DNA of 64,000 bases. It comes from Brachynemurus nebulosus (lineage: Eukaryota > Arthropoda > Insecta > Neuroptera > Myrmeleontidae). The stretch lies in the NCBI GenBank assembly GCA_035578155.1, contig JAPWDM010000024.1:1852501-1916500 (forward strand), written 5' to 3'. Below, piece after piece: positions 1 through 64,000 of the stretch. Position 1 is the stretch's first letter; each line of letters opens with the position of its first letter. The notes under the pieces are model-generated. The model was not told the DNA's origin and searched no databases. It saw only the letters and a program-made list of their open reading frames with translations. The position numbers and the translations under genes were made by a program.

Positions 1-2327
1 AAAGCAATTTAAAGCTGGCAGTTTCTAGTTTCGAGATCTTGCAATAAAAAATTTTCAAAGCAACGTGTGTGGCGCGAATCCTAATAAATACACTGAAAAA
101 AAAAATTTTCGAAATTTTTTCGGTTTTTTTTTTGGTCCACGGACTTGGAAAAAATTTTTCCGACTTAACCATCATATGAACCGGATAGCTTGTTCTTTTA
201 GCTTTAATTTGCTTTTTTATAGACTTTTATACGATCACTTCTCGCTGAGATATCGGACTTTGAATGGAAAAGGATCATTTCGTCTTTGACCATCGATATC
301 TCAGCAACCAATGATCACACAGAAAATTGAACGGGTGTTTTAAAAACTCGAAGAAATTCTCTACAAGGATTAGCCATTGCTTTTTCAGAATTTGCATATT
401 TTACATGAATTTGAAAAATCAAGAAAAAAAGAGCTTTTGGTGGCTCTTTGGAAAATCAAGCGCTGAATTAAAAACTTCGAGAAACCCACTAATGTTAAGT
501 GTGCCTTTTACAGTTCAATATACCCACAAAAACCCCACCGAGTTTCAGTTTAATCCATCTAGCTGTTTTTGTGTTTCATTCGATTGAATTTTTGAAAAAA
601 TTAAAGGATCATTTTTTTGATCTTAAACTTTCATAATCTTCAACAAAATGAAAAACAAAATTTTCTCAGCTTTTTTCACATTTTATCAATAACAGTATTT
701 AAATTTATAAAAAAAAAAAAATTTCTTAGAAAATTTTCAAAAAAAATTTTTTCTAAAATTTTTCAAAAAAATTTTTGGAAATTTTTTGATTCTTTAATTA
801 TTTCCGCTAGTGTATAATATATACTTGTTTACATAATAAATAATATTTACCAACCCCTGAAATAAAAGTTTACCGACGCTCCTGATCTTCCGATTTTACG
901 TATTATATTACAAATCTAAGAAAAAAGTAAAGGTAATAAAATTTTGAAAGAAATGTGATTGGTTAGAAAAGATGGCAAGGATAAAAAAGCAGCTTGTACA
1001 GTGACAGTTTAATTTACTTATCTCTCTCAGACAAAAATGTGACAAAGTCGGATTTACATAGCTAAAAAGAACTTCATAATTCAAAAAATTAAATGAATGT
1101 ATATAATTTTTAAAACTATTGATTTAGATTATAATTTAGCATTTCTAAATCGTATTTTGTATTGCCATATTCTATTTTGAATTGAAAAGTAATATTTTTA
1201 TAAATGCTGCTGCAAGAGGGCAGTTTCGTACTGAATAATTTATTTCATTTTTTGCTATAGTGTAAATCCAACTTATAAAATTTTATTACGTTTACTTTTT
1301 TCTTAGAGTTGTAATATAGTACTTCCCCTTAAATTTGCACCGACCACTACGTACTATTGGATTTGTGGTGTACAGCACCTGCGAACTCTAGTGTCAGATA
1401 GTTGTATTTTGGTCAAGTACGAGAGTATGCTGATAAAAATGTTACTATTTCAAAAAATAATTTTACAAAAACTATAGGAGGTTTTGTCAGTAAACTAAAT
1501 TAGGTCATTATTATATGAGTTTGAATTTTATTGGATTAAAATTTGATCCATTAACTTTTTTGCAATATTTCTTAGTGCATTATATGGTAAAGTGAATTAT
1601 GTTTATGTATAACTTTCTAACTCAAAACCGTCAAAAAACCTAATACGAGGTTGAGACAGAAAACGCGCGATATAACATATTTTCTATCTCTTACTGGTTA
1701 CACTGATTCCGGTAGTATAGAGACAGATGTGTTGTCTCTACTTCTCTGTGGTTACATACGTGTTTTTTTTTTAGGTGTCTGTGGTGATTTTCTAAAGATA
1801 CTAACATATTTTATCCGTTTTTTATACATGTCAAAATTTTACGAGAGGAAAACATTAATATCTCAAAATTTTTGGGTTATATTTTTTTAAAAACATATTC
1901 ACTGGATTAAAAAAAAACTTGGTTTCATGCTTATAAAGAAAAAAAAATGGGTGTTTCATTTATTTATTAATCTTTATATGCCAGTTTAATGAAATACCTA
2001 AAAATAGTGGTAGGTAATGGGGGCTTTTACGTTATGTGAAAATATGTACAATGTAATACTTTTTTAACAAACATTTTTCTTCCCTTGATTTCATTTATAA
2101 ATTTTTTTTATTATTTTTCTAAGAACAGTACAAAATACTGACAAGGAAAGGTATGCAACTGCATCTCTCAAAAATTTTTGAAACTTTGGTGGATTGTAGT
2201 CTTATTAAAACTAATCACGAGTCACATTTTGTTCGTGCCCATAAGCGGTTTAAGGGGGTGAAACTCACCCCTGAAAATTTGATTTTTTTTTTCTTAAATA
2301 TCTTGGAAATTGTAAGAGCTTTGGAAG

Positions 2328-2328
<1 letters not shown>
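1..2328. other. AT-rich noncoding stretch
   Basis: No supportable gene. The first 820 bases are dominated by runs of A and T, so the short open frames there (lysine/phenylalanine-rich, no recognisable domain) look like chance. The rest is ordinary AT-rich sequence with no terminal repeats, tRNA or coding signature that I can identify. Confidence 0.6.

Positions 2329-2419
<91 letters not shown>
2329..2419. repeat. (TA)n microsatellite
   Basis: About 90 bp of alternating TA, interrupted once by a C near 2365. An open frame of tyrosine-isoleucine repeats running through it is an artefact of the repeat. Confidence 0.97.
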
Positions 2420-2423
<4 letters not shown>

Positions 2424-2924
2424 AAATGGCACTTTGGAATCTTTATTATGATACCAAAATCAAAGTTATAAAATCATTGCGGTTTTATCCCCCACCGCCA
2501 ACTCCTAATTTTATCACGTTTTTTTTTTTGTAAAAGAGGAGGCTGTTATGTGTAAATAAAAGAATTTTTAATTAATATATTTTACATCACACTAGTTTAT
2601 CCCTTTTTGCATAAATACACCCTTTGCTAATATTAACTTGGGAAAAATTTTAACTTTTTGATTTAACAATGAGCAAAAATATTGGCAAAGAATCTCGTAT
2701 TTTAGTAATGAATTGTTGTATAGTTACGATATACTTTAAAGTACATAATTTAAAAAGAAAATGTATAATGCCCCCCCCCCCCCCCGCCTGTCCCATACTT
2801 TAGTGATATCTATCCAAATCTTATTTACTTATTTATTTACTTTTAATTATCTATACAATTATCAATATTTTAACCTTTCAATGTTTATGGATTTCGACAC
2901 TGGAAATAATTCATTAGAGTATTT

Positions 2925-3240
2925 TTGAATAATGTAATTCTAAATGAGTATGATATCGATTTACATCGCCGTAACAATATTCTAAAACTTCAGTCTCTAA
3001 CCCACAATCAGTTTTTGTCGCCTCATTTTCAAAATTTGTTTAAGTATGGATGGTATAAATGTGAATATATTGTCCAACGACCAGAAAGATTTGAAAATTC
3101 TGTAAGATATTGCTTTTTCAAAGAAGAAAGAGAAGCACCTAAGGGTAGTGTATGTGGTAAACCCGCTTTTAAGATGTGCTTGATGTGTACAATATTTTTG
3201 TTTTAAACATTTTTATGAATATTATCATTATTGTGTAGAT
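2925..3240 (+). pseudogene. Broken cysteine-rich transposon-type ORF fragment
   Basis: An open frame of 93 codons contains the pattern CGKPAFKMCLMC preceded by an aromatic-rich stretch (FKYGWYKCEYI). After a stop near 3206 the next frame continues with an FKHFYEYYHYC-like stretch, so one frameshift near 3190 separates the two halves of one cysteine/histidine cluster. From memory, this resembles the C-terminal end of proteins that occur many times in hemipteran and other arthropod genomes and are probably transposon-derived. It lies between the arms of the 2662-4866 inverted repeat, so it may be what is left of that element's protein. Function is unknown. Confidence 0.45.
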
Positions 3241-3946
3241 TAAAACTTTAAAATATTGACAATTATATAGAATATAGATAAATAAAAATTAATAAATAAA
3301 AAATTAGGGGGGATGGATCTACCCACACTCTCAGCTTCCCATTGGGTGTCCTTAAGGCTTAAAGACTAGAGAGTACTGTACATAAGTAATTCTTTTTTCA
3401 TTTCCGAACCCCGACAGGGGCTGAGCCTCTTGCGTCCCACTGGGGGGCTTCGCGCCCTGTATTTCGTGGGGAACTTGATCCCTCATTAAACAAATGATAT
3501 CATTTATTCTCGAGATATGCGAGACGATAAATGTTTCACAAAAAGTTTTTAGTTTTGTTTTTTATTATAAAAACAAAACGCTAATCCGAATTTGCTGAAA
3601 ACTTTACCCGGTCTTAATTTTTTAATTACGCATCTAATGAAATTAGTCCGGAGTTGATATCACCATTTGTTCTGGAGATATGCGAGACGAAAAAGATTCA
3701 CAAACGAACGAATGAACGAACGAACGATCGAACTAACGAACGCAGACATCACGCTAAAAACAATGTATTCGGATTCTAGTGACCTTGAAACGTGGAGATA
3801 TATCCAAATTAGCGATTCGTAAAATCGGATCCATTAAAATAACTTCCAATGGGAAGTTAATAAGTAAATAAATAAATAAGATTTGTATAGATATCTCAGT
3901 CAAGCATGGGGTCGGGAGAGGGGGGTTGCAGTGTAATTTTCTAAAT

Positions 3947-4745
3947 CAGTGTTTTTCAACCTCTTTCATGGTGCGACCCCCCTGGTATGGAAAAATATTT
4001 CGCGACTCCCTAAAATAGAAAAATATTTCGCAACCCCTAGCCTCTGCTATTTCTAACTTTTATTTTATTTTATGTTATAAATATCGAATCCGTTTATCAT
4101 ATTTTCGATTAGATGTCAATTAAATATGTACGTAACAAAGAATTTTAAACAGGCATATTTTTATATCGGCATCAAAGTTGACGACTTACAGTAGCTTCTG
4201 AATGTGCGAGTGACTTGGGTGAGCGAGATATAGCGCGATGTGATGAGATCTGCGTGGAGCATCAGGCGAGTAAAGGATGGCACTTTTGAATTCTTTGAAT
4301 TGTGAATTCGCTTCGAATTGTGTTTAAATTTATTGAATTGACTTGTTTGTTTAGTAGTTGCTCACTGTCTTTTATTGTTTAATATCCAAAATTCTGTGCT
4401 CATGGTAATTATTGAAAATGGATGAGTTTCTGGAAAGACATGCACAACCGTCAACTTCGAGTTTCAATGAGAGTAATGAAACAAAAGCAAAGAAAAAGAG
4501 TCTACATGACTACAATTATTGAAAACTCGGATTTACTGTTATTGAAAATAAGCCAGTTATTTGTTTTAAAATTTTATGAAGCGATAGTGTGAAACCATCA
4601 CATTAATAAAAACCTTTAATTAACATCTTCTTTATTAAATATTATATATTTAATTAGAGTGGTTTTATTGTTAAAGTAACTGCGATGCCCTTAAAAAGGC
4701 TTTGCGACTTCAAGGGGGTCGCGACCCACAGGTTGAAAAACACTG
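3947..4745 (+). mobile_element. Non-autonomous hAT element with TSD
   Basis: The ends are perfect 15-bp inverted repeats: CAGTGTTTTTCAACC at the left and its complement at the right, the usual hAT form (CAGTG...CACTG). Flanking 8-bp direct repeats, TTCTAAAT at 3939-3946 and TTCTAGAT at 4746-4753, differ at one base, which fits the 8-bp target duplication of hAT transposases. At 799 bp it is far too short for a transposase; only a 34-codon N-terminal remnant survives. It is inserted into the right arm of the larger inverted-repeat element. Confidence 0.9.
4418..4522 (+). pseudogene. N-terminal remnant of hAT transposase
   Basis: A 34-codon frame starting MDEFLERHAQPSTSS and ending at a stop lies inside the hAT element at 3947-4745. 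The start, a short acidic/serine region followed by KAKKKS and an aromatic pair, is like the N-terminus of ZBED-type hAT transposases. The BED finger and the catalytic domain are absent, so the rest was lost in the internal deletion that made the element non-autonomous. Confidence 0.5.
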
Positions 4746-5142
4746 TTCTAGATTATGTACTTTAAAGTGTATCGTAAGTTTTTAACAATTCTTAATTTAC
4801 TAAAATCGAAACTGTACATTTACTAAAATACGAGGTTCTTGGCTAATATTTTTGCTCATTGTTAAAGTTAAACTCACGAATTGCTACATTTAAAATTAAT
4901 ATGGTAACAAAACATTTCACAAAAGTGACAAGTGAAATGTTGTATTAATATTAATACGTCACAAAAACATAACAAAAGAGTCATGATTGCGACATTTCAT
5001 TAAAAAAACATTAATACGTCGTTAAAACAACGTTAATTTTGTTACATATTAATTTAAAAATGAAACTTTTATGAAAATTCTTGTAAGGCTTTATTTACTA
5101 TTTTGTGATATATATTAATATATAACGATCAGAATAAATAAG

Positions 5143-5257
5143 TGAGTTTGGTCTAGTGGTTAAGACTGCCCATAATTTAAAAGATGCTTCAGCTTGGATA
5201 ATGGATCAAATCCTGCAACAGTCAACAAAAAAAAAAAAAAAAAATTAATAATAATAA
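5143..5257 (+). mobile_element. tRNA-derived SINE
   Basis: An RNA polymerase III A box (TGGTCTAGTGG, 5149-5159) and B box (GGATCAAATCC, 5203-5213) are spaced as in a tRNA gene. They are followed directly by an A-rich tail of about 20 A and then (TAA)n. There is no 3' acceptor stem pairing with the start, so this is a SINE head with its tail, not a working tRNA gene. The body is very short; it may be truncated or a tRNA-only family. Confidence 0.7.
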
Positions 5258-8200
5258 TTTAGGTGTATGTATATGTCAATAAGTTGGTAATATTTGTATG
5301 TAATGTTAATAAGAAACAAAAAAAGGGAATTTTGAATTTGTTTTTTTGCAAAAGAAGGCGTAATTTTTATCTATAAGGTAACATCAAAGTTATATTTTAC
5401 TAAAACGTAACAAGAACATAACAATTTACGTCACATTGTTACGTTTATAAGTGGGAAATTGTAAGTTACATGTGACTCACATGTTATGTAACATGTGACT
5501 TTCAGTTCTGTCACTGTGACATAAAATTTACTGAAAAATGTTCACTGGGATACAACAGACAAATTTTTCTTAATTTCATGAGGAATTTCTCGATTTCTTC
5601 CCTATATTGAAAAGTGGAAAATGAAATTTTTTTTCTGCATACGGCATCATTAAAAAATTATCTAGAGGTTCCATTTACCATCTTTTATTTTTAAGTTCCG
5701 TTTAAAAAAAAAATTACACCACAAATTACAATAACAAAATTATAAGAAAAATATTTGCGATGAAATGAAATATCAAATAGAAGTTCAAGGACCGGTAAAT
5801 AACCTGTCTATGGAATTTTTGGGAAGTCCCAAAATTAGCAGAGTATAAGGAAAGTTTGGAGAAATAAAAATTTTATCTTTATATTTATGGAGGAGGAAAA
5901 AAATATAATAACGGTAATAGCATTATATTATTTATAATACAAGAGAATAAACGATTTCATTGAATGTGTTAAATTTTAGCGAATTGCCGAGTAGATAATT
6001 CAGATATTACAGTCACGGTCATGGTAAGACTATCCAGTTCTATGATAGAAGTTTTGAGGTTCTTAGAAGCCGAAAATGACATTTACTTATTTATGTGCAT
6101 ATGTATATTAGGGTGTGCCATAAAAACATTTGTATTTTTTTTCTCGCTCTCTGCTCAAAATGTGCTAAGATATGTCTAAACAAACATCCTCACCAAAGCG
6201 GAGCTCATAATTCCAATTATTAGAGGTGCATCATCGAACTTAAACTTTTCCCATTTAGATAACATAGGAAAGACGATTTTTTCTATTATTTACTCTTGCA
6301 AACTATGAAGAAATTTTTTTTTCATAAAATGAATCAAAGCACCTTATTAAGCATTAAATTTTGCACAAAAAATTTCATTGAGTTAAATTTCTATCACCAA
6401 TATTTCACTTCCTACAGAGCCTTAAAATTTAAATTTTTTGAAATTTTGCTTATTTTACATTTTTAAGCTAAACTATTCAAGATAGGACAAAAGTTAAATA
6501 ACAATTTTGTAGTCCAACTGACGTTTTACAAGAAAGTTCCTTACAAATTGTTCGTATTATAAATAGTTACAAAGTTACAGACCTTCAAAGTTTATTTGTG
6601 ATGATTTTGTGATGATAGTGATTTTAAGGTTATTATGGCATGAGGTTTCGTTTTTTAAATGTGGTAATATTGAGTCCTATAGTAAAGCATTGCCAACTGT
6701 AGGCGACCAAATTTCAAAGCGAAAATTTATTAATTTTTAATATATACAAATATAGTTTTAACATCAAAATATTTTAAAATGTTATTAAATATCTTTATAA
6801 TCATTTTAAATAAAAGAAATTTTTTATTTATACAGTTATTTAAATAGTATATCTTTGGCTAAAATATTGCAACATTGGAATTAGGAAAATAATAATGAAC
6901 ATGGTATAAAGTGGTGCCATCTAATAGCAGTAAATAAAACGTTGTTTAGATTCCTAACTTAACCACTATAATCCCACTTTTGAAGTCGATAACATCGTAC
7001 GCGAAACGTTTGTAGTTTGATTTTAACACGATGAAGGTCATAAAGAATTATGATGAAAAAAATAACTAATACACTATTTTGAGAGCTAATACACTTTATA
7101 TGGGCATGTAGACGCCTTACAACGTGGTGTATGATTAGCATGGTCTAACGTGACGTCTTATGACGTCAATGACCGACAAAGTGTTAATAAATAAAATAGA
7201 TGTATGTACCTACATAAATATTTTTGTATATACATACCTATGTATATGTAAATAATTTTATATGATAAAACATTTGGTTATGAAAATAAATTTATAGTAT
7301 TCTTGTAAAAAAAAAATATTAGTTATTTTTAGTATCATTTAATCTTCTGATGCCATAATAATATTGAGTTGTGAAGTTAATTTGGTCAGTGAATTAGACA
7401 AAGTAATTTAAATTTTTTAAATATTTTTCAATAATCATAATAATGTCCTCGGATATCGGTGATTTTTAAAAACGTATATAATGTAAGTGTCATACAAGAC
7501 TCAAATATCATTATTATTTTTTTTTATTTACCTACTATAATGAATTTAATTATTTGCTGTGTTATTAAGAAAATCTTAAAAGATATTTGAACTTTAAGAG
7601 AAAGGTGTAATGATTTCAGATAATTCAGTTATATTTAAACTCAGGAAAATAAACAAAACTAATTCAAATACGTAATGTTTTTTTTTAATTTTTATTATAA
7701 GTACCAGTTTCCGTTTTAACTTGTGTGCAGTGCATACTTTTAAAAAAAAGTCATATTTTTATTTTAAGAAGTTTTTTTTAAAAACTTTAAAAAATAAAAT
7801 GAGGTTAAGCAGATTTAGCGATACATTATGTTATAACCCCTCTCTCAATATTCTGATTTCAACAGCTTGCACTGTTGCCGTTGTTATTGCTACTTTAGAC
7901 GTTTTTGTTACTTTAAATCAAAAAATCTGAAGTTCAGTCGACCGGATCGCAATTGAATTTTGAACATCGATTCTTTACTGGTTAAACTATATCATATAAA
8001 TTTTTTATTTGATTCTCTTTATTAGAACTATTTTTTTTTTTAAATTCGAAACAAAAAATTCTCATGTCTCCATAAGCACCCATGCATTTTCACTCAACTT
8101 TGGTAATTTTTTTCTTGACTCTCAGCGACCAAATTTTTTTGTTTTTTCATAGGATGGTAAAATACCTTTTTGAGAATCGGTATGCAAATTTTTATAATTT

Positions 8201-9451
8201 TTTCTTCAGCCAGCCCTCATGTCAGAACAACCTTAATAATAGCCATGAAATTTTTTTAAGGAGGCAAAATGAAGACTCAAAATAATTTTTTTTATTATCT
8301 GTAAAATAATTTATATTTTTTGAGAGTTGACGTGAGATTGTCGATTATGCCTCCCTCCCTCAGTGAGATTTAATGAGATTTTATCGGACCGCTCCCCCCA
8401 TTTTAAACTCACGTAATTAATGGACGTTCCCTTAAGTCAGAGCATGTTTTAACAGATTTTCACTGGGCGACATGGAGGGGGGCCAATACACGTGGTCCGG
8501 GGAGGTATTGAATACCGGAAATCCCCTATTTCAATGAACGATCCAAGGCCCTTTCTGGGAAAATTTGATATTTTGAAGCCTTAAAATGTGATTTTAACCC
8601 TTAGTGTGAGGACAGACCGTGGCAGGCACTCGTTACATTGCCCGTGCGTCCTATCGGACGAACAATTAAATACATGTATTAAAATGTACGTATTCAGACC
8701 AATACGGTCTAGTTTTTTGCGGGAAAATTGACGGGCAAACTGTCTACGGGTACGTTAGAAACTGTCAAGTAGGTAATAAAAAATTTAACAAAAAAAAAAA
8801 AAATATTTCAAGTGGTTAAACCATTGAAAAAAAAATTAATACTGTATTAATTTAATACTGATTACTAATATATAAAGACTGATAAATACAGTTTAATACT
8901 GAATGTTTTTGAATATTATTATATATTAACAAAGAAATTTTTAAAATAATTTTCGGTTTATATTTTTACATATCCTTGGCTATTAACAGAAAGGATATTT
9001 ACTAAACAATTTTTATAATTGAATTTATGGAGGTGTAAATGTAAATTAGGTCAATATTTTATTATTTAATACTAAATTTTATAAAAATGTATCTGTGTAT
9101 GAAAGTACGTACATATGTGTGTATGTATTTAAAATAATTAGATACAATTGTAACATAGGTAGAATAAAAAATAATCAGAAACCTATACACCAAATTTAAT
9201 GTTGATTTTAAACTTTAAATACCTAACTCCAAAACGTTTTCAACGTTAACTGTCTGGTGCAGGGAGTCGCATTGTTTTATTATTATATTTTTTCTTTTTT
9301 TTCTTTTTAATTTTTTTTAGCAAAAATAAATTTGCATTCATCATTTATTTATTTTTTTTTTGGCTTCAGTAGCTATTTTAGTTACAACTGCCAGAGATTT
9401 ACTCGTAGTTACAATAACACGGTTTCTAACTTTTTTTTTAAATATTAGTAA
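5258..9451. other. AT-rich noncoding stretch
   Basis: No gene is supported. A local palindrome near 5464-5500 (GTTACATGTGA then TCACATG...GTAAC) belongs to a block rich in GTAACA/TGTTAC words that also flanks the SINE on its left (4900-5040), perhaps one decayed element around it. A GC-richer patch at 8340-8600 has no open frame or repeat that I can recognise. The other open frames are short and AT-driven. Confidence 0.5.
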
Positions 9452-10868
9452 AGGGCAATTCCATATGTGACTGACTCTACATTTGACACAATTTGCGTTT
9501 TATTTTGCCTTCTATTACGAATACCACTATGTTTACAGTTTCAATTTTAGCATGGTTTTATAGTTGATCCTCCAATTATCCCTCTGTAGTAAAAAGTGTG
9601 CACCTACAAAGTTGTAAAATATGATTTATTTAATAAAATTTAAATGTGACTGACACTACATGCAAAAGGAAGTCGCCTTCGAGAGTGTTTTTAAACTTCG
9701 AAAATCTTCGTTTGTACAGGCATTATAATTTTAAATTATATCTTTAACCGAAGTATATGAAAGAAATTATTGGAAGATGATAAAATAAAAAGCTTTGCTT
9801 TTTTAGGAAATTAGTTCTTCGAAAAACAAGACGTGACTGACACTACAGGCCAAAACGTGACTGACACTACCGTCACTTTGCATTGCAAAATAGTAGTATT
9901 TTTAAATAAAATCTTAGAAACTGACATTACAGGACATAAAATAGGAACTTTAAAATAACTTTAAAGGTACAGAATCGCACTAAAATGTTATTTTTTAAAT
10001 TAAATCACAACATACAGGAAGTCCCTAATAAAATGTTGGAAACCAGCACTTAAACTAAAATAATTTAAATCAAAACATTCTTAGAAACATGAATAATAAA
10101 GTTCTTTTCAAAAACTTAAACATTTTCTTTAACAGCGAATAAAATTTTTTTTACAGAAATATAAAATTTCTTAAGATTTTTTAAAGACCTCCAGACTTTT
10201 AGGAAACTTATGACAGATTATGTTCCCCCTAAGAATCATGTTAGGATTGGGTAATATCTCCAATATGTCTTCAAAAGACGCAAAATGCTACAATTCACTA
10301 TGATGCAGTCGTGACTGACTCTACATTGTGACCGACACTACAAAAATGTTTCAACCTGCTTAAGGATTATTTAAAAAAATTATAGATTTTTGATATTGGC
10401 ATCATGTAAGTAATTCTGTCAAGTAGGAAAATTTAATTTTTCCTTGATGAAGGATAAGTTTTACTAAAGTGAGAGAGAAAATTCTGTTTATTCTGTGACT
10501 GACACTACAACTGAACACTACAGTCTTATCAATTTAATATCTCTTAAAAAAAAAAGTGTTTACATAAATTACGGACTATTTATCGGTAAATCGTTACTTG
10601 ACTTATCAGTCTGTAGTAAATCATTACAATAACTCAAAGTACTTATCGTGAAAATGTAATTAAAACTCCATTACAAATTCACTGTTAGCTTATACTCACG
10701 ACACCACTTCAAAAATGACAGTATTGCCAGAAAATAAAAAACAAATCTTTGCTGCAATTCAGAAAACTTAAAAGTACTATAGTGCTACTATCATACTATA
10801 GTATTTTTACTACCAATATCAACTAATTATTTTTTTCATTTATGGAGACTTTTGCATGGAATTGCCCT
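9452..10868. mobile_element. 1.4 kb TIR element with repeated 15-bp motif
   Basis: The ends are perfect 13-bp inverted repeats: AGGGCAATTCCAT at 9452-9464 and ATGGAATTGCCCT at 10856-10868. Inside, the motif GTGACTGACACTACA or a close variant recurs about nine times: 9467, 9646, 9833, 9857, 9921, 10311, 10328, 10495 and 10511. It contains no open frame of useful length. No clear target duplication is visible. I read it as a non-autonomous DNA transposon whose repeated motif may be a transposase-binding site. The superfamily is not assigned. Confidence 0.65.
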
Positions 10869-11708
10869 AAGTATTAATTTTTATATTTGAATTAATGAAA
10901 TATCAATGGACAAATTAAGAATACAATTAAAATAGAGAGGCATCAAAATAAATTTCTATCATAGCCCCGGACCTAAATCGTGTCAGGACAGTGGCTGTAA
11001 TAGCTGAATTTTCGATTCGGAAATTCGCTTAAAAAAAATGTTCTTAAAATACAGGAAATATATACTGTTAATAAATTAAAATTAAAAATGTATGTGATAA
11101 GAAATTTAATGTTCTGAAACTACTAATAGGTTACCGATTTTTGTATTGACCTACAATATTTAAATTTTTTTTTTTTTTTGAAAAATGTATCTCTGTACTA
11201 TTTCTATGTCCCTAAGCAGATTTTAATAAAATCAAAAAACTTACATTTAAATGCAAATAGACACAAAATATGTTTACTTAAAATATACATAATTAAGTAT
11301 TTTATGGCCATTATATACAATTTCAAAACCTTTTATGTTTGACACGTCTGTCCACTTCAGTATCATCATTGTTCGGTTTTACTGTATTTTTATCTAAATA
11401 GTTTTTATGAGTTGCCCGCATTGGTGTGAACGTTCATTTTACCGCATTTTGCCACGTGCTATGGTTCGGGCAAGTTGCGGTCGTGTTACGGTCTGTCATA
11501 CCAGTCTAGCACCACAACAAAGTGACTCATTAATTATCACATTAACGAATTTTGTTTTGTACTTTTTAAAAAAGCGTGCCCAGTTAACATGTTATTTTAT
11601 GCACTGCCTTAAGTACAGCTAGTTATAGAACGAAGGATTTAAAAAAAAATGGCAATTTGAATTTTGTGTAGAATTGTATAAAATATAGTTCAATTTTTAG
11701 TACAATTT
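10869..11708. other. Noncoding stretch upstream of the Gypsy element
   Basis: Nothing recognisable. A 71-codon open frame at 11407-11622 has no domain I can identify and sits in sequence otherwise rich in stops. The stretch ends at the TAAC target site of the LTR retrotransposon. Confidence 0.5.
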
Positions 11709-11712
11709 TAAC

Positions 11713-12526
11713 TGTTACGCATCGACCAGAAAAAGCGTAATGCATTATGTTCGCAAATCGCTAAAACTATATCGTATGTACGAATTCATTTAGAATCAAC
11801 ATATTGCAGTATCAAAAATTGATAAGAAAATATAGAAAGATTTTGGCCTTGAATGTAGCGAGACTGATGCAATACTTCTTGGGAGATCGTTAAAGAGTCG
11901 GAGTGTGTCTGTGATTGGGTACACATCGTAATTGAGTTTTTGTGTTTAACGCCTTTAGTACCGCCATATATAACAATTTTTTAGATAAAAAATTTAATAT
12001 CTCTATATGTATAATTGCAAGTTTGGTACATTTTGCTTAATTTATTTACAATATGACCGCCCTTTACTATACAACCTCCAGTTACCGATATAAGATAATG
12101 CACACTCGTCAGTTGAATTTTCTCTAAAAATCTGTATGACCAGCTCAGCTCGCCATTAGTCCTAAAGGGGTTAATTATTAAATTATAAATTTTGGGTTAA
12201 TTGTGAAAACTGAATATTAGATTCAAGTAATTCAGTGTAGTGCTAAATTGGGACCAATCAAGGCGTAAAGGTAGGATTTTTGTTGTATCTATTCCTCTCT
12301 CGAACCATAAATAAACTTAACTTTTGTATTCTTATTTTATTTTTCTGTTATCTTTTTCTTTTGTTATTTCAATAAATAATACTTATAATTTTGACGGGGG
12401 TTGTTTTCATTTATTACAAATCCGTACATACCCCTTCTAGGGAGCAGCCCACATCTCCAAAAGGACCCAAACGTTACCGCATCTCAAAAACGGGAAGTCC
12501 AATTCCATCAAAACGCCCGATTAATA
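11713..12526 (+). repeat. 5' LTR of the Gypsy element
   Basis: 814 bp starting TGTTACGCATCG and ending GATTAATA, where the canonical terminal CA has become TA. The first ~90 and last ~110 bp match the 3' LTR closely. The middle (about 11804-12417) is absent from the 3' copy. The short inverted repeat TGTTA...TAACA at the ends is intact in the 3' copy. Confidence 0.93.
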
Positions 12527-12527
12527 A

Positions 12528-12540
12528 TGGTGGCAGCGCT
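12528..12540 (+). other. Primer-binding site, tRNA-Leu type
   Basis: TGGTGGCAGCG starts one base after the LTR. It complements the 3' end of insect tRNA-Leu (…CGCUGCCACCA), from memory of that tRNA. The match stops after 11 bases (CTCGAG follows where GTGGGA would be expected), so the site is short or has decayed. Confidence 0.75.
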
Positions 12541-12976
12541 CGAGATGAAAATTTTTGCAAGAAATTGAATAATAAAATCTCTGTGTTAAAAATGGGCGTT
12601 GTTTCTTGAAGGGTTGTGTACTAATTTGATATTGGGGTTGAATTTTACAGGTGTAGGGACGAAAAGAAGATAATTACACATTCATATATTTCCAAAATGC
12701 AGTTTAGGGCACAAATTTAATTAACGAATAATTAATTTTTTTTAACAATAGCGTATAAAAATGCAAAGACGCGTTACTTTGAATCATTGAACAGTTACAG
12801 TTATTAATCTAAGAAATTTTATTAGTAATTTTGTAGACATGGATAATACTAACACACTGAGCATTTGTTTGCTGCATGTTCCCATAAGTATAATATAGCG
12901 GACACAGCGCACGCACATAACATATACCATATTGGTCATATTGTGTACTATTATTCACCCCTATATGTGTGTAGAT

Positions 12977-13694
12977 TAGAGATGTCGATTCTCAAAAAAA
13001 AGATCGATTTTTGGATCGATTTAAATCGAAATAAAAAAAATCGATTCAAAAAAAAATCGGCTAAAAAAGTCGATTCTGTGAGATCGATCTAAAAAATCGA
13101 AATTTTGAAAAGTTTAATAAAATTAGCTGATCATTTTTGTTTAACGGACTTACTTGATAGTACATAGGTAATATCGGTAATATCGTGTAAAAACGCCTTA
13201 CATTATATTTGTAAGGGCGATGAATGAGTTAACTTTTCAATTATAATTATAAAAAATAATGCAATTGCATATGTAGGACGAATACCACGAATTGAACCAA
13301 CTTTATTCAAAAATTTCAAACAAATTGACAAAAAAATATTTTCTAAATAAGTCGCTTTTGTGGGAAAGGGATCGTCGTTTGCACAGATAAGTGGTCTCTT
13401 CATTCCTTTTGTATTAATAGTCTGACTTATATAGAGCCATAGGAGGGATTCGTTGATATAACGAGTAAAAAGTGACAATTAACAATAGAGTTGTTGGTGT
13501 TTCATTTTAACACATGTTTCTTTGTAGAATTACTATTAAAATGAAGTTATTTTTGGAAAAAATCGGTTATCGATTTCTTACTTTTAATAATCGATTCATG
13601 AATCGATTCAAATGAAAAAAATCGAAAAAAGAATCGATTTTTTAAGCTTCGATTAATCGATTTTCGATTAATCGATTTAAAATCGACATCTCTA
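12977..13694. mobile_element. 718-bp hAT MITE nested in the Gypsy 5' region
   Basis: Terminal inverted repeats TAGAGATGTCGATT and AATCGACATCTCTA are perfect, and perfect 8-bp target duplications GTGTAGAT flank the element (12969-12976, 13695-13702). The subterminal regions are dense in ATCGATT-type words on both sides. There is no transposase; the 91-codon open frame at 13203-13478 on the minus strand has no recognised domain. The nested position shows that it jumped after the Gypsy element had integrated, or was carried in by it. Confidence 0.92.
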
Positions 13695-13702
13695 GTGTAG
13701 AT

Positions 13703-15255
13703 CTATCGATGGTACTGAAGATATAGCAAGTAGAATTTGTTTATTCTGAATAGCATATACCTCATAAATTTTCTTTCTCTATTTATTACAACGTTTCTTA
13801 TCTTCTCTAATCTTTTTGATTTATGGCAATAATAGCCTTTTTGTAATAGGTAAATTTGGTCTATATTGTTAAATATATCTATCCGTTTTCGTATGACGTC
13901 ATAAATATTTTAAAATGTAGTTATTCACGACAAACGATTTTTAACTACTTTTAAATTAGTTGAAAAGAAATGCTGAATAACCAACACGCCCATTTGTATA
14001 AAAAACCATAAGCAAGCTTAATTTATAAAAAAAGGATGTATGTATACGATTTCTGTTACCAATTATCGTATTTACTCTTTCGCTGATATAAAATTCAATT
14101 ATTCTATTTGACAGCATTATATTGTTCCTTATTATCATTTTTGAATGGTTTATTACAATATTTATTTTGTATTAAAAAATATAAAAGAAGGGTATAAGAT
14201 AAGAACTTTATTAATCACAGAATAATAAAGTTTGTATCTCTATACTAGCTTTCTCAATGTGGACAAAACCTGACGTCACAAATGACCTAATTTCTCTCCC
14301 ACTCCAAATGCACATGTTACAACATAAATCTCGTATCAATGTATACGTGATGTACGCTTGTATGTGTGTCAACGTCACACTCTGTCTGTGGAAAGGGGAA
14401 CTGCACTGTATGTGTATGCCAGTGTTTCGGTACTTGCATAATACTATATATGTATTCGCTTATTGTTGAAAGTGGTTGATAACAATCGATCTGAACACAG
14501 CTATAGTTGTTGTGTGATTGACACACTTAAACGGTATCGAACCACACTCAGGCACACTGTTATCCACAGTTTTTTACGCATACGCTTAGGGCTTGGTATT
14601 AATAAGTATTTGTCGGAAACCTGTACAAACCTTTATTAGGTATACGTTTCTCTTATGGTTCATTTCAGTTAAATTAAATCATGCTTCGTCTCTTTGAATT
14701 TAAATAATTTCCGTTGTCTTGGCTTTATCTCTTTCATTTTTGCATTTACGTAAATTTTAAGTTTGCAGTTTGTTTTTAGAAAAGAATTGAAGATTGATTT
14801 GTTTCGAATATAAGAATTATTTAATTTTTTAACGAAAACTCATGATTAATTGTACCTGAAATGAGGTATACTAAAATCCACTCTATTTTTGTTTAATGTG
14901 TGAACATGTTTTCAACCATTACGACCATTGACGAGTGTTCGTTATGTAAATTTAGTATGTAATTATCGCAATTATAAAATTGTGTTTAAAATAAAAATTT
15001 GTTCAAGAACTTGTCATAAAATTTGTTTAATTGAATCTACCACCAGAGTAGAACAATTAATAGAAAATAATGAAAGTTTGAGATAAAGATTAGTAAGAGT
15101 TAATATTTTTTGGAGTGACTTTTAGAAAATACTATATTTGCAGTCATCGAATATACTAAATTAATAAAAGAAATTATATTTGTTTTAAATAAGTAAACAT
15201 AGAACTTCGGACTCCGTTTTTCCCTACATCCTATTTTAATTGACGGGCTCAGCGG
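13703..15255. other. Noncoding 5' region of the Gypsy element
   Basis: Lies between the nested hAT element and the palindrome. No gene is supported; the open frames are short and on both strands. A 5' leader of this size is unusual for Gypsy, so part of it is probably further inserted DNA whose borders I cannot see. Confidence 0.5.
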
Positions 15256-15384
15256 AAAAGTGGTACAAGTGTACATTGCTGATATTGAGTTATTGAACTT
15301 AGCATATTATGGAATGATATTATCATTCCATAATATGCTAAATTCAATAACTCAATATCAGCAATATACACTTGTACCACTTTT
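15256..15384. repeat. Near-perfect 129-bp palindrome
   Basis: Two 64-bp arms around a one-base centre at 15320 match with about two mismatches. The transcript would fold into one long hairpin. No coding content. It could be a small foldback element inserted in the retrotransposon leader. Confidence 0.93.
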
Positions 15385-15464
15385 CAATCTATAAATCAAG
15401 ATACAGGTATTCAATTATTTCACAGCTGCTTATAAAGGTACTCACATAAGCATCAAATTATATA

Positions 15465-15675
15465 CAGTCAACCCTCGTATAACACCATTAATTCGTACCG
15501 TGTTATATCGAAAACGTGTTAAGCGAAACCTAGAAGTAATACAAATTACGATAATGCGTTCCGTATTATATCAAAAGCATGGACCGTGTTATATCGAAAT
15601 CGTGTTAAACAAAACCTAGAAGTAATACAAATTATAAGAATTCGTTCCGTGTTATATCGAAACCGTGTTGTAAAA
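15465..15675 (+). repeat. Pogo/Tigger-like end with subterminal repeats
   Basis: CAGTCAACCCTCGTAT preceded by TA looks like the terminal repeat of pogo/Tigger (Tc1/mariner superfamily) elements, which insert at TA. It is followed by about 2.3 copies of an ~85-bp unit containing CGTGTTATATCGAAA. I did not find the matching right end, so this is a single-ended remnant. Confidence 0.45.
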
Positions 15676-16721
15676 TTTAAAACCATAAAAGTCATACAAA
15701 AAAATAATTTTATTTCAAGTATTTGTAATGGTTTTAACAGTTCATTTATAAAAGCAAAAACAAACAAAATTTCAATATTTCAGTAACTATAAAGAAAAAT
15801 AAGTAATATTTAATTACAAATAAAACCAAACATAAAAATTGTAAAATATAAACTAAAAAATACCAGTTCCTGCAGTAATAGGTATATTAATATGTACGTC
15901 AAAATTTCTAAACAAGAAGCTGTCTACGGAATAGTTTTCACGGTTTTCACTAAGAACAGCGATGCAATTGCACAGACGTCGCATTGCGAATCGCTGATAA
16001 AGAAGAAGGAGAGAGAAAAAACACAGAAAGTAGAGGAAGACGAAAAATAGACAAGGCAAGTTATGACGCATATGCTATCCAGAATAAACAATCTATACAT
16101 TACATTGCATTACAAAGCTGCAACAATCGTATACATATTATATGCATTACACTACAATCAACGGATACGTACCACTATGAATCTGTGTACAATCAAATAC
16201 ATACAACCACATATAACACAGCACATACGAAATACCCACCTCGATATCATACTTCTGAAGTAGGTATCCACAGACATACATAATATTATTATGTATACCA
16301 CATACGTATATCATACCGTAGTATTCAAATTATGGATTGCTGTGAAAAAATGTACAATGTGCGACTTTTTATAAAGTGTCCAATAAAAATTTTCTGTAGT
16401 AAATGTTAAAGAAAATCTTTTATTATATTTATAAATTTTTTATATTAACAGTAACGAGTAATTTAAATTTAAAATAAGGAATTTCATTTCATTGTATCAA
16501 CTTTCTTCAAATTTAGCCATTTAATTATTTTCCTCGATTAACTGATAATAAGTAGTAGCAGCACCAACTAAACAGGTACGTAAAATTTTCATAAATTTTA
16601 TTGATCTTTAAATTCAATTTATAAATTTTCTATACGCATATTCCATTTAAACATCTATATCATTTTATCTAAAAATATTGTTTAACTTACGTTTTAAAAA
16701 AAAAATTATATATATACAAAG

Positions 16722-17740
16722 ATGCCTGGAGACGAAGCAACTCGTGAAGAACGTAAATCGCTTATTACTGTAGAAGTCCCAAAAGTTACCTTGGGGGTTA
16801 TAGCAAACAGTATTGAATTTTTTTCGGGAAGGGGTGATGTAAACGTACGAGAATATTTTGACAGAGTCGAACAAAGAGCAGCTCTTGACAATTTAACGGA
16901 TTCACAAATTTTATCCATTGTAAAATGTCGTCTTACGGGGGAAGCATACAAATATTATAAAAGCGAAGCCGCTTTACAAGAAATTGGTATAACTTATAGG
17001 GAATTCAAACAAAAATTTGTATCAAAATTCACACCTATACGAGTACTGGGAACTGCGCAGTACAGACTGACACAAACCTTCCAACGGGTTAACGAGATAG
17101 TTGGACAATTTGCAACACGACTCAAATTGGTTGTTCAAGAAGCATTAGAAGAAGGAAAGTGGCACTATCCAGTGCCACAGCGTCCCAAAGTTAGGAATTC
17201 GTAAAAAATATGCCGATTTACTTTTAGCTCAATTTCGTTTAGGCTTAAAAAGGGATATTCTGAGAATTATAGGCATACTGTTAATGCGGGAAAGGGACTT
17301 AACAATTGATCGTGCAGTAGAAATCGCTGAGCAAGAAGAGCTAAACCAGATTATGATCAGTTCATCGCGTCAAATGTCCAGCACATTGTATGTTACCGAA
17401 AATAATGGGAGGGAAAGAAATATTTTTCGGCAAAATAATAATCGGGGAAACAACAATAATAATTTTAGACAAAATAACAGTGGAGGTAACAACAGAAATT
17501 GTAGGCAGAGTAATAATGAGAGAAATCATAATAATATAAGACAACCTTCAACCGGGCGAGAAACAGATATAAATAGATTAGATCAACGATTTAGTCACAC
17601 TCGTGGAGGAGGGTCGTCTACTAATAGACAACGGGGACCGAGGAATGTTGAAAATGGCGTAGAATGTTATAATTGCTATGGAAGGGGACATCTATCATTT
17701 CAGTGTCGAGACCCAGGTTGTTTGTCGTAAATGTCATAGG
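16722..17740 (+). pseudogene. gag: Gypsy gag (capsid and nucleocapsid), broken
   Basis: Gag makes the particle shell and binds the RNA genome. The first open segment (16722-17204) has the helical capsid pattern of Gypsy Gag. A frameshift between about 17155 and 17205 moves the frame so that the next segment (about 17206-17730) continues it: a conserved ADLLLAQFRLGLKRD stretch, an asparagine/arginine-rich linker (about 17395-17640), then a CCHC zinc knuckle (CYNCYGRGHLSFQC, 17666-17707). A second frameshift near 17715-17725 puts a second knuckle-like CRKCHRTDH motif in the third frame. The start at 16722 is the first Met after the long leader. This copy cannot make a full protein. Confidence 0.88.
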
Positions 17741-18408
17741 ACGGATCATCGCGAAAATTCACGTCGGCAAGGAAATAATACACAATTCGGTAGACAAGCC
17801 CAGTCTAGTGATAGGAGACAGCATCACACGGAACAAATTAGGACACGTCATAGTAATGAGGGGAGGGCCTGTACCCGATCAAAATTTAAACTCGTGGGAG
17901 CCTTCGAACGAGCCCCAGCTCGGAGGTGCTCGCAATCACCAATAATCTCACACACGTTAAAGAGTACGGGGGAGGCGATACCAAATATTATAATAGGAAA
18001 ATTTAATGATACTTACCTTAAATTTATAGTAGATAGTGGTAGTGGGGTATCCATAATTAAACATAAATCCATCGCCCGAACCAAAAATTTAGATTTAATC
18101 CAACCCTGTACAATACCGGCATAACGGGGCATGAATTGGCTTGTGAGGGTGCAACACAAGTAAAGTTACAAATTGGGACACAACACTACAACATAAATTT
18201 TATCATCTGTGAAAACTTACCTCTTACATGTGATGGTTTACTGTGGCGTGATTTTTTAGAAACAAACGGAGTGTTAATCGATTACAAAAATTACTGCTTT
18301 ATAATTGATGAAATTACCATTCCATTTCATAATACAGAAGACACAGTCTGTATAACCTTAGAAAATAAAGCTGTAACATTTAATAACAACAAAATCGTGA
18401 GAAACTAA
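17741..18408 (+). pseudogene. Gypsy aspartic protease, broken
   Basis: The retroviral-type aspartic protease that cleaves Gag-Pol. The active-site signature DSG within FIVDSGSGVSIIKH lies near 18020-18060, in the frame that begins upstream with the second zinc knuckle. That frame stops at 18124, and a one-base shift leads into 18136-18408, which carries the rest of the fold, including the flap region and a GLLWRDFL stretch equivalent to the ILGxDFL motif. The enzyme is therefore split by one frameshift. It lies directly between gag and RT, as expected. Confidence 0.8.
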
Positions 18409-18552
18409 CATACTACGTGTTTCCAGAATTTAGTGGCATGTCACAACAACAAAATTGAGTCTAAGCAAAAGAAAGGGCACTAAAATTATTTTAGAGAAAG
18501 TACAAGGGAAATAGAAAGAAATAATGGGAATGTCCTAAATAATACCGAAGAA

Positions 18553-19970
18553 ATGTGCATTGAAAAGGGGAATAGTAATTTTAAACCTACAACTAAAGTA
18601 AAAGTAGAAAATATTAATAAAATGGGGAGCAAGAAAAATTTAACGAGTACTCAAGTGATTAGGGATAATAATTGTAATAAAAATGAGAATATTTCGCCAT
18701 GTAAAAATGTAATTTCTAAAAATTCTCCGAGGCAAATGGACTACAGAGCCAGTCTTACCGATAAAATCAGTGGGAATATTTTGCCATACACGAGGAGAAA
18801 TTTAAAAAGTTCAACGGAACCAGTGGGCTGCAGAACCAGTTCAAACAGATTAGCAAAAATAACAAGTGGTGAAGCAAAAGGCAAAAGAAATCATTCTCAC
18901 AACGATGACTGTGAAGAATATAGGTTGCGTTCGACACGGTCAATATTGAGCGATAACCACGGACAGGTAGTTGGCCGCTACCCTGTTACGTTAATAGAAA
19001 ACATCGAAATTCCGGCACGGTGTGAACGTATTTGTAGAACTCGCGCGTCATCCAAGTTATTTGAGAAAACTGTACTTATAGAACCAAGAGAAATATTAAT
19101 ACATGGAGTAATGGCTGCAAGAATTTTAGTCAATTATGGAAAAAATAAGGACATTCAAGTACGACTTATGAATATTGGAAATCAGCCAACGACGATACCA
19201 ATGGGAACAATAATTGGGAAAGCTGAAGTTATTACCGAAGAAGAATTAATGAAACCACAAAAACAAGAATGTTTTGTAGTTGGGAGTGCCACTCAAGGGG
19301 AAGAAGCAAAAGGGGTTAAACATCGTATTTTTACAGGAGACGTCCCACCAATTGCAGTATCAGTAGCACGGCGGAAAATTCTAAATGAACAAACCAAAGA
19401 AATGCTCGACGAAGGGATAATACAACCGTCACAGTCACTATGGTCTGCGCCAGTGGTGATGGTACCCAAGAAATCAGAGAGAGGTGAAACTAAGTTTAAA
19501 ATTTGTGTTGACTTTAGAGGACTGAAGGAGGTGACGAAAAGAGATTACTACCCTCTATCTAATATATAAGAAACCATTGACTTGCGGATATGGCTTAGGG
19601 ATATTGGCAGATACCAGTAGATGAGAGAGACGTTGAGAAGACCGGATTCAGCTCACCGGATGGACATTATAAATGCCGAAGAATGACGTTTGGATTAATC
19701 AACGCTCCGAGCACCTTTCAGAGATTGATGGACTCAGTTTTATCGGGACTAAAAGGTGTAAAATGTTTCGTTTACCTCGATGACGTAATCGTCTTCAACT
19801 CATCAGGAATCGAAGATCATTTAGAACGTTTACGAGAAGTATTCCATTGTATGCGACAAGCAAACCTTAAATTAAAGTCTACAAAATGTATATTCTTGCA
19901 TAATGAGATAAAATATTTGGGATATATTTTGGGAGAAAACGGAAAAATCGTCAGAAATCGTCGCAGTTAA
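18553..19970 (+). pseudogene. Gypsy reverse transcriptase, broken
   Basis: Copies the RNA genome into DNA. The open segment 18553-19569 begins with a lysine/asparagine-rich linker and enters the RT fingers near 19317, with the conserved WSAPVVMVPKK and CVDFRGL motifs (motif 1/2). It stops just after YPL. Between 19570 and 19682 a short deletion and a stop (TAG in the motif A block, which reads ADMA-stop-GYW) break the palm. From 19683 the frame is open again (FGLINAPSTFQR, then the catalytic YLDD at about 19774-19785, LGYILG thumb start) to 19970, where it shifts once more. The catalytic YLDD is intact but the gene is not. Confidence 0.9.
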
Positions 19971-20736
19971 AGAATATCCACGACCGAAAACAGTACGAGA
20001 CGTGCGCGCTTTTCTCGGGTTAGCGTCTTTTTATCGACGATTTGTACCAAAATTTGCCAAAATCGCGAAGCCACTGACGGAGTTAATCAAAAAAGGAAAA
20101 TCGTTCGAATGGAATCAAGATACACAACAAGCATTCGACCAATTAAAGAACATACTTTGTCAAGAACCTGTTTTACAGTTTCCAGACTTTTCCAAAACGT
20201 TCTACGATACAACTGATGCTTCAGGGACTGCAATGGGAGCGATATTGGGTCAGATGCACGATAATGTGGAAAAACCAATAGCGTATATCAGTAGACAGCT
20301 ATCAAAAGCAGAAAGGAACTATAGTACGACTGAGCGTGAGTGTTTGGCCGTTGTATGGGCTATTAAGCACTTTAGATGTTACCTCTATGGAAGACGTTTC
20401 GTAGTAGTCACGGATCACAGACCATTAAAGTGGTTACTAACTATCAAGGATCCTAACTCACGATTAGCACGCTGGGCCCTTACGCTAAGTGAATACGACT
20501 TTGAGATCAGACACAGACCAGGACGAAAACATGGAAACGCTAATGCACTATCTAGAATTCCAGTTAACATTATCACACAAAAAGAAGACCATGATATACC
20601 AAATTACGAACCATATTGGGACCGAAATTGGATACGGGAAGAGCAAAGAGCAGACGATACACTAAAGCCGATATTTACTAAATTACAAACAGACCCTACA
20701 TATTACGAAGATACTGACAGGATTTTGTACAAATAA
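19946..20736 (+). pseudogene. Gypsy RT connection and RNase H domain
   Basis: RNase H removes the RNA strand during reverse transcription. The frame runs from about 19946 through the tether (VRAFLGLASFYRRFVPKFA) and the RNase H fold: TTDAS (first Asp), ERECLAVVWAI (Glu), VTDHRPLKWLL (Asp). The last usual Asp of NADALSR reads Asn here (GNANALSR), so one catalytic residue is changed. A single TAA at 20734-20736 separates it from the integrase, which is in the same frame. Confidence 0.9.
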
Positions 20737-20763
20737 AGGACAGCTGACGATCGATATGATAAA

Positions 20764-22032
20764 TTGGTAGTGCCGAAAACAGCAGTGGAAAAAGTAATAC
20801 ACGACTATCACGACACCCCATTTTCAGGATATTTGGGTTATACGAAAACCTTAGCTCGGATAAGAGACAAATTATTTTGGTTGAATATGGCGATTGATGT
20901 GAAAAAGTACTGTGAAAAATGTATATCGTGTAACCAACGCAAGACACCTCCACATCTAAGACCGGCACCACTACAGAAACTACCATTCGTCAATGGGCCG
21001 TTTGAAAGGATTGCTATCGATATCGTAAGACCCCTAACTCCAACCCTAAACGGAAACAAATATTTACTGACAGTGCAAGACTACTTTTCGAGGTATCTAG
21101 AAGCATTTCATCTTAAAGACCAAAAAGCGGAGACAATTGCGAAGACATTTGCTCAACAAGTGATCACGCGACATGGAGTGCCAGAAATTACTGTAACCGA
21201 CCAAGGAACCAACTTTTTGTCAACGCTAATAACGAAGTTGTGTAAAAATCTGGGAATCACGAAAATTCATACAACTGCATACCACCTTCAATCAAACGAC
21301 ATGGTCGAAAGGAGTCATCGACGCCTTACGGACATGCTGTCTCATTTTGTCAACACCGAACAAAATGACTGGGATGATTGGATTCCATATGTGTTAATGG
21401 CTTATCGGGCATCAATACATAGCGCAACAGGAGAAATCCCATTTTTCTTACTCCATAGGCGGGACATGGCTTTATCATTTGATCAGATAATAAAACCACG
21501 GAGAGTACCCTATGACAGTTCAGAAAATTACGCTTCAGAATTATTGCAAAGGATTAGCATTGCTTATGAAAGAGTCCGTCAATATAATGAAAATGCAGTA
21601 GAAAAACAAGTCCAAACTTACAACCGAAAAGCCAAACCAACTAATTTACGGGTAGGAGATATAGTTTGCCTTCATGATCCGAGTGGAAAAATAAACAAAA
21701 CAAAGAAATTATTACGACCATGGATTGGACCATATAGAATTATTGAAATTAAAAGGCCAGTAACATTTAAAATTAAGGAAATTTATGGGAAAAAGACTGA
21801 AATTGTGCATGTTAATCGACTTAAACTCTACAAGGGAAGAATCTGGGGGCGAGGACGAAGAAGTCGAAATAAATTTACAAAATATTCAAGACCAAGAAAA
21901 GGAAAGGGAAGGGGAAGAAGACTTAAGATCAGTAGACGCGACCGAACCAATACGGGTACGTGTATCAATTCACATGAGGGAACCTACACGAGATCAAGCT
22001 CACGACGATCAACGAGTAATGGATCAAGTTGA
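20764..22032 (+). pseudogene. Gypsy integrase with GPY/F domain
   Basis: Inserts the element DNA into the genome. The N-terminal zinc-binding HHCC motif has His-Asp-(…)-Gly-Tyr where the second His is expected, followed by an intact CEKCISC. The core has Asp (IDIVRPL), Asp (TDQGTNF) and Glu (DMVERSH) with exactly 35 residues between the last two, a DD35E triad. A GPY/F module (RPWIGPYRI) follows. It is the least damaged part of the element. The single in-frame stop upstream (20734) cuts it from RT, so it is a pseudogene segment. After about 21840 the frame reads arginine-rich, while an overlapping frame reads an acidic tail, suggesting another frameshift. Confidence 0.92.
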
Positions 22033-22156
22033 TGAACAAGAGGGCCAAGAAAATCTCGACGATACACTAGAACCAGGGGAATCATATGCATTGATACAGG
22101 TGCAAGCAGACATCGACCACCAAGAGAAACAACTATGGATGGAAGTGATGAAGTAA
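21785..22156 (+). pseudogene. Possible shifted C-terminal tail of pol
   Basis: An overlapping 123-codon frame, very acidic and glutamine-rich (GGEDEEVEI, EGEEDLRS), starts inside the integrase end. Gypsy Pol proteins often end in such a variable acidic tail, so it is probably the original C-terminus after a frameshift near 21840. It could also be chance. It has no separate domain. Confidence 0.4.
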
Positions 22157-22790
22157 TGAATCCAGATATCACAGAAGCCACAAGATTTTCTCAACTACCT
22201 CGGAGTGATGAGTTTGAACAAATAGAAGCAACAAGGAGCAACAAGAAATCGATCCAGAACACGTCGTAATATCAAATCGGGAGAGTCAAGTACAGGACTT
22301 TCCTTATCCACATACGCGAAGCCAGGGTCAAGTCAAAGACTATCCGTGGGTGTTACCTAAAAGAATTTAATACAAAAAAAAACTTTATTTAAAAGACAAG
22401 AAAAAAAAATTTTGATAAGAACAATTCTGAACTATTTTTTTTTAGCATTGTGAAATAAATTATAAGCCGTATTAAAATTAAGTGTGAACTAATTATAATA
22501 TAACTAAATAAAAATAAAAGAGACAGAGACTATCATAAATTAAGCAACTTACCTAAATAATGAACTATAATTGCAAAGACTTGAAAAAAAAACTAATAGG
22601 TTTAATAGTTATTAGTGAAAAATTGCATAAAATAAAAATTTTGTTTACTTACCTTACAAGAACTGCATTAAACTTTAATTAAGTGAGATAATGTGACAAT
22701 AGAAAATATAAAATTTGGACAAAATTTAAAAAAAATCTATACATTTTAATACAAAAAAAAAAATGATAACTAATAGTGAGTGACCAAATG

Positions 22791-22805
22791 TTTGTTCTCT
22801 TACAG
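22791..22805 (+). promoter_or_regulatory. Likely env splice acceptor
   Basis: A pyrimidine-rich TTTGTTCTCTTACAG ends 16 bases before the env start codon at 22822. Env of Gypsy elements is normally made from a spliced subgenomic RNA, so this is a plausible 3' splice site. It also argues that translation starts at 22822 and not at the in-frame ATG at 22780, which would be removed by splicing. The donor is not identified. Confidence 0.6.
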
Positions 22806-22821
22806 ACTTAAAACTTTTACG

Positions 22822-24637
22822 ATGAATTTGGTGCTATTACCAATAATCCTTTTCACGATTCACTATACCACCGCGTTAATCGCTTATGACTGCCGAGGGC
22901 CGACCACCAATATTACCGTTATTTCCATACGGGATGTAGCAGCGTGTCCAAATCCAAGTGATGGCTACCAAGAAGAAACTCGTCGGGTGCACATTATCCA
23001 AAATCTGGAACTATCCAAAGTCAAAGTAGAAACATGTTTGATTGAAGTCACAAGGTCGGTCCAAAAATGCAGAATGTTCAGTCACGTTCCAGCAGTAACT
23101 TCTGGACTACGTACTTACATCAAGTTCATTGGTGCAGAAGAATGTCGAAATATACACCAATATCACAGTTACCGAAATGATGGGTACACTATCGAAAACC
23201 TTCGGGGTAACTCTACTACTACAGCAGCTATTACATTGGCGGGATCAACTTCAATAGATGGAACGTGGTCGGGAGGAGTCTACGTGGAAGACGGAATTAC
23301 TTGGGAAGGAGTTATAGTCAGTGCAACCTTAAAAGTTAAATTACATGCCGTTGTTAAACTGGATGCCAATGAAATTGTCTTGTTAGGAGGGGTTACATGT
23401 GTGTATACTACCGGTTATTGTATGAATACAGAAATTGGAGAGTCAATATGGGACAGAGGAAGTCATGATGGATGTTAAAAGGGCGAGTACGACATCGTTT
23501 ACGAAGGAAGTGGAAACTTTATCACCACTAATAAAACAGATCTGTTCTCAGACTCGAGATACATTGTTGTTGAACAAGAAGATAGGGTTTTTGCGTTAAC
23601 TTTGGTCGGGAAGTCACACTAAGTTTTCAAGAGGCTTGGGTCACGGAACACCCACAACTGTTGGTGCTAGAAGAAAAAGAATACGGATTTCCGTTTCGAA
23701 AAGACTCTTCAAACTCACACAATACTGACTTATTAATGTATGTTAACACCAAGTTTATGTATATTGAACAATCATATAAGCGATCTTTACACAGAGCTTA
23801 TGTTAACATGGTGCATAGAAGATGCCTGCTTCATCGTGAAATACTTAAAAACCGTATGTCGATAGCACCATTATCCACCAACGCAGTGAGCATATTATTG
23901 AAAAACTATCCGGGATATGTCGGCAGAGTACTTGGTGAAGTACAGAATGCTTCAATGAGTTACCTGTCGTAATCAACAATGAAACCCTATATATGGCACC
24001 TATTACGCATGTATTGCAAGAACACGGCGAACAAGTAGATTGTTCACATGTGACACCACCATTATATAAAATTGACAATCAATGGGTCGGACTTACACCA
24101 TTACCTCGAGTAAATTCGGAATCGAAAATATTGGAACCTGCTGACGAACCTAAACTCAAATTTCAACCAATTCGTAGACTAAGTGCGGGTGGAATATACA
24201 CCAACGATGAAATTCGTGAAGCTCAACAAAGTCTCATATTTGGAGTCGAAAGGCAAGCAGTATCAATTATATTGACCAGGAAAATAATTGGACGAGCAAC
24301 CGATCCTCAAGGGTACAATATAATTAAATTATTCAACGAAGCGGAGTTCGAGCAATTAGCGCATAATATTGTAAAGCAATTATGGGGCTGGTTTACGGAT
24401 TTAGGAATTCTTACATCCGGGTTGTTCGGGATATACGTAATCTTTCGAACTGTAAAATACATTATTGGAACCATGTTGAATGCTATCTCATTATATCACA
24501 CTTTTGGAAGGAGTTATGACCTGTTTGCAAGTTTATGGAACACATTGGCGACATGGGTAATTCACCGAGAAATTAGGCGACTGACACAGGAAAAGCTGGG
24601 TATCGATAAAGATGATGAGAAGAATGTTAAGGAGTAA
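22822..24637 (+). pseudogene. env: Env-like glycoprotein of chuvirus type, broken
   Basis: Class I membrane glycoprotein organisation: a hydrophobic signal peptide at the start (NLVLLPIILFTIHYTTAL), a cysteine-containing ectodomain beginning AYDCRGP, N-glycosylation sites, and a hydrophobic membrane segment (about 24400-24480) followed by a charged tail. From memory, the AYDC…N-T…C opening is typical of the glycoproteins shared by chuviruses and related negative-strand RNA viruses of arthropods and by several insect LTR elements, rather than the baculovirus F-type env of classical errantiviruses. The frame is broken by a stop at 23476-23478, a frameshift near 23620 and another near 23970. It cannot make a complete glycoprotein. 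Confidence 0.75.
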
Positions 24638-25207
24638 GAAAAGGAGGATATCGACGAACAACAGTCTAAAAAGAGTGTCAATGAATCAAGTGAAACCGGA
24701 AAACCGCGTGTCTCACCCTATTCAAATGTCGTAATACAATTGAAGGATGTCTAAAGTAATAAAATTGGTAAACAAAGTGAAAGTGAAGAAAAAAGAAAAT
24801 TGTAAAATATAAAAACCATAATCATAAGTATAATTATACTAATAGTGTCATAGTGCCAAGTAGATAGATAAAAATTAAAAAAAAAATTTAATGCATAACA
24901 TGATTAGTAGTAAAAGGAAAATTAACCTTAGGTTAAGGATTACCGATGGACATTATTATAAAGGATTCTAAGAATTTTAACTATAAAAGAAGTTAATTAG
25001 AATTTTTTTTTTATTCAAATGTCTACAATATGTGTAACCTTGTACTAATAAAGGTGGATTAGGTTAGTAATGTAACCAGTTAGGAGTAGTTTAGGGTAGA
25101 TTTAGGAAATACAATGAGAGAGAAATGGCTACCGGATCTTAACAAAATTAACTTATTTTAAAGGAACGAAAAGGCTGATTGATCTGTAAAGCAATCATCT
25201 TTTTCAT
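24638..25207. other. 3' untranslated region of the Gypsy element
   Basis: No gene. AT-rich with several purine-rich patches, between the env remnant and the polypurine tract. Confidence 0.6.
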
Positions 25208-25216
25208 AGGGAGGGA
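25208..25216 (+). other. Polypurine tract
   Basis: AGGGAGGGA lies three bases before the 3' LTR, the usual place for the plus-strand primer of an LTR retrotransposon. Confidence 0.8.
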
Positions 25217-25219
25217 TAT

Positions 25220-25418
25220 TGTTACGCATCGACCAGAAAAAGGGTAATGCATAATGTTCGCAAATCGCTAAAACTATATCGTATGTATGAATGCATTTAG
25301 AATCAACATAAATCCGTACATACCCCTTCTAAGGAGCAGCCCACATCTCCAAAAGGACCCACACGCCACCGCATCTCAAAAGCGGGAAGTTCAATTCCAT
25401 CAAGACGCCCGATTAACA
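25220..25418 (+). repeat. 3' LTR of the Gypsy element, internally deleted
   Basis: 199 bp against 814 bp for the 5' copy. The outer ~90 bp (TGTTACGC... to TTTAGAATCAACAT) and inner ~110 bp (AAATCCGTACATACC... to GATTAACA) match the 5' LTR, with about 615 bp missing between them. The terminal CA and the TAAC duplication are intact, so the deletion happened after integration or the two ends were reverse transcribed differently. Confidence 0.92.
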
Positions 25419-25535
25419 TAACTGTGTATAGCCTTGCAAAATTAGTTATAATCGAAGAAAAAAAAACCTTGTTCAATTACTAGTCAATGCTGTCTTGAAA
25501 AAGTGTGTAAAATGTATTTTTTTGCAAAATGCTGT

Positions 25536-26706
25536 AGGGTTGATCGGGGTAATTGTGAACGGCGCCTATAATTTCTAAAATAACATTAATGTTGTTAAAG
25601 ATCAACTCTTAGTATATTTTTCTGTCCTTTCTTAATATGCTATTAAAATTTGATAACAATTCTCCAGGTATTAGTATCTTTTTTTTTTTTATTTTGAAAA
25701 AGCCCTTGCAAAATTCTGTGTATCTTACCTCGATCAATCCTCAAAAAAACTTTTTTTTTAAATACATTTTGTTTTTTTAAAAGGTAAGAAATGGTTAAAA
25801 GTACTTTTAAAGAAGTGGTCTAAACCCTGAGAGGGTTCCTTATTAACTGCTAAAGAAATTGGACAATTTATTACCAATTTTAAAATCAGGGGGTAATTGT
25901 GAACGTCATTCACAAATGCCCTCATTCGGTCAAAAATTTCAGTAGTGATTTTTTCAGAGTTGAAAATGTTCATGACGATGGTGGTGACATTGTTGAACAA
26001 GTTTCCGTTGTACAAACAATACAAAAAAAAAAATTGTGTAAAGAGCGATATGTTTTGTGTATCAATCTACGAAATCATTGCTGTGCTCCCTTACCCAATA
26101 ACAACCTGGGTACAAAAAATTACTTGTTTTCAATGTCTCTGTGAGTGTCCAAGGGGAGTAGGATTAACATAAAACCATTTTTTTTTTATTTACAGTATTA
26201 GGTCTAATAGATTGTTGTTTTTTGTTCATGTAAACTAAATGTATTTCCTTGAAAAATCCTCATTTTCCTTATTTTTGTGTGAAAATAATGTAATTTTTTA
26301 ATTTTTTATATGATAAAATGACAAAATATCATCAAAATATCATCTTTAGCTTGTAATAAATTTGTTCCTACAATTTTTGTTATTTTTATTTAACTTTGAT
26401 TTTTTGTACAAATTTGAGGTACGGGTAACTTGCATTAAATAAAGAGAAATTGTGACCGCTAAAGTATGATAAAAAATTTGAAAGTGGGGTAAATGTGAAG
26501 AATTTGAGTTGGGCTATACTCTGATGTACCTCACTTCTCTTGTAATCCATTCTAAATAATTTTTCTGATGGCATTCACTTTTACCTTAAAATTCATTAGA
26601 TTTGCAAAACCGTACCGGGAAAATGTGTAAAAATACTTAAAACAACGCTTTTATCTCAATTCATCTCATTCATTCAAAATCCCTTCACAATTACCTTGGT
26701 CAACCC
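25536..26706 (+). mobile_element. TIR element, copy A
   Basis: Starts AGGGTTGATCGGGGTAATTG and ends with the near-complement (CAATTACCTTGGTCAACCC). A second copy lies in opposite orientation at 27655-28961, including identical-looking 62- and 61-codon open frames (26386-26574 minus; 27886-28071 plus). The terminal word GGGGTAATTGTGAA recurs inside the element (for example at 25889 and, with changes, 26484). No transposase is recognisable, so it is non-autonomous or strongly decayed; family not assigned. Confidence 0.75.
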
Positions 26707-27654
26707 GATTTTTTTTTTTTTTTGAGAAATTGTGTCCACTGACTTCAAAAATAGTGTATTGGGAAAAATGTGATATAATTTTTACGTACAGGGCCAATCT
26801 TTCACAACGAGGAGAACCCCCAAAGGCTCTCTCTCCTAGATTTTTATTCCGATTGACTTAGAACTTTTGAAAAATATTCTAGACATATTGTACTATTACA
26901 TAATAAAGAAAAATAAAAAAAATGGGTTTTTAGAAATTATCCGCCACCCACGTAACCCCTTAAGAAGCGTGTTCTTTTAATTTTTGTTAAAACTTTACCG
27001 AGGACGGAAAAACGACTCGACCGATCGAATTAAATATTTACCAGGTTTTTAGACTTATATTCAGCTAAAAAAAGCCTACAATCATTGGTACTTTTTGCAA
27101 TAATGGTATATTTAATTGTGATTTTTGACGACTCATACCAAACCATTCGTGTTGGTAATAATTTCTGAAAAATTAAAGCCAAGTAGCCGTTGGTTTTAGA
27201 CAAAAAATTAAAATATGTTTTGTTCAATTTGTCACGTCCTCCTCTATGTTATGTATACAATATAATTACTTCATAGTTTTATAACCAATGCGGACAAATG
27301 ATCATTATACAATTTTATTGCATATAACAATATGCAATAAAATTGTGTAAGTTATTAACTTTTATTTTAAGTACTTTGTAAAATGTTTAAAAGTAGTTTC
27401 ATTACCTATGACATAAAATATCATTCAATTTCATGGACGATAAATATCTTTTGAAAATATTCCTAAATATTAATTAATACATATTTATTATTATTAGTGT
27501 TCAATATTAAAACTGGCAGAGTGGGACACATTGGTGTTTGTCTGTCTTTCACAGGTAATTTTCTTTGAAATTGCTCAACATAAAAGACTGAGAGAGTGTA
27601 ACTGGTTAAGTGTGTATAACTGTATGTGGTATTCGGCTCCGGCGGCTTACAGCT
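26707..27654. other. Spacer between inverted element copies
   Basis: About 950 bp with no supported gene. A short inverted repeat of TTTTATTGCATAT-type sequence lies near 27317-27342. The 65-66 codon open frames here have no recognisable domain. Confidence 0.5.
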
Positions 27655-28961
27655 AGGGTTGACCGGGGTAACTGTGAATGGATTTTCATGTGGTGATAAA
27701 AGCGTTGTTTTAAGTATTTTTTATTTTATGTATCACATAATGGTTGATTTATTTTTAATTTCACGTTATTCAGGATACACCACACAAATTTTGAGCAAAT
27801 TCGTATGGAAAACAAAAATTTTATAAGCCATTCACATTTCCTCGGTGTGGTTTTGCAAATCTTATGAATTTTGGGGTAAAAGTGAATGCCATCAGAAAAA
27901 TTATTTAGAATGGATTACAAGAGAAGTGAGGTACATCAGAGTATAGCCCAACTCAAATTCTTCACATTTACCCCACTTTCAAATTTTTCACCATACTTTA
28001 GCGGTCACAATTTCTCTTTATTTAATGCAAGTTATGCATACCTCAAATTTGTACAAAAAGATCAAGGTTAAATAAAAATATCAAAAATTGTACGAACAAA
28101 TTTATTACAAGCTAAAAATGATATTATCGATGATATTTTGTCATTTTATCAAATAAAAAATCAAAAAATTACAAGATTTTCACACAAAAACAAGGAAAAT
28201 GAGACTTTTTTAAGGGAATACATTTAGTTAACATGAATAAAAAACAACAATCTATTAGGTATAATACTGTAGAAGAAAAAAAAATGGTTTTGTGTTAATC
28301 CTACTGCTCTTGGACACTCACAGAGACATTGAAAACAAGTAATTTTTCTGTTTTTGTAAGTTGTTATTGGGCAAGGGAGCTTAGCAATGATTTCGTAGAT
28401 TGATACACAAATTATATCGCTGTTTACACAATTTTTTTTTTCTTTTTTTGTATTGTTTGTAAACGGAAACTTATAAAGTAATGTCATCACCATCTTCATC
28501 AACATTTTCAACTCTGAAAAGAACACTACTGAAATTTTTGACCGAATGGGGGCATTTGTAAATGACGTTCACAATTACCCCACAATTTTAAAATCATGGG
28601 GTAATTGTGAATTGATAATAAATTGTCCAGTTTCTTTAGCAGTTAATAAGGAGCCCTCTGAGGGTTTAGACCACTTCTGTAGAAGTACTTCTAACCATTT
28701 CTTACATTTTAAAAAATAAAATGTATTTAAAAAAAATTTTTTTGAGGATTGTTCGAAGTAAGATACAAAAAATTTTGCAAGGGTTTTTTAAAAATAAAAA
28801 AAAGATACTATTACTTGGAGAATAGTTATCAAATTTTAATAGCATATTAAGAAAGGACAGAAAAATATACTAAGAGTTGATTTTTAACAATATTAATGTT
28901 ATTTTAGAAATTATAGGCTCTGTTCACAATTGCCCCAATTCACAATTACCCCGGTCAACCT
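27655..28961 (-). mobile_element. TIR element, copy B (inverted)
   Basis: Inverted, diverged copy of 25536-26706. It starts AGGGTTGACCGGGGTAACTG and ends CAATTACCCCGGTCAACCT. It is somewhat longer (about 1.31 kb against 1.17 kb). Internal landmarks in both copies are a GGGTAATTGTGAA block next to an ATTGTCCA block and a serine/lysine/phenylalanine-rich open frame starting MPSEKLFRMDY. Whether the open frames were ever translated is unknown. Confidence 0.75.
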
Positions 28962-29118
28962 TATTTTTTTACGTGAGTGGTGCTTATGGTAAGGAATGTT
29001 CGAAGATGTAGATACTAGACCTCCATATTCTATATAATATCAGAGATATAGGGATATCTTCCCTAAAGTTATTCGAATAATCGAATAAGTGGAATATCTT
29101 AATCCTAACTAATATTAT

Positions 29119-30029
29119 CCCTAGAATCATACGTTGGTCTACGAGAAACGTTAATCATACATCAGCGTCATTTTGACGAATGGACTTTTTACGGAGAGTT
29201 TTAGAGTTTATTTGCAAAAAACATTCTTTTTACATAGCAATACTACAAAAGCGAAAAAAATATTTACAAAAATTGGATTTGCAAAAATTTTTTAATATAA
29301 ATATTTATTAATTTTTTTAATTTTTTTATCAAAGCATATTTTCATTATAAAAATTAAAAAATAGATAAATACATCAATTGTATCATAAGACATGTCTTTC
29401 AAATAATTAATTTGTGAACTATTATGAGTCGGTGAACATGTGTGACTTAACAGAATGCGAAATTTCTCGGTCACAAATATTCCCGTAGATATATGTAGTT
29501 ATTTCCTGATTAGGCACATTTGTAAATTTTCTAAAATTTGTTAGTAATTTTTCGAATAGGGTCTAAAAAAATGATAAAATTAAATTACTTTCCACAAAAT
29601 AAATTCTTAATCTTTTATTAAGTCACTTGAAACACATTCTTTGGTTTTCGATTCAATATATTAAAACTTCAGTATTTTGTCGTCTCTCTAAGTCAAACAG
29701 CTGTAATCACCTTTCATATTATCATTACCATTGAAGAAATTAATCATAACATTCACATCTTTAATAAATTTTAGAAAAATTAGGAAAACTTTTATATGTA
29801 AAGTACAAAAAACATCGGTTAATCATACATCGTCGTCCTTTTGACGTACACTATTTCAATACAAACAAAACAACAGCAACTCTAAACAAAATTTATACAT
29901 TTGCTGTGTTATAATAACAAATAAATTATATAACAGAAGTTTCACAGCAAGCAGGAAACGACAAGTTGTAGTATTGGAGCAGGTAGAGAAGTTCGTTCGT
30001 CATTTTGACGAGTACGTATGATTCTAGGG
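29119..30029. mobile_element. piggyBac-like MITE
   Basis: Ends are perfect 15-bp inverted repeats CCCTAGAATCATACG and CGTATGATTCTAGGG, and TTAT flanks both (29115-29118, 30030-30033). piggyBac elements start CCCTAGA and duplicate TTAA, so this is the same arrangement with a one-base variant target. The subterminal CGTCATTTTGACG palindrome, present near both ends, also fits. 911 bp, no transposase. Confidence 0.88.
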
Positions 30030-30036
30030 TTATAAA

Positions 30037-30890
30037 TGTGAAAGTGAGTTTGTTTGTTTGTTTGACAAGTTTTTACGCCTCAACGGCTTAACCAATCAAC
30101 TTGAAACTTTGCATACACATAGATTGCGGGACAGAGGTGGTTATAGACTACTTCTTATCTCGGGAAAACATTTCATTCCCGAGGGAAAACGTATTAAATT
30201 ACAACAGCTGACTATCGAAAAACGGATAATTGATTTCAAACTTTGTATATTGTTCACAGAAGGGATGAAAAAGGACACAGACTATTTTTTGCCCCGGGAA
30301 AATATCTTAATCCCGTGGGAAATTCCATTTCTGTGGAAAAATTTGTTTTATATGAAACAAAAAAGACCCTTTAAGTTTGTTCAAACTTTACATATTGTTA
30401 GCAGAAAGAAGAATATACAACGATAAACATAGGTTACTTTTTACTTCGGACAAAATATTTCATTCCCAAGGGAAAATGTATTTAAAACGAGACAATGAAA
30501 TAACGACAACTGACTGTTAACAAACGAATGATTGATTTCAAACACTGCATACTGTTTACAGAGGGTCCGAAAAAGGACACAAATTACTTTCTACCCCGGG
30601 AAAATATCTATCTAAATCTTGCTTGAAATTTTGGGTACGCGTTATTCCCGTGGGAAAATATATTAAAACGATATAAAATAAATCATTGAGATCATTCGAA
30701 CTTTGCATATTGTTAAAAGAATGTTATAATCTACTTTTTACACGGCGAAAACATTTTATTTCTGTGGGAAAATTTCCAAGAAAAAAGTAACATTTCTTAA
30801 CAGTGACGCGATGAAGATACACTTTATACGTTTTAACTAGATGTCATAATTTCAAAAGCCACATGAGCGAAGCTTCGGGTAAATGCTGGT
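30037..30890 (+). repeat. Diverged ~145-bp tandem repeat of an insect repeat family
   Basis: About five degenerate units, each with a CCCGGGAAAATAT...ATTCCCGTGGGAAAA core (near 30162, 30295, 30448, 30595 and 30743), preceded by an AACGGCTTAACCAATCAACTTG-like lead. The end AGCTTCGGGTAAATGCTGGT is a common terminus of this repeat family in insect genomes, from memory. The 122-codon open frame here is not a gene. A related array lies at 45533-46010. Confidence 0.7.
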
Positions 30891-31398
30891 ATTTAAATAA
30901 ATATAAAATCAGAACAATACAGAATTTCTGAATGTTCTGATTTCAAATATTATTGAAAGATGAACAGGCGTTCATCAATAAAAATCAGGCATTCAATAAA
31001 CATCAATATTTATTTTTTAAAACCATAACTAAGCTAAATAAAGATATAATCTGTCTGGTAGATCGTGAGTTCAAAATCGGCCGGGGGAGATATTACCTTA
31101 CCGCATTATTTCTCAATAATTCATTTCTACATCAAAGTCAATAGTACCTACATTACAACGGTGCATATGGCCTTAGCTGTTGCTCACCTAATCAATAGAA
31201 AAAAATGATATAATCCTTTTGAAACTGAGAATTAAGGCTTATCTCGCAGGACGAAAATTTATTTGTCAGGTAAAATATTTTATCTACGACTACCATGAAA
31301 TTGCTTGTTTATTGTACAAAATACTATCTAGATAAGCTACGTTTTACATATCCAGCCATATCCAACTGTAGAAAAAATGGCTCTTTACATCACTGAGT

Positions 31399-33183
31399 AC
31401 ACTCAGGGAAATTACACATCAAATATGTGTCCTCCCAACCAAATTGTATTGTCCTATATGAGCAACGAAATCATTTGGTTCTAGAAACAATATGAAATTT
31501 TTGGAATTACATTGTTGTATTAACATATGGAAATTGTTAATTTTATCATTTTAATTTAGTTATTTCGTTCATACTAAATCGTTGTCACAACACACAATTT
31601 TAGTTAAATCAGCTATACAATATATACGCTTTAACAATATTATCATGTTGTAATAAGGCGTTTATTTATTTTAGCAAAATGAGCATAAGAGACAATCTAA
31701 ATAAATAATAGAATTGAAGGAATAAATCTATATTATTAAATTACCATTATCGGTTAATTAAATTAATCAATAAAAGTGATTATTTTAATTATATACTTTA
31801 ACTTAGAAAACTATTTAATATACTTACCTATCGACTACTTATAACCTGTAATAACACTCAATAAAAAAAGATGACATGCTTAAATTATGTAAATAAAATA
31901 AGCAATAAAAATAGAAAAGTCGTAATTTATTCATTTTCATTTAAACTACCAGTATTTATTTTATAAAAAATCACGAACAAACACAATATAAATAATATTC
32001 CTTTTGTTTAGCATGTGCAGAAAAGCCACTCAACCGTGAATGTAGTGAATTTTCTTCAAAATATTTGCAGTTATTTGTAACTCGATCTGGAATACTTCCT
32101 CCTCTTCAGTTAATGTTTAAATGAGAGCGTCTTGATTAGGATAAATGCAAATTCACCATAAAAACTTCACTATTAGCGATTGCCTATAAGAAAAAAAATA
32201 AGATAAAAAGTAAAAGCTTTAACTAAAATAAATTAAAATTATAAAAAAACAATATTACGTTTTAAGTAACAAAAAATTAATTTTAACAATTATGTTTAAA
32301 TACAGGTTAATAATTAAACAAGTAAAAATTTATTATTGATTTTAAATGCCTGAAACTTGAATGTGAAAAAAACTGTGTCCTTAACCTTATTTTGTTTAAA
32401 TATTTAAATACTGTCTTAAAAAAGAAACAATTTAAAAAAAAATATTCGTATACCTAAAAAATTAGAATCAGTTCTGATGACTCCGTATTAGCAAATTTTC
32501 AATCTCTGACAATATGGATTTCGTTGTAAGCAAATTGTAACTAAACGAAAAGCTACATTGCATTTAATGCTTCTCCATGCTCTCTCTGCATTATTCATTT
32601 CACGAAAATTTTTTTGTTGAAATTGCAACTGTAAAGATAAGTCAAAAGAATAAAAAAATATATAAATTTATTTAGAAATCGTTACGTACCTTTCTTAAAA
32701 AGTCAGAAACATTTTATATATAAAATATTTTTATTAATTTTAATTTTAACCTGTAAACGCCTTGCACAACCGAAATCAAACAAACAATAAAATAAAATGG
32801 CCGCTGAAATAACACGTGATCAAAAGCCAACAAACAACTTTGACAATCTGTATGGATATGGAAGTTAATACAAACTTATATCTATTGTTGGTAAATTAAT
32901 ATAGTTAATTTAACGTTTTTATATTGTTAGTTGATAAATTTTAATGGTTGTTGCATCCAGTTCTTCGATGCTTCAATTTCAATCATATTATATAGCATAT
33001 ACAACCAAACATATAGGTAGTTCAAACATATATTTTAATTATTTCATGTCTAGTATTTGGAGCAAACAATATTATTAAACTGAAAATATATTTAATTCTA
33101 CAGACTATTTTATAGTCAGTCCAAATAAATATTTCTAAACATGACCATATCGCTAATTTTACTATATCAATTTCTCTGAGTGT
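31399..33183. mobile_element. 1.8 kb non-autonomous TIR element
   Basis: ACACTCAGGGAAATT at the left and AATTTCTCTGAGTGT at the right are inverted repeats with one mismatch. Flanks ACTGAGT (31392-31398) and ACTGAAT (33184-33190) could be a 7-bp target duplication with one mismatch. No open frame with a recognisable domain; the interior is AT-rich. The superfamily is not assigned. Confidence 0.6.
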
Positions 33184-33190
33184 ACTGAAT

Positions 33191-34150
33191 CGAACATATT
33201 AACATATGTTTCCTAGAGATACCACAGGCATTAAATTGTGAAGCATGACTTCATTTTACTAAACTCAACTTGTAAATACGGAGACTTGTTTATAAATATT
33301 AGATAAACCAATTAAACCATTAAATTAATTGTTCGACCGCCATTAAAGTAATCCCATCAGTCAATTTTTTGCTTCAGTTTCTTAATGTATTTGTAATACA
33401 CGCATTCTTTCTAGTCCATTATCTCCTCAATGTTTTACATGCATGTAAATATTAAAAATAACAAAGATTACTACACTTTTATTAATTCTTATAATTATTA
33501 TCAATAAGCGCGGTAGCGCGTCGGCAAGTTCTCACCAGCCGTACGTGCACCAAGCTATATTTACACGAACCATTTCAAGCCATTTTTGACCCCCTTAAAA
33601 CTCTAGTTCTATTTGTTGTATTGAATTAAAATTTGGCATACACAATAACGCACTTGAAATCACTCTCAATTTCAAATTTCATCGATCTAACTTTCGTAGT
33701 TCCTGAGTTATAGGTCTCCAAAAATCGACAATTTTGGCACTCACTCACTCACTCACTCACTGAGGGATCATCAAAACCTCTGGCCTATTTCCAGTGAACC
33801 TAGGAAATTGAAATTCAGTCAGAATATAGATCTTAGTCTTACAATAAAGGAAAAAATCTAAAATCATAACATTTTTCGTTATTTTCGTTATTTGTACCCT
33901 TTCTTTGGAAAAATACAGAGCAATTTTATACAAAAAAAAAAATATTACTCAAAGCCTTCCTAAATATTTAAATATACTAGTTGCCGGTAACTATGAAAAA
34001 GAAATAATTATTTATAGCAACAAATTACCTACTATGAATCGTATAAATATTTTCACCTATTATGATTCATAAATATCAAAAATAATTTAATTTACAAAAA
34101 TTTGGAGTAAAATATTTGGTTTACGATAGCCATGGAAATGATTTTTCAAA
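33191..34150. other. Noncoding stretch with (CACT)n
   Basis: No gene. A CACT repeat at about 33738-33765 follows an AAATTTCATCGATCTAACTT-type block resembling the 3' part of common insect interspersed repeats. The rest is AT-rich. Confidence 0.5.
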
Positions 34151-34530
34151 GTGAAGGTACAATTCAGTCATGATTTAATTTATGACTTAGAACCTGTGAA
34201 AACTAAGTTCAAAATTTTCAGTCGGGCTTACGTATACAGGGAACAATTCCCACTTTGTTTGGCGTACGCTATAACGATTCATAAAAGTCAAGGTTTAAGT
34301 CTGGATAGTGCCCTTTTAGATATTGGCTTATGAATATTCGCATGTGCTCAGGCATAGGTTGCACTATCCAGAGTAAGACATCTCCAAGGTGTTCACTTAA
34401 TAAATTTTGACCCGAGTCAGATTAAAGCACAATAAAGTGCCATAGAAGAGTACAATAGGCTTAGATCTTTGTATCGAAGAGATCTAAACAAAATTATCCT
34501 TAAAAAGAACAAAATTCGAAAAATTCCGGA
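34151..34530 (+). pseudogene. Helitron/Pif1-type helicase C-terminal relic
   Basis: The frame 34151-34333 contains FPLCLAYAITIHKSQGLSLD, the conserved late motif of Pif1-family SF1 helicases found in Helitron Rep-Hel proteins (usually QFPLxLAYAxTIxKSQG). After a stop, other frames carry the expected continuation: an ALSRVRHLQG-like stretch, then NFDPSQIKA and EYNRLRSLYRRDL. Several stops and frameshifts break it, and no Rep nuclease or earlier helicase motif is present. I read it as the tail of a dead Helitron or of a Pif1-like gene copy. Confidence 0.75.
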
Positions 34531-34733
34531 CAGAGAGTGGATTTTGCGACTAAATTTTATCGCTGTTCAAATACCAAATGAATCCTATAGTAAAAGACCC
34601 AGTGAAAAACGTAAAAATGAAACTAAATTAGACTGCAAATCGAAAAAAAGAAATAAGTACTGCTTCCTTACTATCCTACTATCTAAATTGAACCAGTTTG
34701 TATTAAACTACATTTCTTACAAAAAGTCGTGAA

Positions 34734-35179
34734 ATCCCACGAAAAACATAAATGTGAAAAATGGGCAAGTTCTAATATGTATTGTGTTAGCCTGAAAAAG
34801 AATTGAAATCAAAATAAACTGTCAAGTTCCAAACATATTTTTCGTGCAAAATCGAAATAAGATAAATTGTTTTAAAAAATATACATCAAGCTTTTTTAAG
34901 GTAAATAATAGAAATTTTTCATTAGAACTTGGGGAGTTTTTAACACCAAGTAATACATGATAAATGAATAAAAACTCGCCATGTTCTAATGAAAAATTTC
35001 TATTATTTACCTTAAAAAAGCTTGATGTATATTTTTTAAAACAATTTATCTTATTTCGATTTTGCACGAAAAATATGTTTGGAACTTGACAGTTTATTTT
35101 TTTATTTCAATTCTTTTTCAGGCTAACACAATACATATTAGAACTTGCCCATTTTTCACATTTATGTTTTTCGTGGGAT
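34734..35179. repeat. 446-bp near-perfect inverted repeat (long hairpin)
   Basis: Arms of about 206-212 bp (34734-34939 and 34968-35179) are nearly identical in reverse complement and separated by a loop of under 30 bp. Landmarks: ATCCCACGAAAAACAT at the left end and its complement at the right. The 81-codon minus-strand frame within it is a by-product. The arms have diverged so little that the structure is recent or maintained. Confidence 0.93.
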
Positions 35180-36100
35180 ATATTATACAGTGATATACAC
35201 GATATACATATTATAGGCTGAGTGCGTGATGGCAACGACATCTATAATATACATTTTTCCGGGCTCATTAACGGATATAAATAATGGTAAGCGTGGAAAT
35301 AAATAAATTTAAAATATTTTTAAACAAACCGTAAAATCTAAATACAAATGTTTGCTATTTACAATTAATTTTTTTTATAAATAAATTTGAACAATTTGAT
35401 TTGTTCAGTTTGAACAATAAAATACTGGATGAAGTATAACAGTTATATTAAAAAAGTAATTAAACAATTTTCGACGTTAATATGGATATAATTATCAAGA
35501 CAGTATTTCCTTCCAACCTCAGACTATGCAGAGCAAAAAGTTACTGGTGCCGGTGAAGTACGTCAGGGTAATTCGAGAATTAAGAAATGCTGGTTCATCT
35601 AAAAATGATCAAATAAATCATTTAGTTTAATGTAGAGTCATAAGACAAACATCAATAACTTTAACTCCTTATGAAACATTATTTCATGTGACTATGTGAG
35701 TTAAAATACATCAAATATTTTTAATTCTGTATTTATAGATTGACGTGTAGACGTTAATATTGTTGACAGATAAATAAGGAATGACATATTAGTTGAAACT
35801 GCGTTTATAATCAAAGTGAATCAATGTAAATATATTTATTTAACATTTTTTATTATACTATAAACACATATGAGCCCGTATTGTTGCTTGTTTTCTCCAC
35901 TACTCACGCTGCAATCGATTTAATTGTCCCCATCATATACTTCGCACGCTACCTATATTAGAATCTGTACAGAAATTTTACCTAGCAACTGGATGTTTAC
36001 GTTTGTTTTCAATAAATTTCAAATACTACATAATTTTAATGTATTGGTATTTGTAGATTTGTACCAAATTTTTATCGTTTATTGTGAATTTCATGTTAGT

Positions 36101-36252
36101 CGTAGATAATGTATAGTACGTAACTCGGTTGTAAGGCATATTACACACTCGCGCAATTACGCACTCGCCGCTACGCGGCTCTTGCGTAACTTTTCCGCTC
36201 GTGTGTAATATGCAACTTACAAGCTCAATCACGTAATATACTATTGTCTACC
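36101..36252. repeat. ~150-bp hairpin-forming MITE-like repeat
   Basis: GTAGATAATGTATAGTACGTA at the left and a diverged complement at the right (ending ATACTATTGTCTAC) pair across the stretch. Inner parts also pair (GCATATTACACAC with GTGTGTAATATGC). GC-rich around the loop (CGCTACGCGGC). No coding content. Confidence 0.7.
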
Positions 36253-36689
36253 TTCATATCCTATTATAACATTTTATAAAAACGTATGAATTATACAGAA
36301 CACTGTGTACTCGAGTATGACTTGCACTTAATGAATTTTTATTATTAATATTAACAGTTTGATAAAATTGAAAAAATTGACAAAATTTTAAATGTTTTCT
36401 TCAATACCTTATTTCTAATAAATAATCGTAAACATTTATAAGTAATCTGTGTAGGTATATTGTGTAGGTACAACGTATATTATCAAGTTAATGAAAAAAC
36501 CAAGAACAAAATATGAAAAGAATCAGTTTTTCTTCTATTTTTGCTTTTAATTTAAATTTTTAGAACACTACGTATAATGTTTATAAGCTGCAGGACGTGG
36601 ATGTCTTTTCAAAGTCGTTACGCGAGAACAATTTTGAAGAATTTGTGCTGGAAATTTTATTAATTTTTTTATTTTTAAGTATGCTGTCT

Positions 36690-36800
36690 TGACCCAGGTA
36701 ATAAGTTATCACCAACACCAAATTTTGTTAAAACCCGTCCAGTAGTTTTTGGGTGATACGTGAACCAACAGACAGACAAAAAAATTAAAAATCGCTATTT
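36690..36800 (-). repeat. Fragment of the 45.5 kb repeat family, reverse orientation
   Basis: Reads as the reverse complement of the start of the array at 45533-45670: a ATAAGTTATCACCAACACCA block, then CCCGTCCAGTAGTTTTTGGG, then an ACAGACAGAC tract. Part of the same insect interspersed repeat. Confidence 0.65.
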
Positions 36801-37563
36801 TGATATCTAATTGACTACTATCTACAGTATTATGGGCGCAAGCTAAAAAGAACTCTTTTATCTACATGTGCATTTATCTTTGTCTATCATATTAATAAAT
36901 AGAAGTTTGCTTACTCACTCATATAAAAACATAATTAATTACTTGGTTTGGTTGGTAACTATGGAAATAATACAATTTGTGTTTCCCCCACCTCAGTTTC
37001 TGGAGGTCTTTTGAACTTGCGCCCATAATACCAGTACAATTTTCAAAAAATATTCCATGTAACAATTAGAGTTTTATTTTATGTATAGATTTTTAGATAA
37101 AGGATAATTAAGGAAAATTATTTCATATTTTATTCTGAAAGCTGTGAAATCTACTGAACTGACAAATCCTGATTAATGCGTGTCTAGTACGCCAGTGGCG
37201 TAACTAAATTTTTTGGACCCTGGAGCGAGTCCGATTCGAGCACCTCCTCCCCGAAAGTCAATTTTCTCAATAATACAATCGACCAACAAAAAAAGTCTAT
37301 TTCTCCACACAAAATTTAATTCCTTCCTCAATTTCACCCATATTTTCCCTATTATTCCCTTTTTTGGAGTGCGTTCCGAAGCGACTGCTTCACTTGTTCC
37401 GTCGCTGTAGTCAGATCTCTATAGCACGTACTTGGCGAATTTTTTAATTAGGTAAAGCAGGATTGTTTTTTAAGGACATTTACAAATGAATTTATTGCAA
37501 TACAAATTTAAAATGAAAAATGATAGAATAACATATGACAGACTAGCAAGAAATCGTCCAAGA

Positions 37564-38199
37564 GCGAGTCGGGCTCGCACAATTAGGGTTCCATACGTTG
37601 ATTAATACGGCCAAATTAATATTCTTTCACTACCTATACTTAAACCTTATTTTTTGTTAATTAGAACTGAGAGATTGATATATGAATTTTTTCACATTGT
37701 ACTGTAGCATCAGTAAATACGTTTGCCTTTGTTATTTTTTTTCAGCAACTATTTAACTGTCGAAAAAATTCGTAGTTTTCTGACAATCTATAATGAAATA
37801 GCTATTAACTCTATTAAAATCAAAATTTTAGGTTTAGAATCATTGGAAATCAGGGAGAGACAGTCATCTCTAGCAAGTTTTGAACTATATCAGTAAGACC
37901 ACTGGACCAGAAATTATAAACAAATATTTTTAGAATTCTTCAAGGTAACTCCTTAAAATGACATATCACACGATAGATTAATTAAAACTTCTTTTTGGAC
38001 CAAACCAATCTCCCATTTTAATCCAACTTTTTTTTTTCTTCTGAATTACAACGACCTAACATTATGCCGAATTTCAAATTCCTATACGTTACATAGTTTT
38101 CAAGAAAACCTCTATGGTAAACAGACAGACGGATATGAAAGTAATCTTATAAGGGTTTCGTGTTTTCTTTTAACCTACGGAACCCTAAAAATGACTCGC
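37564..38199. mobile_element. 636-bp MITE-like element
   Basis: GCGAGTC...TTAGGGTTCCATA at the left and TACGGAACCCTAA...GACTCGC at the right form imperfect terminal inverted repeats. The pattern (GCGAGTCGGGCTCGCAC, AGGGTTCC, ACAGACAGACGG, ACGGAACCCTAA) is that of a very common insect repeat, from memory. No open frame. No clear target duplication. Confidence 0.65.
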
Positions 38200-38904
38200 C
38201 AACGAATTATGTATAATTACGTACACAACGATAAAATAATTTGTATTATTGTTATTATCTTAACTAATTACATACATAGGTACATTCTTCATGTATAATT
38301 AATATTTTTATCATTTGATCAATTTTAATTAAAATTAAATATTTTTTGTCAAAAATTCATTAACTTATTAGGCACACTCGTAGTGATAGTATTAAAATTA
38401 AAACATTTAATACTTAATTATCATTTTATGGTAGAACATAGGCAGAAAATTTATCGCTGTGGTATTTGATTTAACATAACATGTATATGTTATAATAGTT
38501 ATTTTATACAGTGTGATGTTATCAAAGTTATCACACGAGAGGTTTCTACTTTTTTGGAATAAAGGTCGTAATTCAATAAGAAGGGAGAAATTTGCGTTCG
38601 GGTAAATCATTTACTGTTTTACTTTTGTTAAATTTTTATGCGTGAATGTAGTGATTTCATCAAGTTTCAACCCTTAACAAAATTATAAACCGTTAAGTAC
38701 GTAAAACACTTTTCAAAATTTTTATCTTTCGAATGGCTGAATCAATTTTGCTATAGAAAATGTATATAATAGAAGATACTGAGATACTTTTGAAGAAATT
38801 TTTTGGATAACTTTAATGGTTAAAACAGAAAGAAAATATAATATAATGGTTAAAACAGAGAGAAAATATAATTCCGATGTAAAAATGGGAGAAGTGGGAG
38901 AAAA

Positions 38905-39500
38905 GTAATGTGGAATTCCTAAAAAGCACTAACTGGATACTAAATCAATACATGTACAAAATTTCAGCCCTCTACGTTTACTCAGGGAGTCTCTAGGCGT
39001 GTTAGAAAAAAGGCAAAAAAAATCAAGGAAATATTGGCATAAAAATCGTGGGGGTAAGGGTTAAAAGTTGAAACCTCCAAAAAGCAGTGGCTGGCTATTA
39101 ACTTAACCTGTGCACAAAATTTCAACCCTCTAGGTTTATTTGGGGAGATTTTGACCGGAACGAAACTGTTAAAAAACAAGAAAAATCATCTTCTTTTTGG
39201 TGTAAAAATGATGGGGGTAAGGGTTGAAAGTTGAGACCCCCAAAAGGCACCCCCTTGATACTAACTGAATCCGAATACAAAATTTCAGCCCTCTAGGTTT
39301 ATTTGGGTGACCTGTGCGAGTCGTACAAACTTCGAAAACGTCAAAAAAGCATGAAATTGTAGCTTAAAAATGGTGGGGGTGGGGGCAAAATATCAAAACC
39401 TCCAAAAAGCAGACGCTAGGTACGAACTCTATCAACACACCAAATTTCAACCCTTTACGTTAATTTTGGGGGGCTGTGGGCGTGTTAGATCCAGCCAAAA
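38905..39500. repeat. Four diverged ~160-bp tandem units
   Basis: The block CAAAATTTCAACCCTCTAGG recurs near 38957, 39116, 39280 and 39441 (spacing 159-164 bp), each followed 60-70 bp later by a GTAAAAATGGTGGGGGTAAGG-like run and AAACCTCCAAAAAGCA. The units are old and diverged. No gene in them. Confidence 0.75.
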
Positions 39501-39703
39501 TCCTTTTTTCAACCTCGAATCCCTCCAAATCATCCCAGAAAGCTGCATTTTGGATATGTTGTAGATAATCGACCCCAACATTATTATCAACCGGTTTGGA
39601 AAAGTTTTATTGTTTTGTTGCCCTCCCACCACCCCCCTAAAAGTTGGGTCAGATCCAAAATTTTCTTAAAATTTGACCCCACTCACAAATAGAAGATAGA
39701 GAG

Positions 39704-40286
39704 AAAACTTCGTTTGTAACGGAAACTGGTCGTTTTATGTTTATAGTATTAGCATTCAGTTTAAAAAATGCACCAGCTACTTTTCAACGAATATTATCTA
39801 ATATTATTAAAAGAAACAAATTAGATCACTTTTGCGTATACTATATTGATCACATTCTAATATTTTCCAAAACTTTCGATGAACACCTAAGACACATAGA
39901 AAAATTCTTAAAAGTTGTTGAAGTTGAAGGTTTCAGATTAAAATTAATGAAATGTAAATTCGCAGCTGTCAGTAAAAACCTTGGGTCATGTTATTCAAGA
40001 AAATTGAGTTTTGCCGGCACAGGACAATTTGATTGCAATAAGAAACTTGCAGAGACCAACTGATAAATCTGGTTGGTGTTCGTAGTATTTTAGGTACAAT
40101 AAACTATTACTTAAGATACATCGAAAATAGTACACAAAAAAATTTTAACCTTTACACAATTTACTAATGAAGAACGTTGACCTTAATTGGTCAGAAGACT
40201 GTGAAAAAAGTTTTAATTTGATAAAAGAGTATATTTTATGTTCAAATCCAATTCTACAAATTCTACCAATTCTACCAATAGATAAA
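39704..40286 (+). pseudogene. Second Gypsy element: RT relic
   Basis: Begins abruptly with the RT palm block KTSFVTETGRF, then AFSLKNAPATFQR, and the catalytic YxDD region reads YYIDHILIFSK, with the second catalytic Asp replaced by His. A frameshift near 39990 and a stop follow, then LNWSEDCEKSFNLIKEYI, the tether before RNase H. The sequence ends at 40286 in an ATTCTACCA microduplication. RNase H and the integrase zinc finger of the same kind of element resume at 47252, so the relic is split by inserted DNA. It belongs to a different Gypsy family from the 11.7-25.4 kb element. Confidence 0.88.
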
Positions 40287-42542
40287 ATTTATAGGTCAGT
40301 TCAATCATATATTCCAAAATTCTGTGCAAAATCAATTATTTATAGCACTTGACCCTGCTCGCCCAATGACTCTAAAATAACTTTCTTCACGGGAAATGTT
40401 ACACGAGGCAAGCAAAGGACAGAAGTTAACTATCGTAGAGACAATAGAAATAAATAAACATAACTCCGATTACATTTTAAATGTCTACACCGATATTTAC
40501 AGTTTAACTTTATTTTCAAAATTATAATTTATTTAAACTTTTAAAATTGTACTTTGCTCTAATATTATCTTTTTGTCAATTTCAATTTCAATCTTTTATC
40601 ACGTGTTTGTTTCCCTTTTGTCACATGTAATGTAATCTTGTTTTTCTGGATTTTCGGATTCTCCCACTACCCCGCCCCTTCCACTTCCACATCACACGCC
40701 ATTCCCCCTTCATAGAGTATAGGTAGATAAAATTAGTATATAAGGCACGTGTCGAATGTCATTTTTAATTCTGTTTGAAAATGAACTAACGGTTCGAAAC
40801 AATATTGTCACAGTTTCAAAAATAAAAATGGTATTTTGCAAAGTATTTGTTTATTATTTACAAATATAGAATACCATAAAGTAACGCTCAAATCTATTAA
40901 TATCTTACTATCATATTTTATTAGCATGGCTAATTACCGCACCGTAAGAATTTAGTATAGGCAGGTATCTATACCAGCAGTTTTAGAATTGTTGCTATTT
41001 TGGGCCCTTCAAGGCATCAAGGCCCCGGGAAATTATTTTAACGTTACTTTCATCTTTCATAGAGATCTCAACAGTACTTGAGTAAAAATTGTTAAATTTC
41101 TTCAGCTTTTTAATTTGCGCCCTATTTGGTGTAACTGACGAACAATGTGACCATATGTCCTTTTAAATTTGATATTCTGGAATTTTGTACAAAATCAGTT
41201 CCTTATGTGCTTCGCTTCCCTCGCTCGATGACTCTAAAGTATTAGGTATTCATATTTTAGTATTTTCAAGTCATATGCATATTTTTATAGCATGCCTAAT
41301 TTTCATAAAATTTTATCAAAATCAGTCAAGTATAGAGTTGTTTGATTCGATAGCGCTGGAGGATTCCTTCCAACTTCACCTTGATTTCAAATCAGATATT
41401 CTGAAATTCTCCGCTATATTCGTATTTCAATAGCATGTCTAATTTTCATACCTTGAGATCTTATCGTAGATAGTTAGATATTCATACTGACAATTTTAAG
41501 AGCACTGTAATTTGTGAGACATCTTGAGATCCCAGGGCTTTGGAGAATATTTCTGAATTCACATTAATTTTTTTCGGAATCTGAATAATATTTGAGAAAA
41601 ATTTGGATAATGTCCGTCTGATCGTTTATTTGAAAGTTTTTTTGGGTCCGCAAAAGCCTACGGGGGAATTTTAGCCTCATGTCATGCCAAATTTTCTTCA
41701 GAGTCTCAGTACTATTCGAGAAAAATTTGGTCAAGATCCGTCCAGCTATTTATTTTGGGTTTCATTGGAAAACCAAAAATTTGATAACGATACGTCCAGT
41801 CGTTTACTTTAGGCTTTCTTGGGAGTTCTTAGGTCCTGCATGAAAACTTTAACTTTGATCGTATTTTTTTTTTTTTTTTGATTCGTTTACCAATTTCACC
41901 TAGTCTTGTTTCATTATTTTTTGATACCTGCTACCGTTTTTTTCAAAACTACTGAGGACAAATAAGTGAAGTTCATATTTCATTTTTAATGTCAGGAAGA
42001 CCGAGCCCGGCTCGATAGAAATTTCATCTGTATGGAATTTGCTGAGAACAGCAGACGTGCCAATTGATGACAACTGGACTGTCCAGTTATTTATTTCTTT
42101 ATAGGATACAATAGTTATTTCTGTATTAAGAGCGCAAAATGATGGTTTGCCGCTCGATTGAGAATGTTGACGTGCGACGCCGCCAGGCGGAGCGCGCTAA
42201 TCTCATGAGAGCGGCAAGTCATTTTGTGCTCGAATTACACACAAAATTTTTTCTACAATCTTATAAAAATTTTTTTTATTTAAAAGATATTTGAAAAAAT
42301 AATAATGGACGTTAATATTTACTTTAATATTATAATTTTTGCATAAATATCTGGAGGGGTACTTGAGAAATTACTGTCACTATTACATATTTACATCATA
42401 TATGTACATATATTTTTTTTTAGCGAATTTCCAAAACTGGAAATTCAGCTTTTACGCCAGGTGTCATGGTGCGACCTAAGCCCGAGACCATATCAGAAAT
42501 ATGTTTTGAGGTCCCTAGAATACGAAAATGATATTCACTAAA

Positions 42543-42545
<3 letters not shown>

Positions 42546-42632
<87 letters not shown>
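42546..42632. repeat. (TA)n microsatellite
   Basis: About 87 bp of uninterrupted TA. The tyrosine/isoleucine open frame on the minus strand through it is an artefact. Confidence 0.97.
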
Positions 42633-42636
<4 letters not shown>

Positions 42637-42654
42637 CCGCGCGATAACTCTCGA

Positions 42655-42905
42655 ACGAAACGTTTAATGCTTATGAAATTTTGTGTGCGAATTCGATTTT
42701 CCAAATCGTTGGATGAGTTCGTTAGCCAGACACGTCGGATGCCCAGAAGTAGGTTTTCCGGGCGTTTTTTGTCAACAAAATGAGTTTTTTGCCAGAATTA
42801 AGCAATTTTTCAAATTTTTTTTTACACCAAGCCCTAGTAAAAGGTAAAATGCATAAAAAATGTTTTTATACCGTTGCTCTAAATTACTTACTTTTCGAGA
42901 AAAAC
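42655..42905 (+). repeat. Diverged direct repeat, copy 1
   Basis: A block with CCAGACACGTC, AAAATGAGTTTTTTGCCA, CAATTTTTCAAATTTTTTT and TTTCGAGAAAAAC recurs in the same order and orientation at 46215-46470. The copies are old (many differences) and 3.55 kb apart. Confidence 0.6.
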
Positions 42906-45528
42906 TAGGAAATATGTCGTTCTCCATTCACTCGCACTCGCATTCTTTTTTTTTCTGTCTCATTTTTTACGAGCTAAATTCGAAAAAAACCGCTTTTTAA
43001 GTAGCATGTCATGATTTTTTTAATCCAATTTAACGATTCGACTATATTCTTTTTCTTTGTCAGTTAAATGTTTTTATAATGTATCTCTATTCCATTTTTT
43101 TTTAGATAAAAAATCACGGCGCAGTTTTTTATGTGATATGATCAGAATTTAGATGATGTTTACACCTTCCTAAAATTAATAAGAGCTTGCTACAATCGCA
43201 TAAAAATTACGTTAAATCATATTCAAACAATAATATTTTTACGTAATTTTCTATCCAAATGACAATACTACGTTATAATTATATGTATAAACCCATCATT
43301 TTAGTGGTAAATAAATTTGCACATTCAGTTTTTTTTTCTTTTGACAACAAAACAAATAATTTTAAATTTTGACAAGTTGTATCATACATTTTTGAAAATA
43401 TTAAATATTTATTTTTTTAAGGCAAAAATGTATTAAAGATCTGAAATTTGTTTAACAAAAACCATACATCTGCTCTTTTTACCTTAAAAATCTCGGAAAA
43501 TAGAATATTTTTCAATAATTAACTCAGAAAAAGCATATATGAGGTAATTTTCATGATATTTTTTTGAAAATTTCAAAATAGTAGGGTTACAATGTTTTTT
43601 TTTTTTAATTATTTTGTAGAATTTGGTAAACACACATCGTAAAAAGTACTCGCCTTGAAAAAATCAAACAAGTATTTAAAAAAAAAATACTATTTCTTAA
43701 AGAAAATATTAAAATTATGTACAAATGCCGTCCTGACCAACTGATATATTGGAACCGATTTTGAGCAGCTGAATTTACTACAGGCAAAAGCTCATAGTGA
43801 ATACACACATTTTTTAACATCCTTTTGAATTTTGTAATTCAATCATTACAAATAAAATCTAAATAAAAAAAAATCTCTATGACCTGTTTTTTCTCAATTT
43901 TCTAGCATCAAATCTAGCGATAATTAACTAGCGGGTGATTGTATTGACCACACATTTTAATGTAAAATATATTAATTTTAACCGGCTTCAAAATAACGTT
44001 TCGATTTTAACAATAAAAATATTTAAAAAAAAGTGTTTAAGTTCTGGCAAGATTGTCAAAAAGGGACTGAAATATTTAATGTGTTAAGTACTTACTAGAC
44101 TTATAAACTTTCATTTTCGTATACGCTTTCGGTTTCGGATATTTAATTATTTCGGATATCGGTAGTTTTAGTTACGGTTACGAATATCCATAACATCCCT
44201 AATGTAAATGTTTGTCAATCCAACTTCATCGAGAGAAAGTTAATTAGGTATTTACGATTTTCGGAAGAACACGTATATAAATTTTATAAGTACGTATTAC
44301 CATATAAACACATTTGGTTTGCAATTTTTTAATAATTAGTTTCTACGCTACTGAAATTATCTATCCATTTGAAAATTGGGATCCAGTGATGTACATTGAC
44401 ACTACAAAAGTGTGGGTGAAAAATTTCATTTTTACTTTTACTGAAATTATGTCATAAATTCATATTTTCAGAATTTATTCATTTGACAGAAAAATTCTAA
44501 ATTATTAAAAAAGCCAAATAATTAATAACAATTAAAATAAAAAAAAAAAAACAGAAAACATTTATTTATATTTGCATTTTTATAAAAACATGTAGGTATT
44601 ATATTTTATATGCACTTTAACTAAAATGTCAAATTTCACACGTTGTTAATTTTCAATTTCACTCATAATGTGCTTAAAAATCAAAACTTAAAGTTTATAA
44701 CATTCACAATCCGTGTAGAGTGTCCATACGTCTTGGTTTTCCCGGATTTGTCACGGTTCTAGCTCCGTTGCTCCGGTGTCCCGACAGACTTTTTCAAGAC
44801 GTCGGTCGATTTGTTTCGGTTTTTCAAACTACTAATTTTTTATTTTCATCATCTAATAAGTACACAATTTTTCATTTTAAATAATGAATAGTTCAGTATC
44901 ATATTAAAAGATCAACAGTAGATTCATTTACAACCAAACCTAAAAATATTTAAAAAAAATTAATTACTAATTAAATTTTCCAAGTTTTTTCGATTTTACC
45001 TTAAACACGAACTTCCAAAAAAACATTTTCTTTTCTTAACTTTCCATCATATATGTATCTACATAAATAAATTGTAATATTATTTTGCTTGCTTTTATGA
45101 TACTGAAGGTACTGAAGTTATTGAACAATTAAAAATTAAAATGACTGGAATTTTATTCGAACTTTTAAATAAAGTAGTTAACTAACGCGCTAGATAGATA
45201 ACGCCACAATACAGAAATTGCCAACATTTAAATGTTCATGTTTCACATTAATACAAAATAAAATACATTAATACAAAATAAAATTGTCTAAGAAGCTCAC
45301 TTTCATAAGAAATTTTATAAAAATTTAAAAAATATATATTTCCTAGAACAGGGGGCGATTTATTTTAAAAAAAAATTAATATTTTAAATAAAGAGCCATT
45401 AATAGGTAATCTATACATATAATACAAATGTAACGAGACCGTTTCTGTATAGGGAATATTTTTTAAAAATTGTGCAGAATCTGTAAATAGTTATCGATGT
45501 AGATATCAAAACAGCGATTTTTTAAATT

Positions 45529-45532
<4 letters not shown>

Positions 45533-45569
<37 letters not shown>

Positions 45570-46010
45570 TCGTCTGTTCACGCATCACACAAAAACTACT
45601 GGATGGATTTTAATGAAATTTGGTGTGCCGACAACTTATTACCCGGATCAACATCTAAGATACTTTCTACTTCGAGAAAATGTCTCATTCCCACGGGAAA
45701 ATGGAAAAACCATGTTGAGCATGTGCATACAGTACGCAAAAACTATTGAACGGATTTTGATGCAATTTGGTGTGGTGATAACTTATTACCTGAGTCCGCA
45801 TCTCAGATACTTTTTATTTCGGGAAAGTGGCTCATTCCCACAGGAAAATAAAAAAACTTTTTGAGCATGTGCACATATTACGCGAAAACTATTGAACGGA
45901 TTTTTATGAAATCTGGTGTAGTGATAACTTATTACCTGCGTCAACATTTAGGATACTTTTTATTACGGGAAAATATTTCCTTCCTTCAGGAAAATTCAAA
46001 AATTATTTTG
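45533..46010 (+). repeat. (TCTG)n and three ~147-bp tandem units
   Basis: A TCTG microsatellite (45533-45570) leads into three units starting with ATTTTAATGAAATTTGGTG-like words near 45604, 45752 and 45897 (spacing 146-148 bp), each with an AACTTATTACC block and a CGGGAAAAT...CATTCCCA core. The 83-codon open frame at 45613-45864 lies across two units and is not a gene. Same family as 30037-30890 and 36690-36800. Confidence 0.8.
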
Positions 46011-46214
46011 CTTATGTGCATGTATACTTAAAACTATTGTTCTATGCGAATGCTTTATAATTACTATACTTATATACTTGTCATTTATTACATTAAATTT
46101 ACCATAATACAAAATTTCTGGAGACTAACTCTATTTTAAATTAATTTAGAAATTTCGAAAATTTAAGTGCCTATATATCCGAAAAATTCATTTTGGATGA
46201 AACTTGTTATATTT

Positions 46215-46470
46215 ATAGGATAGATACTAGTTTGGGATGCAAATATAATAAAACAATAAAACGTTGGAAGTCCAAAAATTTTGTATGAGTTCTCCAGTCA
46301 GACACGTCCAATTCCAAAAACCTCAAAAAAATGAGTTTTTTTGCAAACAATTTGCCAAAATTTAAAAGTTTTTCCAATTTTTTTTACATTGTGGTAAAGA
46401 ACCAAGAAAATCACAGAAAATACATTTTGAACCATTATTCTAGGTAAGCGGGTTTTCGAAAAAAAGTAAC
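46215..46470 (+). repeat. Diverged direct repeat, copy 2
   Basis: Second copy of 42655-42905: GTCAGACACGTCC, AAAATGAGTTTTTTTGC, GTTTTTCCAATTTTTTTTAC and TTTCGAAAAAAAG in the same order. Too diverged to be the LTRs of a young element. Confidence 0.55.
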
Positions 46471-47251
46471 TTTTATGATTGGAAATTCGCTATGTTATGC
46501 AGATGCTGCGACAGGGGTATTTTTAAATTTTTTATTCTAGTTATGTATTAATTCTAGTTGCTTATTTATTATTTTTAATTAATATTTTCCAGTTACTTTG
46601 AATTTAATAAAATTAATACTTCTCTTGATTACGATAAACATAATAATTTTAGAATCTGTTTATTTATTGGTTACCATAGAAAATATAAACAAGGCCTACC
46701 CGATTTGTAATTAAATATACGTTGAGCTTTTCCGCTTTACTTTTACTTTTCCGCTTTAAAGTGTAAAGTAGAAATTTGTTGCTCGGCAACGAGAGTCTTC
46801 GGCAAATAGACATTTTGCGCTCTCTTCACAGAGCGCAAAAGCCTTCTTTCCACTAAGAATGTAGAAAAATAGTATCTTCCACAGTAAATAAGCAATTTCT
46901 TAGTAGTCATAGGTAAAAATATTATTGGTGGTATCTATAGAAATATTTATTAATATTTACAAAAATTCAAAAATGATTTTTTCACAAATACTTAGCAACT
47001 ATTTAAAATTTGTATGATTTTTTTAATTAATTCATAGATTGGTGTAGACAGTAATAAAAAATTAATATTTTACGGTTTTTCGTAAATTTCGACGGTTAGA
47101 CAAAAAATCTTGTAAAACCCTTTCTTAGCGAGCGCCTACGACCCAATAGGGACCTACATGCCAAATTTCAAGTTTGTAGGTATTATAGTTCTGGAAATAT
47201 TGTGATAGATGGGTGAACGAGTGGTATCTGCCTTTTATATAACAGATAAAT

Positions 47252-47945
47252 AAAGACGTATTTATTGAAACGGATGCAAGTTCATTAGGACTTGGTGCCA
47301 CTTTAAAACAACCAAATGAAGATGGCTTGCTTATGCCAGTTGCATATTTTTCAAGAAAACTGACACCTACCGAAAAGAAATTGAAAGCCATTCATCTAGA
47401 ATGTAAAGCAATAAAAGACTCCATTGTAAATTGGCAATATTGTCTAATTGGTCAAAAATTTAAAATTTGTTCTGATCATAAACGATTGGAAAATCTAAAA
47501 AAAAAACCAAAACTGATGAATTACTAGGTGATTTAGTTTATTATTTATCCCAATATAATTTCAAAATTATATATAAGCCTGGTAAAGAAAATATTTTGAC
47601 CTCTTCTCTATCAAGAAATCCGGTATTAGAAAACTTTGAAGATGAAGACGTTCTAAAAGTAGTCAATTTGATTCAATTAAAAGAAATTATTCTAGGTCAG
47701 AAATATAATGAAGAAGAATCAAAAATAGCTAAAAAAACAGAAAGACATCAAAATATCACATTTAAGAAATTAAAAGATAGAAAAAGGATATTTGTTTCAG
47801 TTAATTTTGGAAAAAAATTAATAAAAAAAAATACATGAATATTATGGTCATATTGGTGCTGGCCATTTAAGTATCAAAATAAGACCTTATTACTACTTCA
47901 AAAATTTGGATAAACTAATAAGTGATTTCTGTAAAAATTGCACAG
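47252..47945 (+). pseudogene. Second Gypsy element: RNase H and integrase zinc finger
   Basis: RNase H with FIETDAS (first Asp), the VAYFSRKLTPTEKK block, then ICSDHKRLENL (third Asp), a frameshift near 47515, a shifted YNFKIIYKPGKEN block, and a stretch ending in the integrase zinc-binding motif (HYGHIGAGHLS with FCKNCTAC, 47837-47945). After the second Cys pair a stop follows and the retroelement sequence fades near 47965, where the Polinton begins. The order and strand continue the RT relic at 39704-40286. Confidence 0.85.
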
Positions 47946-47969
47946 CATGTATGTAAAATAAAACAAGAA

Positions 47970-48985
47970 GAATGCGATTATTTGGGCGAATGTCAGTAGA
48001 TAGGCTAGGAGAGAGCTGTGACACCGCAAAACTAAGCAACTTGAACCCTTTTGCCAATGTTTGAAATCGTGTAACTTTACGGTACTAGACATTCCGAACT
48101 GATGAGTCATCAAACTGTATCGATGTGCAAACCTTAACCTTTGACCCGGCACGTACCGAGTACATGTATTTAAAATTTGTTGTTGACATATGACCCCAAC
48201 ACTCGCTCATACTGCTGGCCTTGAAATTCCTAAGAGGTGAGTCATCGCCAGCAACCGAATTAATTATGTTAACCCATTATGCATCATCACTATTTTCGTC
48301 ACAATTTAGTTTTGTGTTAACCCATTACCCGCCATAGTTTTTGAATGCAAACCTAACGCATGCGCAGATTGAATTTAAGTACACGACGCATGCGCAGACT
48401 GAATTTTAGGTTACAATTTGATAGATGGGGTACACTACTGCGTCAAAAATGTGGGGTTACCCTAACTCGGGGGTGGCCCCAAACTTTTGACACCGTACTG
48501 TACTTAAATAATTGGTACACTGCCGTGTCAAAAGTGTGGACCCCCCCTGGCCAAAAAAGTATCCTATCACTTTTTGAAGCGTACTGTACGTGCAAACCTT
48601 GACCCCAACACGCGCTTGCCTTAATTGCGTCATCTTAAACGAACTATCACGTCAAAAAATGTGGGGAATACCCTAACCCAGGAGTAGCCCCAAACTTTTG
48701 ACGCCGTACTGTACTTAAATTTTTGGTACACTACCGTGTCAAAAGTGCGGGCCCCCCTGAGCAAAAAGGTATCCGATCACTTTTTGAAGCGTACTGTACG
48801 TGCAAACTTTAACCCCAACATGCGCTTACCTTAATTGCATCATTTTAAACGAACTACCAAGTCAAAAATGTGGGGAATACCCTAACCCAAGGGGTGGCCG
48901 CTAAATTTTGTGGGGGGCACTGTACCAAGCGCTAGCCGCAATCATGACTTCAGACTCCAGATTCCAGACTCCAGATTTCTGACCG
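47970..48985 (+). repeat. Left terminal inverted repeat of the Polinton
   Basis: 48210-48985 matches the reverse complement of 63224-64000 almost exactly; the one length difference I see is a single T in AATTAATTATG (left) against AATTAATTTATG (right). The left repeat extends further out, to about 47970, beyond what the window shows of the right one. It holds a ~210-bp tandem repeat and two direct GCATGCGCAGA words at 48360 and 48388. Confidence 0.93.
48423..48920 (+). repeat. ~210-bp tandem repeat inside the left TIR
   Basis: About 2.3 units with a period near 210 bp. Each contains CAAAAATGTGGGG, a CCCTAACCC block, CAAACTTTTGACACCG, TACTGTACTTAAAT, a CGTGTCAAAAGTG block and GAAGCGTACTGTACGTGCAA (48577 and 48787). 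The mirror image lies in the right TIR. Confidence 0.85.
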
Positions 48986-49752
48986 CTACTGTACTGCCGG
49001 AAATTTGGGTGTCAATTGTACTTGAGGTTTTTTTTTGTATATGAGTCAGCACTTTATAAGATGTTTATTTAATAAAAACTCGTGACTTTATACGGTTTGT
49101 GTTTGTTTATTTAAGATTTTTTAGCTGACTTAGGATGATGTAATTTCATAATATGTTTGCATCATAGCCAGAGGGGAATTTTATTTAAAAGCAAGTCACA
49201 ACTTGTCAGTTCCAGGAATTTGTTTACATTAATGTCATCGTAAATCATAAATTTAGCTATGTTTATTTAAGATTTTGCTGACTCATATTCAGATATTTTT
49301 TTAATTTGTTTATTTATATAAGTTTTAATTTAAAAAATATTTATTTAAGATTTTGACAACACAGCAATTTCTTTGTTTGATTTCAAATATGAAATAGTTT
49401 TCTCGGAATTTTTAATTTATGGCCTGATAATAATCAGGGGTTTTTTCAATTTGTTTATATAAGTTTTAATTTTTGTTTATTTAAAATTAGTCAGCAATTC
49501 TTTTATTAGGTTTCAAATGTGAAATAAATTTCTCGGAATTTGACATTTGACCTTCGGTTATTTGCGTTGTAAAAATTCTGAGCCAGCATTTTTTGTGATT
49601 CCCCTCCAGAATTTTTCGAGCAGTCAAAATCGTATAAATTGAGGTCTGCGTGCCCCCTCAAATCACTTCTTCAGCAAACTTCAAGCAGTTAATATTGTTA
49701 TTGTTGCAAGAATTTGTATCGAGGTTTTTTTTTTTAAAATTAAAATACAACA
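48986..49752. other. Polinton left noncoding region with direct repeats
   Basis: No gene. A ~100-bp direct repeat (about 49300-49411 and 49448-49543) shares TTTATATAAGTTTTAATTT and the ATTTCTCGGAATTT end. TTTGTTTATTTAAGATTTT recurs near 49102, 49261 and 49340. It lies between TIR and polB, so it may hold regulatory or replication sites. Confidence 0.6.
49633..49668 (+). promoter_or_regulatory. TATA plus initiator upstream of polB
   Basis: TATAAA at 49633-49638 and an initiator-like TCACTT at 49663-49668 are 32 bases apart (first T to the A), the usual RNA polymerase II spacing. The first codon of the predicted polB exon is at 49753. Confidence 0.6.
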
Positions 49753-52700
49753 ATGGCTTCATTAAACGACGTGGCAACTAGAATGGTGGAAAATGTACGA
49801 AACGCGCTATCATTACTGGAAATGGATACCCGGGATGCAGATGAATTGGAAAAATGGATGAAACATACAAATACCAACATAAGACTAATCAACAAGGCAA
49901 TTCGTGGAGCGGAAAACTTGGGACAACGCAAACATTTTGAATCATGTGCGGGAAAAATGAAAGGATTTCGAATCAGAATGAAGGCGCTACGAAAATATGG
50001 TAAGTTTTTTCAAATATAAATTTATTTTTTCTTATGACTTTTTTTATAATTTTGATATATCAACATGGTAAATTTTTTAAATATAAATTTTTTTTTAATG
50101 ATTTTTTATAAATTTGATAAATAATTTTTTTATGTTGATTGTTTCAGGTGCCGGCATGAATCGAAATCAACGTAAAAGATCTGATAGAATTCAATGGGCT
50201 GACGTGGAATCCGCATTTGCAAGTCGAATACGAACGGGAGTGGTTACCAACATAACACACATAGAGCCAAAGGACTTTTTAGACGACGCTACATCTATGT
50301 TCACTCGGCGAATACAAAATATATTAAAAAAATACTTAACGATAAAAGTCAACACAACGTTTTGCGGGTTATTTGTGAAAACTGATGGTGACGAGGATAA
50401 ATACGACATGAAACACTTCAATACACCGAATATCATAATAGATCGTGGAACAAACCTAAAACAGTGCTACATGGAACATGTACGGGAACCAATTTTGAGA
50501 AAATTGAGCGAGTTTACCGAGTCGGGGAGCGGATGGGCTTTATCAAGCATAATCAACCTAGCTGTGAACATCAACAAGTATACACCTTTCCGTGGATCAA
50601 GCTACATCGAATTACCTCAAGAAATAAAAACGAAAAAAGCATGTATCAACGTAAAAAACTTCAACGATGACGCCTGTTTCGCGTGGGCAGTGGTATCTGC
50701 ACTTCATCCAGCTACATCAAATAAAAATCCAGCTCGAACCACCTCTTACCCACACTACTCAACGGTGCTAAACTTGGACGGGATACAGTTCCCAATGACG
50801 ATCCAACAACTGAGCAAATTCGAGAAACAGAACCCAACAATATCAGTCAACGTGTTTATACTAAAAAAACAAAATGGACATTTCGAAACCGTACCTGCTG
50901 CGCTAACGAGAGAGAAGAAACAAAACCACATAAACCTTTTAATGATCCAGAATGAGTATTACGAGGATGAAGACAACGAACAGGACAACGATCAAGATTT
51001 ACGCTACCATTTCTGCTGGATTAAGGACTTATCAAAACTCGTGTCAAGACAATTATCAAATCGTAATGGGAAAAAATATATCTGTGATCGATGCTTAAAT
51101 TACTTTCGCACAGAAGATAAACTGATAAAACATACAGAAGACTGCGTGAACATGAACAACTGTCGGGTTATAATGCCGGAAGGGAAAAGCAAATACATAT
51201 CATTCAAGAACTACAGCAACAAGAAACGTGTTCCATTTATAATTTACGCCGACGTGGAATCATTCCTACAACCTGTGACGGGAAACGAAAATCAGAAGAA
51301 TACAACAACGTACCAACAACATCGGGCATACAGTATCGGTTACTACTTTCACTGCTCCTACAACAACCAACTAAGCTACTATAGATCATACCGCGGACCA
51401 AATTGCGAAAAATGGTTCGCAGAAGAATTGGCAACGTTACGTGAAAATATCTTGGAACCCATATACGACAACATAATACCAATGAACGAGTTAACACCAG
51501 AGGAACAACAGCAACTTAAACAACGAAGTACCGGGTGCCACATCTGCGAGAAACCATTCAAACCTGAGGATATTGTGGTTCGTGATCATAACCACTTCAC
51601 CGGCGAATACAATGGACCTGCGCACAAGGGATGCAACTTGAATTATAAGGATTTTCATATGATTCCTGTTGTATTCCACAACTTGAGTGGTTATGATGCA
51701 CATTTCGTAATAAAGGATATAGCAACAGCATTCGAGGGACGTGTCGACTTACTACCAATCAACAAGGAACGATACATTGCATTCACTAAACATGTTACGG
51801 GCAGCGAAATTACATTTAGATTCATCGACTCTTTCCGATTTATGGCATCAAGTTTGGATAAATTATCTTCATATCTCAACGAGTTCAACATAGTTAAATC
51901 ACAATTTCCGGATACCGACTACAAATTACTTACGCGCAAAGGTGTTTTTCCGTACGACTACATATCAGGTTGGGATAAATTGGAAGAAACATGTTTACCA
52001 TCACGGGAGAAATTCTACAATCGACTCAACGACAACGATATCACCATGGATGACTATACACACGCACAAAAAGTTTGGGATACATTCAACACACAGACGC
52101 TTGGAGAATACTCGGATTTATATATGAAAACGGACATACTACTACTCGCGGATGTTTTCGAGAATTTTCGGGATACGTGCATGCGCACACACGGATTGGA
52201 TCCAGCTCATTATTACACGACGCCGGGACTTACGTGGGATGCAGCCTTAAAATATACAAAAGTGGAGTTAGAACTGATATCTGATGTGGACCAATTATTA
52301 TTCATTGAACGTGGTATTCGAGGTGGATTGAGCCAGTGTAGTAACCGATACGCGACAGCAAACAATAAATATATGAACACCTACGATCCGGACGAGGAAT
52401 CAAAATACCTGATGTACTATGACGTGAACAACTTATATGGATGGGCAATGTCACAATACTTACCAACGGGAAATTTCAAATGGATGGAAAATACTGACAT
52501 AGATGTTCAACAAATACCCGATGATTCACCTACAGGATACATACTTGAAGTGGATTTGGAATACCCGAGAGAACTGCACGATAAACACAACGATTTACCA
52601 TTATGTCCAGAGAGAATGTGTGCACCCGGTACTAAACAGGAAATGTTATTGGCAACGCTATACAACAAACAGAAATACGTGATACACTATCGGAACCTGA

Positions 52701-53632
52701 AACAATGTCTACAACACGGGATGAAATTAAAGAAAATCCATAGAGTGCTACAATTCGATCAATCACCATGGCTTAAATCCTACATAGATTTAAACACAGC
52801 TCTAAGACAAACGGCGGGAAACGAATTCGAGAAAAATCTCTACAAGCTACTCAACAACGCGGTCTTCGGGAAAACGATGGAAAACGTACGGAAACACTCG
52901 ATCGTGAAATTGTTAACGAAATGGTATGGACGATATGGTGCGGAAGTTATGATAGCAAAACCGAATTTCCACAGCCGCACCATATTTGACGAGAATCTTA
53001 TTGCAGTCGAACTACGAAAAACGGAAGTGTTTATGAACAAACCAATATACGTCGGGCAAGCAATTCTGGATATTTCGAAAACATGTGTCTACGATTTTCA
53101 TTACAACTACATACAGCCAACGTTCGGGAACAACAGCAAATTACTCTACACGGATACCGATTCATTGATTTACGAGATAAAATGCTCAGATATTTACGAA
53201 ATAATGAAACGAGATATTCAATACTTCGATACGTCGGATTACAACGCGGATAATCAATATAACATGCCAAGAGTCAATAAGAAAATACCCGGGTTAATGA
53301 AGGATGAGCTAAATGGTCGAATCTTTACAAAATTTGTGGGCTTAAGATCGAAAATGTATAGTTGTCAAGTGGACGGCGAGGATCACACGAAGAAAGCGAA
53401 AGGTGTAAAGAATTCTGTGGTTAAGAAAACGATAACTTTCAACGATTACGTGGACTGTCTAAAACACAATACAATCATAAACCGACAACAAAACCTGATA
53501 CAATCGAAAAAACATAACGTGTATAGTGTAACTCAGAACAAGGTGGCGCTCAGCCCGTACGATACGAAACGATATATTGTGGAGGGGGAAACGGATACTT
53601 TAGCATGGGGACATTACTCGTTAAATTACTGA
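49753..53632 (+). CDS. polB: Protein-primed family B DNA polymerase (two exons)
   Basis: Replicates the element by protein priming. Predicted exons are 49753-49999 and 50148-53632 (about 1243 residues). Visible motifs, by nucleotide: a C2HC-type finger (CDRCLNYF, 51085-51145); exonuclease Exo I YADVES (51244-51261), Exo II HNLSGYDAHF (51677-51706) and Exo III LYMKTDILLLADV (52119-52157); a zinc/HNH-like CHIC...CNLNY insertion (51536-51650); polymerase motif A DVNNLYG (52421-52441), motif B KLLNNAVFGKT (52843-52875) and motif C YTDTDS (53147-53164); a KMYSC block after it. All catalytic residues are present and the large exon is open throughout. If exon 1 is not used, translation could begin at the Met at 50157. 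Motif A of the NLYG kind is typical of protein-primed PolBs. Confidence 0.95.
50000..50147 (+). other. Predicted 148-bp intron in polB
   Basis: GTAAGT follows codon 82 plus one base of the first exon, and a T-rich stretch ending TTGTTTCAG precedes 50148. Removing it keeps the reading frame (phase 1, a Gly codon at the join). Without splicing the first frame stops at 50019. A second, weak duplication (AAATTTTTT runs) fills the intron. Confidence 0.75.
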
Positions 53633-53667
53633 ATATCAACAACGTTAAAATTAGTACGCAAGTGGAA

Positions 53668-53787
53668 ATGGCATCGTCATCATCGGCTTACTGGAAACGG
53701 CTACAAATATTTTCAAGTGAACTGGATAAACTACGTAAACGGGTTGATACCTACGAAAAAACAATTGATGCTATTGTAAAAATGTAA
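53668..53787 (+). CDS. Small coiled-coil protein
   Basis: 39 codons from the Met at 53668 (sequence GAAATGGC is a good start context); an upstream in-frame Met at 53605 would overlap the polB end by 28 bases. Serine-rich start (MASSSSAYW), then a heptad-like charged helix (ELDKLRKRVDTYEKTID). It ends just before the next gene. Function unknown; it may be a small structural or accessory protein, or noise. Confidence 0.45.
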   Translation: MASSSSAYWKRLQIFSSELDKLRKRVDTYEKTIDAIVKM

Positions 53788-53829
53788 AATTTGAAATTGT
53801 CTGAACCGGAATCAATGTAGTGGGATAAA

Positions 53830-54417
53830 ATGGATGTTTCAATTGGTGAATTTTTCGAACGTGAACCAATGCTACTGAACGAACTGACTTTGGAAACATT
53901 TCTTCAAATCTACAAGTGGATCAGTTTGAATGTGTTGAAAAGTTATGGTGCGAAAATCATACAACGCGCCTGGATTTGGTTACCATCCGATTATCGAGCC
54001 ATGTTTCAAGAATGTGAACCATGTTTTGAACATTATAATCGACCCTGGCAACAAGATCATATTGATGGACCACCTGGTTTGAAAATTCGCTGTGAAATGT
54101 GCAAGAATGGTGTGAAAATGGAGGAAAACTTTCAACCGCCTGTTGGTGAACCATTGACATTTGCAACACAGATATCACACGTTGAAGACATATTTCTGAC
54201 TCATCCTTATTTGTATACAAAAGTCAGAAATTTCGATATGTTATTATACTTAACAAAACAACTATTGAAATATGATATTTGGGTGCAACATCTGTATGCA
54301 TATATGATACCCGAATATGCACAACGAATTTGTCAAGTATGGGATCAGTTACCTGAAAACATGAAACAATTACGTTCGGGTGTTATTGAATATATAAACA
54401 AATCATACAATTTTTAA
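53830..54417 (+). CDS. Polinton hypothetical protein with CxxC motif
   Basis: 195 residues, not recognised. It has an acidic, helical N-terminal part, an aromatic-rich centre (AWIWLPSDYRAMF), a CEMC pair and a CEPCFEHY pair about 30 residues apart that could bind a metal, and a helical C-terminal part. It lies just after polB on the same strand and has full coding character, so it is a real gene of this element. Its position suggests an early or accessory role, but the function is not known. Confidence 0.8.
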   Translation: MDVSIGEFFEREPMLLNELTLETFLQIYKWISLNVLKSYGAKIIQRAWIWLPSDYRAMFQECEPCFEHYNRPWQQDHIDGPPGLKIRCEMCKNGVKMEENFQPPVGEPLTFATQISHVEDIFLTHPYLYTKVRNFDMLLYLTKQLLKYDIWVQHLYAYMIPEYAQRICQVWDQLPENMKQLRSGVIEYINKSYNF

Positions 54418-54420
54418 TAT

Positions 54421-54637
54421 TTATTTATTGTAAAAAATAATTCATATACATTTATTGTAAAAAAATATTTCATATACAAAACATTTATTGTAAAAAATAT
54501 TACATATACATTTATTGTGAAAATATTTTGTATTCATACTTATATTTTAAAAATAAAGAACAATAATTATTTACATATATGTGTTATTTATTTGAAAAAA
54601 ACCTTTTTATCTTACAGATTATCAAAAATTAGATTGT
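54421..54637. other. Convergent intergenic region with 4 short tandem repeats and polyA signals
   Basis: Four copies of a TTTATTGTAAAAAATAT...CATATACA unit (27-33 bp) at 54421-54530. AATAAA on the plus strand (54552-54557) serves the rightward genes, and its complement near 54587 serves the leftward integrase unit. The two transcription units converge here. Confidence 0.7.
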
Positions 54638-55564
54638 TTAAACAATATCAGATTCTTGAATCCAGCTGTTGTTATCCGATGGGAAACCAAGCCACTTGAC
54701 CAATACTTTCCCATCACGTCTCTTCAGAATTCGTTCCACGAGGTACACATCAGGATATTTAACTTTCTGTAGTTCATACTCGTAAAAGCTACCTCGGATA
54801 GGCCGTTGATTGATATCTTCAAGTAGATATGTGACCGGATTTGTATGTTTAACTTTGACGATTTTAAAAATTTCCGTAGACCAATTCGGTGTGTAGCCTT
54901 TTTCAAAGATTGATTTAAATTTGCTAATTCGAACAAAGTCGTTAACTTTATACTTGGCTGCACCAGCAATTTTTATATTACTGTATACATTAGATAATAA
55001 ATATGCTTCATTATCAGCAGTGACATCTCGTGGAGCCATTTTGATTGTACGATGCTTTGTTCTATTATATTCATCAACTAAATCGTTAATTAATTGCAAC
55101 CATTTATAATTACCGTTTAGAGAAAAAGCACGCCAAAGTTTATTCTTAATGGTACGATTAAAACGTTCAACGATTGAAGCTTTTAACGTACTATATGTAG
55201 AATAATGATTAATATTATGTTTTTCCATTAACGCCTTAAAGTTACTATTAAAAAATTCTCGGCCGTCGTCTGTTTGAAGGTGCGTCGGTGTGCGCTTGCT
55301 CTGTTTGAATATTGATTCCATGGCAGCAGTAACAAGCACTCCAGATTTATCTTTTACCGGTACAGTCCAAGCATACTTCGAAAATGTGTCAATAGCTGTC
55401 AACAGGTACCTATATCCATGATTTTCTTTCCCATAAGCACCCATTTCAACAAGATCAGCTTGCCATAAATCATCGATACCCTTAGTTATAACACGACGCC
55501 TTTTGAAATTTTTACGAGCCGGTTTGTGTAATTCGCTTACAACTTGTTCTTTAACTTTACTCAT
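54638..55564 (-). CDS. Polinton integrase with chromodomain
   Basis: Inserts the element DNA into the host genome. 308 residues. The DDE core has Asp37 (WQADLVE), Asp99 (QTDDGREF) and Glu133 (IVERFNR), with 33 residues between the last two. An SH3-like part follows (DFVRISKFKSIF, about 209-260), and residues about 273-308 are a chromodomain (VYLVERILKRR, VLVKWLGF, NSWIQESDIV), as in other Maverick integrases, which may target histone marks. There is no N-terminal zinc finger. The start overlaps the end of the upstream gene by 8 bases (ATGAGTAA), which suggests coupled expression. All catalytic residues are present. Confidence 0.96.
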   Translation of the reverse strand: MSKVKEQVVSELHKPARKNFKRRRVITKGIDDLWQADLVEMGAYGKENHGYRYLLTAIDTFSKYAWTVPVKDKSGVLVTAAMESIFKQSKRTPTHLQTDDGREFFNSNFKALMEKHNINHYSTYSTLKASIVERFNRTIKNKLWRAFSLNGNYKWLQLINDLVDEYNRTKHRTIKMAPRDVTADNEAYLLSNVYSNIKIAGAAKYKVNDFVRISKFKSIFEKGYTPNWSTEIFKIVKVKHTNPVTYLLEDINQRPIRGSFYEYELQKVKYPDVYLVERILKRRDGKVLVKWLGFPSDNNSWIQESDIV

Positions 55565-55973
55565 CTTGAACTGTTGGCATGGTATTTACAGTGAGTTGCT
55601 TATATAGGTTCGAAATAAATTGTATTTTATTTTCTAATTGCTTAAATTTAACGTGAAATTCCTCTTTAAATACTGTATTTGCAATAGTTTCCATTACCAT
55701 TTTCAACTCATTATCCATGTTCTCCAAATGACTAAGTTTTGCGGTCACAATTGATTCAAATTGTTTATGTGAATTTTCAAGTGTTGTCATACCGTCCGAA
55801 ATTTTAGCAAGCGCTTCATTAAGAAAAGCCAAGTTAACAGCATCAGCTTTATGTTTAGGTGTGCGAACGTTTGTCAGACGTTTACCTTTCATATCGTAAT
55901 CACCATTCGTTGTTAAATTAATGGAAGCGGCTTTTCCGCCACTGCTGAATCGACCGAATTTGTCAACGCTCAT
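55557..55973 (-). CDS. Fibre-like protein with helical stalk
   Basis: 138 residues. Residues about 23-54 match a DMxxKRLxNVxxPxxxxDAVNxxxL pattern (here DYDMKGKRLTNVRTPKHK, then ADAVNLAFL), which recurs in phage tail fibres and in many Polinton proteins. About residues 55-130 are a long helix with heptad-like spacing (likely trimeric coiled coil). It could be a receptor-binding fibre or its base, but the C-terminal knob expected of a fibre is absent. It sits directly upstream of the integrase in the same leftward unit. Function inferred only. Confidence 0.7.
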   Translation of the reverse strand: MSVDKFGRFSSGGKAASINLTTNGDYDMKGKRLTNVRTPKHKADAVNLAFLNEALAKISDGMTTLENSHKQFESIVTAKLSHLENMDNELKMVMETIANTVFKEEFHVKFKQLENKIQFISNLYKQLTVNTMPTVQDE

Positions 55974-56011
55974 GTTTGAAATGACTATCTAATCAGGTTG
56001 ATCACCTGTAT

Positions 56012-56992
56012 TTATTCTATTACATCAGCCTCGCGCAATTCCTCTAAAATGGCTTGTATCTCATTTTGATGATTGGTGTGTCCAGCTTGCTGTGACGCAA
56101 CCAATAATATTAGCCTATCGATAAGTTCGTCTATATCATTCCAATAACGATAATCAATCGTTTGATTAGCATCATAATGCATTAAACCGGAACCGGTTGG
56201 TTGTCGTTTGGGTGTTGACGTGTACCTTGGTGACGATGGAAAAAGTTTTTTTATAATTATTCTATACTTATAACTTTGATTTGAATTAACTGGTGCATTA
56301 ATATTATAACTTCTTTTATGCGCATTAGTACTTTTTAAAATGGTCTTATAAGTATCTAAATCCGACTCTGTGTATACATGATGATTTGGATATTTTTTAA
56401 ACATTAACTCAAAGAGACCTTCAGTACCGGGGTAAACGATGTTGTTAATAATAAAATTATCATCAATTATATCCAATTCAGAATTACCAATCATCCATTT
56501 ATTTGTTCGCTCATCTATACGCGGTCCATAGGTACGATCAAGGGTTCTTTTAGCTCTACGTGTGGTTGCCAACGTGAGATATTTTTCAGCTAGTGCACCA
56601 ACATAGGGTTTTGCTGTAGGTTGACTACTTTGTTCCATCACATAAGGTGTTGCTGTAGGTTGACTACTTTGTTCCATAAGCGTTGACCTAAATATCTCAG
56701 TATCATCATCATTATTATCATTACTAAGAAAATGTGACTTTATATCGACATCAGAATCGGTTGAAAAACGTGCTTTTTTAATTTTAGGTTTTTCATCTTT
56801 AAGCAAGAAACTTTTTATTGGTTCATTTCTTATTTCAGCAGCTAGTTCCTTAAGTGGCTCCGTTATTGGCTTAAATGATTCTTGTAAATTTTTCTCTCGT
56901 TTAAACTGACTATCTTTGAGCGCACGGTATTTGGCGCGTATAGATTTTGTAGCATTGATGATTTTTCGTTTTAGCTCCCGTTCGCTATCCAT
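56012..56992 (-). CDS. Polinton conserved protein (DUF8207-like)
   Basis: 326 residues. The lysine-rich N-terminal helix is followed by a disordered, acidic region with a 13-residue tandem duplication (MEQSSQPTATPYV then MEQSSQPTAKPYV, residues 106-131). From about residue 154 the block YGPR...WMIGN...DDNFIINN...YPGTEGLFEL...YT...YKTILKSTNAH is, from memory, the DUF8207 signature found in insect Polinton-derived proteins. Its role is not known. It heads the leftward unit that continues with the fibre-like protein and the integrase. The 13-residue duplication is in a linker and is probably recent. Confidence 0.85.
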   Translation of the reverse strand: MDSERELKRKIINATKSIRAKYRALKDSQFKREKNLQESFKPITEPLKELAAEIRNEPIKSFLLKDEKPKIKKARFSTDSDVDIKSHFLSNDNNDDDTEIFRSTLMEQSSQPTATPYVMEQSSQPTAKPYVGALAEKYLTLATTRRAKRTLDRTYGPRIDERTNKWMIGNSELDIIDDNFIINNIVYPGTEGLFELMFKKYPNHHVYTESDLDTYKTILKSTNAHKRSYNINAPVNSNQSYKYRIIIKKLFPSSPRYTSTPKRQPTGSGLMHYDANQTIDYRYWNDIDELIDRLILLVASQQAGHTNHQNEIQAILEELREADVIE

Positions 56993-57034
56993 AGTGTGTG
57001 CGTGCTTATGCTATTACAGTTTACTAGCAAATGT

Positions 57035-57065
57035 GCAGTGTGAACGTGTACACAGCCATTTTATA
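57035..57065 (-). promoter_or_regulatory. TATA plus initiator of the leftward unit
   Basis: On the minus strand TATAAAA (57065 to 57059) and an initiator-like TCACACT 28 bases downstream precede the start codon at 56992 by about 45 bases. Confidence 0.5.
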
Positions 57066-57100
57066 GCTTTTTCGAACCGAATTGATGAACTGAACAGAGA

Positions 57101-57432
57101 TTTCGGTCGAACCGCACACTATTTCGGTCGAACCGCACACATTTTCGGTCGAACCGCACACTATTTCGGTCGAACCGCACACTATTTCGGTCGAACCGCA
57201 CACTATTTCGGTCCAACCGCACACTATTTCGGTCCAACCGCACACATTTTCGGTCCAACCGCACACTATTTCGGTCCAACCGCACACATTTTCGGTCGAA
57301 CCGCACACTATTTCGGTCCAACCGCACACATTTTCGGTCGAACCGCACACATTTTCGGTCCAACCGCACACTATTTCGGTCCAACCGCACACGTTTTCGG
57401 TTGAACCACACACTATTTCGGTCCAACCGCAC
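57101..57432. repeat. 21-bp x 16 tandem array
   Basis: Sixteen units (the last partial) of 21 bp, each TTTCGGTC(G/C)AACCGCACAC plus one or two variable bases. Sites of G/C variation fall at one position. Because the unit is 21 bp, frames on both strands stay open (for example a FGRTAHY repeat), but these are by-products. The array is flanked by TTCGAACCGAA at 57071-57081 and its complement TTCGGTTCGAA at 57573-57583. It lies upstream of the leftward unit and downstream of the packaging ATPase. It could be an enhancer, a replication or packaging site or a binding array for an element-encoded protein. Confidence 0.96.
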
Positions 57433-57625
57433 TGCATCAGTAGGTATGGGGCCACTTGGCAACGCAGTGTAATTGCCTATATTCAGGGGCAAGTATTTGA
57501 ATATTGATGCTGAGTAAGTATAGTATCATCTAGCAATGAACTATATGTAAATGGTAAAATGAGTTAGTCTATTTCGGTTCGAAACACAATGGTATTTCAT
57601 ATAGAAATAATCTATATGTTATTGA

Positions 57626-58318
57626 TCAGTTTTTAATTTGAATAAAGATATCGAAATTTTTACGATACCTTCCGCTATTCAACTCACTGTCTTTATCTAT
57701 AACCAAAAAGTTGAACCTTTCACGCCAACATTCATTGCAAATTTCTTTGAACTGATCGAATAACATGTCACTACCTACATGTTCTTGGAAAACGTGTTTG
57801 ATATTAGTCAAATCTTGTTTAAATAAAACTATTAAATTAGCATTATCCCTAAGTAATTGTTTTGGTATGAAACTGTATGTCTGACAAAGATAGAAGACTG
57901 AAACATCTTTATGACGCCCCATACTGAAATATGCTCTAATATTATTTTGTTTATCCGTAGCAACATCGTCAAATATAAAAATTGAATTATTTTTTACATC
58001 TTCTGGTGCTATAACATCATCATTATTAGAAAAAGTAAAATATCCTAAACCCCTTATTGGTTTAAGAACGCGTTTCAGATACTCATACTTTGGTTGACAG
58101 AGTGATTTTGAATAGAGATAAATATTTTCAAAACTTAATCCATTCGGATGTTCTAATAAATTTAATAAAATGCTAGTCTTGCCACACCCCGAAGGACCAG
58201 AGATTATACATCTTATACTATTCGGTAATAAGGGGCCATGCTTTTTTTCAGCTAATGTGGTTGACACAAAATCCATATTTTTGATTGGCAGTTCAACATC
58301 TTGTTTTACGAAACGCAT
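57626..58318 (-). CDS. FtsK/HerA-type packaging ATPase
   Basis: Packs the genome into the capsid. 230 residues. Walker A GPSGCGKTS at residues 41-49, Walker B SIFIFDDVA with Asp117 and Asp118, followed by a Gln-containing strand (LCQTYSFI) and an arginine-finger-like tail. Length and motifs fit the A32-like ATPases of Polintons and large DNA viruses. It is transcribed leftward, divergent from the small gene at 58384. Confidence 0.92.
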   Translation of the reverse strand: MRFVKQDVELPIKNMDFVSTTLAEKKHGPLLPNSIRCIISGPSGCGKTSILLNLLEHPNGLSFENIYLYSKSLCQPKYEYLKRVLKPIRGLGYFTFSNNDDVIAPEDVKNNSIFIFDDVATDKQNNIRAYFSMGRHKDVSVFYLCQTYSFIPKQLLRDNANLIVLFKQDLTNIKHVFQEHVGSDMLFDQFKEICNECWRERFNFLVIDKDSELNSGRYRKNFDIFIQIKN

Positions 58319-58383
58319 TTTTAACGCTACTGATTTATTATATAAGCGCTCAGCCCCTTATATACTTACGCGCAGTAGTCATC
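58319..58383. promoter_or_regulatory. Bidirectional promoter between ATPase and the 58384 gene
   Basis: A 65-bp gap separates divergent start codons. Rightward: TATATA at 58360-58365 upstream of ATG 58384. Leftward: a TATATAA box at 58337-58343 on the minus strand with an ATCAGTAGC initiator-like block. Confidence 0.55.
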
Positions 58384-58683
58384 ATGAATCACTACAGCGT
58401 GGATTGGCGCACCTTAGGTCTTGAATGTATACTCGTCAACAATGAATTTAATTGTTGCAGTGATCCACAAGTTACCGACAACAATGAAATTAAATGGTTT
58501 AACGATTCTGATGAACCATTGTTGTCAATAACTTTTAATCATATTGAAAAGGATGATATTATGCATCTATGTATTATAATTTCTAATTGTTGTAAAAAGA
58601 GGATTTATTTGATTGAAAGTGATCAAAATTGTAAATTAGCTGTTCATGAAATTGATTCATTTCAATTTTTCATGAATCTATAA
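58384..58683 (+). CDS. Hypothetical small Polinton protein
   Basis: 99 residues from Met 58384 (an upstream in-frame Met at 58285 lies inside the ATPase gene). Acidic, cysteine-containing (a CC pair at NNEFNCCSD and ISNCCKKR), with alternating hydrophobic strands, so perhaps a beta-rich fold. It precedes the PLA2 gene directly and its end overlaps the next TATA box. No family recognised. Confidence 0.7.
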   Translation: MNHYSVDWRTLGLECILVNNEFNCCSDPQVTDNNEIKWFNDSDEPLLSITFNHIEKDDIMHLCIIISNCCKKRIYLIESDQNCKLAVHEIDSFQFFMNL

Positions 58684-58716
58684 ATAGCTCGAATCAAATT
58701 TTATTAACATTCAGTT
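58679..58716 (+). promoter_or_regulatory. TATA plus initiator of the virion gene cluster
   Basis: TATAAATA at 58679-58686, overlapping the stop of the previous gene, and TCAGTT at 58711-58716 just before the PLA2 start codon (58720). The spacing is slightly long (about 34). A very short 5' leader would result. Confidence 0.6.
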
Positions 58717-58719
58717 CTA

Positions 58720-59493
58720 ATGTTACGTCACAACCGGCAACAACAACGAAGTGGTCGTGGACTTGTTAATTCATTAATTAACAAATTGCCATTTGAACTT
58801 CACATACCTGGCTATCAATATTGTGGACCGGGTACAAAATTACAAGAAAGATTAGCAAGAGGTGATCCGGGCATCAATAAATTAGACGAAGCTTGTAAGG
58901 CACACGATATCGCTTACTCGCAAAGTAAAAATCTCTCTGATCGACATAAGGCAGATTTAATTTTAGCAAACGCAGCCTGGGATCGAGTTAAATCTTCAGA
59001 CGCAACATTTGGTGAAAAAGCTGCTGCGTGGGCCGTAACAAACGCAATGAAAGCTAAAGTAAAACTTGGTATGGGTGTTAACAAAAAGGCTACACTCGGT
59101 CAAGTGCGAAGAAGTGTACGCGGTACTGTTAAAAAATTAAAACGTGAACCAATTAATAATGCTGTAAAGCTTGCTCTTAAAGCGGCTAAAGTTGCAGCTA
59201 GGGGTAAAAAAATTAAAACACCACGTATTATTCCAATACCTAAAACGGGTGGTGTTCTACCACTTTTACCAATTTTTGCGGCACTTTCGGCAGCCGGTGC
59301 GCTAGCCGGGGGTGCATCTGGAATTGTGAAAGCTATTAATGATGCTAAAGCGGCACAAAAACAGTTGAATGAAAGTGAACGCCATAACCGAACGATGGAG
59401 GCTATTGCTATACGTAATGGCCGGGGTTTGTATATAAAACCATATAGAAAAGGATTAGGATTATACTTGCAACCGTATCCAAAAAACTTATAA
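58720..59493 (+). CDS. Phospholipase A2-domain minor virion protein
   Basis: 257 residues. Residues 30-85 are a secreted-type PLA2 core like that of parvovirus VP1: calcium loop YCGPGT (34-39), catalytic His62-Asp63 (HDIAY), and Asp79. In parvoviruses this enzyme breaks the endosomal membrane during entry; adintoviruses and Polintons carry a similar gene. The second half is lysine-rich, then a glycine/alanine-rich hydrophobic stretch (about 177-203) that may be a membrane-active segment, and a tail with GRGLYIKPY and GLGLYLQPY repeats. The stop overlaps the protease start (TAATG). A role as a minor capsid protein released on entry is inferred. Confidence 0.9.
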   Translation: MLRHNRQQQRSGRGLVNSLINKLPFELHIPGYQYCGPGTKLQERLARGDPGINKLDEACKAHDIAYSQSKNLSDRHKADLILANAAWDRVKSSDATFGEKAAAWAVTNAMKAKVKLGMGVNKKATLGQVRRSVRGTVKKLKREPINNAVKLALKAAKVAARGKKIKTPRIIPIPKTGGVLPLLPIFAALSAAGALAGGASGIVKAINDAKAAQKQLNESERHNRTMEAIAIRNGRGLYIKPYRKGLGLYLQPYPKNL

Positions 59494-59873
59494 TGAAATT
59501 GCCCGAGCGGGCACTAACAGATAGAGATTTACGTAAATATGCGAAATATTTACCCCATTTTCGTGGTGTATTTATGCGCGATAATTTACCCAAACGTGGA
59601 CCGTGGTATAATGAATGCGGTATTTTAAATTTAGATAGTTCTACCGGACCTGGTACTCATTGGACCTGTTACTGGAAAAATGGTAATCAGGTAGATTATT
59701 TTGATAGTTTTGGTAATTTAAAACCACCGCTTGAAGTGGCTCGCTACCTCAGTGGAAACAATATTACATACAATTATAATAAATATCAAGATTACAATTC
59801 CTATAAATGTGGTCATTTATGTTTGGAGTTTCTTTATAATAAATATTACGGTGATGGTGATAAATATTTATAA
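59493..59873 (+). CDS. Adenain-type cysteine protease
   Basis: Processes virion proteins during maturation. 126 residues, shorter than adenovirus adenain (about 200). Visible catalytic residues: His56 (GTHWTCYW), Asp68 or Asp71 (VDYFDSFG) and Cys106 in CGHLC, in the His-Asp-Cys order of the adenain/Ulp1 clan. GPWYNECG at the N-terminal side fits the substrate-binding wall. It overlaps the PLA2 stop by one base and precedes the penton gene, so these are translated from one virion unit. Confidence 0.9.
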   Translation: MKLPERALTDRDLRKYAKYLPHFRGVFMRDNLPKRGPWYNECGILNLDSSTGPGTHWTCYWKNGNQVDYFDSFGNLKPPLEVARYLSGNNITYNYNKYQDYNSYKCGHLCLEFLYNKYYGDGDKYL

Positions 59874-59919
59874 AAGAAATCAATGCTCACGTATGTTTGT
59901 CATTTCGAAAGACGAAGTC

Positions 59920-60630
59920 ATGGCGTTCACATTAACTTTGTCGGGAAATACTTCTATACTCACTGCACACTATTTTCCGGCAATTCAACTTAGAAATCAA
60001 TATGAGTGTGCTCTATTAGATTTCCAAGTATACAATTCAATTCCTAACGTAACTGCTAAAAATAATTTATTACATTACGGTGATAATGATGTAATATCAT
60101 TTCCTACCGGCACCTTTGAAATAGATGATTTAGCTACATATATAAACAAAACTATTTACAACAAGTATGGTAATATAATATATAACAACGAAAATGATAA
60201 ACCATACATACATCTAAGGGCTAATAATAACACACTCAAATGCGAAATAATTAGCAATAAAGCTATTGATTTCACTAAACCTAATACAATTGGTTCACTT
60301 TTAGGGTTTACTAAACGGATATTGGCACCAAACAAACTTCACTCATCTAATGAGCCTGTCAGTATTATGAAGGTGAATGCAATACGCATTGAATCTAATA
60401 TTACGAGTAATGCTTATATGAATGGTATGCTAGCTCACACACTTCACGAATTTTCACCTCTTGTTGCGCCAGGGTATAAAATAGTTGAGGTACCGCGAAA
60501 TATAATCTATTCACCAGTAACCGTTAGAGAGTTAACATCTCTTTCGTTGAAAATTATCGATCAAGACGGTGATTTGGTTGACTTTCGCGGTGAAACAATC
60601 ACAGTACGTTTGCATTTGAGACCATGTTAA
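59920..60630 (+). CDS. Penton / minor capsid protein (single jelly roll)
   Basis: 236 residues from Met 59920 (MAFTLTLSGNTS), the conserved start of insect Polinton penton proteins; a Met at 59893 is an alternative. The sequence matches this family: ANLTAHYFPAI-like opening, SIPNV, LLHYGDND and a PTGTFEIDDL block. Single-jelly-roll proteins form the capsid vertices. The stop overlaps the next start by 7 bases (ATGTTAA). Present and uninterrupted. Confidence 0.85.
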   Translation: MAFTLTLSGNTSILTAHYFPAIQLRNQYECALLDFQVYNSIPNVTAKNNLLHYGDNDVISFPTGTFEIDDLATYINKTIYNKYGNIIYNNENDKPYIHLRANNNTLKCEIISNKAIDFTKPNTIGSLLGFTKRILAPNKLHSSNEPVSIMKVNAIRIESNITSNAYMNGMLAHTLHEFSPLVAPGYKIVEVPRNIIYSPVTVRELTSLSLKIIDQDGDLVDFRGETITVRLHLRPC

Positions 60631-60815
60631 TTTACAATCTGGAGCAACCCGCCGCTAGACTATATAATAGAGCGTTTTTACAGCCTGAGCTCATTCAGTT
60701 GAATACCATTAAACGTAAAGCATTTAAGCAACAGCGTATTTCACCTGAACGTTTAGCATTTCTTGAAGCATTGGGTCATAAAGTTAAAAGAAAATGGTAT
60801 ACAGCGACGTATTAA
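60624..60815 (+). CDS. Small basic protein between penton and MCP
   Basis: 63 residues, lysine/arginine-rich (KRKAFKQQR, HKVKRKWY). It overlaps the penton end by 7 bases and the MCP start by 22. Tightly packed, so a real virion gene; a DNA-condensing or capsid cement protein is a guess from its charge. No family recognised. Confidence 0.65.
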   Translation: MLIYNLEQPAARLYNRAFLQPELIQLNTIKRKAFKQQRISPERLAFLEALGHKVKRKWYTATY

Positions 60816-61987
60816 ATATTCCTGGTGGCTCACAAATTGATGATAGCATTACGAACTTTGAATATCATACATATGCACCCTTTTTACGATCCTTTAAGAA
60901 TAATGACGAAGTTAGAATATTAATTCAAAACCAGGACTTGTACATTTTACCTAGTGAAAGTTTTATTTACATTGAGGGGAAAATTTTAAATAATGAAAAT
61001 GCCGTTCCAGATATAAAATTGGTTAATAATTGTATTGCCTTTCTATTCGATGAAATTAGATATGAATTAAATGGGGTTGAACTTGAACGTGTTAGGTATG
61101 TTGGTCTAACAACGACATTGAAAAATTATTTATCGTTAAACGATGATGAGAGTAAACAATTACTAAATGCTGGTTGGTCGATTGATAATGATTGTACAAT
61201 AAAATTACCACAAGCCAACTTTAACTTTTGCATCCCGCTTAGAAAATTATTGGGATTCGCTGAGGATTATGGAAAAATTATGTTAAACGCAAAGCATGAA
61301 TTAATTCTTATTCGTGCACGAACTGACAACGATGTAATTGTTTCAGAATCGAATTCGTTGAAATTTGAAATAAATAAACTCGAATGGCGTGTTCCACATG
61401 TAACTGTATCAGATGAAATTAAATTATCACTGCTAAAATATGTTGAAAAAGCTGAACCTATAAAGATTAGTTTTAGAGCGTGGGAAACTTATATTCAACC
61501 TGCATTACCCACTACACAACAAAACACTTGGGTTGTAAAAACAACTACACAGCTAGAAAAACCGCGATATATCATTTTCGCTTTACAGAAAAAGGATAAA
61601 AATGTTTCTAAGTTTGATCATTGTGATTTAAATAATTTCAAAGTTTACCTAAATTCACAAGTGTACCCTTATGATGATTTGAATATTAAATTTGATATTA
61701 ATCAGTATGCAATACTTTATGATATGTATACCCGCTTTCAATCCTCATACTATCATCGTTCCAATGAACCGCTCTTAAATTGGGAAAATTTTAAAACTAT
61801 AGCTCCGATAGTTTTTATTGATTGCTCACATCAAAATGAGTCACTGAAAAGCGGTTCAGTTGATGTTCGTTTAGAATTTAAATGTAATAAAGATATTCCG
61901 GCTGGTACGACAGCAATAGCCATTTTAGTTCATGATGTCATTTTCGAATACATTCCACTAACTAACCTGGTTAAAAAGTATACCTAA
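60794..61987 (+). CDS. mcp: Major capsid protein (double jelly roll)
   Basis: 397 residues. Forms the trimeric hexamers of the icosahedral capsid. The opening (IDDSITNFEYHTYAPF) and the LYILPSESFIYIEG strand fit the Polinton/adintovirus major capsid family, a double jelly roll like that of adenovirus hexon and virophages. Hallmarks of the second barrel (KFDINQYAILYDMYTRF) are visible. Length is close to what I expect for the family. No frameshifts. Confidence 0.88.
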   Translation: MVYSDVLNIPGGSQIDDSITNFEYHTYAPFLRSFKNNDEVRILIQNQDLYILPSESFIYIEGKILNNENAVPDIKLVNNCIAFLFDEIRYELNGVELERVRYVGLTTTLKNYLSLNDDESKQLLNAGWSIDNDCTIKLPQANFNFCIPLRKLLGFAEDYGKIMLNAKHELILIRARTDNDVIVSESNSLKFEINKLEWRVPHVTVSDEIKLSLLKYVEKAEPIKISFRAWETYIQPALPTTQQNTWVVKTTTQLEKPRYIIFALQKKDKNVSKFDHCDLNNFKVYLNSQVYPYDDLNIKFDINQYAILYDMYTRFQSSYYHRSNEPLLNWENFKTIAPIVFIDCSHQNESLKSGSVDVRLEFKCNKDIPAGTTAIAILVHDVIFEYIPLTNLVKKYT

Positions 61988-62012
61988 TTACCCCCACCAC
62001 TTTTAGTTATTC

Positions 62013-62048
62013 TATATAAAGTTGTGGATTGTGTGAATAATTTCAGTT
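62013..62048 (+). promoter_or_regulatory. TATA plus initiator of the 62067 gene
   Basis: TATATAAA at 62013-62020 and TCAGTT at 62043-62048, 30 bases from TATA to the initiator A, followed by ATG at 62067. The best promoter match in the element. Confidence 0.75.
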
Positions 62049-62066
62049 CTACGGCGGCGGTAAAAA

Positions 62067-62552
62067 ATGGCGTTTCTTGACATACAAGGCTATCAAGGAG
62101 CTAACAACGAATTTTATTTTAAAGAAGTTGGTATTGCTGCAGAAAATTCAGATGATATATTACATCTTATATTCGACGCACCGTTTGATTTCAACGAGTT
62201 GCCGAAGAAATATCAACGAGTAGCCCGTTGGCTTTGCCGAAATTGGCATGGAATACCTTGGTCGTATGGATTTATTCCGTACAAAAAACTTCATACCATA
62301 TTAAAACCTATATTAAAGAAGTATGATGTTATATACGTCAAGGGCGGTGAAAAGAAGAAATGGATATCAAGTTTGTTTGATGGTACCGAAAACCAGCCGT
62401 GGATTCTGAATTTGGAAGAAATATTTGATGTACCGAAGATTTCTATTCTGCGAGATGAATATTATTCAAGACGCTGTATGCTTCATTCAGATAAAATTTG
62501 TTCATTAGAAAATTGTATTCTTTTAAAAAATTTTTATATGGAAAATAAATAG
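62067..62552 (+). CDS. Polinton-associated conserved protein (LDIQGY/KEVGI type)
   Basis: 161 residues. The opening FLDIQGYQG...FYFKEVGI and the block RWLCRNWHGIPWSYGFIPYK are, from memory, shared by many insect and Polinton proteins of unknown function. A first D-x-Q strand followed by a lysine/glutamate strand suggests a nuclease-like (RNase H-like) fold, but I cannot show the full catalytic set. A CSLENC pair lies near the end. It has its own promoter and is the last gene before the right TIR. Confidence 0.8.
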   Translation: MAFLDIQGYQGANNEFYFKEVGIAAENSDDILHLIFDAPFDFNELPKKYQRVARWLCRNWHGIPWSYGFIPYKKLHTILKPILKKYDVIYVKGGEKKKWISSLFDGTENQPWILNLEEIFDVPKISILRDEYYSRRCMLHSDKICSLENCILLKNFYMENK

Positions 62553-63223
62553 ATTTTAAGTAATATATAGATTTAAGCAATTTAATTTTTTGTGTACATT
62601 TATTCTATAAATAAAATTTAAAAAAAAAATTATGTGCGTTTTATTTAATAGTTACCCTAAATTCCCCTATTTTTTACAGCAAGAAGTTACTTTCATTAAC
62701 CTATAAAAGTATTGACAAAAATCTTATGAAATTTTTTTATTCTAATTGAAAAGCATATTTCATGATACACCCTGTATAAGAATACACTCATGCATACATG
62801 CATTTATACCTGCACCTATGTATACATGCATTTGTATATAATAATTATATTATGTATGTGTGATGTAAGTTTTAAGATGATATTCTATATATTTTTTACC
62901 CCAAAACTACTAATTTATAAAAAAATTTAGCAAATCTTAATGCTGTTATAATTTTTATATTAAACAACATAGTTAAATTATAGTATACATATTAAGAAAT
63001 AATCCAGGTATTTATTGTACAGTAATATATACGAATTTATTTGCAAACATATTACTTTTTGCTAATGAAGCAAATATTTTTCCAATGCTGATAAAAGTGA
63101 TAAATTATTTTAGTTAGATTTTGTTGACATAAAGACTACAATCATTTACTAGTATGTATTTATAAAATTAAAATTAAATAGGGATATACAGAGTGTATAC
63201 ATAACATATTCTTAATATACAAC
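62553..63223. other. Polinton right noncoding region
   Basis: No gene. AATAAA at about 62610 serves the preceding gene. A (ATGTATACATGCATT)-like duplication lies near 62790-62835. It ends at the right TIR. Confidence 0.6.
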
Positions 63224-64000
63224 CGGTCAGAAATCTGGACTCTGGAATCTGGAGTCTGAAGTCATGATTGCGGCTAGCGTTTGGTACAGTGCCCCCCACA
63301 AAATTTAGCGGCCACCCCTTGGGTTAGGGTATTCCCCACATTTTTGACTTGGTAGTTCGTTTAAAATGATGCAATTAAGGTAAGCGCATGTTGGGGTTAA
63401 AGTTTGCACGTACAATACGCTTCAAAAAGTGATCGGATACCTTTTTGCTCAGGGGGGCCCGCACTTTTGACACGGTAGTGTACCAAAAATTTAAGTACAG
63501 TACGGCGTCAAAAGTTTGGGGCTACTCCTGGGTTAGGGTATTCCCCACATTTTTTGACGTGATAGTTCGTTTAAGATGACGCAATTAAGGCAAGCGCGTG
63601 TTGGGGTCAAGGTTTGCACGTACAGTACGCTTCAAAAAGTGATAGGATACTTTTTTGGCCAGGGGGGGTCCACACTTTTGACACGGCAGTGTACCAATTA
63701 TTTAAGTACAGTACGGTGTCAAAAGTTTGGGGCCACCCCCGAGTTAGGGTAACCCCACATTTTTGACGCAGTAGTGTACCCCATCTATCAAATTGTAACC
63801 TAAAATTCAGTCTGCGCATGCGTCGTGTACTTAAATTCAATCTGCGCATGCGTTAGGTTTGCATTCAAAAACTATGGCGGGTAATGGGTTAACACAAAAC
63901 TAAATTGTGACGAAAATAGTGATGATGCATAATGGGTTAACATAAATTAATTCGGTTGCTGGCGATGACTCACCTCTTAGGAATTTCAAGGCCAGCAGTA
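63224..64000 (-). repeat. Right terminal inverted repeat of the Polinton, truncated by window end
   Basis: Reverse complement of 48210-48985. It includes the mirror of the ~210-bp tandem repeat. The outermost part, about 240 bp by comparison with the left end, lies beyond the window. Confidence 0.93.

What the first reader, a model, noticed from the sequence alone, without database searches (positions are those of the whole stretch)
47970..64000. Intact Polinton/Maverick, an adintovirus-like provirus
All core genes (PolB, integrase, ATPase, protease, penton, MCP, PLA2) are uninterrupted and the TIRs are nearly identical, unlike every other element in the window. Near-identical TIRs and intact catalytic motifs suggest a recent insertion, perhaps capable of producing particles. 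Whether it is transcribed is unknown.
Basis: partly seen in the sequence, partly recalled or inferred. Interest (0 to 1): 0.92.

Follow-up and report, generated by a model that had tools for sequence, protein, structure and literature searches.

The report
Intact Polinton burst with satellites
A complete virus-like jumping element of the Polinton kind sits here, one of at least a hundred closely similar copies in this genome, and stripped-down companions that share its ends appear to use its machinery.

Summary
The element spans window 47995 to 64215 (16,221 bp; the last 215 bp lie beyond the window), with 992-column terminal inverted repeats (988 identical), AG ends and a 6-bp target duplication AATGTC. 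PolB, rve-chromo integrase, A32-type ATPase, PLA2, protease-like, penton and MCP frames are uninterrupted; penton and MCP folds are supported by structure prediction. It is an insect-type Polinton/Maverick (adintovirus-like): a known kind.

New here is the surroundings. At least 104 full-length MCP copies exist, none of the 104 scored with a stop. Of 20 sampled, 19 have perfect, mutually different duplications. PLA2, protease, MCP and the 161-aa gene show an excess of synonymous change.

The same termini bound a shorter class: of 43 paired termini among 100 listed, 34 are 6.6-12.0 kb apart, 9 are 16.2-16.9 kb. Ten of ten short elements tested have perfect duplications. None of ten examined showed integrase, ATPase, PLA2, protease or MCP in the pieces read; nine carry a C2H2 zinc-finger gene. 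They look like satellites mobilised by the long form. Particle formation is untested.

The parts
47989..47994 (.). left 6-bp target duplication AATGTC (the right copy follows window 64215, in L009)
47995..48985 (+). left terminal inverted repeat, begins AG; contains a 210-bp tandem repeat, 2.2 copies
49753..50019 (+). 88-aa ORF, unknown; a relative lies beside broken PolB in short element L078
50132..53632 (+). protein-primed type DNA polymerase B, 1166 aa; PF03175 E=5e-12 on a 400-aa piece (missed at full length)
53830..54417 (+). o195, 195 aa, unknown; also found in six of ten short elements (open in two, early stop in two, in fragments in two)
54638..55564 (-). integrase, rve E=2.8e-15 plus C-terminal chromodomain (E=2.5e-5, just under Pfam cut-off); D37, D99, E133 (roles by eye)
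55557..55973 (-). 138-aa ORF, unknown; open over the part seen in 8 of 8 other copies
56012..56992 (-). o326, 326 aa, unknown; short C-terminal motif shared with the zinc-finger protein of the short elements
57100..57432 (.). 21-bp minisatellite, 15.9 copies, open on both strands
57626..58318 (-). packaging ATPase, Pox_A32 E=2.8e-10
58720..59493 (+). phospholipase A2 protein, PF08398 E=1e-12
59493..59873 (+). adenovirus-type cysteine protease, by motif (by eye); weak match to ASFV S273R protease E=0.019
59854..60630 (+). [not shown]
60794..61987 (+). major capsid protein, double jelly roll, PF21738 E=1e-122; PBCV-1 MCP Foldseek E=9.1e-16
62067..62552 (+). o161, 161 aa; no relative found at E<=1e-3 in the protein collection; excess of synonymous change
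63224..64000 (-). right terminal inverted repeat, cut by the window end; it ends at window-equivalent 64215

Best explanation
This is a complete, recently inserted autonomous Polinton/Maverick of the insect, adintovirus-like type and one copy of a large young burst. Shown: the ends, target duplication, open genes, predicted capsid folds, many near-identical copies, and short elements with the same ends and duplications. Inferred: it replicates as linear DNA by protein priming with its own PolB, which also keeps each element's two TIRs alike. Its rve-chromo integrase inserts the DNA with a 6-bp duplication. MCP, penton, ATPase, protease and PLA2 would package the DNA, at least intermittently (about 0.6). 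The 16-kb form also acts as helper for short satellites that lack integrase and capsid genes in what was read and carry zinc-finger genes instead (about 0.75 for trans-mobilisation, about 0.35 for packaging).
For: Termini and duplication. Gene families. Predicted folds. 104 full-length MCP places without stops. TSDs in 19 of 20 copies, all different. Variants syn/non: PLA2 15/11, PRO 7/3, MCP 17/11, o161 14/11 (66). TIR pairs 99.27% alike within and 91.7% between elements. Two length classes with one terminus. TSDs in 10 of 10 short elements. Short elements without INT, ATP, PLA2, PRO or MCP in the pieces read.
Against: No transcript, small-RNA, protein or particle data. Copies were picked by MCP protein score, so the MCP test leans towards conservation. 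The penton shows no significant excess (7 syn, 12 non; p = 0.16). The integrase shows 11 syn and 12 non over 9 copies. Four of 20 sampled copies carry a visible lesion (MCP start codon, protease stop, truncated right side, integrase deletion). PolB, ATPase and o326 were not checked in other copies. The protease call rests on a motif read by eye. In the short elements o195 is open in only two of six, and zf340 shows no constraint in the one pair compared.
Confidence: 0.85

Rival explanations
1. The element spreads purely as a self-synthesising transposon within the germ line; capsid genes are passengers and no particles form.
For: Short elements without capsid genes in what was read have also spread with perfect target duplications. 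The penton gene shows no significant constraint. No particle data.
Against: MCP, protease, PLA2 and o161 show an excess of synonymous change, and all 104 scored MCP frames are open, though both are biased towards intact copies. Short elements can borrow proteins in trans.
Confidence: 0.3
2. The 6.6-12 kb elements are dead deletion leftovers that arose in place from 16-kb insertions and do not move.
For: L078 is broken wherever it matches a long gene of the element. zf340 of L079 and L084 differs by 4 synonymous and 20 nonsynonymous changes, so no constraint is seen. o195 has an early stop in L079 and L084 and is in fragments in L080 and L082; zf340 is split in L082.
Against: Ten of ten have perfect target duplications; this alone would also fit in-place deletion. 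L078, L079 and L108, from three elements, share one MCP-deletion scar (alignments to window 60820 and 61985 end 72-76 nt apart), which points to one ancestor copied to several sites. L086 and L087 hold open PolB C-terminal pieces 99.5-99.7% identical to the window's.
Confidence: 0.12
3. Assembly duplication or collapse inflates the copy number.
For: 138 contigs; no reads were seen.
Against: The 19 target duplications found are all different, so these are separate insertions.
Confidence: 0.03

Closest known systems
Insect Mavericks of Spodoptera frugiperda cells (PMC5803895, passages read)
   Same: PolB of about 3500 bp, integrase with chromodomain, A32-like ATPase, PLA2-bearing protein, adenain-like protease; reported there as transcribed
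   Different: The passage read says they lack the PY capsid protein, whereas this element has a clear double-jelly-roll MCP next to the penton. No satellites are mentioned in the passages seen.
Adintoviruses, incl. Drosophila-associated adintoviruses 1-3 (PMC8363768 and PMC11071296, passages read)
   Same: PolB, integrase, capsid, protease and FtsK/A32-type ATPase; 13-15 kb against 16.2 kb; penton model matches a protein of Drosophila-associated adintovirus 2 (E=5.8e-7)
   Different: Here integrated in more than a hundred copies. The OTU-like PolB domain that defines the group was not confirmed.
Vertebrate Mavericks (PMC8097293, passages and section 13 read)
   Same: 6-bp duplications, TIRs, intact core genes, purifying selection on capsid genes
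   Different: Reported maximum of 38 intact copies in one vertebrate genome. PLA2 and short zinc-finger elements are not mentioned in what was read.
Polintons in general, MCP (PY) and penton (PX) (PMC4028283, passages read)
   Same: Penton gene close upstream of the MCP gene, jelly-roll capsid proteins, ATPase and protease
   Different: No copy burst or short companions in the passages seen.
Trichomonas vaginalis Mavericks (PMC7845603, passages read)
   Same: Massive, apparently recent expansion (about 5,000 copies)
   Different: Protist; its elements are up to 30 kb with as many as 20 genes.

Membership tests
Polinton/Maverick | long TIRs beginning AG and a 6-bp target duplication | tested here: met
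[quoted passage not shown]
   PF03175 E=5e-12 on a piece; full-length scan missed it; motifs by eye; priming itself not tested
Polinton/Maverick | retroviral-type integrase | tested here: met
   rve 2.8e-15; HTLV-2 and PFV integrase chains
Polinton/Maverick | A32-type packaging ATPase | tested here: met
   PF04665 2.8e-10
Polinton/Maverick | adenovirus-type cysteine protease | tested here: inconclusive
   motif by eye; PDB S273R E=0.019; no Pfam family
Polinton/Maverick | double-jelly-roll MCP and single-jelly-roll penton | tested here: met
Adintovirus (definition in PMC11071296, passages) | rve integrase with C-terminal chromodomain | tested here: met
   PF00385 E=2.5e-5, 24.6 bits against cut-off 25.1, so borderline; Rhino chain E=0.001 over the same residues
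Adintovirus (definition in PMC11071296, passages) | PolB with N-terminal OTU-like domain | tested here: inconclusive
   no OTU match by Pfam at E<=0.1, which would miss remote relatives
Adintovirus (definition in PMC11071296, passages) | hexon recognisable by BLASTp against adintovirus hexons | not tested
   no adintovirus hexon at hand; 1151 relatives found, 120 listed, those that name an organism are insects

The most novel reading that the evidence does not exclude
The short elements are genuine satellites of an endogenous animal virus. They replaced the capsid-integrase module by a zinc-finger regulator, replicate and integrate with the helper's enzymes, and are packaged in its particles, as phage-inducible islands exploit phages. 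One genome would then hold a whole helper-satellite system, recombining at its ends.
Probability: 0.28. Interest if true: 0.86.

Novelty: new variant of a known kind. Interest (0 to 1): 0.62.

Why it matters
Whether Polintons of animals make particles is a long-standing question; [quoted passage not shown] A genome with over a hundred open capsid genes in young copies (19 of 20 sampled shown to be separate insertions), plus a size class that seems to dispense with the capsid and integrase genes, offers natural controls. If short forms spread after the module was lost, trans-complementation must have happened, and its level (replication, integration or packaging) becomes testable in tissue samples.

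Tried and rejected
Relatives in IMG/VR by MCP: 18 pattern stretches, none confirmed. o161: no relative at E<=1e-3 (only 5 candidates shared words, so sensitivity is limited) and none of note in the PDB (best E=0.9). Rfam over 40000-64000: nothing at gathering score. PHROGs and NCBIfam: apart from the integrase only weak matches. Idea that the variable right-hand block (62751-63150) carries an extra gene: no new ORF of note in the 10 copies checked. The block is instead mosaic. Against the window it is 93-100% alike in 13 and 60-63% in 6 of the 19 copies aligned (L025 left out). The last 100 bp of o161 on one side are 100% alike, and the outer TIR on the other is 91-97% in most; the inner 180 bp of the TIR are 71-72% alike in four of the six. 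I take this as recombination. The penton match list also holds adenovirus and giant-virus proteins, consistent with the penton fold. Host species: not established; an insect is suggested only by named MCP relatives. Literature: none of six phrases for non-autonomous, satellite or defective Polintons/Mavericks was found. A looser search gave 20 papers, 10 listed; none was opened for this question. The library lacks most subscription papers. Other paper searches: (listings and starts of abstracts; papers opened from them are named under Closest known systems).

Full report
Termini. The window lies at C68:1852501-1916500 of a 960-Mb assembly of 138 contigs. I fetched the stretch beyond its right end and aligned it to the left TIR: 988 of 992 columns agree, one a gap. 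The repeat starts AGTAG at 47995 and ends at C68:1916715, window-equivalent 64215. The total is 16,221 bp. AATGTC flanks both ends. By eye the flanks look like the two halves of a gypsy-like polyprotein, so the element seems to have landed in an older retroelement. The support is weak: the left flank matches the RNase H frame of the window's other gypsy element (36% over 45 aa, E=5e-5), the right flank gives rve_3 at E=0.0088, below cut-off, and one left-flank frame had no Pfam family.

Genes. Thirteen ORFs of 100 aa or more lie in the area. Two of them, 56958-57404 and 57024-57437, lie over the 21-bp minisatellite and are probably not genes. Pfam gave rve, chromodomain (just below cut-off), Pox_A32, PLA2 and double-jelly-roll MCP. 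PolB was missed at full length and found on one of four pieces (400 aa, E=5e-12; the other three pieces missed it). The protease rests on a catalytic-type motif read by eye and on a weak PDB match, ASFV S273R, E=0.019. The integrase matches HTLV-2 and PFV integrases, with D37, D99 and E133 in place (positions, roles by eye).

Copies. The MCP search scored 104 of 1739 first-look candidates. All 104 cover residues 1-397 at 98-100% identity with no stop. This is a lower bound and favours good copies. I sampled 20 of the other 103 across the ranking. Perfect 6-bp duplications were found by script in 18 and in one more (L027) by reading the output with a one-base shift. The right TIR of L025 was not found in its stretch. 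All 19 differ, so these are separate insertions. For comparison, PMC8097293 (passages) reports at most 38 intact Mavericks in a vertebrate genome; its 'intact' means all core genes, whereas my 104 means MCP only.

Intactness of the sample. In 20 copies PLA2, penton and MCP had no internal stop; one MCP (L012) has a changed start codon. One protease (L020) has a stop and one copy (L025) is truncated in o161. The integrase is open in 7 of 8 copies fetched, the eighth (the L026 copy) having a 17-nt deletion. PolB, ATPase, o195 and o326 were not examined in the 20.

Selection. Over 21 copies (20 for o161, L025 dropped) the variants were, synonymous/nonsynonymous: PLA2 15/11, protease 7/3, MCP 17/11, o161 14/11 and penton 7/12. 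The binomial p with transition bias 2 was 0.00067, 0.0022, 4e-5, 0.00028 and 0.16. Mean pN/pS ratios over 21 copies were 0.199, 0.036, 0.146, 0.133 and 0.429. With four more copies (25) the MCP had a median dS of 0.0165 and a summed dN/dS of 0.153. The integrase, 9 copies, gave 11/12. Variants are not independent of relatedness and copies were chosen by MCP score, so the MCP value leans low. The other genes are only indirectly affected. Purifying selection on Maverick core genes is already published for cyprinid fish (PMC8097293 section 13), so this part confirms rather than discovers.

Ends are mosaic. Within an element the first 1000 bp of the two ends agree at 99.27% on average; between elements at 91.7% (17 elements: the window and 16 of the 20, L012, L021, L025 and L027 left out for want of anchors). 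The sister end is the nearest relative, or tied, for 24 of 34 ends. By BLAST, 18 of the 19 pairs found were 95.2-99.7% alike and L021 87.0%. The block 62751-63150 has two alternative sequences, 60-63% alike to the window in six copies and 93-100% in the other 13 aligned. I read this as recombination among co-replicating elements plus copying of one TIR from the other during linear replication (inference).

Short class. The 31-bp terminus with up to 2 mismatches occurs 166 times, 83 each way, control 0. From the 100 places listed, 43 facing pairs form: 34 are 6.6-12.0 kb and 9 are 16.2-16.9 kb; 14 listed places stay unpaired. Seven of the nine, and none of the 34, contain one of the 104 MCP hits. 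This counts only this terminus type and only listed places, and the 104 are only the best MCP places. Ten of ten short elements tested have perfect duplications, two of them TATATA.

What they carry. Pieces of ten short elements were read (two pieces of one of them, L086 and L108). None had a tblastn match to integrase, ATPase, PLA2, protease or MCP; the pieces cover 2.4-7.7 kb, so absence holds only there. Nine of ten carry a C2H2 zinc-finger gene: six the zf340 type, three a second type 29-30% identical to it (Pfam zf-C2H2). Two of the longest (L086, L087) hold the last 343 and 383 residues of PolB at 99.7 and 99.5% identity and o195 at 99.5%. L079 is nearly a mirror: the element's right-hand arm stands at both ends, 2,782 aligned columns, 99.0%, around o195 and zf340. 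The genes are not all sound: o195 stops early, at codon 183 of 195, in L079 and L084, and lies in fragments in L080 and L082; zf340 is split in L082. L078 is decayed. In L078, L079 and L108 the alignments to window 60820 and 61985 end 72-76 nt apart, which marks loss of nearly the whole MCP gene at one shared place, so these descend from one deleted ancestor. zf340 and o326 share a short C-terminal motif (BLASTP E=0.004). zf340 shows no constraint between L079 and L084 (4 synonymous, 20 nonsynonymous).

Mechanism. Short elements without integrase in what was read, yet with 6-bp duplications and the helper's termini, are best explained by mobilisation in trans by 16-kb elements. The mirror form is what end-to-end copying in a linear, inverted-repeat genome would give (recalled from adenovirus defective genomes, not tested). 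Whether the zinc-finger proteins regulate the helper is a guess, and packaging is untested.

Novelty. The 16-kb element is a new member of a known kind. The helper-satellite arrangement was not found in my searches (open-licence library only) and makes the whole a variant. Non-autonomous DNA transposons in general are well known (recalled).

Noticed in passing
window 16698-24637 (+): Ty3/gypsy-type retroelement (RNase H, integrase H2C2, rve, p58 C-terminal) followed by a Monjiviricetes-type fusion glycoprotein (PF24664) split over two frames (E=3.3e-52 and 6.1e-64): a captured, broken envelope gene.
   Followed up: no
window 57100-57432: 21-bp minisatellite open on both strands; the minus-strand frame scores as a plant antifreeze beta-roll (E=5.8e-13), probably a repeat effect. 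21-bp arrays with other units, up to 35 copies, lie in short elements L078 and L079.
   Followed up: partly
window 62067-62552: o161 has no relative found in 5.8 billion proteins (5 candidates shared words), yet has an excess of synonymous change; it is split in L078, L079 and L108.
   Followed up: partly
L080 (C1:13177722-13180122): Two inverted copies of zf340 face each other in the middle of a 10.2-kb short element.
   Followed up: no
window 25543-26627 and 27833-28939: 1.1-kb inverted pair, 88.7% identical, not part of the Polinton.
   Followed up: no
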